DNA from: Aphrocallistes beatrix
Lineage: Eukaryota > Porifera > Hexactinellida > Sceptrulophora > Aphrocallistidae
Assembly: GCA_963281255.1 (NCBI GenBank)
Contig: OY725501.1
Span: 1,837,674-1,901,673, forward strand
DNA length: 64,000 bases
Reading direction: 5' to 3'
Both the position numbers and the translations under genes were made by a program. Below, in pieces: positions 1 through 64,000 of this stretch (position 1 is the first letter of the stretch; each line of letters opens with the position of its first letter). The notes beneath the pieces were generated by a model. It did no database searches and was not told the DNA's origin. It saw only the letters and a list, made by a program, of their open reading frames with translations.

Positions 1-600
1 CGTCGAAGCAATCCCGTTGAAAGACCAGACCGCCACGTCCATCATTAATGCATTCATGAAAGGATGGGTCTATCGTGGACATGTCGTACCAAATATCATG
101 CTCACAGATCAGGGGGAGAATATGGGTTAGCGGTGCACGAACTGTGCCACAACTTAAGGATTACTAAACGTCACACCATACCGTAACACCCGGAGTCCGA
201 TGGGATTTCCGAAAGACGTATCGGGTTCGTCAAACAAGTGATACGTTGATTGATACTCGAACGCCACATAGAAACGGGTTCCTAACCGTCGTTGTTGCAA
301 GATATTACTTTCTACTGCAGTAATCTGGACAACGCGTCGTGTAAAATATGTCCACACATGTTGGCGTTTGGCCGTCACCCGAGATCACCAATCGATATGC
401 TCATTAGCACTGGTAATACTCCAACAAAAGTTACAGGGTCAGCCAGTCAGTATCTCGAAACAACGGTAAAGAAGAGGCAAGAATTGAGTGAAATTGCACG
501 AGAAAACCAGGAGTGCACCCAATCAGGGGCCAAGAAGAAGTCTGATAAAGGCAAAAAAACATCCAACATAACCACGGGAGATTGGCTCATGAAGAATATG
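1..600 (+). mobile_element. Ty3/gypsy pol fossil (integrase end)
   Basis: The first 600 bases read as the integrase core and C-terminal part of a Ty3/gypsy-type polyprotein on the plus strand. A stretch near the start resembles the LTDQG region of the rve core, and it is followed by the usual lysine-rich tail. The element is broken with several breaks, runs off the left edge of the window, and no LTR is visible, so it looks old. The family call rests on similarity to the integrase of the better preserved gypsy element at 17-22 kb. Confidence 0.7.
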
Positions 601-809
601 AAGGAATATTTGTATACATGCTATTTTGTAGTAAGAGAGAGAACTATCACAATATTCCACCTCTTTTGTATTAATATTCTTTTACAAGCCATTAAATTTC
701 AGTAAAATATAGATATACTATACAGTTGTATTTTGCACATAAGCCTTGAATTAATCCATGCTTAAATACCGTGAACAGGCTATAGTCACGTAGCCTGTGT
801 ATTATACAT

Positions 810-1300
810 ATATATATCTGCAAACAAATGATTAAAAAACAAACTGTCAGGCCCAGAAAGATTTTTTTGGCTATGGCTTCACTAAGTTCTGACCCCGACG
901 AAATGTTGATTCATCATAGAATTATAACGTCATTATCACTTTTTTATAATTAGAAATTTCAGTTTTTAGACTATAACTCAGTCATTTTAGTAGGTGACAG
1001 AAGGGTGAAATTTTAATAGAATCTGTATATTAATATATCACAAATATGATACAAATCTCTCCAACAAATGATGATCCATCACTCTGTTATGACGTCATCA
1101 TTACGCATTATAAATTGAAAAATTGACTTATTTTGTTATTTTTCGAGTGGTATCGATTATAACAGTAAGGCAGATGTATTTAGTAGAAGTTATCTACTAT
1201 ATAATTGATCAATGTAAGCCTAGGAGCCCGAAGGACGCCTCTGGCGGACAAAGTGCCCGCCAGTAGCACAGCGCAAACAAACGAAGGGCACTTGTACTTC
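810..1300 (+). mobile_element. HeA repeat copy (putative non-autonomous Helitron)
   Basis: This is one of about 14 copies in the window of a family I call HeA. The consensus starts TCCTTACTATTAAAACTCG, runs through an AT-rich body with a recurring 'ttgattgaagaaactgcc' head, and ends in a GC-rich tail. The tail holds a strong hairpin (GGCGGACAC...GTGTCCGCC) and the motif CGCAAGCAAGCGAAGCGCGC. A 5' TC start with a 3' hairpin and no terminal inverted repeats suggests Helitron ends. This copy lacks the 5' terminus but has the body and a diverged tail at about 1205-1300. Confidence 0.6.
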
Positions 1301-1339
1301 TCAAAACCGGAAGTGATGATATTTTGCGAAAAGATGTTG

Positions 1340-1500
1340 TTGCTGACTACATCATAAAGGAATCCTGGATGCGAAATTTGGTAAAAATCGGATTGTTAGA
1401 TTTCGCAGTAAACGCGTATAGACATACATACATACATAAGGATGGGCGAGATACTCTGTTTATGCCATAAGCTCATCTCCCTACAGGAGCTGCACTAAAA
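1340..1500 (+). repeat. Dispersed repeat C
   Basis: This stretch (aaatttggtaaaaatcgga, then a run of 'catacata', then 'ctccctacaggagctg') recurs in diverged form at 46245-46395 in the same orientation. In both places it sits beside an HeA copy. It has no coding potential and I cannot name the family. Confidence 0.5.
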
Positions 1501-1889
1501 ACATGCACGGGTTGTTATTCATTCCCCGATCCTACATGGGGTTCGCCAAATCCTGGAACAGCTCTGCTGCATGCCCTTACCAACCGTGGCAAGTATACGC
1601 CTCGATTTTATACAGTCTTAAGGTAAACTATCCTTGGATTTTAAGCGAGCTTTCATTCCACTTGTTGAGATAGGTGTGTGTTTCAAATTGTGTGGAAATC
1701 GGGTGAATATTTGTTTTCAGTAATTGTATAATTAAAATAGAGATTTACTCAACAGGCGCAGCGAGCTAGGAGGTATGAGGGGGAACCATGCAAGAGGCTG
1801 TAACAATAATCAAGACGAGATGTAATAAGTGCATACGAGAGTTTCACAGACTCACTTAAAGATATACTTTCTAATACGCCGGATGTTAT

Positions 1890-3060
1890 AAATGTAGTAG
1901 AAGTAGGAGGAGGCAACCGTGCTGACCTGAGTAGACATTGAGAGGGCGTTGCCTAACCAAGTTCCTAGATTCCGTACTTCTTTGGATGAAGAGATTCCCG
2001 ACTCACCAACATATATTATATCAGTTTAAACCTAAGATAATTGCTGACGAGTTCCTGTTAAAAGGAACTTAGTCTTGTTCTCATTGATAAGCAACTTGTT
2101 GGTGAGGAGCAAGGAACGGATCGTATATTTGCAAGATTGGAAGGCAGAGAAGGCGGAATCTTCAGGAGAGATGGAATCGGGTTTAAAAAGATAAACCTGA
2201 GTATCGTCAGCATAGTAGTGAATTTTGGGGAGGTGGGACATAATAAGGTCAAAAAGAAGACTGGTATAGAGGCTAAAGAGAAGCAGACCAAAACAAGAAC
2301 CCTGAGGAACTCGGTGTTGGTCCGGATTCATTGGAAGAATTAGAATCCTTAATCGAGACGAATTGAGTCCTATCAGAGAGGTAAGAATCAAACGAAGGTA
2401 GAGAAGAGTCACATATTCTGAAATGAGACTGGAGACGATTGATAAGATATGATCGACATTGTCGAAGGTTGAAATAAGATCAAGAAGAACCAGAAAGAAT
2501 ACGTGGTGGCGATAGGATGATATCGTTTGTGACCTTCAGGAGCGCAGTCTCCATACTGTCATGTTTACGATAAGCAGACTGCGTCCTGAGGATGATATGT
2601 TGTAATGTAAGATGATTCACAACAAAGATGGAAGCGGCCCTCTATTTATTTTAGAAATGAAAGATTGCTAAGAGGACGTTAGTTAGAGAAGATTGAATCA
2701 AGATTTGGTCTTTCAAGTTTAGTTAAGATGATGGCACGGAGCCAGGAAGAAGGAAAATGACCAGTAGAAAGGGAGCTATATACGAATTTCTCAAGGATGG
2801 GCGCTAGGATGTGTAGATATGATTTGACCTGGGATATTAAATGGGATCGAGGATACAAGATATATTTTGAGTGGAGGAAACAAAGAAACTATTTCTTCTC
2901 CAGATATTTCTTTGAATTGGTGAAAGGATGTTGGGATTGGATCATTGAATTATTTGAGAGGGTAACGGGAGACGAAGATGCATTTGAATCGATGGTGGAT
3001 CGGAGGTTGTCTACTTTAAGAACAAAGAAGTTGGCGAGTTCCTGTGAAAGAGCAGCCTTA
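1890..3060 (-). pseudogene. Degenerate CR1/L2/Rex-type LINE reverse transcriptase
   Basis: Minus-strand translation shows the RT order of this LINE group. Upstream is a region like 'FPSSW..AIITPLLKKPNLD', then 'AYRKHDSMETALLKVTND', then the RVPQGS turn, then the catalytic YADDTQVYL box near 2205-2230 and 'LLINENKTKFLLTGTRQQLS'. The frame changes several times and no endonuclease domain or 3' tail is recognised, so this is a dead fragment. Clade within CR1/L2/Rex1 is not resolved. Confidence 0.8.
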
Positions 3061-3563
3061 TCAGCATGAGGTGGTAGCGGCTGTTGTTTTCAAAAATTCA
3101 GAACAAAGCCAAATTCTCAGCAAACTTGTCAGTGGCATCCTTGAAAACAAATGTTTGGCCCCTATGTCCGATAAATCCGATTCTTAATACAATTCTCTTT
3201 TCAGAATTGGTGAACTCAACTAATTATAGTTGTTCTGTGGCATTAAAATGTCAAGTACTAAGACTCACTATATAAATCGAAGAAAAGATTTTCCAAATCG
3301 GACAATCCTTTAAAAAGAAAAAAACAAATGATCACGCAGTATGGACAAATGTGTTCAAACGTTACACAACGTTTTCAGCAAGGGAGTTAAATGTGAAAAA
3401 AGTGACAGGGATGGGGTTTGTTGATGCGAAATATTTCAATCGAAATTTTGTGTCGAACTGTTTCAAAATAATGATTTCAGGGTATTGAAGCACACGGTAG
3501 TCATGGAAATTCGGTCACAATTCATTTCAATCAATTAACGATTTACTGGTCTTCATTTAGAAA
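3061..3563. other. No recognisable feature
   Basis: AT-rich sequence between the LINE remnant and the hAT MITE. I see no coding sequence, terminal repeats or RNA gene in it. Confidence 0.5.
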
Positions 3564-4086
3564 CAGGGTTGGGTTTTGTCCTGTCCATAACTGGTTTTGG
3601 ACGGACAGTGGGCAAAACCAGTCAAAACTGGTCAAAACCGGTCAATACTGGTTAATACTATATCCTTAAATAATAAGAAAGTGAAAACGTATAAAACTTG
3701 TTAAGATATCTTATTTTGAGGGATAATATACTATTGACAGGTTTACAATGAAACAGTAAAATGATAAAATGTGTGGTTCAACCAATTAAATTATAATCAA
3801 GTATACGTGCATATGCTCTTTCTAAAGGGGTATAATTATCGAAAGCATTGTGATACTCGTATTAGAATTGAATACTAACGTGCAGATTGTTTATCTTACT
3901 TGAATTGCCCAATTAGAAATGACACAAGGAGGAAGGCACATTGATTCAATTATGTATTTATATAATTATTAAAATATACAAGAAGTACATGCATTAGTAT
4001 TATAACTAGGTTTTGACCAGTTTTGTCCAGTCAGTAGGTTTTGGACAGGATGATTTTTACTACATGGACAAAACCTTCCAACCCTG
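3564..4086. mobile_element. hAT MITE, 'GGTTTTGTCC' family, copy 1
   Basis: A 523-bp element begins CAGGGTTGGGTTTTGTCC and ends GGACAAAACC..CCAACCCTG. It is flanked by a perfect 8-bp target duplication TTTAGAAA (3556-3563 and 4087-4094). The ends are filled with repeats of 'gtcaaaaccggt' and 'ggttttgtcc'. CAG start, CTG end and 8-bp duplication are diagnostic of hAT. It codes for nothing, so it must be moved in trans. Another copy is at 19075-19517 and an end fragment at 54358. Confidence 0.88.
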
Positions 4087-5190
4087 TTTAGAAATTGTGC
4101 CAAGGGGGGCGAAATTAGTGTTTATGAAAGACAGGGGGGCTAAGCCCTTTGTTTTTATTCATAAGTGCACGTCCTGTCTGCGTGTCTGGGGGAATGTACC
4201 TCAGGAAGGTTTTTCAGAGCATGCTCTGGTATTAATTTGTCAATTGTGTGAATTGAGAAATGTTTTGCTTTTGGAAGCACAAGTAACAATATCACACAGT
4301 TTTAACTAATAAATCTTGCAGGATTATTATTGCTTACGTACAGTATTGTTATTAAGTCAAATTTTCGAACCAAAGGGCCTCTAATTATAAACGTGCTAGG
4401 TACTAATGCCAGAAATGTAGACCAATTTCGAATTCAGCCCGGAATAGGGCAGCGACGTTGAAGGTTTAAGGATTTTTCCATCGAAGACGTGGAATTCAAG
4501 ACATCCCTTTTGTAAACTTTTGTAAATTATATATTTCTGAGTTTTGAGTTTGTTCTTAGTATGGCATGTGAGATGTAAAATGTAGTAAATTCATTACCAC
4601 CAGTGGTGTTTTGCTAAAAAAGAAGTGGGAAGGCGCTTCGATTTTATCGTCAAATCCTGGTGACAAATGTTGAACGATCCCAAACTGCTTTGGATCAAGA
4701 AATAAGTTTGGCATTATAGGTTGAAAAATAAAAAATAATAATCAATAAAATAGCTTTTCTATTCAATTGTAACTATTTAATTAGAATAATATTGAAATGG
4801 TAAGTTTATTGAACATTTTGAGAACAAGATTCTATTAAATATGTTACATGTCTATTCATTGTGGTTGGTCAGAAAGAATAGTCAGGGAATTAGGAAATAA
4901 ATTTGAGGTGTGATATAGGTGGTGCTCGAAATTGTATATGAGGATTTCAATTTCAAAATGCAAAGTCATTGTGGATGAAGGATGTGATATGAGCTAATTA
5001 TTTAAACATAGTAAAACCACATACTAGATTATGCCACAGGACAAGTTTGACTATGATTGATGGAGAATTGACTGAGAAATTAAACGAGAAGTGGTGCACG
5101 AAATTGTCTTTTGGGATTTTGTATCGGAAAATTGCAAAGTCATTGTGGGATGAGGAGACAATATGAACAAATCATTTAAAAAGGAATACA
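4087..5190. other. Possible ribophorin I intron; local repeat
   Basis: No coding exon recognised. A sequence of about 95 bp (gtggtgc.cgaaattgt...cattgtgg) occurs twice in direct orientation, near 4915-5010 and 5090-5185. If the exon at 5231-5470 is live, this stretch lies in the first intron of that gene. Confidence 0.4.
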
Positions 5191-5230
5191 ACTAAATAAA
5201 CAACCAAATATAAATAAATAAGTACTCAAC

Positions 5231-5470
5231 CTTAGCACCAATAAATGATAATTTCCCACTTAAAAAAGGATCTAATGAATAATGAAAAACATTGATTGCT
5301 CGTACTCCTTGGTTGTATAGTTTTATATTCGATGTAACCCTGGTGAGATGGCTTGTAAGATCTATTAAAACTTCAACATCAACATTCTTTAGATCAGAAT
5401 CAAGTTTTTCAAAAGAAAAAGAGAAACTCAAAAAAGATAATATAAAAACTATTTCAATAAAACTATTCAT
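5231..5470 (-). CDS. RPN1: Ribophorin I (OST subunit 1), first coding exon
   Basis: Minus-strand reading from the ATG at 5470 gives a hydrophobic signal peptide (MNSFIEIVFILSFLSFSFS), then a segment with 'VLIDLTSHLTRVTSNIKL' and 'YSLDPFLSGKLSFIGAKV'. This lines up with the N-terminal lumenal domain of animal ribophorin I (human has VDLSSHLAKVTAEVVL at this place). The protein is a subunit of the ER oligosaccharyltransferase that N-glycosylates nascent proteins. Reading ends at AAG followed by GTTGAG, a plausible splice donor at 5230. The remaining exons should lie toward lower coordinates, but I recognise none in the 5.2 kb left. The exon is intact, with no damage typical of a pseudogene, but the rest of the gene is unseen. 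Confidence 0.85.
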
Positions 5471-5567
5471 TGCCTAATATATATAAATACAACAATTAAA
5501 ATTAAGGGTTACATCTAGCTATCCCTAGCACCAACATTCAATTATGTTCACCCTCTTAATGCCAAAT

Positions 5568-5772
5568 TCGTGCTCAGCACTAAATTTCCAGCAATTTGAT
5601 ATATATATTGGACATATTTGGAGAGATTATTTGGCTGCGTGCTCTTAGCAACGGCCAGGAATGTGAAAAAATTCCTGGCCGTTGCCATGCATAGACATCC
5701 AAAAAAATCTCCAAATATGGTCAATATATATATCAAATTGCTGGAAATTTAGTGCTGAGCACGAATTTAGCA
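5568..5772. repeat. Hairpin (inverted) end of repeat D
   Basis: Two arms of about 55 bp are inverted: 'cgtgctcagcactaaattt..' at 5568-5625 and its complement at 5715-5772. Between them is a second short inversion around 'ggccaggaat'. The right arm matches part of the D element at 26215-26265. The hairpin lies just upstream of the ribophorin I start codon, so it may be in or near the promoter. Confidence 0.65.
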
Positions 5773-6480
5773 TTAAAATGATGATCTGACATGGTTCAAA
5801 GAAGTAATTGATCTGTGATTCCGGCGGATACTATCGAATGTGGTTATTTTTGGTTGGCCAGTCATCAATGAGCAGTTTTTCACACTTTTGATGGTGAAAT
5901 TTTTGATATACCATATTTTGAAATTAAGTACTGCTATAAGTTGTCGAATAAGGATATTTAAGTGTTATTTAATATACAAAGAGGTCAAAACTAATGAAAA
6001 TTGAGGGACATATTTAAATATTTTCTTAATCCTATTGTCTGAGACTTTTTTTTCAGCAATTATAAAGGTGATAACTTTTTGTAAATTCAACATAGGGGCG
6101 AAAACTCAACGGTTTTTGATAGATCTCGAAGAGTAGAATAAAATGAACAGATTTTTGATAATACAAATAAATATAAAGAGAATTATGAAAAAAGTGTCAA
6201 AATTACTAAAAATAAATTCCTCGAGTGTTTTGGTGTGCATTTTTAACAATTTTCAAAATTTCAAAAATTTGTCCGTTCATTAGTTAGATCAGGGCTGTCC
6301 AACTATATTTACTTCGGGCCGCAACTGCTTCATACCATTTAGTGGCGGACCGCAATACAGGGGCGTGCACTCGGAATGGGTATGGATAGAGGCATTTTGG
6401 ACGCAACGCGGGCCACAACACGGGCCGCCTGTTTGACAGCGCTGAGTTAGATCATCGATTTATGAATAAATCTGAAAAGT
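5773..6480 (+). repeat. Repeat D, copy 1 (interrupted)
   Basis: This sequence is collinear with 26285-26790: 'gatctgacatggttcaaagaag..', then the 'gaataaggatattta' stretch, then 'caaaaatttgtccgttcattagttagat'. The 26-kb copy is a complete 1.03-kb element with inverted ends. This copy lacks the outer ends and is split by the hAT MITE at 6300-6444. No coding potential. Confidence 0.65.
6300..6444. mobile_element. hAT MITE, 145 bp
   Basis: The element starts CAGGGCTGTCCAAC and ends GTTTGACAGCGCTG, with an exact 8-bp target duplication AGTTAGAT (6292-6299 and 6445-6452). The related repeat D copy at about 26758-26775 reads 'attagttagatcatcga' without the insert, which is a natural empty site. 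GC-rich against an AT-rich surround and non-coding. Confidence 0.9.
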
Positions 6481-6489
6481 TTCTACTAT

Positions 6490-6582
6490 CTACCCTAAAA
6501 TTAATCAATGTGAGTATAGGCGCCTCTTGCGGACACAGTGTGCACCAGCAGCGCAGCTCACGCAAGCGTAGTGTGCTTGCAT
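6490..6582 (+). mobile_element. HeA repeat, 3' tail only
   Basis: Only the last 90 bases of the HeA family are present, from 'attaatcaatgtgagtataggcgcc' to the GC-rich hairpin tail 'gcgcagctcacgcaagcg'. Confidence 0.6.
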
Positions 6583-7553
6583 GCTAAAAAAGGTTAGGGA
6601 TTTTTCAGGTAATCAAATACTCCTAATCTGTGAGAGGGGAGGAATTAAGGTTGGTGTAACCCATGGGACACTAGTTTTTACTAAAAATGTGCCCAAATTG
6701 CTTTTTTATCATTTTTATATCCTTATAGGGGTTCTAAACAATAATTCCGATTTTTATAACTCCAGCCCCAATATTTCGCCACTTTGAGCCACTTGTATCA
6801 CCTGGTGTCGCTCTAAAAACGACACAATTTAAGGTTGGTGTTTCCTTCCAGAACTAACTCAAAAAGTCTTCATTATTTTATCCAGAAATTTTTTGTGGAA
6901 ACTGTTCTCGATGAGTTATCTGAAAAATAAACTTTTCGGGAGCTCAAGAAGCAAGAAAAATTTTTTAAAATTCTCAAATCACCTAATTTATGAAGGACAC
7001 TCAAGGAAATTTCAATGGGTTATGCCTCTTTTACTCAATTATTCTTGCAATAAATGGTTGAATAAAGAAAATAATAGGAATATTTTCAATTTTAACCCAA
7101 ATAAATTTTTCTTTCCAATTTCATTGCTACAATATTTTGAAGCAGATTTTCGTAAGGAAAAATATTTTAACGTTTTACTAAAGTAGAATATCGAAATTCT
7201 GTCTCCATCATTTTGTTCTACGTGACGAGATCTTTCCAAAACCCTCGAGTTTTTTACTCTACGACCTTTGTAACTAAAGATTCTTCCTTTGTAAAATTGA
7301 TTTTTTAAGTGCTAAAAACATGCTACAAAGCAATTTTCTTCGGAAAGGCTTGATTTCCATTAGTTTTTACTGTATCCTCAACAACTTATAGTAGTACTTA
7401 ACTTCAAAATATGGCATATCAATATTTTCACAACTTGACACCTTCAAAAGTGTGAAAAAGTTCAGTTATGACTGGGGACCCAAAATTGACCATGTCCGAT
7501 AGTATCCGCCGAAATCCCATATCTATAACTTTATTTGACTATGCCAGGTCGTT
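6583..7553. repeat. Rearranged repeat D pieces
   Basis: From about 6645 the sequence starts TTAAGGTTGG like the left end of the D element at 25960, and 6730-6830 matches 26045-26125. A second 'ttaaggttggtgt' start lies at 6831. From about 7335 to 7553 the sequence is D in the opposite orientation, including 'tgacatcaaaa..gtgaaaaag' and 'tagtatccgccgaaat'. This is at least two fused D copies. The open frames of about 60-100 codons here are not recognisable proteins. Confidence 0.5.
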
Positions 7554-7655
7554 AATCAATATGAGCCTAAGCACCCGCAAGCCGCTTTTGGAGGACACTT
7601 TGTATACGCCAGCTGTGCAGCGCAAGCAAGCGAAGCGCGCTTGTATATATATAAA
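7554..7655 (+). mobile_element. HeA repeat, 3' tail only
   Basis: Tail of the HeA family, from 'atcaatatgagcctaagc' to CGCAAGCAAGCGAAGCGCGC, followed by a short TA run. Confidence 0.65.
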
Positions 7656-8654
7656 TAAATAAAAATTGAGGCCTATGATCGCATTCCCAAATCATTTTTA
7701 ATTGATATTCATTGGACAGATCGAAGGTCAAATTTCAGAACTAAGGACAATATCAACATTGAGCTCGCAGGACTTATTATCCGAAGCCTAAATATCATCT
7801 TTGCTAACCAATCGCAATATGTCGGGTAAAACTGAAATGAAAATGTCATATTCAAGTAAATTCAAGTGAAAATCTATCAATATTCAAGTGAAAATCTATC
7901 AATAAATATCGTATGGGTAAAAGGTTTACTAGTATAAATTATATTCTATTTACTAAAATGACAAATTTAAAGGGTGACATTTGGTTTGTCATTTTTATAA
8001 ATTTGATAACTGGTACAATTACACAATTGCATTGCATCACCTTACTAAATCTTAAAATTAGGAAAAGGTCCTTATTGTAGCTTTGTAGATCTCATTGAAT
8101 GATGGAGGTTGAGCTATAGTACAAAGTAGTAAAATCGAACCAAAACAGACCAAATTGAGCTTATTAGCCTGTGATAAGATAAGTTCTAAGTGACCCGCAT
8201 TTGAAGCTCGAAACCCACTGACCAGCATTAGGTATTTCAAAACCTAAATTATTCTCTAAAATATGCATTTCACACAAATTTACTAAATCTGAAGGTCTTT
8301 ATCAGAGTATCTTGTACTTTTTTAAAACATGTACGCACCTAAAATATGTATATATTCTGAGTCAGCGTGATTTCAGTGATTGCACCAATGGTCAAATTAT
8401 AAAAATGGAGGTTAAAATATCCTGAATTATAAAATCAGATCTATAAATTGATTACTAAATTAGCTATTATAGTTAAATTCGAACAGTAGATGTTATATAT
8501 TTTTTTAAAAATAATAATTTAATATTAAATACAGATAGAATGGTGACTAATACGTATAAGTAGAAAGAATGAAAATACATAGACAAAGGTATCACATTCA
8601 AATAGTAAAAAGTTATAAAGCTATAACAATCTGTATCGAATAGAATGATATTGG
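7656..8654. other. No recognisable feature
   Basis: AT-rich sequence with short local duplications such as 'ttcaagtgaaaatctatcaa' twice near 7855-7900. The short minus-strand frame near 8058-8240 matches nothing I know. Confidence 0.45.
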
Positions 8655-9125
8655 GTCATTCCATGCGAAACAACAGCCCTAAATCCCCAATATCTCAGAA
8701 TGGCTTTATACTTGTAATTAGTATGTGAGATATATCACTAAAGGTATAAAAAACTATATAATATTATTTATTTATTGCAAGTTGTTTTTGAAATACCCCC
8801 CTTGTTGAAAAATTTGTAGTTTTTTTTATTTTTTATGTTGGCATCTACGTCACAGCTCCCCAAATCATCATAATGTAGAATATTTACTCATCAAGCGTAC
8901 CAAACTTCTACACCAGTTTATATACATAACAAGTAATTTTTGGTGAAAGTTTTAGATAATATCTCCTACTTTTTCTTCGAGATGAGGGGCTTAACAGCAG
9001 GAATATCTGTATTTTGCTGATTGATACAAATATGACCAAAACTCGATGTCTCCTTAGGTTGAGAACTAAATCTCCAATGACATTTTATTATGGTATATAT
9101 GTTTCACAATTGTGTTGATTTATAG
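8655..9125. mobile_element. GGGTCATTCCAT terminus, possible end of family X element
   Basis: The sequence begins GGGTCATTCCATGCGAAAC and continues with 'atatctcagaat' and 'cttgtaattagtatg'. This parallels the end of the foldback element at 14998, which begins GGGTCATTCCATGTGAAAT and has 'catctcagaaattcttgtaatttt'. It lies downstream of the family X gene on the minus strand, so it may be the 3' terminus of the element that carried it. No matching opposite end was found beyond 24 kb, so the link is an inference. Confidence 0.4.
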
Positions 9126-9780
9126 CAGTGATTCTCAAAGTGGGACGTAGAGCCCCCTAGGGGGCGTTGGAAGCTTATTGGGGGGCGGCTATACCTCAAG
9201 GGGGTGCTACGGGGTTTAGTAGCAAAGTATCCGACAAAGATTTAACCAAAGTGGTAACATGATATTATTGAAATTAATAACCAATAACCAGTGTTAATAA
9301 ACAATTGTTAATACTATCAGTTTCAATTGTTGATAATTTATCAATAACATAGTTACACTGGTGATGGCTTCCCTGATAAGAATAATCATGATCACGATTT
9401 TGTTTTTTCATAACAAATCAATATGTCTTAACTATATAAATAAGCTAATTAAATCGAACCATTAAACTCGATCACGGAATATGGCTAGTAAAAAGAAGTG
9501 CAGACAGTATAGTGCTGAATATATCAAATACGGCTTTGTGAAATCTCCGTGCAATGAGCAGCTTCCAATGTGCTTGCTCTGCGATCAAGTATTTTCTAAC
9601 GAAGGAATGAAACCTTCAAGGATGATTGTTCATTTAAAATCACGACAATTACATTCTATAAATTTTATAGAATGTAATTTAAGCTATTTCCAATTTAATC
9701 AGCGATTATATGTAATTGTCGGACAGGAGTCCCCTTTTGAAATATTTCTGTGTAATAAAATTGATGTCTGTATCTAGTCT
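9126..9780 (+). mobile_element. hAT (ZBED/Charlie-like) 5' fragment with BED finger
   Basis: The start CAGTGATTCTCAAAGTGGG followed by the 'ccccctagggggcg' block is a well-known hAT terminus. From the ATG at 9481 a frame gives MASKKKCRQYSAEYIKYGF, then 'PMCLLCDQVFSNEGMKPSRM' and 'HLKS', which is the BED zinc finger start of ZBED5/FAM200-type hAT proteins (C-x2-C, then H). Similarity stops near 9650. No catalytic domain and no 3' terminus are present, so only the 5' end survives. Confidence 0.75.
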
Positions 9781-10014
9781 GTACCTAAGACTGGTTGCAC
9801 CAGGTGATTATTTGCACTTTCTTATGATTTCATAACAGTATGTGTATATCAATCACTAAAATCCATTCTTAATCAAAGTCCTGCTGCAGATGAGTTAAAT
9901 ATCTCTACCTAAATTATTGGAAAATTGAACCGTGGTAGTTTAGCATGTTAAAGCAGTTATTTGTTAATTTACAAGCATAGTATTAATTTATTAACATTAA
10001 TTATGCAATAAAAA

Positions 10015-10916
10015 TTATGATAGCTGATATGCCCTTCCATTTTTACAAATCTGTGGTGGCTGAATGAGTCCATGAATATCGTCAACAGGGATCCAACACA
10101 AAACTTCACTTTGTGGCCAGTTGAAGTATTTTGATGGTCCATTAGGGTGAATAAACTTGATTAAGACATCTTGGTACTCGAAAGAAACTTCTCTTAGATA
10201 CCAATCCACCAATCGTCATCATAGGAACATCCCACAAATTTTCCAGGACTGCAGTTCCATAGAGATACTAATGGGTGAAGAATTGTATTCTCATTTAATG
10301 ATATTCATGAGGAATCAAATATTCCGAAATTCTTTTAACAGTTATATCGCCTGTAGCATTTGGAATAAAACAGTGATGACTTCTAATACCTGGTATCTTT
10401 TTAGCCCCTTTCGCTTCGACTGCCCATTTGATACATAGAAGAATTTAATACCTCTAATATTTGAAATACACCACTCAAAAAGTTGCTTTGAATTTATGAT
10501 TTGACCAGAGGTAACTAATTTAAACTGGCCCTAGAAGGCTCCCTTTTACAAAACCACCAATACCCTCAGATGCATTTTTTCCATGTGACGTCTCAAAAAA
10601 ATGCCACTCCGCCTTCAAACCAAATTCACTTTCATGATAGAGAAGATTGCTAATGTTTTTGAAGTTCATATATTGTTTAGCAGCTCCATCAGTGAAATAA
10701 AAAAGCTTCGACAATTGAAGATGTGTTTGCGATATATATTTAAGAATTTCTTTAATAAAGCTGTGTATTGCTATTGCGTCATGTGTCAAACAATCACTAT
10801 TCACACACATGAAGCGTATTTTGCAAATTTCTTCGTTAGGTTCTCTATAATACATTGCAAAAGGGTGGATGGTCGACTGGGAGATAACTATTCCGATGGA
10901 AGCCTCGTACGGCGTC
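10015..10916 (-). pseudogene. Family X, C-terminal part
   Basis: Minus-strand remnants of a protein family seen in many invertebrate genomes as uncharacterised proteins; I recognise it from memory, not from a search. Order: 'STIHPFAMYYREPNEE', 'NSDCLTHDAIAIHSFI', 'LFYFTDGAAKQYMNFKNISN', 'LKAEWHFFETSHGKNA', then a damaged middle, and finally 'VDWYLREVSFEYQDVL' to the C-terminus 'CKNGRAYQLS'. Acidic residues in the TDGAAKQY and KAEWHFF motifs could belong to a DDE-like core. The gene is cut at 10916 by the Harbinger insertion and resumes at 14372; inside this part there are several frame changes. Confidence 0.6.
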
Positions 10917-10919
10917 CTG

Positions 10920-11275
10920 GGGCCTTATTCTCAGATCGACTTAAACTTAAACTTAACTTAAACTTAACTTAAACTTAACTTAAACTAAGTAATTACTTAG
11001 TTTTCATTAAGTTTTCTTGACTATACTTATACTTAAATCCATACTTAGTTTTTTGGTGGAAACTAAGTAAAAACTAAGTAAATACTTAGTTTTTGCGTCG
11101 AACTTAAGAACTACTAAGTATTTACTTAGTTTTTATTAAGTTTTTTTGACTATACTTATACTTAAATTCATACTTAGTTTTTTGTTGGAAACTAAGTAAA
11201 TACTTAGTTTTTGCGTCGAACTTAAGAACTGCTAAGTATTTACTTAGTTTCTACGTCAAAATGATGACAAGATAA
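10920..11275. repeat. Harbinger left subterminal repeats
   Basis: The terminus is followed by 'taaacttaact' repeated several times. Many alternating direct and inverted copies of ACTAAGTATTTACTTAGT and 'acttagtttttgcgtcgaac' then follow. They match the arrays at the right end (about 14000-14368) and are probably transposase or Myb-protein binding sites. Confidence 0.75.
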
Positions 11276-11352
11276 ATCAAATTGGATATAAATAGTTCGT
11301 AGAATTAAACTAAGATTATCAATTCGAATCAATAACTTGTATTTCTTCCGAT

Positions 11353-12402
11353 ATGGCATTTGCTCTGTTCCTACTTGAAGTCAATACAGACAATAGTTTG
11401 GCAAATCAAAGGGTATTTAGAGATCGGTTAAATCCCATCGACTCATACAACGATGTTGAATTCATCAACCGTTACAGGATTACCCGTAGCATATTCATTC
11501 AACTCCATGAAAAAATTGCAGGATATTTTCTCAAACCAAGAATATGTAGTTCACATCCGATTCCAAGTATAACCCAATTTGCTGTTGCATTACAGTTTCT
11601 GGCGACAGGTTCTTTCCAAACAGTGATTGCAACTTCACATGGCGTCTCTCAATCTTCAGTGTCAAGGTGTATTGCAGCTGTAACTGATGCTCTCTGTTCA
11701 ATTGCCAAGGACTATATAAAATTTCCAAACCTCCATGAACAATCCCAAGTTCAGCAATCTTTTTTAGAGAAATGCGGATTCCCTTTGGTCATAGGATGTA
11801 TTGATGGTTCACATGTATCAATAGTTGCACCATCGAATAATGAAGAAGTATATGTGAATCGGAAAAATGAACACTCCATAAACATCCAAGCCATTTGTGA
11901 TAGTAATTTGAAATTTATGGATGTTGTCGCGAAATGGCCTGGCAGTACTCATGATGCTTTTATCTGGAGACAGTCAGGCATCAATCAAGGAATTACCAGC
12001 GGGGATATTCCGACTGTGCGTGGATGGTTCCTCGGTGACAGTGGGTATCCTTTACGACCCAATTTATTGACACCCATCCAAAATCCGAATACGCCGGGAG
12101 AAAGAAGATACAACCGTTCTTTTCTGAAGTCGCGTAAAACAATTGAGTGCGCATTCGGTTTATGGAAGAGCCGTTGGAGGTCAATGCACAGAACGGGAGG
12201 TACACTTTGTTATGCACCGGAGAGGGTTTGCAGACTCGTTATTGCCACCATGGTGCTGCATAACATTTGTATCGAGCATGGATTGCAGTGGGAATCAGAA
12301 TTTGATGTTGGTGGAGAGGAGGATGAAGAAACTATATTTCATCATTCTACCACTAGTGGCACTGCTGTTCGCCAATCTGTAATTGATCAGTATTTTAATT
12401 AA
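11353..12402 (+). CDS. PIF/Harbinger DDE transposase
   Basis: 349 residues, uninterrupted, close to the usual 350-400 of HARBI1-like transposases. It catalyses cut-and-paste of the element in the nucleus. An N-terminal helix-turn-helix-like region (about 60-110, 'VIATSHGVSQSSVSRCIAAV') is followed by the DDE core. The triad is visible as D151 in GCIDGSHVSI, D229 in FLGDSGYPL and E265 in RKTIECAFGLWKSRW; D201 in WPGSTHDAFIW is also conserved in the family. The C-terminal tail is acidic. The ATG at 11353 lies about 75 bases after the left subterminal repeats. All key residues are present, so it may be active. Confidence 0.93.
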   Translation: MAFALFLLEVNTDNSLANQRVFRDRLNPIDSYNDVEFINRYRITRSIFIQLHEKIAGYFLKPRICSSHPIPSITQFAVALQFLATGSFQTVIATSHGVSQSSVSRCIAAVTDALCSIAKDYIKFPNLHEQSQVQQSFLEKCGFPLVIGCIDGSHVSIVAPSNNEEVYVNRKNEHSINIQAICDSNLKFMDVVAKWPGSTHDAFIWRQSGINQGITSGDIPTVRGWFLGDSGYPLRPNLLTPIQNPNTPGERRYNRSFLKSRKTIECAFGLWKSRWRSMHRTGGTLCYAPERVCRLVIATMVLHNICIEHGLQWESEFDVGGEEDEETIFHHSTTSGTAVRQSVIDQYFN

Positions 12403-12539
12403 TTACTCTTATGATATGTGAGACTATAAGCACAGAGATACAACTAGATATTTATCACAAATATGCTTAATTATATTGACAGTTATTCCAATCTCTAATT
12501 CTTGTACTAAGTTTCTAATACAGGCAACGTATAGGCAAA

Positions 12540-13379
12540 CTAATCCTTTTCCTGCTGCTGGTAGAAAGGAGGTAGTGTTGGAAAATATTGTTGCTGTTGG
12601 TATCCCTGTGGTAGATGAGTTGAAGGAGGTAGATGAGGCAATGGATTAGGAGGTTGCATTCCGGAAGAGATCATATTTGACATCAAGTTTATTAGTTTAT
12701 TCTGATTGGAAATCAACAACTCCAATTTACCAACCATTAGTCCTGTGCTAGATGTCATATTTTCCGCTATTACCTCAAGTTTGGAATCTATTCTCTTCAG
12801 AATCTCGACTTTTTGTCTTTCATTCTCCAGAATGCCTTCCTTGAAAGGATCAGTCACTGGGATTTCATTCAATTTCCTCTTCCTTGCAGGTGGCTTCATT
12901 GCAATCTCAATCTCTGAACCTGATTGTGACCCAAGATCCTGTAATGTTCCTGCTGGACTAATAGCCATATCAAGATCGCTCAAAGGACTGTTAGTTCCCA
13001 TTGAAAGGTCTATCCCAGCTTCGATTCCTTCAAAGATTTCCTTTCCCTTGATAGACCTTATCTTTGTTTCCAGCTCCGTCAGCTCAGCTTCAGCAGGTCC
13101 ACCTCCTGTTTTCCTCATGGATGCCAGTTTGTCGCTGATAATTGGTTTGTATTTAACCAGAATGTTACACCATTTTTTGGAAACATCCTCTTTGGTTCGT
13201 AGTGTCCCATGCTCTTGCGAAATTGAATTAGCAATTTGTTCCCAGATACAGTTCTTCTCATCAAACGTTAGAGTTGAACTAAATGCGCCAAACAGTTTTG
13301 GTTTATTTTCCAAGACCAAATCAACTAGGGTGGTGATTTCAGAGTTGGAAAAATTCTTTGCTCGAGTTTTAATGGACAT
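12540..13379 (-). CDS. Harbinger Myb/SANT-like DNA-binding protein
   Basis: 279 residues, uninterrupted, opposite in orientation to the transposase, with about 140 bases between the two stop codons. Residues about 8-75 look like the Myb/SANT-like domain (Myb_DNA-bind_5 type) of Harbinger partner proteins, with 'FSNSEITTLVDLVLENK', 'IWEQIANSISQEHG' and 'KKWCNILVKYK'. Next comes a lysine-rich helix, a basic patch PPARKRKLNE that may be a nuclear signal, a predicted helical segment (about 185-235), and a proline- and glutamine-rich C-terminus. In known Harbingers this partner carries the transposase to the nucleus and the ends; that role here is inferred. Confidence 0.88.
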   Translation of the reverse strand: MSIKTRAKNFSNSEITTLVDLVLENKPKLFGAFSSTLTFDEKNCIWEQIANSISQEHGTLRTKEDVSKKWCNILVKYKPIISDKLASMRKTGGGPAEAELTELETKIRSIKGKEIFEGIEAGIDLSMGTNSPLSDLDMAISPAGTLQDLGSQSGSEIEIAMKPPARKRKLNEIPVTDPFKEGILENERQKVEILKRIDSKLEVIAENMTSSTGLMVGKLELLISNQNKLINLMSNMISSGMQPPNPLPHLPPSTHLPQGYQQQQYFPTLPPFYQQQEKD

Positions 13380-13436
13380 TGGTGGAGATCTTGTAGTTTG
13401 AAATTATTCTCCATACTTTCTCTGTGTTTTATACTC

Positions 13437-13915
13437 AATTTTTCATTAATTTGTAATAATAATATTGGTTATTACATCAAAGCACTACTATGTCAGTTAT
13501 TATTCAGCAGCTTCATGTTTACGTAAGATATTGAGTGATGAAGACATTCTTATCCGGTGTAAATCAAATCAATGTCTTAAAACCATACAACATTAATGGT
13601 GACTACAACAAATAAATAGAGTTCTAATTGCGATAAAATTGGATCGTATTGTGTTCTTAGTAATAGTTAATATTATACCACAATTTTCTATTAATTTGTG
13701 ATAATAATATTGGTTATTACATCAAAGCACTACTATGTCAGTTATGATTCAGTAGCTGTTTACGTAAGATATTGAGTGATGAAGACATTCTTAATGCGGT
13801 GTAAATCAAATCAATGTCGTAAAACCATACTACATTAATGGTGACTACAACAAATAACTAGAGCTCTAATTGCGATAAAATTGGATCGTATTGTCTTGCC
13901 AATAATTAATATTAC
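13437..13915. repeat. Tandem duplication in Harbinger, about 240 bp x 2
   Basis: The stretch from 'tttcattaatttgtaataataatattgg' to 'gcgataaaattggatcgtattgt' occurs twice in a row (about 13440-13680 and 13684-13915) with a few differences. It lies upstream of the Myb-like gene, in its probable promoter. The derivative at 54376-55090 carries only one copy. Confidence 0.8.
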
Positions 13916-14371
13916 ATTTATTTTCACAAATTCCCCTTTTGCAAGGATGTAAAATAATACTTTCTTCATAAAATTGTGAGTTAAGTCACCTTCGAAGTCG
14001 ACTTAAAAAATAAATAAATTTAAGTTAAAAACTAAGTATAGACTAAGTAAATACTAAGTATTCCACCAAAACTAAGTAAAAACTAAGTAAAAACTAAGTA
14101 TTTACTTAGTTTTGCTCTGTGAATACCAACTTAGTTTTTGCTAAGTTAACCGTACGAATACTTAGTTTCTACTTAGTTTTTACTTAGTTTTTGATTGAAA
14201 ACTAAGTAAAAACTAAGTATTTACTTAGTTTTGCTCTGTGAATACCAACTTAGTTTTAGCTGTCTAAGAGGATAAAATACTTAGTTTATACTTAGTTTTC
14301 AATCAAAAACTAAGTTTTTACTTAGTTTAAGTTAAGTTTAAGTTTAAGTCGATCTGAGAATAAGGGCCATG

Positions 14372-14942
14372 GACTACAAATTTATAATTCACTGAGAAGT
14401 CTAGTAATATTATTATACAGGGTGTTTCAGCGATTGTATCACGAAAATAATTTGAAATTACTAGGTAAATATTTTACTAATCATCTTCCCCTTTTACGAT
14501 GTTGCTTAGCACCTTCTGACATTTGTGTGACAGCAAAATGGACAAGCTAGTTGACAAACAGAAGAAGATCAAGATGGTGGAATTCTACCATAAAAATCAG
14601 TCCTATTCAAGACTACCCCACACTTCTAAGGTTTCCCCGCCCAAAATGACTTAATCGGAAATGAGTTGTCCCATATTGAAGATGTTTTGAAATAATTTAC
14701 TTTTATTCCAACTGTTTGCTTCATTGTTTTTCATAAATGTCAAAGGATTTCCTTTCAAAAGCAACCAAAATAACTAAATTATCTCAATTACAAATGAAAT
14801 GAAAGCTTTACTTTTGTGTGTAATCGATGAAACACCCTGTAGCTTCATGAAGTTCCAGATTTTCTATCAAATAATTCAAAAAAGAAGATTGATTTTTTGC
14901 GATGTAATGATGTGTAGTCAATCTATCAATTTCAGATATTAA
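14372..14942 (-). pseudogene. Family X, middle part (interrupted)
   Basis: Minus-strand reading of 14842-14942 gives 'LISEIDRLTTHHYIAKNQ' and 'FLNYLIENLELHEA'. After the mariner-type MITE at 14418-14839, the reading of 14372-14415 gives 'DFSVNYKFVVH', and the Harbinger insertion follows. These join the C-terminal part at 10916 in family order. Upstream, the gene is broken by the Tc1-type MITE at 14945. Confidence 0.6.
14418..14839 (+). mobile_element. Mariner/IS630-type MITE with N-terminal transposase scrap
   Basis: 422 bp with ends CAGGGTGTTTCAGCGATT and AATCGATGAAACACCCTG between TA dinucleotides (14416-14417 and 14840-14841). From the ATG at 14538 a short frame reads MDKLVDKQKKIKMVEFYHKN, like the first helix of an IS630/mariner transposase. 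The rest of the gene is gone, so this is a deletion derivative. It is inserted in family X. Confidence 0.8.
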
Positions 14943-16189
14943 TACACTAAGCGGACAAAAGTATTTCAACACTTGATTCTTTCCCATACAAATAGTAGGG
15001 TCATTCCATGTGAAATCGACCAATTCGACCAACTGTTCCATGTCGAGCATCTCAGAAATTCTTGTAATTTTGCCTGTAAGTTTTGCATACTAGTGCATGA
15101 TCATTTGTACAATATCAGCTTTCAATACCTTTTGGTTTTATAATTATAGCCATTTCAAAATTTGACGATTTTTATAGTTCGGACACTCTTGTTTTAGAGG
15201 CCCCTTAATTAAATGTGACATATATCTTTCAATTCTTAACTTAGATGTCCAGTTTTTTTACTGGTTGTTAATCATACAGTTACCTAATATTCTTAGCTAA
15301 ATTTAGTATTCTTATTGCCTAGTTTAGATTTAATTCTTCTTATCTAAACATATATTTTCATCAATTTATCAAAAAAATTTCAAAATAATAATTCTTCATG
15401 TCTCCAATGGTTTAGAATTTGCCTATTTACTTTTTAATTTTGCTCTATATATGTACAATCTTCCTGGTAAATTTCATGGCTTACATCAGTTGTTTTACTG
15501 TTAAATTCCAAACTATTTTAAATCATTCCAAATTTCAAATTTTCCTGATGCCTACGAATGAAGCAGTCTGAAATAATTGATATTCGTTTCTATTTCTTAG
15601 TCCTACAGTTATATAGATATTCTTTCTCCAGTTGTGCGGATTGTAGTTGAAATTTGTGTGTGTTTTTATCACTTGTACTATATATTAGAAGTATTTGTAC
15701 AAGTACTAATAATCTTCTTTTTTCCTAATATTGTAAAACGATTATCTTCTTAATTTCTTTAGTTATCAATATGTCTAGCTTTCTATTAACAAAATAATTA
15801 ATAGATTGTTCTGTTTATACACATAGCATGGCAACGTTTCGTTACCATCCAAAACTTGTCAAATGTGGTTTCTAATTCGGGATCAAATTTCATCTGCACA
15901 ACTTTGCATATAATTAAGTATTGTAATAGTAATCCATCTGAGGGTTCAGTTTATTTCGCATAGCATGGCAAGTTTATGTTGTTATGTAAAACTTGCCAAA
16001 TACGGTTTCTATTTCGGGATCGAATTCCAGCTGCACTACTTTGTATATCATGGAGGATTGTCATAAGTATTGTAATAACATAAATACTTTGGTGTCGTTG
16101 TATAATTATGCGAAAACTGTAATCATTAATAATTCAGATTTATATAATTTGTTCTTGTCTAAAGCAATATGGATATTCCAGGGTGTTCT

Positions 16190-16600
16190 GTTGGTATAAT
16201 TTATACGAAAATTGCCACAAAACGAAATAGGTTAGAAAACAAGGCCTTAAGAAAATATCTGATCTCGATAATGATGCAATGCATCTTTTGGAGATCAGAG
16301 CTGGTCACATCTTTACACAAGAAATTGATACAATCTGTCTTCATCATGAACAAGATGATATCTCAAAGTGATCCAGTTAGCAGTTAGCTTGCTGTGACCC
16401 ATGGCAGTTGCACAACAAAAAAATAGTACAAATACCTTAAAACTCTGAATACTTCATTAGCAGACGCTCTAAACAATATCATCCCAACAACAAATGAGTT
16501 TACTATAAAGCCAGATCAAAAGTTGTGCTATCAATGCTTCGATAAATTTTCTTTGCGAATTTAAAAAAATTCACTTAGCAATGAAATTAATTGGATTGCT
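16190..16600 (+). pseudogene. Family X, N-terminal fragment inside the foldback
   Basis: Plus-strand reading, with frame changes, gives 'IRAGHIFTQEIDTICLHHEQ', then 'CDPWQLHNKKIV', 'LADALNNIIPTTNEF' and 'IKPDQKLCYQCFDKFS'. The same order of Cys/His motifs is seen at the start of the family X gene at 23.5-24.0 kb ('SCNPWKLHKKYV', then a Cys pair). It is probably a zinc-binding N-terminal domain. Its place in the unique centre of an element with GGGTCATTCC ends suggests that such elements carry family X. Confidence 0.5.
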
Positions 16601-17014
16601 ATAAAATTAATTCATTATCTGCAAAGTAGTGCAGCTGGAATTCGATCCCGAAATAGAAACCGTATTTGGCAAGTTTTACATAACAACATAAACTTGCCAT
16701 GCTATGTGTATAAACAGAACAATTTAATAATTATTTTGTTAATAGAAAGCTAGACATATTGATAACTAAAGAAATTAAGAAGATAATCGTTTACAATATT
16801 AGGAAAAAAGAAGATTATTAGTACTTGTGCAAATATTTCTAATATATAGTACAAGTGATAAAAACACACACAAATTTCAACTACAATCCGCACAACTGGA
16901 GAAAGTATATCTATATAACTGTAGGACTAAGAAATAGAAACGAATATCAATTATTTCAGAGTGCTTCATTCGTAGGCATCAGGAAAATTTGAAATTTGGA
17001 ATGATTTAAAATAG

Positions 17015-17199
17015 TGTGAAGGACGATAAGAACAACTGAGTAATAACAAGTCTAAGTGTATCTAGCCAAACACAATTAAGAAAACTAAGTGGGATGAACA
17101 ATACATAAATTGCTAGTCCTAATTAACTAACTAATGCGTAACAAGTTCTACTAGCTAATGGGTGTATACTAAGTAGCTAAATAAATCAACGATATGACA
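17015..17199 (-). repeat. LTR (3' LTR of the minus-strand gypsy element)
   Basis: 185 bp starting TGTGAAGGACG and ending GATATGACA in plus orientation, nearly identical to 22066-22250. The internal side (17200-17216) is the polypurine tract when read on the minus strand. Confidence 0.92.
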
Positions 17200-19074
17200 T
17201 CACTCCCCCTTTTGAAATTTCTAGTCCGGTCACTAATCTGCTATGTGCATTACCCATTCCCCGTAGCGGTCTGGGGGCTTGCTTTCTCTAGTAGAGCGCC
17301 TCAGCTGTTGTCCTGTGGGTAGATCTACGTTTTCTCCGAAGGTTGTACTCCTGGACAATTCTATGCAAGTATGGTCGGACTGCATATCAACAGGCTCTGT
17401 CTCGGTTTCAAGATCTTCAGTCGGCGTACTCGTCCCAATTTCACTGGAGGCGGGTTCTGGAGCTGCCTTACACATGTTTAGGTGTACAACGCGCATACTA
17501 CCCCTTCCAGGTATCCTGAGGTGCAAATTGACTCCTCTCTTCTCGACGACCTGCCAAGGCCCACGGTACATAGGTGAGAGCGAATCGGGTCTTGCCTCAT
17601 TCCGAACAAGTACCCAATCACCCTCCGTAACAGCAGACTTATGAGTGCCTTTGTCGTACCGTGCCTTCATCTTCCTCCTAGCGATCTCTGAGTTGGTGTT
17701 TACTTCCTCGTAGGTGTCTTCGTTCTTTACTTTGATGTTTTCAAAGTAATCCTTTGCACTTGCGTAGCCGCTTATCTCAATTTGGGGTAGGGCGGCGTCG
17801 ACCACAGTACGTAAAGGAACCCCGAACATTACTTCATTAGGCGTTAGGCCGGTGCTTGAATTATTCTGCGCGCATTATGTACGAAACAGACTTCCCTTAA
17901 GAGTTTCGGCCAGTCTGTCCGACTCATTTCTCTCTCTGCGAGGAAGCATCGCATCGTTTGCTTTACCGACTGAATACTTCGTTCAGCTTCGCCGTCCCCT
18001 TGAGGGTGGTATGGTGACGAACGGACCTTCTCAATCCCAAACCGTTTGCATAGCTGTCTCACGAGGGCGCCATCTACATTCTGACCCTGGTCTGAGAGCA
18101 GTACCATAGGGTACCCGTGCCTAAGGAACCATCCCGATTCTAGTGCCTCAGTAACACTCAGGGCAGATTGGTCCTTCATTGGTACCGCCTCCACGTACTT
18201 CGAGAATACATCTACTATGATCAGAACATATCGGTACCCGTTCATTGACCAAGGTAGAGTGGCTATGTCACAAGCGATCATGGCACGAGGAAATTTGTTT
18301 TTCGGATTGACGGGCACGAGAGGCTGTCTGCGGGTTTTGCACCTCTTGTTCTCTAGGCAAATCATACAATTTCTGCAGGTACTCTCAGCGTCGGAGTGCA
18401 TTCCTCTCCAGTAAAAACGCCTCTTCAGCTCTTCGATGGTCCGCTGGACCCCTCCGTGAAAGGACCGATGTACCAATGTCAGAACAATCTCGCGGAGTGA
18501 TGCTGGGACCACGATACGGTTTCTGCGATAAAGGATCCCGTCCTGAATTCTCAGCCCAGAACATTTCTTTAGCTGACCTGAAACAACTGTTCCGTTCCTA
18601 TGGAGCTGCGCTATTGCGTCCGACGTCACCTTGTCGAGTGCTTGTTCCTCGATTAATCTTGACGCCAAATCCGCCTGAGCATCCATGTAATGTCTAGGGT
18701 CGTCCTCGTTTGTCATTAAGTAGATGTGGTCTTCAAAAAATTCTGTGTCGTCATTTGCGGTGGGGTCCAGTCCTGTTGCAATTCTGCTCAATCGGTCAGC
18801 AGCGAGGTTCTCTATCCCCCTCCTATAACACACCCTGTAGTTGAGGGGCTCGAGCTCAAGAATCCATCTAGCATCTTTACCTCTAGGATCTCTCTGTTTC
18901 CTGAGCCATTCCAGAGGGTTATGGTCGGACCAAATAATAACCTCGGCAGCAGCTTGCAAATACTTCCACCACTTCCGGGCGGCTGCCACTATCGCCCACA
19001 CTTCCCTCTCTCCTACGCTGTATTTCTGTTGAGTGGGGCTCAACGTAGACGAAAAGTATGCGATCGGTCTCAAC

Positions 19075-19517
19075 CAGGGTTGGGTTTTGTCCGTCCAAAA
19101 CAGGTTTTGGACAGGGCAGTGGACAAAACCTGGTTTTAACCGGTTAAAACCGGACAAAACTGGACAAAACCTAATGGAAACTGTAAATCATTGCAGTGGG
19201 TACGAGACAGTTTAAGATGGAAAGAGAGTGAGGACAATGAATGGATTTTCTTGCTAACTCCTGTTTATTACTATAACTATATTTTGTATTCGATTTATCA
19301 TGGAAGCCACGAACAACACTTGGACAAAACCTGGACAAAACCTGGACAAAACTTGGACAAAACTTCGATATAACTGTGAATTTATGAATTAAATTAAATT
19401 TTGAGGTTTTGTCCAGTTTTGTCCAGTTTTGTCCACCCAAGAGGTTTTGGACAGGACGGTTTTAACCTGGTTAAAACCACTAGGTTTTGTCCAAGTGGAC
19501 AAAACCTGCCAACCCTG
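19075..19517. mobile_element. hAT MITE, 'GGTTTTGTCC' family, copy 2
   Basis: 443 bp starting CAGGGTTGGGTTTTGTCC and ending GGACAAAACCTGCCAACCCTG minus the first base, with a perfect 8-bp target duplication GTCTCAAC (19067-19074 and 19518-19525). It is inserted in the polyprotein region of the gypsy element, so it is the innermost and latest event here. The interior has four consecutive 'tggacaaaacct' units near 19320 and the complement near 19405. Confidence 0.92.
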
Positions 19518-22065
19518 GTCTCAACTGCTTCTGAGCTTATTCTTGAGCCAACACCCCTCCCACGGCGTAACCAGAGGCATCAACCTCCAGATGGAAGGGC
19601 TTTTCCCAATCAGGAAAAGCCAGAACCACAGGTGCGCAAGCTAGCACCTCACAAAAAGTCCGGTAACTATGTTCACAACTGCTATCCCAAAACCGTGGGA
19701 CTCCCTTCTTCGTGAGTTTGAATAGCGGTAACGCGATCTCGGACATATTGGGAATAAACTCTCTGTAATAATTGACCAAGCCCAAGAAAGATCTAAGTTC
19801 CCTTAAGCTCCTCGGTCGAGGCTGTTCCTTTATCTTTGCCACTAGGCTGGGCAAGGGTTGATAGCCATCCTTGGATACTAGGTGCCCAAGGAATTCTATC
19901 TGGTGGAAAGCGAACGCACATTTATCTCGACGGAGCTGCATATTAGCAGTGCGGTAGCACTCCAGGACGGCGCGAAGATGACTAAGATGGTCGTCGAAGG
20001 TACGTGAATAAGTCAGGGTATCATCTATGTATGGGAGACTATTGGTAGCTCCTCTAAGGGTGGAGTCAATTGCACGCTGATACGTAGCCTGGGCGTTGCA
20101 CAGTCCAAATGGCATGACACAGAACTCAAATTGGCCCCGAGGTGTCGTGAAGGCTGTCTTCTCTTTGTCCGACTCCAGAATAGGGATACTCCAGTACGCG
20201 CTAGCGCCGTCTAGAGATGAGAAATATTTGTTTCCCTGTAGCTTATCTAATATATCTTTTATATCTGGGAGGGGGTAAGAGTCCTTCTTAGTCTGGTCAT
20301 TGACTGCACGATAATCGACGGCAAATCTGTATGTCTTGTCCTTCTTCTGCACTAGGATAACCCTGCTAGCCCAAGAGGAGGAGGAGGGTTGGATGACACC
20401 GTTCTCTAACACCTGGGTCACCTGAATGTTTATTTATTTCTCGACCTGTGGAGATACCTTTACATTCCTGGCCTTGATGGGTTGGGCATTCCCAGTATCG
20501 ATTACATGCTGAGCGTACTTGGCGACACTGGGCTTCTTAGGATTCACAGCAAAAACGTCATCAAATTCTTCCAATAACGCCATTAATCTGGTAGACTCCT
20601 GGTGAGTGATATCCGGATTTATGTTCCACCTACTAGCTGTGCATGTGTTGGTGCACAGTAGGTCGCTGGTAGTAGTTGCTATAAGTTCCGCCCGAGTTAA
20701 TGCTTGACCGCCGATAATTGATGCTTCAGAATCCACTCAATGCTTCCCGAGTCTAACTTTGTGATTAGTCCAATCGAATTCGGTGGACCTAAATTTCGTA
20801 AGGAAATCTCTTCCTAGTATGACTGTAGGTTCTGGGCTGTCCAACACTATAAACTTGTGTGATATGATCAGGTTGTCTCCGACATCTACCCATATGTCTC
20901 CCTCACCTAACGTCTCTATTGGCGTCGCGGACACTCCGTGTAGCGTACTGCGTCTGCGTCTGTCTGCACCCAGTGCCGATAGCGTTGATGGACCGGAGGT
21001 CTACAACTGATGGTTGAGCACCGGAATCCAGGAGGGCTCGGGTACGGTAACCATTCAAAGAAACCCTTACTACCACTCCAGACTGTCCGCTGGGTGTATC
21101 ACGTCGGTTTGGATTAGTTTCCCCGAGTGTCATAACCGGCTTAGACGAGAAACAATCCCGCCGATGGTGGCCCTGCTTGCCACACTGCTGACAATATTGC
21201 CGCGGGCACTTACGCTGAAAGTGTCTCGTGTCGCCACATCCGTAACATGCGGGTGGTTTCACCTGAAACTTAGTCTCCTTGACAGCAGCATAAGTATACT
21301 TGGATGGTCTACTCGGATAGTTCCGACGTCTAATCGTGTTTATGCCTTCTCTCCAAGTAGCTTCCTCCTGCTTGGTGTGATACCCCACGGGTGGATCGTT
21401 CTGTTTTGAGCCCTCTTCGCTCTCACTCTTCACGTATTCTTGTACTGGTATCCTCTCGCTTGCGCTTGTCCGTACCTCGAGTATGCGGTTCAAGTCCCTA
21501 TTACCTTGATCGAGGGCTATGCCTCGTTCGGTAAGTGTCTTGCGGACCATAACGATAAAATCCCGCGCAATGGGCTTCGTGACATCCTCTCGGGCTGCTA
21601 TCCACTCTTTTAGTGGATTCTGTGCAGGTTGGGGCATCTGACTGATCAGTACGAGACAAGCCATTCGCATGGGGGCCTCGGCGTCTACTGAGGCGGCACG
21701 GAGTTCATAAAAATAATCATCAACGGGAACTCCTGCTTCCCATTCCTTGTGGCATAGCGTAAGTAACGCTTGTTGAGGGTCGATCGGAGGATCCAGGCAT
21801 CTGAATAGAGCTTGAAAAGCGGAATCTAAGTCCTCTGACTCGTGTACTATGTCCTTGACAGTTTCTTTCTCCGCTAGCCTGCGACAAACATAAACAGGCA
21901 AAAGTCCTATCGCTAGTTTCTGTCCCCCTTCCTGTGTCAATAGGGACGCCACTGCGGACCGGAAGAATTTCTCCCAACTCGCTATTCTCTCGCCAGGCTG
22001 GAGTGGAGGAATATTAAAACCACCGTAAGGGTTAGCCATCTCAGTGTTGTAGTTTTCTTAATTTA

Positions 22066-22250
22066 TGTGAAGGACGATAAGAACAACTGAGTAATAACAA
22101 GTCTAAGTGTATCTAGCCAAACACAATTAAGAAAACTAAGTGGGATGAACAATACATAAATTGCTAGTCCTAATTAACTAACTAATGCGTAACAAGTTCT
22201 ACTAGCTAATGGGTGTATACTAAGTAGCTAAATAAATCAATGATATGACA
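22066..22250 (-). repeat. LTR (5' LTR of the minus-strand gypsy element)
   Basis: 185 bp, one difference from the other LTR. Transcription of the element should start here and run toward lower coordinates. Confidence 0.92.
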
Positions 22251-23124
22251 ATAGTTTGGAATTTAACAGTAAAACAACTGATGTAAGCCATAAAATTTAC
22301 CAGGAAGATTGTACATATATAGAGCAAAATTAAAAAGTCAATAGGCAAATTCTAAACCATTGGAGACATGAAGAATTATTATTTTGAAATTTTTTTGAGC
22401 TAAGAATATTAGGTAACTATATGATTAACAACCAGTAAAAAAACTGGACATCTAAGTTAAGAATTGAGAGATATATGCCACATTTAATTAAGGGGCCTCT
22501 AAAATAAGAGTGTCCGAACTATAAAAATCGTCAAATTTTGAAATGGCTATAATTATAAAATCAAAAGGTATTGAAAGCTGATATTGTACAAATGATCATG
22601 CACTAGTATGCAAAACTTACAGGCAAAATTACAAGAATTTCTGAGATGCTCGACATGGAACAGTTGGTCGAATTGGAATGGAATGACCCAGTACTAAATC
22701 GGATTTTTTCATGAAGGGGAATACGTTCAAATTTAAAGAGATACTAAAAATCTGATTTCAGGTTCGATATCTACACATTCGAATTAGTCATAGTTCAACA
22801 TAAATAATAAATTACATAACTCAATGAACAATCTTATCAGCCTGAGCCACCACCATAGGTAATTCATTGCCATCATATATAGTGGTCAAAATGGGTGTAT
22901 GTGGCATAAAGTGGCACTGATTGATAATTGCAAAAAGTTAGGAATTAATGATTAATTAGAAAAATTAACCTGTGACTAATTTGAATGCGTATTATTAGAA
23001 ACTGGAATCCGATTAGCTGCATCCCATACCGTTTAGAAGTAACCCTCTTTATGAATAGACCCATTTTAATATTATTTGTTTGAGAAAGAATCAAGTGTTG
23101 AAATACTTTTGTCCGCTTAGTGTA

Positions 23125-24010
23125 TATATATATATATACAAACATTTCCAGTTTTAATAGTAAGGATAAAGTCTTTTTTTCCAGCTAATATACGAGAGTA
23201 ATCTTCACTTTCATAAAACTCATACTCTCTCGGTTATATTAGCAAGTAAAGATCTTCTAGATTTAGGAAGGAGCATTGCTAGTATTCCATTTTCGGACTG
23301 AAGAATTCTGGCTTTCCTTATCATGTGACCTGAAATACAGAATTCGTTCTTTATCTTCTCAACACTCCAACTTGATGGTATTAGAGTGAGCAATTGAACT
23401 TTTTCGTTATTACTAGATGCCGTCATTATTTTTGCTTTGACAGCATGTAGAATTTCGTCAAGATCAGCACATTGTTGACAAAAGGATTGTTCTCTAAGAT
23501 CTTCTTGATTATCACAGATCAAGCTCGAAATAGTTTTAGAAGAAACTGCCTGAATGTTCTCTCACTTTCGCTTTCCATAAGTAATTTTCCTCTTCATTGT
23601 TAACCTGGGCAGCTTTATTGGGGTACAACCTAACTGTATTAACCCCTCATTAATACGGCATTTTCCGAGTTCCTTTTCGTAAACTTCAATATCAGTATTG
23701 TCAGGTTCCGATGAGTCTTCATCTGATTGGGATTAACACATTTGTTCGGATAGAATCTCCAACTTTTTGAGAACAATCATAGCACATTTTCTGACCAGGT
23801 TTAACTGATAAACTGCGGTAAATTTATCAGTATCAGATAAACCTATGCTTTTAACAGAGCGATAAGATACATACTTTTTATGCAACTTCCACGGATTGCA
23901 GGAATTTAATTGCCAATCTGAGTATTTGGTTTCCTAGAATATTTCAGCTTGTGACACTCTTCTTGAAGACATTTTCATATCGAACATTCTTCTGGACTAG
24001 CACCATACAT
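23125..24010 (-). pseudogene. Family X, N-terminal part
   Basis: Minus-strand reading shows 'SRRVSQAEIF' and 'SCNPWKLHKKYVSYRSVKSI', a Cys-containing segment, 'CRINEGLIQLGCTPIKL', and 'MKRKITYGKRK'. After these come 'LREQSFCQQCADLDEILHAV', 'VQLLTLIPSSWSVEKIKNEF', 'HMIRKARILQSENGILA', 'SRRSLLANITERV' and, out of frame, 'KKDF'. This is the known N-terminal layout of family X: a Cys-rich domain, then a helix-turn-helix-like 'PKSWS..KI..EF..S..M..KA' block. The next, Cys-rich part of the family is missing where the Tc1-type MITE begins. There are frame changes upstream of 23.52 kb. Confidence 0.62.
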
Positions 24011-24227
24011 TGATAGAATTATATCAAATGGATCAACTTACGTAAAGTGTTATATGAAATAGTTAATTTAGTTGTATTTTTGTAAACATAGATCAGAATT
24101 GTGAGAAGTTATATACGACTATATATACAGTTTAACAATATATTTCAAGCATCTGCATTTAAATAATGAGTATGTCATGCACAGTCGAGGATAAATGCAA
24201 TATATTGCTGAACAACCATATAAAATA

Positions 24228-24510
24228 TCAAAAAGCCATAGCCTACAACATATAAGGCCTCACATAACTTTCGGATTTTGGACTAGGGATGCGGTAGAAG
24301 ATTGTTGAACTAATACATGAGATCAGTCTCCATATCCGTATCCATATCCATTGTTAAAATTTAGATTAGTCATCATATGATTGCGCAATAGGTTATATTT
24401 GTGACAAATATAGTGATTTTCAGAGGCCTTTTAAGGGCACTTCTAACTGTTTTTATTGAAAAGTTTTTGCCATAAAACTGAGCTATGAATGGTTTGATGT
24501 GAAAAATTTT
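24228..24510 (+). mobile_element. Foldback family E, half copy
   Basis: Starts 'ccatagcctac.acatataaggcctcaca' and runs through 'ttgcgcaataggttatatttgtg' to 'ggcacttctaactgtttttatt'. This matches the left arm of the complete foldback at 33.99-35.05 kb. The inverted arm is absent here. Similar half copies lie at 52885-53215 and 55711-56093. Confidence 0.65.
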
Positions 24511-24640
24511 TCTTTTTCTAAGCAAAAGAACGCACAAATCGGTTGAATTTTGAAGAAGTTATGCGAATTTCCAATTATAAGTCAAAATCTATAGGAAAAT
24601 GTTTCTACAAAGAATGAAGCCAATTATACGTCGTAGTATA
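24510..24640 (+). repeat. Dispersed repeat, inverted copy at 27160-27290
   Basis: 'aaatcggttgaattttgaag' to 'aggaaaatgtttctacaaag' reappears in reverse complement at about 27165-27285. Family unknown. Confidence 0.5.
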
Positions 24641-24771
24641 ACTTCATTAGTCATATCATTTGACAACTACATGCCAATTTTCATATCTCTACGACTTGCC
24701 AATTATTCAATCAATTCGGAAAAACACACAAAATTCTAGCGTTTTAATATATAAGATTGTGCGCAGATGTA

Positions 24772-25632
24772 CACTAACCGGACAAAAGTATTTGGACATT
24801 ATATTATTTCCCAACAATTAGTACAAAATTAGATCTTTTCATGAAGGGAGATGCATTCGAACTCTAAGAGATACTAAGAACCTGATTTAAGATTCGAACT
24901 CTACACATAGGCGGAAAGTACGGTGGTGCAGGTGGTGCAAGTGCACCACTGACACTCTGAAATAAAAGTGTCAGTGGTGCAAGGTGGTGCAGGTAGTTTG
25001 TCTATATTGTGTGTATAACATGGATTAATAGTGTTGATGAAACCGACAGATTCATTACTAGATCGATATTGTAACTAATATATTTAATTCACTACTAGTA
25101 TGGCAGGAACGAAGATTAAAATTACCTTTTTCGATGTTGCACTATCAACTACTACATACGTACTATGTATATACAATATGACATATAGTTTAGAAAGTGT
25201 AGTAACGAACTGAGAATTTTAAAGGTATTGGTCCTATAAAGATAGCTGAATTGAGGTGCACCACTGGCACTTTTGATAACAAGTCAAAAGTTTGCGCCTA
25301 TGACTCTACACATTAGTAATAGTCAAATTATATCAACCAATAAGTAAAATATCAACCTGTGGCACAAGAAGTAATTCATCACCATCATGTATAGTGGTAA
25401 ATAGTGACATATGTAGCACAATGTGGCAGTGATTGACAATTTGAAAACATTGGGATTTAAGATTTCACTAGAAACATTCTACTATAACTAATTCGAATCG
25501 CAGATTTCGAATCTGAAATCCGATTAGTAGTATCAGTTACCGTTTACGAGTTTTGATCTTAATGAATAGACCTATTAAGTATTAAAAGTGCGTGAAACAA
25601 TGAAGTCTACAAATACTTTGGTCCGGGTCGTG
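24772..25632. mobile_element. Tc1-type MITE, copy 2
   Basis: 861 bp between TA dinucleotides (24770-24771 and 25633-25634), left end CACTAACCGGACAAAAGTAT and right end 'actttggtccgggtcgtg'. It aligns with copy 1 along its length apart from a nested hAT element at 24906-25302. Its unbroken sequence at 24815 shows the target site used by the foldback element in copy 1. Confidence 0.8.
24906..25302. mobile_element. hAT MITE with CATAGGCG ends
   Basis: 397 bp with ends CATAGGCGGAAAGT and AAGTTTGCGCCTATG and a perfect 8-bp duplication ACTCTACA (24898-24905 and 25303-25310). Near the left end is a strong hairpin built from 'gtgcaccactgacact' and its complement, with repeated 'ggtggtgca'. No gene. 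Confidence 0.87.
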
Positions 25633-25963
25633 TAAAGTACACAAAAGTGCTAGATTCTTCCACACAATGATCCAATCAATATTTATACAAAAACATATTT
25701 CATCATAATCTTCTTATGAAAATGTGTTGATATTTTTAGACAAGAGCTATAGAGAGCGAAATACAAATTGTAATATTGATTGATTGAATGATTTCTCAGG
25801 ATTAAGTTAGTACCATCAAGTTTTCCAGGAAATACCTTTGCTCACGCTGCAGCGGCAAATCCAAATCATGGTGTAATATTTACATTCGCCCTTAAAAAAC
25901 TTGATTCATGTATTAGATGAAATACCTTAATAATTATTCCTATTAAGTCACTGAGCACATTAA

Positions 25964-26990
25964 GGTTGGCCCTTCCTATGGGCATTTTGTTTTTTATCAA
26001 AAATTGCCAAAAGTCCTTTTAAATCATTTTGAGATCCCTATTGGGGTTCTAAACATTAATAATGCCAAAATTTCGCCACTTGGAGCCGCTTGTAACACCT
26101 GGTATCGCCCAAAAAGGACACCATTTTGAAGCGAAATGTCTCATATCCATAACTTCTTTGAACCATGTCAGATCATCATTAAATTCCTGGCCGTTGCTAG
26201 GCACGGACAACCAAAAAATTCTCCAAATATGGTCAATATATATATCAAATTGCTGGAAATTCAATGGGGGACAGGAATTCAGAAATGATGATCTGACAAG
26301 GTTCAAAGAAGTTATTGATCTGGGATTCCGGCGGATACTATCAAATGTGGTTATTTTTGGGTGGCAAGTCATCAATGTTTTTCACACTTTTGATGGTGAA
26401 AATTTTTGATACGAGTATACCATATTTTGAAGATGTGTACTGCTATAAGTTGTCGAATAAGGATATTTGCATGTTATTTAATATTCCAAAGCAGTTAAAA
26501 CTAATGGAAATTGAGGGACATATATAAATATTTTCAGCAATTATAAAGATGATAACTTTTAAAAATTCAACATAGGGGCGAAAACTCAATGGTTTTTGAT
26601 AGATCTCGAAGAGTAGAACAAAATGAACAGACATATTTTTAATAATACAAATAAAAAGAGAATTATGAAAAAAATAGTGTCAAGATTACTAAATATAAAA
26701 TAGGTGTTTTGGTGTGAATTTTTAACAATTTTCAAAATTTCAAAAATATGTCTGTTCATTAGTTAGATCATCGAGTTATGAATGAATTTGAAAAGTTTCT
26801 AAAGGATTGTAAGCACTTTGTGTCAGATTTCTCCCTTGTAAAATGACCAAAATTTTTAAAAAAAATTGTATCTGTTGAATTATTTCAATTATTAACGCAG
26901 TTTTGCCGATAACTCGGCGATTCAAATCTGCAAAAATTAAATGGATCAGTTGAAAAAGTCAAAAGTTAGCTATTATAGGAAAGGCCAACC
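25964..26990. mobile_element. Repeat D, complete element with TTAA-type flank
   Basis: 1027 bp with inverted ends GGTTGGCCCTTCCTAT and ATAGGAAAGGCCAACC. It is flanked by TTAA (25960-25963) and TTAG (26991-26994), consistent with a 4-bp TTAA target with one change, as used by piggyBac and Kolobok elements. The interior is AT-rich with an inverted 'gatctgacaaggttcaaagaa' pair near 26140-26310. No transposase is recognised, so it is a MITE. Broken copies lie at 5.57-7.55 kb. Confidence 0.7.
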
Positions 26991-27299
26991 TTAGTTAAGA
27001 AGAAAGTAATTGAGAGAAGAAAAAATTTCAATCACCAATGTGAGTCAACTTGCCAACAGCAAGAGTGACGCAATATGCAGCGTGTAATAAATTGCTAACC
27101 ACAGGTTAAATCTTTAATTAATCGAAATAGGATGGAAGATTCAAGTATGCATTCAATGCTTTTGCTTAGTAATGAAGTTATACTATAATTGGCTGCATTC
27201 TTTGTTAAAACATTTTCCTATAGATTTTAGCTTATAATTGGAAATTTCGCATAACCTTTTCAAAATTCAACCGATTTGAGCATTCATTAGCTTAGAATG

Positions 27300-28400
27300 C
27301 TCGGGAAAGGACACTTTGTCGAGAGAAAATAACAGAATAGAGATATAATATAAATTTCCCTGGGAGGTAAATACTAGAATTTTACCGGAAAGGGTAATGG
27401 CTAGATTTGGCCTGTGGGCGCCTGGGGTCACATTGATTAATTATAAGGGAGATAACATCCCCAAATACGTTTTGTTGAATAAGGATGTTTGGATGTTATT
27501 AAAATTATGATACAGTAAAAACTAATGGAAATCAAGCCTTAACGAAAAAATTGCTTTGTAGCCCGTTTTTAGTAATTGGAAAAACAATGTTGCACAGGAA
27601 GTAGCTTCAGTTACAAAGGTCGTAGAGCAAAAAACGACGGTTTTGGAAAGAGCTCAGCGAGTTGAAGAAAATGAATTGAGAGATTTTAGACATTAGGCTT
27701 GAAAAAATTTAGTATATTTTACATGTGAAAATCTATATATTTAAATGTTAGGAGATAGAAAATAAAAAAGCCAGAATTGAAAATTCAATTCATTTTCCAA
27801 ATTTAAACATTTGGTACAGAAATAGATAAGTAAAATGGACGTTTGGAATTGAAATATTTTAAAAATGTTTTTAAACTAGATAGCTAAATTTTTTTATTTT
27901 TTTCTTTGCTTCTAAAGGCGAGAAGTCAATATTTTACTATTACTGTCAAGGGAGAATTTGACACTAAAGTGATATTACGATTTTTCACCTATTGAAATAC
28001 ATTAATAGGGCTTAACTAAGCGATTTAAATCATTAAAAAACATCATTCTTGTATATTCTTTGACTTACAGTACTTTATATAGGGTACGGCTTCCTATTCA
28101 AATAATATGATGAAATTCCACATCAACCTAATTAAATAGAGAAACTGCATAAGATCAAGCGCAACGACTTAGCCAATTTAATTCATATAGTTACATGTAG
28201 TAAGATACATAAAGTACATAAATCATAGCTAAAATTCTACTCAATCATCAGGAACAGAGAAACATGTATATGTAATCGATTCTGTATCTGTATACTTCGA
28301 ATTTGCCGTACAGCACTGGTGGAAAGCCCGGCTACAGCTATCGCAATAAATCCTTTCGACGAATGACTATTTGGATATCGATCTATGTCGTTCAAGGAGT
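27300..28400. other. Repeat fragments, no gene
   Basis: 27405-27475 is an HeA tail region on the minus strand ('tgggcgcctggggtcacattgattaattataaggg'). 27510-27680 shares 'ccagtaaaaactaatggaaatcaagcc' and 'aaaaacgacggttttggaaag' with 7230-7370 in reverse. The rest, to 28400, shows nothing I recognise. Confidence 0.45.
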
Positions 28401-28429
28401 CACAAATTTCGCGAACACTCCCAATACTC

Positions 28430-28760
28430 CATCGCTGTCAAAGCTGATTTCTGAAGAATCGGAAATGGAGTAATCAGACTCTTCATCAGGTATTATGAGT
28501 CGTTTAATCCCTTTACCCATAGGAGTAGTTCTGGCGCTTCCTCTCTCTCTAGTTGCTCTCACGCTGTATCATCGATTCAATCTGCTAGTTCCTCTCTCTC
28601 TAATTCCCTCGTTAGGTTTCATGAAGGTTTCTGCTCCGAATGAACTTGATGGATATGATTTCCCACCCTCCAGTTTCGACAGCTCCTGTTGGTGACGTTG
28701 CCTCGATATTCTTTGCCTTCGCTCTCTTCTGTCCAGATTAGACTTCTTGATGTAATTTCG
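28430..28760 (-). pseudogene. Unassigned coding remnant 1
   Basis: This stretch has higher GC than its surroundings. On the minus strand it gives a basic helical segment 'NLDRRERRQRISRQRHQQEL' followed by 'SKLEGGKSYPSSSFGAETFM'. In the next frame it gives 'IPDEESDYSISDSSEISFDS', an acidic serine-rich stretch. It looks like a decayed protein-coding sequence; I do not recognise the family. Confidence 0.35.
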
Positions 28761-28902
28761 TTACATCTGCCTTGTGAACTCGAGTACAAAGAGGGTGATA
28801 TGCGATGTGAGATGGATTAAGATTCAGGTCAATCATTATTCCATATAGGTATACTTATAACAGCTATTGCAGTGCGGATTAGGTCGCTTTAGGGGACAAG
28901 TA

Positions 28903-29426
28903 CAGGGGTTATGTTCCTGAGAATTGTCGCGAATAGAAAATCGCGAACGGCAAGACGTTAGTTCAATGATAATAGTGGAGTTACGTTCCTAGATTATAAA
29001 AACGACGCTAGATACAGTTTGCTAAATACGTATTGATTCAATGGTTAAGCTGTAATACTGATACAAACACTGGCACAAGTGAAATGGTAAAAATAAATGA
29101 AGTGATAGATAAAAGATATAGATCCCCTAGTAGCAAACCTAAGTACCATACCTAAATAGTAATGTCTATCCTTTCAATCACCAACCAACTTCCTTTTATG
29201 CATGATGTAATTATTAAGTAGAAAATTATAAGTATATAAAAAATAGGAACACAAAATGATATTGCCAGGATAATATGTAGATACGTATAAGGCTATGAAC
29301 ATGGTAGCCCATGAAACTACTGAAGAGAGTAACGAAAACCGCGTATAGTCGAGGGTCGCGAATAGCTAAACAAGACTCAAAAAATTTTCCGCGAATGGCA
29401 AACTCGCGAACGGCGAGGGCTGCCTG
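28903..29426. mobile_element. Tigger/pogo-type MITE
   Basis: Ends with 'CAGGGGTTATGTTCC' at the left and 'GGCGAGGGCTGCCTG' at the right, between TA dinucleotides. Beside each end is the complementary pair 'tcgcgaatag..tcgcgaac' and 'gcgaatggcaaactcgcgaa', a pattern typical of Tigger-like ends. Non-coding interior. It separates the two unassigned coding remnants. Confidence 0.6.
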
Positions 29427-29449
29427 TACCTAGACAGAAATTCCAAATT

Positions 29450-30330
29450 ATGTTGTGCAATGATTCAATTTAATTTTGCGTCCACCTCACTGTCAGGTGG
29501 GTTCAGAACTGTTCGGAGGCGTACGTTTTGAAGGCCTCGTTGACTTCTGCAATTTCGTTCTAGCTGAAATTCGTTAGCGCGGTGGGAGGTGCTTTCGCTG
29601 TTATAGCTGTTTATCTCTATCAACACCATGTGTCAACAGGACAGCTGGAGTGATCCCCAATGATGTGCGACAAAAGGATTTCTAAGAGCCTTCGATAAAT
29701 TAGCACGTGATTTCCACCTATTCTGAGCAACAACAGTGGAGTAATTGGACGATACGTATTGTGCCTTTGCTTCAGTCAGTTTGCTCTGGACATAGGATTT
29801 ATTTGCGGTAATCTTCCTGACTTTACAGAGGGCCTTATGGAGGAGCTTTGAGACATGTGAAAGGCATTCCTTTTTATGTATGGGAAGAGAGTCGTACGGG
29901 TTCATCGATGAGACTTGTTGATATGATTTCGAGTCGCCATTCCTGATTAATGTAGTTCAGCACAGCTTTCGCTTTTGAACTGATTGTCCCAAATAAATTT
30001 CGCTGCCTCTGGTTCCATAGACTGACTTGAACTGCTGTAGTTTTTCATGCAAAACAGTTTGTGGGTATCGCATCATTTCTGATACTGCTCCGGCTGTTGT
30101 TCATGTCACCGTGGGGCTATCTGTTACAATTCTCACAGATACGGTTTAGTAGTGCATAATCCAGGACCTTATGCGTGCTTGCTCAAATCGCTGAACCAAA
30201 TCCATGTTCGAATAGAAGCCTCTGGTCTTCTATGAGCTGTCAAAGTTCACTGCTACTTTTATATATTCAGGAACCGGAGAGGGAACATAGTCGACTTTCA
30301 TGAAGTTCTTGAGGTGCGGGAATCATTGGA
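29450..30330 (-). pseudogene. Unassigned coding remnant 2
   Basis: Minus-strand open stretches with moderate GC. 29633-29905 is open for 90 codons ('MNPYDSLPIHKKECLSHVSK', 'KVRKITANKSYVQSKLTEAK'), and above it 'TRGFYSNMDLVQRFEQARIR' is readable. Composition and length suggest a decayed gene, possibly of a mobile element and possibly the same one as remnant 1. I cannot name it. Confidence 0.35.
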
Positions 30331-30465
30331 TTCCTCTATAATTTCTGGCCTCTAATTAGTTCCTGACAAACCTGTTTTACAGCAGATTGAACTCAAAATG
30401 GCAATACCACGGATGTTAACCGATTATCAAATGGTATTAATCAGCTGATTTATAAAATATTTTAA

Positions 30466-30545
30466 AACTATCAACTGGGATTCGAACCAGTGACTTCTGA
30501 ATGAAAGGCAAATGTTCCAACAGCTAGGCAAACTAGGAAGTTGGT
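30466..30545 (-). tRNA. tRNA-Glu-like sequence (pseudogene or SINE head)
   Basis: On the minus strand: 'tagtttgcctagctgttgg' (D-arm with A box), an anticodon-loop-like 'gcctttcattc' (TTC would be Glu), and 'ctggttcgaatcccag' (T-arm, B box). The T-stem has lost one G opposite the extra C and the acceptor stem does not pair well, so it is not a working tRNA gene. A tRNA-derived SINE head is equally possible. Confidence 0.45.
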
Positions 30546-30949
30546 AATAGAAAGTCTGGCACTATTACTGGTGTAGGAAACGAAATCTATCAATAGACTA
30601 AAATACTAATTACACTTTTGGTCATTTTAAAAATACCATTTTTCGACCAAAAGTGTTTGGAATTTAAAAGTTTCACTTCAGGTACATACATAAGGTATCT
30701 AACTAAGATTTGATGACTAAATCTCAATCTCGAAATTTTTCATCAAAAACGTCAAAAAACTCAGCTTCTCCCCTAAAGCTCCAAAAAGCGTATTTTTATT
30801 TTAACTAATCGAGGATAGTTAATACACAAAGGTTCATAAAAATTATTGAAACTTTTCAAGTTAGCATTTAGAGGAAAGACTAACTTTAATTCAGCATACA
30901 TGAAAACAACAGAATTTATTTTATTTTATTTGTGGAATAGGCATTTTAG

Positions 30950-31410
30950 TAGTAAAAAGGGCGCTTCGCTTGCTTGCATTGCACGGCTGGCGTCTATCGA
31001 ACGTCTAGGCTGATATTGATTAATTATAAGGAAGATAACATCTCTAAATAGGTCTGTTTTACTGTTATAATCGATATCACTCGAAAAATCACAAAATTGG
31101 TCAATTTTCCATTTTTGATGTGTAATGATGACGTTATAACAGAGTGATGAGTCATCATTTTTTATAATAGTTGTATCATATGTAAGATATACTAATATAC
31201 ACGTACTATTAAAATTTCAGCCTTCTATCCTAAAATGGCTTAGTTATAGTCGAAAAACTGAAATTTCTAATTATAAAAGAGTGAACAATGACTTTACAGG
31301 TCCATGATGAATCTACAATTTCGTCTGAGGTCAGAACATAGTGGAGCCCTAGCTAAAAGACTCCCAGATGCAAAAATCAGCTTTCTGCGTCAGGCAATTT
31401 GTTCATTCAA
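30950..31410 (-). mobile_element. HeA repeat copy
   Basis: Nearly complete minus-strand copy. The GC-rich tail 'gcgcttcgcttgcttgcattgc' lies at 30960 and the body runs to the head at about 31405 ('cagctttctgcgtcaggcaatt'). The 5' TC terminus is missing. Confidence 0.68.
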
Positions 31411-31419
31411 TTTGTCCTT

Positions 31420-32332
31420 CATATAGCCCAGGACCTGTCCACGAGTACACCGAAGTTGAAATTCCCTCCTCGCCTCTCTCTTGTACTGACGAGATGGATG
31501 AAGTGAATCTCTCAGAGATGCATCCAGTATTAATTCAGGATGGGAATTCTTACGCCTTGGAGGTTAGACCGCTTATTAGGACTGATATCACATCGTTTGT
31601 TAACCTAAATGATAGACTTCTTCCTCCCGATGTCGATCCAAAACTCCGATTTAACGGGAATGCTTGTGCTGATTGTGGAATGCTTGTGCTGATTGTAGAC
31701 TGAATGATGAGTTTAGACCATTTGTTAAATGTTCCTAACGTATAAATGGCCTCAACTTCCATATCACAGACTGTATAGTCAGTGTAGAGCCATAGAGACG
31801 TACAATACTTTTGTACAAGGGATGATTACTGTACACATGAACTGCAAAAGCAATCAAATCGCAATCAAATCGCAAGGGCGCCTTCCGTGGGCTATGTAAA
31901 CAAGGTGAAGACATGATAACGTCAAGCAATAAGCGATTAAAGGCTATTCATGCTGGGGATAATGTAAGGATCTCCATTCTAGTAGTAGATAGGGCCCCCC
32001 TTGGTCCGACCAGTCTCATTGCGGTCGTAATGAAGGTGATCTCAGATGGGTCTGCATTTACGATTGGCACCAAACATGGCATAATTTCTACTTCCTTGTC
32101 TTACTCAGATAGTACACCAAGCAATACGACTCGACTATTACACCCTGAACATATACCAGAAACACACATGTCGGTCAGAACGGCAGTCCAGCATGATGTA
32201 GGAGGTCTTACACATAACTCCTGTAAGTGTAAGACTCGATGTAGAATAATCGCTGTATTTGCTTCAAACGCAAGGTTAAATGTTCTTCAAAATGTCATAA
32301 TAGTTTGATTACGTGTGATTGCAAGAATTAGT
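31420..32332 (+). pseudogene. KRBA2/Ginger-like C-terminal region, left arm
   Basis: Plus-strand frame at 31913-32308 reads 'SNKRLKAIHAGDNVRI', 'SDGSAFTIGTKHGIIS' and 'NSCKCKTRC', followed by a Cys-rich end. This matches the C-terminal domain that follows the integrase in KRBA2/SCAND3-like and Ginger-type transposon proteins (family knowledge: GDNVRIPIPDVDRGR, RIGTKHGVL, CNCKSKC). Upstream at 31650-31740 is a 'CADCGLNDE' Cys motif. No integrase core is present. It forms the left arm of a large palindrome. Confidence 0.5.
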
Positions 32333-32975
32333 GCGGTACTGAGAAATTCATAAAAGCCTAATTCTTGTTATTGCAAGTATAATGACATTTTGAAGAACAT
32401 TTAACCTTAAGTTTGAAGCAAATAAAGCGATTATTACTAGATCCTGTCTTGTACTTACAGGAGTTATGTGTAGGACCTCCTACATCATGCTGGGCTGCCG
32501 TTCTGACCGACACGTGTGTGTCTGGTACCTGTTCAGGGTGTAATAGTCGAGTCGTATTGCTTGGTGTAATATCTGAGTAAGACAAGGGAGTAGAAATTAT
32601 GCCATGTTTGGTGCCAATCGTAAATGCAGACCCATCTGGGATCACCTTACGACCGCAATGAGACTGGTCGGACCAAGATCCTTACATTATCCCCAGCATG
32701 AATAGCCTTCAATCGCTTATTGCTTGACGTTATCTCTTCACCCTATTTACACAGCCCATGGAAGGAGCCCTTGCGATTTGATTGCTTTTGCAGCTCATGT
32801 GTACAGTAATCATCCCTTGAGCAAAAGTACTGTACGTCTCTATCCCCATATGGCTCTATGCTGACTATACAGTCTGTGATGTGGAACTTGAGGCCATCTG
32901 TAAGCTAGGAACATTTAACAAATGGCCTTAACTCATCATTCAGTCCACAATTAGCACAAGCATTCCCAAATAATT
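31655..32975. repeat. Large palindrome, arms about 0.6-0.68 kb
   Basis: 31655-32332 is repeated in inverted orientation at 32363-32975 with roughly 85-90% identity by eye; only about 30 bases separate the arms. Both arms carry the same Cys-rich coding remnant, pointing toward the centre. The arms differ by small indels, so the duplication is not recent. Confidence 0.78.
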
Positions 32976-33330
32976 CCAAAATCAGAGAGAGTAATGTGCA
33001 GTTTATGCTTCTCCAAATAGCCCCACATTCTAAACCTCCCTGCATGACAGATCTTGTCGTGTGCTTTGCAGAGGGTCTCGTAAACATCTTCCTTGGCAAC
33101 TACTAATGCGCGCTGTCTCTCTCCTCCTCGAAACTCTCCACCTTTCGTATGCAGCTCGACAATATCACCAAACCGACAGACGCTATACTTCTCAGCTGCT
33201 CGGAGGTAGTGCTTTTGCCAAAATCCTCAGAAGAATTAACTAACAAACTTACCATCTCTTCAATATCCTCCCGGGTTAAAGGCTGCTTGGATTTGGGGAG
33301 TTGGTCTAGCTCTCCATTAAATGCTTCTGG
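32360..33330 (-). pseudogene. KRBA2/Ginger-like gene remnant, right arm
   Basis: On the minus strand from 33330: 'SKQPLTREDIEEMVSLLVN', 'SCIRKVESFEEERQRALVV' and 'LCKAHDKICHAGRFRMWGYL'. The last is an H-x-H type finger like the one that precedes Ginger and KRBA2 integrase cores. It then jumps to 'ACANCGLNDELRPFVKCS', 'SDGSAFTIGTKHGIIS' in diverged form and the Cys-rich end. The integrase core is absent, and the palindromic copy lacks the N-terminal part. Confidence 0.5.
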
Positions 33331-33439
33331 TGTTGGATGTTCGATGGTGATGGCAAGTACAGTTGGGCATTTTCAGCATTATATACTGCAAAAATCTACT
33401 TCATACAATAGGTATCTTATATATCAAAACGCAATGTGT

Positions 33440-33585
33440 TCTGTTTGTTTTTGCAGAATTGATTGAGGAAGTGGGAGATGCTAGAAATGTGAAATTTGGC
33501 ACACAGGTAAATAATAATGAGTTTCCGATTATGTTCGAGGATCTAAGCAAAATCTTCACACCTCGCAGAGATAGGTGACAAATTG
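33440..33585 (+). repeat. Dispersed repeat F
   Basis: 'gaattgattgaggaagtggg' to 'aatcttcacacctcgcagag' recurs in diverged form at 46500-46640 ('gaattgattgaagaatcggc' to 'ttttcacacctctgcaa'). The first bases are shared with the HeA head. It can be read as 'LIEEVGDARNVKFGTQVNNN', but with too little support to call a gene. 33590-33980 holds nothing I recognise. Confidence 0.45.
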
Positions 33586-33984
33586 TGCTGATCAATGAAA
33601 TTGATATCTTTTATAATGCAAATATATTAGCATCAAACAGTAGTGACATATGCATACAATCGAAAGGACTATTTGTGATTGAAATTCATTGGTTCATGTG
33701 AGAACCAATCAATTATCAGACATTTATAATACGATTCACACGATTCTATTTCATATAGTAAATGATTGAATATAGCTATTTGAGTCTATATTTTGATTGT
33801 TAAATTTTATTTTATGATTGAATTTATTGATTATAGCACATACAACACACTTTAATTGTTGTTAACGACATGGACTGAAATTGGTTGATTATTCAAGTAT
33901 AAAAATATTTAGTAATGTGAAATTTGTGAATAAAATTGACCTTACATCCAGGATTAGTTAACTTAATACGAAGTAAATTCTATT

Positions 33985-35050
33985 ATCACGAACCATACCC
34001 TACTGTACATAAGGCCTCACAGTAACTTGCGGATTTGGGACTAGGGATGTGGTAGAAGATGGTTGAACTAATACATGAGCTGCCTTAATCATTAACAAAG
34101 CACATTAGACCTTAGAAATGTATTACCAGCATATATGAATTTGGTATCAAAGTACACAAATCCGTTGTTAAATTTAGATTAGTTACCATATGATTGCGCA
34201 ATAGGCTATATTTGTGACAGATTTGGTGATTTTCAGAGGTCATTAAAGGCACTTCTAAGTGTTTTTATTACAAAATTTTCCGTAAAAAACTGAGATATGG
34301 ATGGGTTAATACGAAAAATTTGTATTTTTTTCATGGAATGTTGTTACATTCCAGTGTTGCTATGGAAACGTGTTTTGGTCAGTGAATATACTAATTCCTA
34401 TTAAGCGATAATATAATTTCGACGTCTAAATTCAATGATTTACGAAATATTCGACAAATTAACAAATGTGACCAATATGATAAATTGTCTAATATCTCGT
34501 AAATCATTGAATTTAGACGTCGAAATTATATTATTGGTTAATAGGAAGTAGTATATTTCCTATCAAATGGAATAACATTTGAATGTCTAGCTATCGTGGT
34601 TTTCAAGATATAACCCCGACTGACCAAAACACGTTTCCATAGCAACACTGGAATGTAGCAACATTCCATGAAAAATTACCAAATTTTTCGTATTAAAACC
34701 CATTAATATCTCAGTTCTATGCGAAAAGTTTTATAATAAAAACACTTAGTTACAAAAGTCATAAATATAACCTATTGCGCAATAATATGGTAACCAATCT
34801 AAATTTTAACAACGGATATGGGTACTTTGATACCATATTTATATATGCTGATAACAGTGGCATAGCCAGACGTTGATCTCAACCTGGGACACCTGGGGCA
34901 CTCAAATATTTCAGCGGGCCTGCTATGCAGAAATACTGAAGCGGTGGGGTCCATACCGGGACCTCAGCTTCGCTAACCAGGGCCTGGCCCCGGCTCCCCA
35001 CCCTGGCTACGCCACTGGCTGGTAATACATTTCTAAGCACTATTGTGCTT
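33985..35050. mobile_element. Foldback family E, full palindromic copy
   Basis: The left arm starts 'ataccctactgtacataagg' and the right arm ends in its complement. They meet at an inner palindrome centred near 34480, where 'aaatcattgaatttagacgtc' and its complement face each other. The right arm is interrupted at 34855 by a hAT MITE. Arms include the conserved 'attgcgcaatag' and 'cacgtttccatagcaacac' blocks. No gene, and no target duplication identified. Confidence 0.75.
34855..35017. mobile_element. hAT MITE, 163 bp, GC-rich
   Basis: Ends CAGTGGCATAGCCAG and CTGGCTACGCCACTG, a very common hAT terminus. The flanking octamers GCTGATAA (34847-34854) and GCTGGTAA (35018-35025) differ at one base. 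The high GC stands out from the AT-rich foldback it interrupts. Confidence 0.87.
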
Positions 35051-35139
35051 TGACCCCTTTGGAGAATATATAACACAAAGATTTTGAAGAAAGGTCAATA
35101 AAATCCAATCAAAATAGTTCAATAAGTGAGTTCATTTAT

Positions 35140-36060
35140 AAAATGCTCGGGAAAAGGCCAGTTTGGTATCAGATATCTCTCGACAATAGTATCCGAAATA
35201 AAATTCTGATCATTTTTAAAAAAATATTGTTCAAATCCGAACATTTGTTCGTGAGTTATCTCGTGAAGTTCATTATACCTCTAAATGGTCCCGAAAGAGG
35301 CCGATGTCATATCTTAAAAATAATTGAAGATACTATACAATATATTATATCCTTAAATGAAAGGATATATATGATCACATATAGGTTGCTCAAACATCTC
35401 TTTGTCAAAAAGTAAATATTTCTCGACTTCTCATTTGCATTATTAAAATACAAATTGGAGAACTCTGAATATATTAGAAATTGGCGAAGCTAATCATAGA
35501 ATATGTGTTCAAATGTTAAACAGTCAATATAATTGTAGTTAATAATGTGTACAGAATTGGAGCACTTTTCATAATTATTTTGGAAGTTTTGGCCTTGGAC
35601 CTCCCAGATTCGGTCAAAACCCCCCATTTATGATCCAAAAAAGAGATATCTCACTATCTCTGTAAATATAAAACGGTATATATATATGATTCATTGATAA
35701 TAATTGCACTATATCTAATGGAATATTAAGTTTTTTAGATTTTTATCATGTGATGACGTGGCATTATTCTAAAATCCTTACTTGGAAACTAAAAGTCGTA
35801 CGAAGCTTTTCACTCGTTCTAAAATGATGGATTAAACTTTGTAGTAGAAGGACTATTAACTATTACGTGTTCACAATTCGTTTCAAAATATTCGGGAGTA
35901 GGAGCCTCAAGTAAATTTCTGGTTTTTCAGGATACTTTTGCTATTTCCCCAGAGTTGGTTTGAATATTTCCAAATCATAAGTATAAATGCGAATTAATGC
36001 TTATGAATGCTTTTATTAATCTTTAATAGCTTATTTTACGTTTTTCTTTACATTTCACAG
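35140..36060. repeat. Dispersed repeat B, copy 1
   Basis: Collinear with 42320-43740. Shared blocks are 'gagcacttttcataattattttgg', 'ggccttggacctcccaga', 'cttacttggaaactaaaagtcgta' and 'aatgcttttaattaa.c.ttaa'. The other copy is split by a pogo-type element. No coding potential or clear ends. Confidence 0.6.
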
Positions 36061-36287
36061 AATGGTTTTTTGATCAAAATACTCGAAATAATTGCGCGCA
36101 AAAGTTATTACCATAAATATATTCTATATACCTATGTAAATTAATATTACTATATAAAAGCTTTCCAACGGTGGGAATTCTTGAAATATGACACCTAACG
36201 TCCGGACGCGTCCGGAACCCTTTGGACGAAAATGACCGTCTTGAAATTTTTGTAACTCCTTGATTTTTCGCTTCTTTTAGGTATACT

Positions 36288-36766
36288 AAATGCTTTCTAA
36301 TCGAGCTTTCTAATCGAGTTCATTGCTAACTCTAATTGTCATAAATACGAATATATCGATAATGGAGTATACCCGGTGTGTCATTGTATTTTCTCATAAG
36401 ATTGGAGTTCATTCGACTATTTTTTTGTTAATTATTAATTAAACCGTAGTATTTCATGGCATTCTTGAGTAAATTCGAATTGAAATAAGAGTTGTGGTAC
36501 AGTGTGAGTTGTTACAAAAGTGATTAACTTCATATCTTGTTTCAAAAATATCGTCCATAATAGTATATAAGCGCGCTTCGCTTGCTTGAGCTGCGGGGCT
36601 GGCAAACACTTTGTGTCCGCTGGAGGCGCTCTTCGGGCGATTGGGGTCACATTGATTAATTATTACTAGAGATAGCATCTCTAGATACCTCTGTCCTACT
36701 GCTATAATCGATATCGCACAAAAATCACCAAATTTGTCAATTTTTAAAATTTAATGCGTAATGATG
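36288..36766 (-). repeat. Inverted repeat, left arm (to the gap)
   Basis: Reverse complement of 38047-38565, nearly exact apart from a 40-bp segment present only in the right arm. The arm includes an HeA tail and body (36565-36766, minus strand) and reaches the edge of the assembly gap. Its outer end matches the first 90 bases of the 780-bp tandem unit. Confidence 0.85.
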
Positions 36767-36966
36767 NNNNNNNNNNNNNNNNNNNNNNNNNNNNNNNNNN
36801 NNNNNNNNNNNNNNNNNNNNNNNNNNNNNNNNNNNNNNNNNNNNNNNNNNNNNNNNNNNNNNNNNNNNNNNNNNNNNNNNNNNNNNNNNNNNNNNNNNNN
36901 NNNNNNNNNNNNNNNNNNNNNNNNNNNNNNNNNNNNNNNNNNNNNNNNNNNNNNNNNNNNNNNNNN
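36767..36966. other. Assembly gap, 200 N
   Basis: A run of exactly 200 N, probably a gap of unknown size, placed in the loop of the inverted repeat at the inner end of the left arm. 36967-37315 beyond it holds no recognised gene. The sequence 'ctcccccacttatggagg..tactgta' at 37295-37322 looks like a pogo-type end and recurs at 47455-47482. Confidence 0.95.
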
Positions 36967-37315
36967 GATTCCTCAATTGACAGTTGCATTGTAACAGGTA
37001 ACATTGCCCACCCTGAATTTCCCCCCCTGAATGGTAACATTGCCCCCTTCCATACTATAAGTTAACAATTATACCACCTAAGTACCATATTAGGAAGAGG
37101 AGTTTTCTAAATGTAATTGTGTAACTTATAAAACTCAACTGGTACATTAATGGGTGTGTTATATGTACTATGTACTATGTATTTTCTGAAATTCTACAAG
37201 TTTCAAATAGGCTGTTAGATGTTCTCATCTAGAAAATTATAATTGAATTTTAACCGGGGAATGGGGGATAAACCAGTTTTATCCCGTCCCATGCTCCCCC
37301 ACTTATGGAGGTTAT

Positions 37316-37495
37316 ACTGTAATTACAATTACCCTGAAAAAGTCAGGGTAATTACAATTACCCTGAAAAAAGTCAGGGTAATTACAATTACCCTGAAAAA
37401 AGTCAGGGTAATTACAATTACCCTGATTGAACCAGGGTAATTACAATTACCCTAAAAAAATCAGGGTAATTACAATTACCCTGATTTTACAGATA
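37316..37495. repeat. Palindromic minisatellite, about 30-bp unit x 6
   Basis: Six units each hold 'agggtaattacaattaccct', itself almost a perfect palindrome, separated by 'gaaaaaagtc' or variants ('gattgaac', 'aaaaaaatc'). The CCCTG..CAGGG pairs form a second hairpin between units. Middle units are identical; end units diverge, as expected for unequal exchange. Confidence 0.88.
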
Positions 37496-37531
37496 CCCTG
37501 TAACATATATATATACTAGTATATCTATATA

Positions 37532-37687
37532 CAGTCGACTACGCTTAATAGGAACCACTGTTTAATCGGGTCAACCGCTTAATCGGGCCACTTGTGGCAG
37601 GACCGAAATAGCTCTCACGCATAGAAGCTAATGCAGAATATTTTTGGATAATAGGGTTTTCCACTTAATCGTTAAAATGTCAAACTG
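37532..37687 (+). mobile_element. Pogo-type MITE fragment
   Basis: Starts 'TACAGTCGACTACGCTTAAT' and continues 'aatcgggtcaaccgcttaatcgggcc', the alternating pattern of pogo-type termini. It is joined directly to the 5' end of an HeA copy at 37688. Confidence 0.5.
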
Positions 37688-38255
37688 TCTTTACTATTAA
37701 AACTCGAATAATGTAAATACACCATATATGTATATACAAGTACGTATATATATCAGTAATGAATTGATTGAAGAAACTGCCAGACACAGAAAGCTGATTT
37801 TGGCATGTGGGAGTCTTTTGGCTATGGATCCACTAAGTTCAGACCTCTGATGAAAATGTCAATTCATCATGGAATTATGACATCATTGTCACCTTTTTAA
37901 TAATTAGAAATTTTAGTTTTTCAATCATAACTCATCCATTTTAGGGGATAGAAGGCTGAAATTTTAATAGACTGTGTATATTATTATACCTCACATATGA
38001 TACAACTATCAACCAAAAATGATGACTCATTACTCTGTTATGACGTCATCATTACGCATTAAATTTTAAAAATTGACAAATTTGGTGATTTTTGTGCGAT
38101 ATCGATTATAGCAGTAGGACAGAGGTATCTAGAGATGCTATCTCTAGTAATAATTAATCAATGTGACCCCAATCGCCCGAAGAGCGCCTCCAGCGGACAC
38201 AAAGTGTTTGCCAGCCCCGCAGCTCAAGCAAGCGAAGCGCGCTTATATACTATTA
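37688..38255 (+). mobile_element. HeA repeat copy, full length
   Basis: Starts TCTTTACTATTAAAACTCG, then a TA-rich run, the 'ttgattgaagaaactgcc' head, the body with 'atgacgtcatcattacgcat', and the GC-rich hairpin tail ending CGAAGCGCGC at about 38245. The last 200 bases are mirrored in the inverted arm at 36565-36766. Confidence 0.72.
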
Positions 38256-38565
38256 TGGACGATATTTTTGAAACAAGATATGAAGTTAATCACTTTTGTA
38301 ACAACTCACACTGTACCACAACTCTTATTTCAATTCGAATTTACTCAAGAATGCCATGAAATACTACGGTTTAATTAATAATTAACACGATTGATAGCAT
38401 ACAACTAGTGCATAAATTCAATTAACAAAAAAATAGTCGAATGAACTCCAATCTTATGAGAAAATACAATGACACACCGGGTATACTCCATTATCGATAT
38501 ATTCGTATTTATGACAATTAGAGTTAGCAATGAACTCGATTAGAAAGCTCGATTAGAAAGCATTT
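38047..38565 (+). repeat. Inverted repeat, right arm
   Basis: Matches 36288-36766 in reverse. Contains an extra 40 bp bounded by direct repeats AATTAACA at 38380-38387 and 38420-38427; the left arm has a single AATTAACA. The outer end runs 90 bases into the first 780-bp tandem copy. Confidence 0.85.
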
Positions 38566-40813
38566 TGCCTGAATATCTGACAGTCGGTCAGGAATAATAC
38601 CAGGAACAATTAAAAACTATCATCTTGGTGAATCCATCATATATTTTCTAATTGGAGTATATATGTTACAGTCAGATTGTGAAATTAGGGATTTCATGAA
38701 GTGCCTAGTGATCTCACGAAATTAATAGACATTTCGTGAAATTACTAGGCTTTTCATGAAATAACTGATTACACAGATTAACTGTAACATATACATGGTT
38801 AAAAATCAACATTATCATTCGTCCCTCGAGGTCTACCACTTTGTTAAAAATTGAACTCTGGTCCATGGACTAATTGTTTTGTGTATATTTTTGAAAAATA
38901 TGACGACATTTTACCCCCGATATTCGGATCATTCCGATCAGTTTAGCAGACCATGAGGTTTGAGCAAAAAAGTTTGGAAAAGGATTTGGCCCACACAGTA
39001 TAAGCTGTTGACTATTGTGTACGCCATACTAGGTATATGGGGGCTACCTTTGTGCCTTTGGAGAATTTATTCGCCGTTTTACTCAGGCTCAATATATTTT
39101 AGTACCAATTTGACGTTAAGTATACATATATAAAAGTATGTGCTAAACGATTGGTATGCCATTTAATTTTGGGAAAATTACAGGGGGTCGGCAAATGTTT
39201 GGAACCACAATTTTTAGTGATCGTGTTTTTATTGAACATGTGTCACGAGGTGGACACCGGGTATACTCCATTATCGATATATTCGTATTTATGACAATTA
39301 GAGTTAGCAATGAACTCGATTAGAAAGCTCGATTAGAAAGCATTTTGCCTGAATATCTGACAGTCGGTCAGGAATAATACCAGGAACAATTAAAAACTAT
39401 CATCTTGGTGAATCCATCATATATTTTCTAATTGGAGTATATATGTTACAGTCAGATTGTGAAATTAGGGATTTCATGAAGTGCCTAGTGATCTCACGAA
39501 ATTAATAGACATTTCGTGAAATTACTAGGCTTTTCATGAAATAACTGATTACACAGATTAACTGTAACATATACATGGTTAAAAATCAACATTATCATTC
39601 GTCCCTCGAGGTCTACCACTTTGTTAAAAATTGAACTCTGGTCCATGGACTAATTGTTTTGTGTATATTTTTGAAAAATATGACGACATTTTACCCCCGA
39701 TATTCGGATCATTCCGATCAGTTTAGCAGACCATGAGGTTTGAGCAAAAAAGTTTGGAAAAGGATTTGGCCCACACAGTATAAGCTGTTGACTATTGTGT
39801 ACGCCATACTAGGTATATGGGGGCTACCTTTGTGCCTTTGGAGAATTTATTCGCCGTTTTACTCAGGCTCAATATATTTTAGTACCAATTTGACGTTAAG
39901 TATACATATATAAAAGTATGTGCTAAACGATTGGTATGCCATTTAATTTTGGGAAAATTACAGGGGGTCGGCAAATGTTTGGAACCACAATTTTTAGTGA
40001 TCGTGTTTTTATTGAACATGTGTCACGAGGTGGACACCGGGTATACTCCATTATCGATATATTCGTATTTATGACAATTAGAGTTAGCAATGAACTCGAT
40101 TAGAAAGCTCGATTAGAAAGCATTTTGCCTGAATATCTGACAGTCGGTCAGGAATAATACCAGGAACAATTAAAAACTATCATCTTGGTGAATCCATCAT
40201 ATATTTTCTAATTGGAGTATATATGTTACAGTCAGATTGTGAAATTAGGGATTTCATGAAGTGCCTAGTGATCTCACGAAATTAATAGACATTTCGTGAA
40301 ATTACTAGGCTTTTCATGAAATAACTGATTACACAGATTAACTGTAACATATACATGGTTAAAAATCAACATTATCATTCGTCCCTCGAGGTCTACCACT
40401 TTGTTAAAAATTGAACTCTGGTCCATGGACTAATTGTTTTGTGTATATTTTTGAAAAATATGACGACATTTTACCCCCGATATTCGGATCATTCCGATCA
40501 GTTTAGCAGACCATGAGGTTTGAGCAAAAAAGTTTGGAAAAGGATTTGGCCCACACAGTATAAGCTGTTGACTATTGTGTACGCCATACTAGGTATATGG
40601 GGGCTACCTTTGTGCCTTTGGAGAATTTATTCGCCGTTTTACTCAGGCTCAATATATTTTAGTACCAATTTGACGTTAAGTATACATATATAAAAGTATG
40701 TGCTAAACGATTGGTATGCCATTTAATTTTGGGAAAATTACAGGGGGTCGGCAAATGTTTGGAACCACAATTTTTAGTGATCGTGTTTTTATTGAACATG
40801 TGTCACGAGGTGG
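38474..40813. repeat. Three tandem copies of a 780-bp unit
   Basis: Copies at 38474-39253, 39254-40033 and 40034-40813 appear identical at every base I compared. The unit starts 'acaccgggtatactcc' and ends 'tcacgaggtgg'. It contains no open frame of note. Perfect identity in a decayed region means either a very recent amplification or a duplication made in assembly. Confidence 0.95.
38657..38794. mobile_element. Short inverted-repeat element inside the 780-bp unit
   Basis: Ends 'tatatatgttacagt' and 'actgtaacatata' are inverted. Inside, 'atttcatgaagtgcctagtg' and 'actaggcttttcatgaaat' are inverted around two 'cacgaaatt' copies. About 138 bp, non-coding. It is present in all three units (also at +780 and +1560). 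Superfamily not determined. Confidence 0.6.
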
Positions 40814-41281
40814 CACGCGGGACAATTAGTATGGAAATTGTTCTAATGGACAATGGATGAAATATTTCCTCCAAGAAAAAATGTATATTTGAAGATTTAA
40901 TGCCGATTATATTGCAACTTGATATGTAATACCGTATTTTTTAATCTTTCTAGCAAAGAACAACATAAAGGTTGGCTAATTATGGATATAAAATGATTGT
41001 TTCAACTGAATCAATTGAATAGCTAAAAAGAAGCTAAAGACCTTCAACTTCGAAATAAAACTTTTAAAAACTTTTCATTAAAACTATGCGAATTTTGTGC
41101 ATCTAAAGATTTAAACTTCACAATATACGTATATATAAACACACACATTAATCGAGTTTTAATACTAAGGATAACCAGTCAGTTTAAAGGGACATAATTC
41201 TTCGACAATAGGTACCAGTAAAATGAGAATTGTGAACATATAATATTTTAACTATAATGGTGCAATTCTCAGAGTTCAGAT
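40814..41281. other. No gene; HeA head scrap
   Basis: AT-rich. 41143-41171 is the HeA 5' end on the minus strand ('ttaatcgagttttaatacta'). Nothing else recognised. Confidence 0.45.
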
Positions 41282-41741
41282 CAGGGGTGTTAACCTTATG
41301 ACTCGCAATGAGTCCGAGACTGACCAGATAAATAATACATAAGGAATCATGAGTAAAGATGGACTGATTTTTCTTTTTTTCTACCTGTGAATTTCGGCAA
41401 TTTTATGGAGATAATATTGCATTATTCCACCACTGCAGTACATTTCATAAATATTATATTTCACAAAAGCATATTGCAACAATATTCAAAATCTAAATGT
41501 AAATACGATTATATTGTATTATGGGGCTTCTGGTTTCAGGTTTAGTGTAAAATCATCACTAAATGAACTTGAAATTGCATTATAAACTAATACGCAAGAT
41601 CATGATTATTCTAATATAGTGACTTTATAAATATTGCACATATAGAAAATTGTCAAAATTAAATTAATCTTAACATGTTGTCCGTGTAAGTTCTGAAAAA
41701 TCTGGAATTGACCCATAAATTAAAAAGGTTTGACACCACTG
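41282..41741. mobile_element. hAT MITE, 460 bp
   Basis: Ends CAGGGGTGTTAACCTTAT and AAAAAGGTTTGACACCACTG, flanked by octamers GTTCAGAT (41274-41281) and GTTTAGAT (41742-41749) that differ at one base. No gene. 41742-42320 to its right holds nothing I recognise. Confidence 0.8.
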
Positions 41742-42839
41742 GTTTAGATGAGTAAATGGTTTGGAACTGCAAATTCTGTAAATATTTAAAACCTAATTAT
41801 TGAACCAAGCATGCATTTTAGGACAAATAAGGCACCAAGGGCTCTTTTGTGGGTTTCGGTAACAAACTACAATCTAAGTATTTTTTCTGCAGATTTTTTA
41901 AATCCTACAAACCCTGTATTCTTGGCTTATTTTAACTTTAAAATCCTTTCCTATTCAAATTAGATTATATAAGAATATGAATAATTATTCATCATCTTCA
42001 TTAATCTATTGTTTAATCAATTTTAAAAATAACAGAATAATAGTTTTTTATAATCAAATAAAATAAAATTTAAGTGTCTGGTAGATTGATAAATAATAAA
42101 ACAAATAATACTTGTAGTAAATGACAATCTCCAAATCAGAGAGAAAACATAGAAGATAACGGACTGCCCATTATAGTCTCTCCTAACCAACTAAATAGAT
42201 TCCCATTTGATTTATCTTGGTATATAGGAGCATCCTAGGAAATATTATAAATGAAAACATAGAATCATGTCAATATTCATATTAGATTTAAGTTAATAAA
42301 AATATGCGGTACGTTATTATCCATACTCTAGCGATAGTAGCATTCGAAAAAAAATTCAGATCATTTTTAAGGAAGATTTGCCCAGATCCTATCATAGGGT
42401 TCGTGAATTATAACTGATTATTGGGTTCGAGGATAAATCATCTCTAGGTCACGAGAGGTTGATGTCAAATAAAAAAAAACAATTGAAGATATAATATCCA
42501 TTAAAATCATAATATAAAAGTTATATTTGATAGTATACACGTTCATCAAACATCCATCTGACAAAACTCGGCAAAAAAATTATTAACTTAGGAATGAAAC
42601 TATCGGAATAAAATTCAATGGAAAAACATGATTAAATTAGAAAATGGCGAATCAAATCAAGAAATATGTGTCCAAGTGTGGCTATTATGCTAAATAATCA
42701 ATACAATTATCGTTAATAATATATACAGAAAAATTGGAGCACTTCTCATCATTATTTTAGAGGTTCTGGCCTTGGACCTCCCAGAGTCGATCCAAACCCC
42801 TCATTAATGAAAAAAAAGAAATATTTCTCTCTGTAAATA

Positions 42840-43341
42840 CAGTTGAAACCGGGTTTTTTTGACACTGGGTTTTTCTGACAATCGTATTTTTTTGACATAT
42901 TTTGCTGCAGATTGTTTTTTTCATGTATCTACTATAGAATTCCCATCGGGTTTTTTTTAAACTGGGTTTATTTGACAATCGGTATTTTTTGACAATTGTT
43001 GGTGTAAAAATCTGAGTTTTATGTACAGTTGACACCGTGTTTTTTTGACACCCAATTTTCAGCAATTAGTTCATGACATCCATAACAAAACAGAAACGTC
43101 TGACACTGACGGAAAGGCACGAGATAGTCCAGCGTCTCGACAAGGGTCACCCTCTGACGGCAATTGCCAACGACTATGGAGTCAAGAAATTAACCTTTAC
43201 ATACTTAATAATTCTTACTATGACCTCTAAAATATATTTTCTTCGTAATGGGATACGCAAACACTGGGTTTTTTTGACAATCGGTTTTTTTTTGATATTT
43301 TTTCGTGCAAATGGGGTGTCAAAAAAACCCAGTTTCAACTG
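42840..43341 (+). mobile_element. Pogo/Tigger-type element, truncated
   Basis: 502 bp with ends CAGTTGAAACCGGGTTTTTT and AAAAACCCAGTTTCAACTG between TA dinucleotides (42838-42839, 43342-43343). The interior shows two further start-like blocks ('cgggttttttttaaactggg' near 42948, 'cagttgacaccgtgttttt' near 43026), so related copies are nested or recombined. It contains the start of a transposase at 43073. Confidence 0.82.
43073..43200 (+). pseudogene. Pogo/CENP-B-type transposase N-terminus
   Basis: From the ATG at 43073: 'MTSITKQKRLTLTERHEIVQ' then 'RLDKGHPLTAIANDYGVKK', a clear first helix-turn-helix of the CENP-B/Tigger type (DNA binding to element ends). Similarity is lost after about 42 residues and the DDE domain is gone. 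Confidence 0.82.
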
Positions 43342-43741
43342 TATTATCCAAAATTCTTACTTTTCAATTCCGAAAATACTTTTCATAACGATATAAATAT
43401 GGCTCGTTGATAATAATTGCTCTACATGCTATGAAATGTTAAGTTTTAGATCTTTGTCATGTGATGATGCAGCATTTTTCAAAAATCCTTACTTGGAAAC
43501 TAAAAGTCGTAGACTCTAGTTCTAACTTCATAATATACTTTTTAGAAGCTCTTTAATCATAATAAACTGAAAGGTTCAAATAATTTTTTAAATTCCTGCG
43601 TTCTTTTGATATTTTCCTCCTAATTTTTGGTTCGAAAATGTTAAAGTAATAGTCTAAATGTGAATATATCTGTAAATGCTTTTAATTATCCATAATTACT
43701 TATTTTCTAATGTTTTTTATTATTTGAAGTACTTCAAATGC

Positions 43742-44363
43742 CAGGGTTGATAAAAATAAGTTTTTTTTTAAAAATCGGATTTTTTTGATTTAAATCAGAA
43801 TTTTTGATTTTTATTGTTGTTGCAATTCATTTCATATTTTGTCATATTATTTTGCTATTAAATCCACAATATTGAGAATCAGATAGTTTAATAGCATATT
43901 ATCGATTAAATTTTGCTTGAATTAAGCATGATTATGACTAATTGCAATAGGAAAATGAAGAAGAGAAAATTTAGTATGAAGTTTTAAATAGATAGATTGA
44001 GCATTCTGTAGATAAATACAATCTTGGCCGCCTTAGCGATTCCAAGTCTATTCCTTATGTTGGAATGTATATAGTCAAATGTTGAAATATCCGGTCAACT
44101 TCTGCGCTTGATGCCAGAGCTGAATAATTTAAGTTTTGATTGTAAAAGCCATTGATGAATATTGTTCACAATAGTATGTGTGATCAGTATAATTCGATAG
44201 AGTCGAGGCTCGTTAATACGAATCAGGGAACCTTCAAAACTTGAACTTATTATCCGGAATTCGTACAGTGTTCGGAAATTATTGGGACTAGACTTTAACT
44301 TAATGAAGTATCAAACCGATTTAAATCATGATTTAAATAAATGATTTAAATCAAACAACCCTG
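43742..44363. mobile_element. hAT-type MITE with TTTAAATCA ends
   Basis: Left end CAGGGTTGATAAAAAT, right end 'atgatttaaatcaaacaaccctg', subterminal copies of 'gatttaaatca' at both sides. The flanking octamers are only loosely alike. A pogo-type scrap ('gagtcgaggctcgttaatacg') lies near 44200. Non-coding. Confidence 0.65.
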
Positions 44364-44462
44364 TACAAATCCCCAAATATCCGGAATTCAAAATTCAATA
44401 TTTTGTCATCCGAAAATTAAAAAATGTCAAATTTGGCCTGACATAGAAAGTAAATTACATAT

Positions 44463-44882
44463 ATATGAAATCATATATATATGCGGGCTTCGATTGCTTC
44501 CGCTGTGCGGCTGGAGGACACTTTATGTTCGCCAGAGGCGCCCTTCGGGCCCTGGCCCCACATCAATTAATTATAAGGTAGATAACATCTCTAAATACGT
44601 GTTTCTTACTGTTATAATCGATATCCCTCGAAAAATCACAAAATAAGTCAAATTTTGATGTGTAATGATGACGTCATGACGGAGTCATGAGTCAGCATTT
44701 TTTAATGAGAGTTGTGTCATATTTGTGATATATTAATATACACATTTTGATAACATTTCAGGCTTCTATCACCCAAAATGACTGAGTTAAAGTCGAAAAA
44801 CTGAAATTTCTAATTATAAAAAAGGATCCAATGATGACATAATACCATGATGAGTCGTTATATATATCGAGTTTTAATACGT
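44463..44882 (-). mobile_element. HeA repeat copy
   Basis: Minus-strand copy with GC-rich tail at 44480-44560 and head at about 44870 ('tatcgagttttaatacg'). Its 5' part lacks the 'ttgattgaagaaactgcc' segment. 44883-45520 beyond it shows only pogo-type scraps ('gtacgtactaaccgag') and no gene. Confidence 0.65.
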
Positions 44883-45529
44883 ACCCCTCCGGGAAGCAGA
44901 AAAAAGTACGTACTATCCGTAAGTACGTACTAACCGAGTTGATATTACCTAGGAATCTATATAATAAATGAATTTTGGTTCAGAGAAATGAGTACGTACA
45001 AAGCCGAAGTATGTCTTATCCCGAGTACATATCAACCGAATTCCACTGTACTTATCTACTTTTTACAATTTTTAATCTGCCTGTGGTCTTTTATGGTACC
45101 TCATATGTTAGATCATCTATATATCTTTCAATTTTTAAAGCATTCGATACAATGATTTGTTCAGAACTTTATATGGAGTGCGGGTGGCTTAACTATTAAA
45201 ATGTGCAAGCGAAAAACGGAATAACCAGACTATGAGAAGCACAAATGCATGGAGATGCTATTCAAAAACGGTTTGGCAGCAGTTAATATGTTTTTATCTC
45301 CCAAATCGATAACGTTCTCACACTCAACATCTTTAATGTAAGTCTTCAACATAAGTGGCAAGTCAAATTGAAATATTTTTCACGGGTGGAAACCTAGCTG
45401 GGGGAAGGATACTATCATTTTTCAAAACACAATTTGAAATTTATCAAAGGGTTGATTCTTTAACCGCCTAACTTAAACGAGAGAGCAATTTTCAGAATCA
45501 TCTGGAAAATAGTCAGAAAATGAATGAAA

Positions 45530-45895
45530 CAAGCGCGCTTCGCTTACTTTCGCAGAACAGCTGACGGACACATTGCCCCCTGGAGGCGCCTTTTGTGCGC
45601 CTGGGCTGACATTGATTAATTATAGGGTGGATGCCATCTTTAAATGTCAGTCTTAAATTTATAATCGATTTCACTCGAAAAATCATCAAATTTGTCAATT
45701 TGTCAATTTTTGATGCGCAATGATGACGTCATAACAGGATGATGAACGATCATATTTTGATGAGAGTGGTATCATACATATTTGAGATATATTAATATAC
45801 ACATTCTATTAAAACTTTAGCTTTCGACCATCTAAAATGGCAAAGATACAGTCGAAAACTGAAATTTCTAATTTAAAAAATTGTCGGTCGATATA
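45530..45895 (-). mobile_element. HeA repeat copy, 5' part displaced
   Basis: Tail 'gcgcgcttcgcttactttcgc' at 45533, body to 45890. A further HeA piece ('gggtgacaatgacgttataa') lies at 46388-46425, after about 490 bp that include repeat C, so the copy was probably split by an insertion. Confidence 0.6.
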
Positions 45896-46244
45896 CTGAT
45901 AGTGCAACTCCAGGAAGTGACTCAAATAAACATGATATGTGAATATGTGAATATAACGGGAAATACTCATTTTAGACCATTCTAAGTGTGATATTTGGAA
46001 TCTACACATTAAATACCCTTTAAAAGCCATTGAGATGTCCTTTTAGCATAAAATAAGATTTTTTCGAAAGAGTGAAAATAAGTATATATTAATCTGTTAA
46101 TAATTCACAAATATTAATATTATAACTTTCAAAGTCGGATCCTACATGTTGAATTTCCCTACATTAGTCGTTTAGATCTTACTTATATCTTTAAACAAAG
46201 CTTTGCAGTAGTGGTGTTAAAATATGACTTGCACAACTGTACCA

Positions 46245-46395
46245 TAATTAGATCCTATAAGCCAAATTTGGTAAACATCGGACTGTTAGATTTTGCAGTA
46301 GGGGCGTACGGAAATACGTACATACGAACGAACGAGATGCTCCGGCCATGCCAAAAGACCACCTCCCTATAGGAGCTGAACTAAAAGGGTGACAA
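46245..46395 (+). repeat. Dispersed repeat C, second copy
   Basis: 'gccaaatttggtaaacatcgg' to 'ctccctataggagctgaac' matches 1365-1495. 46500-46640 is repeat F (see 33440). 46641-47019 holds nothing recognised. Confidence 0.5.
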
Positions 46396-47019
46396 TGACG
46401 TTATAATTCCATGATGAGTCGACGTTGTCTATAATAATTTTACTCTCGACTAATCGGCATGTTTAGATAATGAATCTTATAATTAAAGCAATAGGATTTA
46501 TTTATGTTTGTCCGAATTGATTGAAGAATCGGCAAGTCATAGAGATATGAAAATTGGCAAGTAGGCGTTAATTAAATAATGTGACAATGATAAAGTTCGA
46601 ACATCTAAGCGACATTTTCACACCTCTGCAAAAAAATGGAAAACAATTTTTCGCTCCTTTTCTACACATTACATATCACTTCACTCTCACAATAGAAAAC
46701 ATTGTGCAGAAATACAATTGACGGTTATTGTTATTAATATTTCAAAGGCACAACTTATGCTAGACATCTTAATTTTATTATAGTGTATAGCAACAAAAAA
46801 GGTTATGTGCATATTTTCACACCTTTATATACGTACATATTTTCACACTATTTGACAAATGTTGAAAAATATGCTAGAGACTATCTTCTAACGGTTGACA
46901 TATTTTTTTTAGGGGTGTAGATTTCTAATTATTTTTATTGTAACCTAACTTTCTTCCTCCAGTTCATTATTCACCGTAGAGGAGTGATGTTTTTTAGTAG
47001 TGAATCATAAAACAATCAA

Positions 47020-47105
47020 CCGTCTCTTGGATAGACCGCAAGATGACTATGCGGACACAGTGTCAGCAAGCCGCGCAGCGCAAGCAAGCGAAGCGCTATG
47101 GTTTA
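47020..47105 (+). mobile_element. HeA repeat, 3' tail only
   Basis: 'gcggacacagtgtcagcaag' and CGCAAGCAAGCGAAGCGC mark the HeA tail. Confidence 0.6.
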
Positions 47106-48019
47106 AGTAAATATAGAGCATTAATTGGAATTTAAGTGCATAATCCTTTATTATAAAGTCACAAAATCAAGAATGTACAAATAAATGGAATAAGGCAATT
47201 AAATACTGATCGAAAGTGATTATTCAATTATAAAAAGTAAGTATTTAAATAATTGAAAAATATACTAGCTAAAATTGAGTAGATAACTTTTGTAATCACT
47301 CTGATCGTGTTGGTTTTGATTGAAAATTCCTGTAACTTAGGATGTATGTAGTCTATGCATTAGTGACAAAAAGAATAATTCAAAATACAAACAGTACCAA
47401 CTGGACCAGTGGCACTGAGATTGGGTGGAGAAAGGCAAGTAGCTACCTAATGGAGCTTCCCCACTTATGGAGTCTCAACTGTAGAAGCATGAAATTAAGG
47501 AATAATGATTGTATTTCAATACACTTCGTTTTACAAGCAAGACTATTTTGTAAGCAACGTTAATGGTTTTGATGCCAATCATACTTTATCTTTCGATATA
47601 TACTAGTAATATTGTTTAAAATCTTATTATTCAGATTTAGACAATATGTGTTATAATCGAACCTCGCATATTAGGGCAATCGCTTATTGGAGTACCCTTG
47701 TATTGGGCGGAAGATTAGGTATTAGTTTTTTCCTTACACAAATTCACCTTGTGTATCGGGGCGTCATTCTCCTATTGAGGCACCAACTTAGACTTTTTCT
47801 CATGAGTAGCACGCCATTTATGCTAGAGCAGCTTAGTAGTTTTTGTAATGCCAGTTAAACGTCACCCGACCGTGTGTGGTATATACAAGTGGTCGAAGGA
47901 AGGGCCTACATGAAGAGGAGGCAAATACAATGGATGAGTAATTCAACGAAAATATTCTGTCATATCATAACGTTGTAATTGTCTCCTAGTGTACGTCGAA
48001 TATTAATGTGAAATTGATA
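47106..48019. other. No gene; pogo-type end scraps
   Basis: 47451-47482 ('cttccccacttatggagtct..ctgta') is like a pogo-type end, shared with 37295-37322. 47655-47790 ('tcgaacctcgcatattaggg', 'ttgtgtatcggggcgtcatt') looks like another pogo-type terminus. The open frames here match nothing known. Confidence 0.4.
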
Positions 48020-48021
48020 TA

Positions 48022-48484
48022 CAGTCGAACCTGCTATAACGGCCAAAATATATAACGGTCACATGTCTATAGCGGTCACCAATGAACAGTCCCGTCCGAG
48101 ATTCCATAATATTGAACCTGTGTATAGCGGTCACCTGCTCAACGCGGCCAGCGGCAACCCGTTTGTAGTCCCTTACTGACCCTACAACTGTGTATAACGG
48201 CCATCACGTCTATAACGACCACTACCTGTCTATAACGGCCACTACTTGTCTACAACGGCCATCACCTTTTTAACCTTTTTATGTGTTTATTGCAGGACCT
48301 GTTACGAGCGATGAACAAGTTTCATGTAATTACTTCAAGTAATGGATTTCTAAAAACTTATATTTATTGCACTAAGTTGGTACCTTTTGGGGATTAAGAC
48401 AATCACCTGTATATAACGGTCACCTGTGTATAACGGCCAATTTTGTCCAGTCCCTTGGGTGGCCGTTATATACAGGTTATACTG
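48022..48484. mobile_element. Pogo-type MITE, 463 bp
   Basis: Ends CAGTCGAACCTGCTATAACG and CGTTATATACAGGTTATACTG minus its first base, between TA dinucleotides. The interior carries about ten scattered copies of 'tataacggcca' and 'tatagcggtcacc'. The same end starts at 63975. Non-coding. Confidence 0.85.
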
Positions 48485-48497
48485 TATATAGTATATA

Positions 48498-49054
48498 TCC
48501 TTACTATTAAAACTCGATTAATGTTTGTGCATGTATATAGTATATATATATATACGTATATCTGTAACGAATTGATTGAAGAAACTGCCAGGCGCAGAGA
48601 GCTGATTTTTGGTATGTGGGAGTTTTTGGCTATGGCTCCAGTAAGTTCTGAGCTTAGACGAAAATGTCGATTCATCATGGAATTATGACGCCATTGTCAC
48701 ATTTTTAAAAGTTAAGCAATACAGTTATTCGAGCATAACTCAGCCATTATAGGAGATAGAAGGCTGAAATTTTAATAGATTATGTATATTAATATATCTC
48801 ACATATGGCACAACTATCATCAAAAAATGATGACTCATCACTCTGTTGTGACGTAATCATTATGCTTCAAAAATTGAAAAATTGACAAATTTGGTGTTTT
48901 TTCGTAGGATATCGATTATAACAGTAGGACAGACGTATTTTGAGATGTAATCTCCAATAATTAATCAATGGTAACCACAGGAGCCCAAAGGACGCCTCCG
49001 GCGAACATAAAGTGTCCGCCAGCCACGTAGCGCAAGCAAACGAAGCGCGATTGT
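48498..49054 (+). mobile_element. HeA repeat copy, full length
   Basis: Starts TCCTTACTATTAAAACTCG right after an A, passes through a TA-rich run, head, body and GC-rich tail ending at about 49054. It is followed head-to-tail by the next copy. Confidence 0.75.
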
Positions 49055-49585
49055 ATATATATATACACGTGCGTATATATATCTGTAATGAATTGATTGA
49101 AGAAACTGCCGGGTCCAGAAAGCTGATTTTTGGCATGTGGTAGTTTTTTAGCTATGTCTCCACTAAGTTATGAGCTCAGACGAAAATGTAGACTCATCAT
49201 GGAATTATGACGTCATTGTCACCTTTTTATAATTAGAAATTGCAGTTTTTCGACCTTATCTCAGCCATATTAAGTGATAGAAGGCTGAAATTTTAATAGA
49301 ATGTGTATATTAATATATCTCACATACAACTATCATAATACAATTATCATCAAAAGATGCTGAGTCATCACTCTGTTATGACGTCATAATTACACATCAA
49401 AAAGAAATTGACAAATTTGGTGACTTTTCGAGTGTTATCGATTATAACAGTAAGACAGACATATTTAGATATGTCATATACCTTATAATTCTTTAATGTG
49501 AGCCTAGGCATCCAAAGGACGCCTCTGGCTGACATAAAGTGTCCGCCAGCCGCGCAGCGCAATCAAGCGAAGCGCGTTTGTATAT
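49055..49585 (+). mobile_element. HeA repeat copy, tandem to the previous one
   Basis: Begins within the TA-rich run ('acacgtgcgtatatatatctg'), so the first 30 bases of the element are missing. Head, body and tail ('gcgcagcgcaatcaagcgaag') are complete. Direct head-to-tail pairs are common for Helitron-type elements. Confidence 0.72.
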
Positions 49586-49623
49586 AAATACACCTCGATA
49601 ACCGGGAATCTCGAGTATCTTGC

Positions 49624-49893
49624 TCACGATCTTGTTCCTGGGATGGTGCCAGCCGTTGGATACTTTGAACTCGTTTCAGGTTTGTTGGTGCTTCTGGCTA
49701 GCTCGACACAATCCAGATAATGTGTCCAGTGACAATTCAATTCCAGAACATGATGGATTCGTTTCTCGTCCATTGATAACAGAGCTACCATGTCCTGCGT
49801 GAAGCGATAGACTACCTCTTCAGTAGTTGTACTTACCTGAGCTGCGTGCATATCGCTGCTCATTTTATTCGCGAGCTGAATATTCTGCTTCAT
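49624..49893 (-). pseudogene. Unassigned coding remnant beside the CACTG element
   Basis: Open for 90 codons on the minus strand ('MKQNIQLANKMSSDMHAAQV', 'VVYRFTQDMVALLSMDEKRI'), with GC above the surround. It is cut at 49893 by the CACTG element; the sequence beyond 51632 should be its upstream continuation, but no clear frame follows. Family not recognised. Confidence 0.35.
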
Positions 49894-49895
49894 AA

Positions 49896-51629
49896 CACTG
49901 TGTAACGTGCTTTTTGTTCCTGGGTAACAAGTGTTATTTCTTAATTGTGCATATCTAAAATGTATAGAAAATGGCTATTATTTACATCAATCTTTGCTTT
50001 CGTGCGCTGGGTGATAAAATGTTGGAAATTTATTCTATTGAAAAAAACAAGGATAATTTACACATTTTCATCGTCATAAAGTCAGAAAAAACGACATGTA
50101 TCAAAATTAACATGTATATATACTAAGGTTATGCTAAGTGTACACAAAAGCTTTAAAAGTGAGTTCTTTTTCGAGATTTACGATTATTCTGTGAATCATT
50201 TTCACGAATCAGTCCCCAAATATAGTCTCCTATCATGTTATCATTATACTCTCCTTGGTAGCGGAGTTCAAAGTCCAGTATATCTTGGTGGAAGCGCTCG
50301 CCTTGCTCCTCCGAGTATGCTCCCATGTTCTTCTTGAATTTATCAAGATGAGAGTCAATGACATGGAGTTTGAGAGACATCCTGCAGCCCATTTTGAAGT
50401 AGTTCTTTACCAGAGTCTCAACCAGCTCCACAAAGTTATCAGCCTTGTAAATACCCAGGAAGCCACGAGTCATTGCGACAAAGCTGTCCCAAGCTGCTTT
50501 CTCCTTGCAAGTGAGCAATTTACTGCAATCCTGGATCTTCTTTATTTGTGGTCCGACGAAGACACCGGCTTTGATCTTTTCCTCAGACAGCTTAGGTAAG
50601 AAGTCTCGAAGAAGGCTGCAGAATCCTTATCTAGAGCTTTGACAAATTGTTTCATAAGGTCCAATTTTATATGCAGTGGTGGCATCAACACCTTTTGGGG
50701 GATCATGAGTGGCTCACACTTGACGTTGTTCTTCCCTATAGAGAAATCGTTCCGCTGTGGCCAGTCCCGCCTGTGGTGTGCACAGCAGTGTCTCTGCTAT
50801 CTCAAAGGCAAATATAACAGGGTAACTTGGTCCAACCGCCTTGGAGGCCCATTAGGAATGCCACTATTTTGAAGTCCCCAATGACATCCCAGCCGTACTC
50901 AGTCAGGTCTTCACGCTATTGTATTCTTCTTTGAATGAAACTGAGTGAGCCAGGGGAAGAGATGGGTACTTGCTCCCATTATGGAGCAGCACAGCTTTGA
51001 AACTCCTGGATGAGCTATCAATGAAGAGTCGCCATTCGTTCGGGTTACATGCGATTCCGATTTGTTTCGAACAGACTCGTTACATCGTCACAGAAACAGA
51101 GACCATTTTCTCGAGTGAAGAATTTGGAGAAAGCAAGGTGGCGTTTCTTCTGAACAGTGACTTACACACTTTTATCCAACAAGTTCCACTGCTTGAGCAT
51201 AGATCTCAATAGCTCATTATTGGACTTTGTAAGATTAAGATCTCTGATCAAGTCATTGAGGTCTTTTTGGTTGGGGTAGTATGGGTTCCTTTCAAAATGA
51301 AGATAAGTTAGGCAGCTAGAACAAAACTGAATTGCTTTGGTTAATAAGGCTCCTGTATTTATGTCACTATTTGTAATACTGGAAAGCTCTAGAAGATTTA
51401 AGATAGTTCTTGAAAGTTCTAGAAAGTTCTATATGACTATCAGATACTCAGCACTGAATTTATCTAGAATATTCTGAAAATTGGTTAATTTCGAAATATC
51501 ATTGTCCAGGTCAGATAAGCATAGTTAAAGGGAATAATAATATTTTTCTGTACTTTTTAAGTATAAGGAATTGGGAAATAACACTTTCAACCCAGGAACA
51601 AAACACAAACACGAACTTGTAACACAGTG
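49896..51629 (-). mobile_element. CACTG-ended (CACTA/EnSpm-like) DNA transposon
   Basis: 1734 bp with left end CACTGTGTAACGTGC and right end AACTTGTAACACAGTG. Inverted ends extend over about 50 bp ('ttgttcctgggt', 'gtgttatttc' on both sides). It is flanked by a 3-bp duplication TAA (49893-49895, 51630-51632). CACTG ends with 3-bp duplications are the mark of the CACTA/EnSpm superfamily. It carries one gene remnant covering most of its length, so this is a nearly full element. Confidence 0.75.
50153..51310 (-). pseudogene. Gene of the CACTG element (widespread unclassified family)
   Basis: Minus-strand order matches a family I know from many invertebrate genomes as uncharacterised proteins: 'DLNDLIRDLNLTKSNNELL' at about 51260, 'NEWRLFIDSSSRSFKAVLLH' at 51000, 'HHRRDWPQRNDFSIGKNN' and 'MPPLHIKLDLMKQFVKALDK' at 50640-50780, 'GVFVGPQIKKIQDC' at 50530, then an open 121-codon end from 50518 with 'MSLKLHVIDSHLDKF', 'GERFHQDI', 'GDYIWGLIREN'. 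Several frame changes and the loss of a middle segment make it non-functional. Its position inside a CACTG/TAA element suggests it is the transposase; that role is inferred. Confidence 0.68.
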
Positions 51630-51632
51630 TAA

Positions 51633-52880
51633 TCATCTGAGGCTAGGGAGGTATTATCTACTAATCGTATAATTGTATCATGATATAACTTAGGTTTCCC
51701 CGACCAATCTTCCTGCGACGAATTTTAATTTAACGATCTTTAGGAATATACGCAGGTTGGTTGTATCGATGGAACAGAAAATATTCCAGTACTATTTCAC
51801 TACTTCTGGCATATTGATATTGGAACCAACTGTCTTGAATTTCTCAAAGAATCAATAGTTTGGCGCTGCGTGTAAACAATTAGCCCCTCGATGAAGAAAC
51901 ATTCCATTAATTACTTAAACTTTTGGATTAATCTCGCCTTTTTCTCATTTGACTGCGAGAAGGTAATAGTTAGCAATCATACTCCACATTGCTACGGTCA
52001 GATGTTTTATCTCTTCGCCTTTTTGTTTCGAACTTTTCCATTCTGAAGTGGGGGCTGATTGTATAGTCAGTGTTCTTGCATACTTCTTGTCGATTTTCTA
52101 TTTGGATTTCTATGATTCTTCTGCAGTTGGTATTTGGTAGTAAGTTTGATCTCAACCTTCTTCGTTATTTTCAAATCTTTGAGTGGCTTGTTATCGAGTT
52201 ATCGTTGTTATCGAATTTTGGTTGTGTCTTCCTTTTTATAACGTGCTGGCAAAAACACATTTTTAGGTTGGTGTCCTTCTTTTGGTGTTCAATTCTTTAT
52301 TATGAATTCGATAATTGCATATTCATTAATTGTTCCCTTAGCCATCTATACTATGATTTGGCGATCAACTAAGTGAATAATTAATTAACTTTTACATTTA
52401 ATTTAGCGTGAAGTAAGAAATTTGGTAAATTGTTCTTTTTTAGCTCATAAGTATAATATTGTGAACATTACAATTATTGCGAACATTTGGTTATTCGTTC
52501 AATTGGATTGACTTATCAAATAGCAATCACAGCCTTCTGAAATTTCCATATTTAAAATAATTTCTAGAGATTTTCTCACAATCGTTTTCTTGCTGTTTAC
52601 TAATAACTTAACGTTTTACTGTACGTTGATATTTTAAAAAAGGCCAGTCAGTACTGGTCGCTAAGACATTCATTTGAAATTTTGATTTGAAGTTTCGTAT
52701 ATTTTGAACTTGATATATGTATGCATAGTATTCGCACAGTGCAGTTTTTGAGAATTCAATATAGTTTTTTTGTTACATCACCTTTAGTAGTAGATGTCAC
52801 TCATGAGTAGGATTCGATTTAAAAAAACAGTTTTTGTTGATAATTATTTATAAAATAATATCTAATAGCTTGTAACTTTA
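51633..52880. other. No recognised gene
   Basis: AT-rich. Short frames at about 51970-52370 on both strands match nothing I know. No terminal repeats seen. Confidence 0.4.
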
Positions 52881-52884
52881 TCTT

Positions 52885-53215
52885 TAGCCTACCATACGCA
52901 TAAAGCCTCACTGGAACTTGCGGATTTTGGACTAGGAATGCGATAGAAAATGATTGAACTAATACATGAGTTGCCTTAAATCATTAACCACGCACAATAA
53001 AACTTCAGAATGTATTACCAGCATATATAAATATGGTATCACAATACTCATATCCATTGTTAAAATTTAGATTAGTCATCAAATGATTGCTCAATAGGTT
53101 TATTGAGTAACAAATTTAGTGATTTTCAGAGACCATTTAAGGGCACTTCCAAGTGTTTTTATTATTAAATATTTTGTATAGAAGTGACCAATTAATGGTT
53201 TGAAGAGAAAACATT
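52885..53215 (+). mobile_element. Foldback family E, half copy
   Basis: 'tagcctaccatacgcataaagcc' to 'ggcacttccaagtgttttta' matches the left arm at 33995-34270, more diverged. 53216-53785 to the right shows no gene. Confidence 0.62.
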
Positions 53216-53785
53216 TATCTTTTCTGTACTTATTTATGATGGCGATAATAAAACAAATGAAACTTTGATCTAATCCATTTACTCAACATTCTTTAGATGA
53301 CAATTTTTAAGGTTCGATTAGGAGAAAAGACAGCACTGGTGCCTGTTAGAAAATAAAAATACAACCTTCAGTTTGTTTTAGGCGATTTCATCTCACGTTA
53401 AAAAGAGCAATATTTAGTCTTTTCATTAACTCATGCGTGTAAATATTTATGTTTGTGAATAAAATAATAATAAATAGTACGAGCCTGACGCCAAGCGAAA
53501 GTATGCCATTAGTATTCTGACAATTACTAAAATAGGAAAAAAAATTTAATCCTAATTTTCAAGTTGCTCTAAAGCTAAATACCCCGAAAATCGGATGTAT
53601 ACACAAAAGGTTAGTCAATAATCAATATTTTTAGATAAAAATATATCTTCTTTGAAATTTTTATCTCTGGTTTTCCATGCAAAACTTTGCCGTACAATAA
53701 ATACATTTTGTAACAGAAATGAGTTCAATTGTGTACAGATTTGGCATGTGTATGAATGATAGAGCTTAGTTCTTTCCTCGTGAGA

Positions 53786-53788
53786 AAT

Positions 53789-53851
<63 letters not shown>

Positions 53852-53852
53852 T
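53786..53852. repeat. (GATA)n microsatellite
   Basis: About 16 uninterrupted TAGA/GATA tetramers. Confidence 0.97.
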
Positions 53853-54098
53853 AACTACTACGACAGAAGTACTAGGGATTATATCGATTACATATGACCC
53901 ATTTTGTTTATAGCTGATAACCATTAATACCGGTAAATCTTATCTCTAGTCATGAGTATTGGCTGAGTCAAAAGTTAGCATTTGAGACCTTATCCAGTTC
54001 CGCTCGTTTGGTTACGTAGATTATTATTTTTGCAAACTGACTTGCATGCATCTTAGTGAGGAGTTCAAAATTTTACAAGATATCAAATCAGTTGTGAT

Positions 54099-54274
54099 CA
54101 GGGTGGCATAATATGAACCCGATGAATATGAATATTGGTTTATCATGAACTAATCTCCTTGTCCCAATTTCAATTTTAGATAGGATTTGTATTGAATCAA
54201 GTTTGCTTAATATGAAGTATCTCTATTATGAACAGATATTTTGGTCCCCCGTTGGTTCACAATAGGCTACCCTG
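54099..54274. mobile_element. Short MITE with CAGGGT ends
   Basis: 'CAGGGTGGCATAATATGAACC' minus its last base at the left, and 'GGTTCACAATAGGCTACCCTG' minus its first base at the right, are inverted. 'atatgaa' and 'attatgaac' motifs are spread through the middle. 176 bp. No clear target duplication, so the superfamily stays open. Confidence 0.6.
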
Positions 54275-54321
54275 ACTGTAATACACAACTGCCCAAATGA
54301 ATTTCCAATGCAACGCTGAAA

Positions 54322-54375
54322 TCCATACTATTAAAACTCGATTAATGTGTGTATATCAGGGTTGGCAGGTTTTGT
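54322..54375 (+). mobile_element. HeA 5' end and hAT MITE end scraps
   Basis: 54322-54357 is the HeA start (TCCATACTATTAAAACTCG). 54358-54375 is the first 18 bases of the 'GGTTTTGTCC' hAT family (CAGGGTTGGCAGGTTTTG). They are joined directly, and then to a Harbinger derivative. Confidence 0.6.
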
Positions 54376-55090
54376 AAACTTAACTTAAACTAAGTAAAAC
54401 TAAGTATTTACTTAGTTTTTTGCTGAAAACTAAGTAAACACTAAGTTGGTATTCACAGAACAAAACTAAGTAGATACTTAGTTTCTACTTAGTTTTTACT
54501 TAGTTTCGGATGAATACTTAGGATTTACTTAGTATTTACTTTGTTTTTAACTTAAATTATTATTTTTAAGTTGACTTCGAAGGTGACTTAACTCACAATT
54601 TTATAAAGAAAATATTATTTTACATCCTTGCAAAGTGAGAGATGTGAAAGTAAATGTATATTAACTATTGGTAAGAAAAATAAGATCCAATTTTATTGCT
54701 ATTAGAACTCTATTTATTTTTTGAAGAGTCATCATTAGCTGTAGTATGATTTTACGACATTGATTTGATTTACAATAATTACCACATGCACAAAAATGTC
54801 TTAATCACTCAATATCTTACGTAAACGTGAAGCTGCTGAATAATGAACATGTTAAGAGTAGTATCATGATAATTATTATGAAATCAATTTCGTTGAATGA
54901 GTCGATGGGATTTGTGTAATTTGACCTTTCTCTAAATACCCTTTGATTGGCCAAACTATCAAATACTTAGTTTCTAAGAAAAATGAAACAAAAACTTGCA
55001 TGTGATTATTAAACTAAGTAAAGGAATAAGTAATAAATTAAGTAAAACTAAAAGTTAAGTTAAAGTTCCAGTCAATCTCAGAATTAAGCC
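54376..55090 (-). mobile_element. Harbinger-derived MITE
   Basis: 54376-54850 is the reverse complement of the right part of the Harbinger at 13.5-14.3 kb, including the 'acttagtttttacttag' arrays and the single-copy form of its 240-bp unit. The far end (55040-55090, 'agttccagtcaatctcagaattaagcc') is a diverged terminus. Both genes are deleted. Sequence divergence shows it is older than the intact element. Confidence 0.75.
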
Positions 55091-55092
55091 TC

Positions 55093-55290
55093 TGGAATCC
55101 AGCGCTAGGTCAAGAACTTATATTGAAGCCAGAGCAAAGTAACTACAAAGACAAACATGCAGTTGCAGCTAGGAAAAATTATGTGATTGTAGGACATGTA
55201 CCCTATAATCTAGCACCAGGCCTTTCTCAAATTTTAGAAGAGAAGTAAATGAAGCATTTGCTGCTACGGGAGAGAAATACATTATTCGGA
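55093..55290 (+). pseudogene. HIRAN-like domain fragment
   Basis: Plus-strand frame reads 'ILKPEQSNYKDKHAVAARKN', 'YVIVGHVPYNLAPGLSQIL', then after a frame change 'EVNEAF' and 'TGEK'. 'DxxAVAVxKxxxxVGHxPxxxA' is the core of the HIRAN-like domain found in several invertebrate transposon-linked proteins. Only this domain is left. Confidence 0.55.
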
Positions 55291-55384
55291 TTATTCGGGA
55301 TTAGGAGGCTTCAAGGAAATTTGTGGATTTTCAGCGTACTTTGAATATCTTGTCCCAAATTTCGTTCGAATATGTTAAATCCAC

Positions 55385-55545
55385 CAGTCTAAATACGAAT
55401 ATATTTTGATTTTTCGAGTGATATCGATTATAAATCTAAAATGGACATATTTAGAGATGATATCTCCCTTATAATTAACCAATGTCACCTCCAGGGACAC
55501 GAAGTGTCCGCCACCCGCGCAGCGCAAGCAAGCGAAGCGCGCTTG
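55385..55545 (+). mobile_element. HeA repeat, 3' half
   Basis: From 'tcgagtgatatcgattataa' to the tail CGCAAGCAAGCGAAGCGCGC, ending at the base before the next HeA 5' end. Confidence 0.72.
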
Positions 55546-55573
55546 TCCTTACTATTAAAACTCGATTAATGTT

Positions 55574-55618
<45 letters not shown>

Positions 55619-56412
55619 GTTACGAATTGATTAAAGAAACTGCCAGGCACAGAAAGCTGATTTTTGGCATGTGGGAGTCTTTCGGCTATGGCTCCAGTAA
55701 GTTCTGAACACGTTTCCATAGCAACACTGGAATGTACCAACATCTATGAAAAAATTCCAAATTTTTCGTATTAACCCATTCACATCTCAGTTCTATACGA
55801 AAAATTTTACAATAAAAACACTTAGAAGTGCCCCTAAACGGCCTCTGAAAATCACCAAATTTGTCAAAAATATAACCTATTGCGCAACCATGTGGTGACT
55901 AATCAAAATTTTAACAACGGATATGGGTACTTTGACACCATATTTATATATGCTGGTAATACATTCCTAAGCTCTATTGTGCTTTGTAAATGATTTAAGG
56001 CAGCTCATGTATTAGTTCTACGGTCTTCCTCCGCATCCCTAGTCCCAAATCCGCAAGTTACTGTGAGGCCTTATATACAGTAGGCTATGGTAATAGTTAT
56101 TCGAGCATAACTCAGTCATTATAGGAGATAGAAGGCTGAAATTTTAATAGAATTTGTATACTAACACGCCTCACATATACCGCAACTATCATCAAAAAAT
56201 GATGGCTCATCACTTTGTTATGACGTAATCATCACTCATCAAAATTTTAAAAATTGACAAATTTGGTGATTTTTGAGCGATATTGATTTTAACAGTAAGA
56301 CAGACATATTTAGAGATGTTATCTACCTTATAATTAATCATTGTGACTCCAGGCGTCAAAGCTCGCCTTCTTCGGACACTTTGTGTCCACCAACCACACA
56401 TTTGCAACTAAA
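55546..56412 (+). mobile_element. HeA repeat copy with foldback E inside
   Basis: Starts TCCTTACTATTAAAACTCG immediately after the tail of the previous HeA copy. It has a 40-base TA run (55575-55618), the head, and then at about 55711 gives way to a half copy of foldback E (to 56093). The body resumes at 56094 and a diverged tail ends near 56412. Confidence 0.7.
55711..56093 (-). mobile_element. Foldback family E, half copy
   Basis: 'acacgtttccatagcaacac' to 'ggccttatatacagtaggctatgg' matches the right arm at 34640-35030, in the same sense and without the hAT MITE, so it is an empty site for that insertion. About 110 bases of the HeA body are missing at the junction. Confidence 0.7.
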
Positions 56413-56593
56413 CGAATGTTTACTAATTAACTAATTTAGTTGTAGAATTTTAAAACATGAAATATTTGCCGCAAGCAATTACGTAATCATAGCATGACTA
56501 TTGCCATTCATATTAGGCCTATTCTATTTCAATATAAGCGAATACTTTTTGGGTGTGTTTTGTCCTAATTATTTCTGAATTCCAAATTAGAAT

Positions 56594-57184
56594 ATGCCTA
56601 AATTGAGTAAACATGGGCGCCAAACCCATAAAAGTGGCACTATAGCTGAGAGAATGAGGAAAGTTCGAGACAAAGAAACTCCTCAAGAGCGACTCCTTCG
56701 CCAGCAACATGACCGTGAACGGAATATGCTGCGTTTGAGAGTCCTAACCCCCAAGTCTAAAGGGAGGCGTCTTCGAGAAATGCGAGATCGCACTCGACTT
56801 CACTTGAAAAAAGAGACGCCTACCGGGAGAAGAGCCCGCCTGAGAGATTTGGTTGAACGGCAGGGTTCCCGGTTGCGAGTAGAGACTCCGACGAAGAGAG
56901 TTGCACGCCGCCTTGATCTGAGTCAGCGTCAGGCTTCCCGCTTAGATGGTGAGACGGAGGACGCTCGCGAAGTTCGTCTCCTGGACCTGCGGGATCGTCA
57001 GGCTTCCCGATTAGACGGTCAGACGGAGGAGGCCCGCCAAGTTCGCCAAGTTCGTCTCCTAGACCAGAGGGATCTACAAGCCTGGAAGATAGCCTGTGAA
57101 ACGGAAGAGCAAGCCAGCTCACGTCAGAAGTACCAGGCTAAGTTGTATGCTAAGATGGTCAATTATTGCCACCGAAGTTCCTGA
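56594..57184 (+). pseudogene. Helitron N-terminal basic repeat region
   Basis: 196 codons open from the ATG. It is rich in Arg, Glu and Leu and built on a degenerate repeat of about 24 residues around 'RQASRLDGETEDAREVRLLD' (at least six units, residues about 35-180). Such 'ETxxxRxxRLxxxRxRxxxRR' arrays precede the Rep region in animal Helitrons and probably form a long helix that binds nucleic acid. The frame is lost before the zinc finger. Confidence 0.75.
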
Positions 57185-57185
57185 T

Positions 57186-58010
57186 AGTATTGTCGACGAG
57201 CATTCAGGTGGTAGTATGACATACAGCTGCTCCGTGTGTCAGGCAAAATTCTGGGCGGGTGAGAAGCTCTCAGGTAGTACTAAATCCTGTTCTAAGTTCT
57301 CCTTATGTTGTGGAGAGGGCAAGGTTGCTCTACTTCCTGTGGCTCCGCACCCTGAACTGTTGATGCACCTGCTAACGGCTACAGACCCGCGGGGAAGAGC
57401 GTTTAGAGAACAGATCAGAGCATACAACAACGCTCTTGCATTCGCTTCTCTTGGAGCGAACCTCGATGAGGGTCTGGCTAATGCTAAGCGGGGAGTGTAC
57501 ACATTTCATATACACGGAGTGATGTACCACCGTATCGGACGGTTGATGCCTAACGAAGGCGAGGCACCCGCATTCGCACAGATCTACATTCAGGACGGAA
57601 CCGCTGATGTCGCCATCTTGGAGATGATGCGCTCCCTGAGCTAAAAGGATTGCAGCATATGCTGCACGAGGTTAATCCTTATGTTGGATTTTTTAGACAG
57701 GGACTAGATCTGATGCGAGAGCAGGGGGGAGCTGACGTGAGAATGGTGATAAAAGCAGACGGGTGTCCAGATTCTCGACGTTATAACGCTCCCACTGCTC
57801 AGGAAATAGCTGTCATTCTCCCGAATGACGGTTATGGAGAAGAGGTCGCCAGCAGGGATATAGTGCTGTACGCGCGGAAGGGCGGTCTTCAGCACATTAC
57901 AGAGACTCACCGTGCGTACGATACACTGCACTATGTCCTAATATTCCCTCTTGGCGAAGAAGGCTGGCATCTCAACATTCCTCACTCGAAAGGGAGAGGA
58001 AATGTCACCT
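57186..58010 (+). pseudogene. Helitron Rep, N-terminal zinc-finger part
   Basis: 57186-57644 reads 'CSVCQAKFWAGEKLSG', 'FSLCCGEGKVALLP', 'AYNNALAFASLGANLDE' and 'GVYTFHIHGVMYHRIG', the standard N-terminal block of Helitron proteins. It continues, one frame over, with 'MLHEVNPYVGFFRQGLDLMR', 'ADGCPDSRRYNAPTAQEIAV' and 'YVLIFPLGEEGWHLNIP'. After about 58000 the roughly 250 residues expected next, including Rep motif 1, are missing. Confidence 0.8.
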
Positions 58011-59100
58011 TTTTTATACTATTGAATTCCAAAAGAGAGGTCTTTCTCACGCGTACATTCTGATTATTCTATCGGATCATGATAAGCCCAGGGAACCGTG
58101 TGAGTATGATAGAATTGTGTGTGCTGAGCTCCCTGACCCGGTTCTCCAACCTCGACTGCACGCTATCGTTAAATGCTGTATGATGCACGGTGCATGTGGT
58201 GTAGCCAATAAGAGCGCTCCCTGTTTAAAAGACGCGAAATGCTCTAAGAGATTCTCAAAGGCATTTTCAGCAGTTACTACAACGTCTGAAGATGGCTACC
58301 CATTGTATCGTCGTAGAAACGACGACCGTGCTGTTAATGTGGGTGGGGCACGCTTGGATAATAGATGGATTGTACCCTACAATCCATTTTTATTGTTGAA
58401 GTTTAATGCTCATATTAACGTAGAAATCTGTAGCACAGTGAGTGCAGTAAAATATCTATACAAATACGTGTACAAAGGACACGACCGAGCTATCGTAGAA
58501 TTTAAGTCAGGTGGTGAGGAGGCAGAGGCTGCCGGAAAGAAAAAGTGCGTTGATGAAATATCGACTTACTTAGATGCCCGGTATGTGTCTGCCACTGAAG
58601 CGTGTTATCGTATCTTTGCGTATGAGCTCCACGCGAATCTGCCACATGTGTTGAGATTAGCTCTGCATCTTGAGAATCAGCAGCCAGTTTATTTCCCAGA
58701 GCAGGCTGAGCTTGATGATGTGTTGAGCCAACAAAGGCACACCACTTTGACTGGATGGTTTGTTGCAAACCAGGAATTCCATTGCGCTAGGGAGGTTACA
58801 TATACTAATTTCCCCGATGAGTTTGTATGGGATAAATCGAAGCGCGAATGGAAGTTGGGAGTGAAGGGGCATGGCACCATGATAGGTCGCATGTATGCAG
58901 CTCATCCCGGTGAAGGGGAGCGTTTTTATCTAAGAATGCTCCTCAACCATGTCACAGGATGTACGAGTTTTCAGGACATCCGTACTCTCGCTGATGGTAC
59001 TGTCTGTGAAAGCTTTAAGGAGGCCGCGCGCAGACTTGGATTGTTGGAAGATGACACGGAGTTAGATCAGTGTTTGGCAGAAGCGGCTGTTTCAGATGCG
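58011..59100 (+). pseudogene. Helitron Rep, HUH and tyrosine motifs
   Basis: Starts in a third frame with 'YTIEFQKRGLSHAYIL' (about 58017-58064), the HUH motif region; the family has HAH, here the second His is Tyr. Then 'CAELPDPVLQPRLHAIV', 'MMHGACGVANKSAPCLKD' and, at about 58447-58485, 'AVKYLYKYVYKGHD', the motif with the two catalytic tyrosines. 58117-59122 is open for 335 codons. Rep nicks and joins single strands in rolling-circle transposition. Loss of motif 1 and the altered HUH should make it inactive. Confidence 0.82.
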
Positions 59101-61234
59101 CCAGCTCTTTGTCCTCCTATTTAGTGTCCCAACTGATCCCTTAGCCCTTTGGGAACACCATCAGGCCTCTTTATCTGAGGACTTTCTGTGTCGTGCTAAG
59201 CGAGTAGTTCTTGACGTCCAATTGGATGAGCACATTTTAAACTGTGCATTGTTGGATATTGAGAATCGCTTAGAGACATGGGAAGTCTTTAGAGGATTCC
59301 CAGGTATGCCTGTCCCTAAGCATATGCGTAATCCGTACGAAGAACCCAGAATCATACAGAATGAACTTGATTATTGTGTTAGTGATCAGTTGGAAATGGT
59401 GCGTGTCAATCTGCCAATGCTCAATGCAGACCAACTGATTGTCTTCAACACTGTGATGAAGGCCATTGATGATTCCGCGGTCTATCCTAAGTTGTTCTTC
59501 GTGGACGGACCTGGCGGTACAGGTAAAACGTTCGTTTACAATACACTGTTAGCCAAGGTCCGTTCTAGGAGAGAGATTGCCCTCGCGATGGCTTCTTCGG
59601 GGATTGCGGCGCTCCTCCTAAATGGTGGCAGGACTGTACATTCGAGAATGAAAGTTCCTCTCTCGACAAATGCACATTCTGCGTGTAGCATTACTAAGCA
59701 GAGTGTTCTTGCCCGTCTCATCCAGCGTGCAAGTTTATTGGTCTGGGATGAGGCTCCAATGTCTCATAAGCATGTTGCTGAATGCATGGATCGAACTCTG
59801 AGAGACCTGTGCTCTTGCGATCTACCATTTGGCGGCAAGGTTATGGTATTTGGAGGTGATTTCCGTCAGATTCTGCCTGTAATTAGACGAGGAACCAGAG
59901 GTGATGTTGTTTCTGCATGTCTCAACAGATCATCTCTCTGGCGTTATGTTAAGGTTTTAAATTTGACTATTAATATGCGCCTATGGATATTATCTTCTCA
60001 GGACTCACTTGAGGTGAGTGAGTTCTCCAACTTCTTATTGAAGGTTGGAGAGGGCACTGAACTCGAAGATGAGGATCACATGATTCACATCGACGACAAG
60101 TTTGTTGTCCCTGGAAATGATATTTTTGATTTGGTTTCTTCTGTCTATGGTGACATTGTGAATAATTACCTTGATCAGGATTTCATGAGTCACCGCATCT
60201 TAATGTCTCCAAAGAATGAGACAGTAGATGCCATAAACGATTACGTTATGCGACAGATACCTGGAGATGATCAAACATTTTTAAGTGCAGATTCAGTTGA
60301 TGATACGCAGGCTGCCATATACCCCACGGAGTTCTTGAACTCTCTAAATCCTAATGGTATGCCCCCTCATCGTCTGAAGCTTAAAGAGTTTGCATCTATC
60401 ATTATCCTGCGGAATATTGATTCTGCTCAAGGTTTGTGTAATGGCACTCGATTGACTGTAAGATCGTTTACTAAACGTCTTATAGACGCAGAGATTGCCA
60501 CAGGTATCCATGCGGGGACTCGAGTATTCATTCCTCGCATTCCACTACTTACTCCCTCAGATTCTGGCCTTCCCTTTATCTTAAAGCGAAGACAGTTCCC
60601 AGTACGGCCTGCTTTCTGTATCACAATAAATAAAGGCCAAGGTCAGAGTTTAGAGACTGTTGGTATTTTCCTCCCCTCCCCTGAAGCCATATTCAGCCAT
60701 GGTCAACTCTATTTGGCTCTTAGTCGCGTTCAGAATCCTAGCGGTTTGAAGATCATGGTTTGTGGAGGACAACAGTCTACTGGAGGAGGAGTATTGGTTA
60801 AGAATGTCGTATATCGGGAGGGTTTTCTAACTCACGTTGGAGAGCCTTCGTCATCTAGCCAGGATTTGATTGATTCATTCTCGCTGGATGATATATCGTT
60901 CGATTCTTCTCAGCTGTCACCAGTTCTTTCTCATGCCAAAAAGAGAGTAATGATGGCTGATTCTGAGAGGAAGAGTAAAGTATCAAAAATATTCGAGTTC
61001 AGTCAGAGTAGCGTTGTTACATTGGAGGATCCTGAAAACAATGCTTTTCAGAGTAATCGCGATACATTTGAATCGTCTGATGTTGTTTTCAATGCAACAA
61101 TTATTAGGCATCCAAGTATGACTGGACATTCGGAAATCGCTCTCATTAATAACTTTACTCTCGCAATGCGGTATAATCTGGCCCAATCAATCGGGTGGAG
61201 AATGAAGCGATTTTACCGAATAGAGAAGATATAA
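59096..61234 (+). CDS. Helitron Pif1-type DNA helicase with C-terminal extension
   Basis: Open for 712 codons. The Rep frame above reaches this one through a one-step frame change near 59095, so the true protein would be a Rep-helicase fusion. Visible motifs: Walker A GPGGTGKT (about 59510), Walker B 'LLVWDEAPMSHKH' (about 59740), 'VFGGDFRQILPVI', 'LTINMRL', 'GLCNGTRL', 'CITINKGQGQSLE' and 'LYLALSRV'. This is a complete superfamily 1B helicase that unwinds the donor strand. The last 170 residues are a Ser- and acid-rich linker to the OTU domain. Confidence 0.88.
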   Translation: MRQLFVLLFSVPTDPLALWEHHQASLSEDFLCRAKRVVLDVQLDEHILNCALLDIENRLETWEVFRGFPGMPVPKHMRNPYEEPRIIQNELDYCVSDQLEMVRVNLPMLNADQLIVFNTVMKAIDDSAVYPKLFFVDGPGGTGKTFVYNTLLAKVRSRREIALAMASSGIAALLLNGGRTVHSRMKVPLSTNAHSACSITKQSVLARLIQRASLLVWDEAPMSHKHVAECMDRTLRDLCSCDLPFGGKVMVFGGDFRQILPVIRRGTRGDVVSACLNRSSLWRYVKVLNLTINMRLWILSSQDSLEVSEFSNFLLKVGEGTELEDEDHMIHIDDKFVVPGNDIFDLVSSVYGDIVNNYLDQDFMSHRILMSPKNETVDAINDYVMRQIPGDDQTFLSADSVDDTQAAIYPTEFLNSLNPNGMPPHRLKLKEFASIIILRNIDSAQGLCNGTRLTVRSFTKRLIDAEIATGIHAGTRVFIPRIPLLTPSDSGLPFILKRRQFPVRPAFCITINKGQGQSLETVGIFLPSPEAIFSHGQLYLALSRVQNPSGLKIMVCGGQQSTGGGVLVKNVVYREGFLTHVGEPSSSSQDLIDSFSLDDISFDSSQLSPVLSHAKKRVMMADSERKSKVSKIFEFSQSSVVTLEDPENNAFQSNRDTFESSDVVFNATIIRHPSMTGHSEIALINNFTLAMRYNLAQSIGWRMKRFYRIEKI

Positions 61235-61764
61235 TGTCGCGTGGCCCTATTTTGCACTACTATCAGTCACTTAAAGCTAGACTGCGCAATAAATTTGGTC
61301 CTCAAATTTATTTGTGTCCGGTGTATGGCGACGGTAACTGTCTCTATCGGACTCGATCTCATGTCATCTTTGGTAGTGAGAGCTCTTATCGTATTCTCAA
61401 ACACAGTCTGATCTCCAAATTTAAGAGCACTCCAGCGCATTTCTATAACGTTATGCGTAGATCAGGCATTTTCAGTGATCAGGAACTGATTGAGCATATG
61501 GATCGCGTATCTGTTCTCAATGAGTGGGGTACTAACACTGAATTGAATATGATAGGAGCTTTGGCTCGGATAGATGTAGTGTCAATTAATGCTACCGACA
61601 TAGATCCTCAATATTGGAATATCCAGCCAGTTTATATTCATGAACAGCTGGAAGTTCCTTTAGAGTGTGACCCTATTTATGATGGTCGTAAATTAGGTGT
61701 TTTATTTCACCGGATTCACCATCAGATAGGCATGGAACACTTTGATCCATTCTATAATAGTTAG
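61195..61764 (+). CDS. OTU cysteine protease domain of the Helitron
   Basis: 189 codons in a frame shifted from the helicase and overlapping its end by 40 bases. 'VYGDGNCLYRTRSH' (about 61321-61362) holds the OTU Asp and nucleophile Cys; 'NEWGTNTELNMIGALARIDV' is the conserved middle block; 'HRIHHQIGMEHFDPF' near the end supplies the His. OTU domains cleave ubiquitin or related links; their job in Helitrons is unknown. Whether it is made separately or was once joined to the helicase cannot be told here. Confidence 0.85.
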   Translation: MENEAILPNREDIMSRGPILHYYQSLKARLRNKFGPQIYLCPVYGDGNCLYRTRSHVIFGSESSYRILKHSLISKFKSTPAHFYNVMRRSGIFSDQELIEHMDRVSVLNEWGTNTELNMIGALARIDVVSINATDIDPQYWNIQPVYIHEQLEVPLECDPIYDGRKLGVLFHRIHHQIGMEHFDPFYNS

Positions 61765-61852
61765 CTCGATAATTCTACTGACTTTAGTATCCTGCACTGA
61801 TTATTCCATTGGTTTAATTGTGTTGTGTACTATCCGTTAGTATGGTGAGTCT

Positions 61853-61945
61853 ATGGCAATCATTCCCGAGACTAGATGCTTCTATTGCAGGAGAGAGTGC
61901 CATCTTAGTCGTTCTACAGATTATTACGCATGTTTTATGTGAATC
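61853..61945 (+). CDS. Possible small Cys-rich frame
   Basis: ATG at 61853 opens a short frame 'MAIIPETRCFYCRRECHLSR' then 'STDYYACFM'. Cys and His spacing (C-x2-C, C-H, C) looks like a zinc knuckle, and further Cys codons follow past the stop in the same frame. Probably a scrap of the Helitron 3' region, not a proven gene. Confidence 0.25.
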
Positions 61946-62017
61946 AACTGTATTTGTACTCAGTGTGCTGTTTTAATAACATGCGTTCTGATGTACATTG
62001 GAGTAGTATTCACTCAG

Positions 62018-62399
62018 GTGAACCGATCACTCTGCCTTGAAGATTTGCTACTTCGGTAGTAATTCAGATAGGTGGAGTGGTTTGGCTCCCTGAGGTGAAC
62101 CGATCACTCTGCATTGAAGATTTGCTACTTCGGTCGTAATTCAGAAAAGTGGAATGGTAGGGTTCCCTCAGGTGAATCGATTACTCTGCATTGAAGATTT
62201 GTTACTTCGGTAGTAATTCAGATAAGTGGAGTGGTAGGGTTCCCTCAGGTGAATCGATCACTCTGCATTGAAGATTTGCTACTTCGGTAGTAATTCAGAT
62301 AAGTGGAATGGTAGGGTTCCCTCAGGTGAATCGATCACTCTGCATTGAAGATTTGCTACTTCGGTAGTAATTCAGATAAGTGGAGTGGTAGGGTTCCCA
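62018..62399. repeat. 77-bp minisatellite, 5 units
   Basis: Units start 'ggtgaatcgatcactctgca' and end 'ggtagggttccctca', with 'ttgctacttcggtagtaatt' in the middle forming a small hairpin. The first unit is most diverged. It lies in the 3' non-coding part of the Helitron. Confidence 0.93.
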
Positions 62400-62977
62400 C
62401 AATGGGATTAATTACATTATCTTGAAACTATTCTACTGAGGTAGTATTTGTTGAAAGTGTTGTACTAATCCCTTCTATGGTAGTTGCAATTAGTTTGTTC
62501 GATGCTATGTATCTACTTTAGTAGTGCATATTATTAGCTTGCTTTTTGTGGCCACTATAGTGCACATGTGATAGTAACTATAGAATTGATATTTCTATTA
62601 GCAAATATCTGAAGGTTTGATTTGCTTGGCTCCCTTTTGCGTAAGCAAGGGAATTATTGAGTTAACTAAAGTGTAGAAATCATTTCAATATGATTTCTAC
62701 CCCCCGTGAATGGATCGATAAATTCGGGGAAAGGTACAGAGTGTGTCCCAAGTGCACTCCTCTTAATATAATTAAGAGAACCCTGAGGGACAGAATTTAT
62801 AAGGAAACCTTACACTGTTTGTGGACAACTGCTTAAATCATACAGTATACAACCAAAAGAATGGATAAATTAAACTTTAATTATAACTATCATACAATCA
62901 ATTAGAACTCAGTCATTTACGAGAAAAGATTTGACTGACAAGTTTATTCATTTCTCAAATTCTTATAATAACATTAG
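62400..62977. other. Hairpin cluster, candidate Helitron 3' end
   Basis: Three inverted repeats follow each other: 'tagaaatca..tgatttcta' (62673-62700), 'ccccgtgaat..attcgggg' (62703-62730), and 'ctcttaat.ata.attaagag' (62760-62780), the last followed by 'aaccctga'. Helitrons end in a hairpin a few bases before CTRR, so the element may end near 62790. From there to 62977 no feature is seen except a possible splice acceptor 'aacattag' at the end. Confidence 0.45.
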
Positions 62978-63124
62978 ATGTCTAAATCAAAAGTGAGGAG
63001 GAGGAGGAGGAGGAGGAGGAGGAGGAGGAGGAGGAGGAGGAGGAGGAGGAGGAGGAGGGGAAAGAAGAACAATGCTAAAGCCTGGACATGTACGTCCAGA
63101 CTGATTACAATTGTCGACAGATTA
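62978..63124 (+). CDS. Micro-exon gene, first visible exon
   Basis: Open frame from ATG (62978) through a polymorphic-looking AGG repeat (63000-63058, coding about 20 Arg), then 'GKKNNAKAWTCTSRLITIVD', to 'RL' at 63124, where TTA|GTAAGTAT is a strong donor. An acceptor-like 'aacattag' ends just before the ATG, so this may be an internal exon with earlier ones upstream, in or beyond the Helitron. The poly-Arg run makes the frame itself less sure than the exons that follow. Confidence 0.4.
62996..63058. repeat. (AGG)n microsatellite
   Basis: About 20 uninterrupted trinucleotide units. Confidence 0.97.
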
Positions 63125-63184
63125 GTAAGTATCTTATTAAATAAAGTCAATCAATTTGCGTCTTTTTTATTGTTATTTTTGTAG

Positions 63185-63728
63185 ACGCAAATGGAAAAAC
63201 AAAACAAAGTAAGTTTTAAAAATACTTTTTTTGAAAAAAAATAATGTCAGATTTGATTATTTCTTATACTATTTCTAATAATTTCTCTAGGATCAAAGGA
63301 AGCAGAAACGTAAGTTAAAAGTATTTTTATTAGTTGAATGAAAAATTCATTGTGATTACTAATCTTAATAAAATTTTCTAGATCCCAGGGGAGAAAAGAG
63401 GGAAAAGCGGGCCCCCGCCCCCAAATCCAACACCCAACCTGCACCCATAATGGACCGGGCAACAAGTCCAGTCCACTCAATGGACCGGGAAACAAGCCCG
63501 GTCCCCATAATGGACCCGGCATCACCGGTTGTTAGCAAGTAAGTTAAAATAACCTCAACCCCTTAGATTGGTATCTAGATATCTACCTTTATTTATCTAA
63601 TTATATTATATCTCAAGGCCTCGCAAGAAGAAGGGAAAAAAAGTAAGTAATTTCTAAAAGCTTCGGATAATTAGCTTATATCATTACTTTTTAATGTATG
63701 TAATTGAATTCAGAAATTATTTAGATAA
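63185..63728 (+). CDS. Micro-exon chain ending in a stop (basic, Pro-rich C-terminus)
   Basis: Five exons are predicted at 63185-63208 (24 bp), 63291-63309 (19 bp), 63382-63538 (157 bp), 63618-63642 (25 bp) and 63714-63728. Introns are 60-82 bp, with pyrimidine-rich or AT-rich acceptors ending in AG and donors GTAAGT in every case. Phases agree across all junctions and the last exon ends in TAA; AATAAA occurs at about 63798. Spliced product in order: 'TQMEKQNK', 'DQRKQKH', 'PRGEKREKRAPAPKSNTQPA' with two further 'MDRxTSPV'-like repeats, 'SKPRKKKGKK', 'KLFR'. Lys/Arg and Pro dominate, suggesting a disordered nucleic-acid or nuclear-signal tail. The gene is not recognised. Confidence 0.6.
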
Positions 63729-63974
63729 CACTTTCTTTAAAATGCTGAGTATTATGAATATAAATTTCATATCAATATTTCTTCTGAGCATAAGAAAAAT
63801 AAACAATGAAATGTAAGTTGTAGATCTACTACAAAAATTAAGCTTCCATCGAATGTTTGACATGTATAATTTGAAATAAAATATGAGTTGTTGATAGTCA
63901 AGCCTTACCCAAATATACACATTTTAATTATTCGACTTTCAATTATTATTCTCTCTTTTAGATTCTTACATATA

Positions 63975-64000
63975 CAGTCGAACCTGCTATAACGGCCACT
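63975..64000 (+). mobile_element. Start of a pogo-type MITE
   Basis: CAGTCGAACCTGCTATAACG follows a TA dinucleotide and is identical to the end at 48022. The element runs off the window. Confidence 0.8.

Follow-up and report, generated by a model that had tools for sequence, protein, structure and literature searches.

A foldback DNA transposon of Aphrocallistes beatrix with decayed coding remains of a putative transposase that may belong to the Sola superfamily

A foldback DNA transposon with long inverted arms was delimited in the DNA analyzed in this study, a window of 64,000 nucleotides from contig OY725501.1 of Aphrocallistes beatrix, and its unique centre contains decayed coding remains of a protein family that is termed family X here. 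We consider it probable that the foldback element arose by deletion from an autonomous element that uses family X as its transposase and that most likely is a member of the Sola superfamily. The proposal of the preliminary description of this DNA that an element with GGGTCATTCC ends and a 4-bp target duplication (TSD) has family X as its protein is well supported by sequence comparison, since homologous coding remains are located inside a bounded element and a related end is present near a second copy of family X. The respective data comprise one bounded element and a second family X copy with one end only.

Results

The coordinates of the foldback element, of the second family X copy and of the insertions in both are compiled in Table 1. 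The foldback element spans about 7.7 kb as it stands and 2,452 bp once an internal LTR element is subtracted. The exact 12-mer GGGTCATTCCAT was detected three times in the window, at positions 8653-8664 and 14998-15009 on the plus strand and at positions 22678-22689 on the minus strand, with a chance expectation of 0.0046 according to the base composition of the window. The 18-base end GGGTCATTCCATGNGAAA is common to positions 8653 and 14998, the expectation from base composition being 4.8e-6. When up to two mismatches were allowed, GGGTCATTCCAT yielded six matches compared with a mean of 5.1 in shuffled sequences, and 38 of 100 shuffles reached this number; since the count is at chance level, weight was placed on the exact matches only.

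The exact pair of inverted ends is flanked by AGTA on each side, and a sister MITE near 24770-24908 contains a single AGTA at the insertion point of the foldback element and represents the empty site. An alignment of the filled site, reduced to one AGTA, with the sister MITE comprised 113 identities, 26 mismatches and one gap. Because AGTA is present at both flanks and occurs once in the sister MITE, the 4-bp duplication is well supported for this one insertion, and the preliminary description was correct with respect to both the inverted ends with their AGTA duplication and the empty site. The arms of the foldback element, 939 and 858 bp in length, yielded a local alignment with 822 identities, 32 mismatches and 89 gap positions, and the innermost 90 bp of the arms are 81% alike.

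Most of the interval between the two ends consists of an LTR retrotransposon of about 5.2 kb that is absent from the earlier account and that we take to be of the Gypsy type. The 185-bp LTRs of this element (17015-17199 and 22066-22250) are identical at 184 of 185 positions, a 4-bp duplication ATAG was found at the element, and the detected domains include RVT_1 (reverse transcriptase), RNase H, H2C2 (zinc-binding) and rve (integrase). The foldback element was itself inserted into a MITE, presumably mariner-like, the bounds of which are approximate owing to AT repeats.

Table 1. Features of the foldback element, the second family X copy and their surroundings (window positions; a dot denotes that no strand is assigned)
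Feature	Position	Strand	Basis or remark
Transposon end of related sequence, GGGTCATTCCATGCGAAA, with the element interior on its right	8653..8670	+	about 1.65 kb past the family X C-terminus
Family X copy, candidate core and C-terminal remains: FTDGAAKQY, KAEWHFFETSHGK, SEGIGG	10325..10882	-	end at about 10325; tblastn E 1.7e-38
Harbinger-like element inside the family X copy	10914..14374	.	
Piece of the family X copy with the first Asp of the candidate core (IILLDFSVNYKFV; codon 14399-14401)	14375..14415	-	weak alone (tblastn E 5.9), at the expected place
MITE within the family X copy, ends TACAGGGTGTTTC	14416..14841	.	
Family X copy, piece ahead of the candidate catalytic core (ISEIDRLTTHHYIAKNQSSFLNYLIENLELHE)	14842..14935	-	
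MITE with TACACTAAGCGGACAAAAG ends, host of the foldback insertion	14936..23131	.	related copy near 24770
TSD AGTA, left	14994..14997	.	flank letters and empty site
Foldback (long-TIR, non-autonomous) DNA transposon	14998..22689	.	ends and arms
Left arm, 939 bp	14998..15936	+	local alignment of the arms
Unique centre of the foldback element, 655 bp	15937..16591	+	arm alignment
Degraded coding sequence for the Cys-rich N-terminus of family X	16163..16561	+	window-internal homology for 16381-16425 and 16502-16546
Right arm, inner part	16592..17014	-	arm alignment
Gypsy-like LTR retrotransposon in the foldback right arm	17015..22250	-	LTRs and domain matches
Right arm, outer part, ending ATGGAATGACCC	22255..22689	-	arm alignment
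TSD AGTA, right	22690..22693	.	flank letters and empty site
N-terminal part of the family X copy, with a Cys-rich segment, an acidic linker and a helical segment	23165..23933	-	stops and frameshifts present

The coding remains in the centre of the foldback element read CCDPWQLHNKK and, in another frame, IKPDQKLCYQCFDKF. When translated in six frames and compared with the N-terminal part of the second family X copy in three frames, with only the window sequence used, the centre showed two collinear matches. The centre sequence QLACCDPWQLHNKKI (16381-16425, plus strand) matches QLNSCNPWKLHKKYV (23868-23912, minus strand) with a score of 53, and TIKPDQKLCYQCFDK (16502-16546, plus strand) matches SVKPGQKMCYDCSQK (23764-23808, minus strand) with a score of 55. 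None of 500 dinucleotide-preserving shuffles reached a score of 53, the maximum being 50, and a one-frame version of the comparison gave the same maximum and no such score in 300 shuffles. The two matches are located in different frames in both copies, with starts that are 121 bp apart in the centre and 104 bp apart in the other copy, and therefore a frameshift or an intron lies between them in each case. These data confirm the earlier view that the centre carries the N-terminal Cys-rich domain of family X, albeit in decayed form; the stretch of the centre ahead of position 16381 presumably belongs to family X as well.

The second copy of family X is a minus-strand pseudogene that extends from position 23933 to about position 10325 and is interrupted by three insertions, two of them MITEs and one a Harbinger-like element. 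A putative family X consensus was used as tblastn query against the window and matched the core and C-terminal piece with an E-value of 1.7e-38 and the N-terminal piece with 4e-27. Because the putative consensus matches these pieces, family X is, as judged by homology, a real family; it is presumably common in animal genomes and mostly entered as uncharacterised proteins. Stops follow the core in 10325-10882, and about 150 residues of the putative consensus are absent between the first and second pieces, so that the copy formerly regarded as a full gene is a broken pseudogene with stops and three insertions. The Harbinger-like insertion encodes a DDE_Tnp_4 transposase in a long open frame (11314-12399, plus strand) and a Myb-like protein (12543-13403, minus strand). 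Many ACTTAGTTTTT repeats were observed close to both of its ends.

The related end at position 8653 faces the family X copy. From base 19 on, its sequence departs from that of the foldback ends, which suggests two families within one group. According to its position and orientation, this end would belong to the second family X copy. The terminus of the same type that had been reported past the C-terminus of family X was thus recovered as a correctly oriented related end, and an opposite (right-hand) partner was found in the window neither by a mismatch search nor by alignment. A reading frame that begins with MASKKKCRQYSAEYIKYGF is located between this end and the family X C-terminus (9466-9774, plus strand); it presumably resembles the start of ZBED/hAT proteins.

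Three acidic residues that might form a catalytic core are retained in the second family X copy, namely the D of IILLDFS (14399-14401), that of FTDGA (10688-10690) and the E of SEGIGG (10565-10567). The last of them is D in the putative family consensus, a D/E position of the kind found in DDD/E enzymes. A single-sequence AlphaFold2 model of the core (120 residues) had a mean pLDDT of 50.7. Its strands and helices follow one another as b-b-a-b-a-b; the third strand ends with the second D and is followed by a short additional helix. This predicted order hints at an RNase H core without its first strand. A Foldseek search with the core model yielded 539 matches with E-values up to 10, none of them with E <= 0.001. 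The two best matches were RNA polymerase subunits, and the best 50 of the 539, many of which repeat the same protein, included 12 Argonaute and seven herpesvirus terminase matches, both of which we take to be RNase H-like in fold. Together with the fitting succession of predicted strands and helices, the three acidic residues make a DDE-like core of family X plausible. With regard to the DDE-like core suggested previously, D, D and E are found at fitting places, and the structural part of the argument is left with a pLDDT of 50.7 and no significant Foldseek match. The model of the helical N-terminal piece (23561-23223) had a mean pLDDT of 58.0, and none of its 46 Foldseek matches showed E <= 0.001, which gave no support for a helix-turn-helix.

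Relatives of family X were also searched for among viral and prokaryote contigs, and none was found in these collections. Searches of IMG/VR with two proteins resulted in 12 and 16 pattern matches, none of which was confirmed, and a DNA pattern for WHFF-TSHGK had no match in IMG/VR. A TIR pattern detected nine IMG/VR loci, each of them with GGGTCATTCC once; these loci were taken as chance because an opposite copy of GGGTCATTCC is missing from them and tblastn detected nothing in them at E up to 1. The HGKGxCDG pattern is present at 24 loci in IMG/VR and at 82 loci in GTDB contigs, and a search of the GTDB contigs by alignment gave 30 pattern matches without a confirmed one. A tblastn comparison of the putative consensus and the window core with the 115 collected loci yielded nothing better than E 1.1. 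Five of the 82 GTDB loci with the HGKGxCDG pattern originate from one MAG, Poribacteria ARS61, which we assume to be sponge-associated; they resembled host contamination at first sight, a reading that was rejected in view of their GC content of 64-67% and the lack of a tblastn match.

Several additional features were observed elsewhere in the window. The stretch 58117-61764 contains a Pif1-type helicase (59096-61231, plus strand) and, after it, a weak match to an OTU-like protease just under the cut-off (61195-61761); the stretch is presumably part of a Helitron. The inverted arms at 36288-38565 are 100% complementary (36426-36766 with 38047-38387, and 36288-36433 with 38420-38565) and adjoin a gap of 200 N (36767-36966); these arms are possibly an assembly artefact. 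A tandem array is suggested in the region 38626-40495 by identical short matches that recur every 780 bp (38926, 39706 and 40486). A palindromic element near 34.3-34.7 kb (34014-34860) has arms with CAACATTCCATGAAAAA, and its flank resembles, by eye, the sequence 24256-24500 upstream of the family X copy. The reading frame 56594-57184 matches the STPR repeat domain with an E-value of 2.1e-08.

Discussion

The organization of the foldback element would be explained by an internal deletion in an autonomous, family X-encoding element that left the ends and a small part of the N-terminal coding sequence in place. Family X would represent a transposase that starts with a Cys-rich, presumably zinc- and DNA-binding domain and continues with a helical segment and a D, D, D/E core of RNase H-like type. 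This protein would bind the GGGTCATTCC ends and excise the element, and reinsertion with a 4-bp stagger would give rise to the AGTA duplication seen here, the foldback element being a non-autonomous cut-and-paste derivative that is moved in trans. The link between family X and the ends would provide uncharacterised animal protein entries with a testable transposase role, and short elements with GGGTCATTCC-type ends would become assignable to a parent. If the match to Sola is true, the outcome is a plain annotation; if not, family X is a candidate for a new superfamily.

The preliminary description had placed family X in an undescribed group, and the corresponding explanation, in which family X is the transposase of a superfamily outside the approximately 20 recognised ones and the foldback element a non-autonomous member of it, now appears rather unlikely, as the 4-bp TSD, the long TIRs and the candidate D-D-D/E core agree with Sola as characterized in the excerpt of PMC10741241. 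It is in keeping with an unrecognised superfamily that a Pfam scan of the window core detected no family at E up to 1 and that the putative consensus gave seven weak, unrelated matches, all below the cut-offs, but this absence says little, as Sola itself is perhaps without a Pfam model. No solved relative with a credible score was obtained by PDB sequence searches, one of which returned no match and the other two weak, unrelated ones with E-values of 0.03 and 0.43. Six family X peptides were not found in literature text, and among the literature matches listed for GGGTCATTCC none is about transposons by title. The duplicated AGTA is moreover unlike the AT-rich Sola2 targets given in the excerpt of PMC3627910. 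The more specific notion of a DDD/E transposase from an unclassified superfamily, characterized by 4-bp TSDs, GGGTCATTCC ends and a distinct type of Cys-rich DNA-binding domain at the N-terminus, is regarded as unlikely.

The centre of the foldback element contains an N-terminal scrap of family X only, and DNA transposons are known in general to capture gene pieces. Family X might be a host gene or another gene from which an unrelated foldback transposon, mobilized by a different transposase, picked up a fragment. An end of the same type is nevertheless present near the second family X copy in the expected orientation, and the acidic residues and the predicted strand order suit a transposase, which makes gene capture quite improbable.

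A 4-bp TSD is made by Ginger elements as well, whereas the 2-bp TA of Tc1/mariner and the 3-bp TSD of Harbinger differ from the 4-bp AGTA of the foldback element. It is highly improbable that the element belongs to Ginger, Kolobok, piggyBac or a similar known superfamily, as the 4-bp TSDs of Kolobok and piggyBac are TTAA-specific according to the excerpt of PMC9587614, in contrast to AGTA, and Ginger possesses a Gypsy-like integrase (excerpt of PMC10741241), whereas no rve domain was detected in the family X pieces and the sole rve match among 17 scanned stretches of the window is that of the LTR element. Kolobok resembles the foldback element in the 4-bp TSD, the 5'-RR start and a DDD/E transposase, as predicted for family X, and is ruled out by its TTAA-specific TSD as defined in PMC9587614. 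The excerpt of the same source lists C/DxxH between the second D and the last E as a signature of hAT, P, MuDR, Kolobok and Dada. An inspection of DGAAKQYMNFKNISNLLYHESEFGLKAEWHFFETSHGKNASE by eye, in a single degraded copy, revealed no H with C or D three places ahead.

Long inverted arms, as found in the foldback element, are typical of foldback elements such as Galileo and Tetris of Drosophila. Galileo is a member of the P superfamily, for which the excerpt of PMC5199201 gives a TSD of 7-8 bp, compared with 4 bp in the foldback element. Within Sola, the Sola2 elements of two amoebae have 4-bp TSDs with AT-rich targets (AWWT; ATAT, AAAT, ATTT) and inverted repeats that measure 12-13 or 21 bp (excerpt of PMC3627910), and the foldback element differs from them in its AGTA target and in its arms of more than 850 bp. 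Members of Sola1, Sola2 and Sola3 were found by profile in a survey of bivalves (excerpt of PMC10294476). The excerpt of PMC10741241 describes Sola by DDD transposases, a 4-bp TSD, TIRs of 11-1124 bp, a size of mostly 2-9 kb and occurrence in metazoa. The foldback element corresponds to this description in the 4-bp AGTA on both sides of its one insertion, in the length of both arms, in its size of 2,452 bp and in its metazoan occurrence, and the candidate D-D-D/E core of family X would agree with it too. On the basis of this likeness to the published description, the known Sola superfamily is a fairly likely home of family X.
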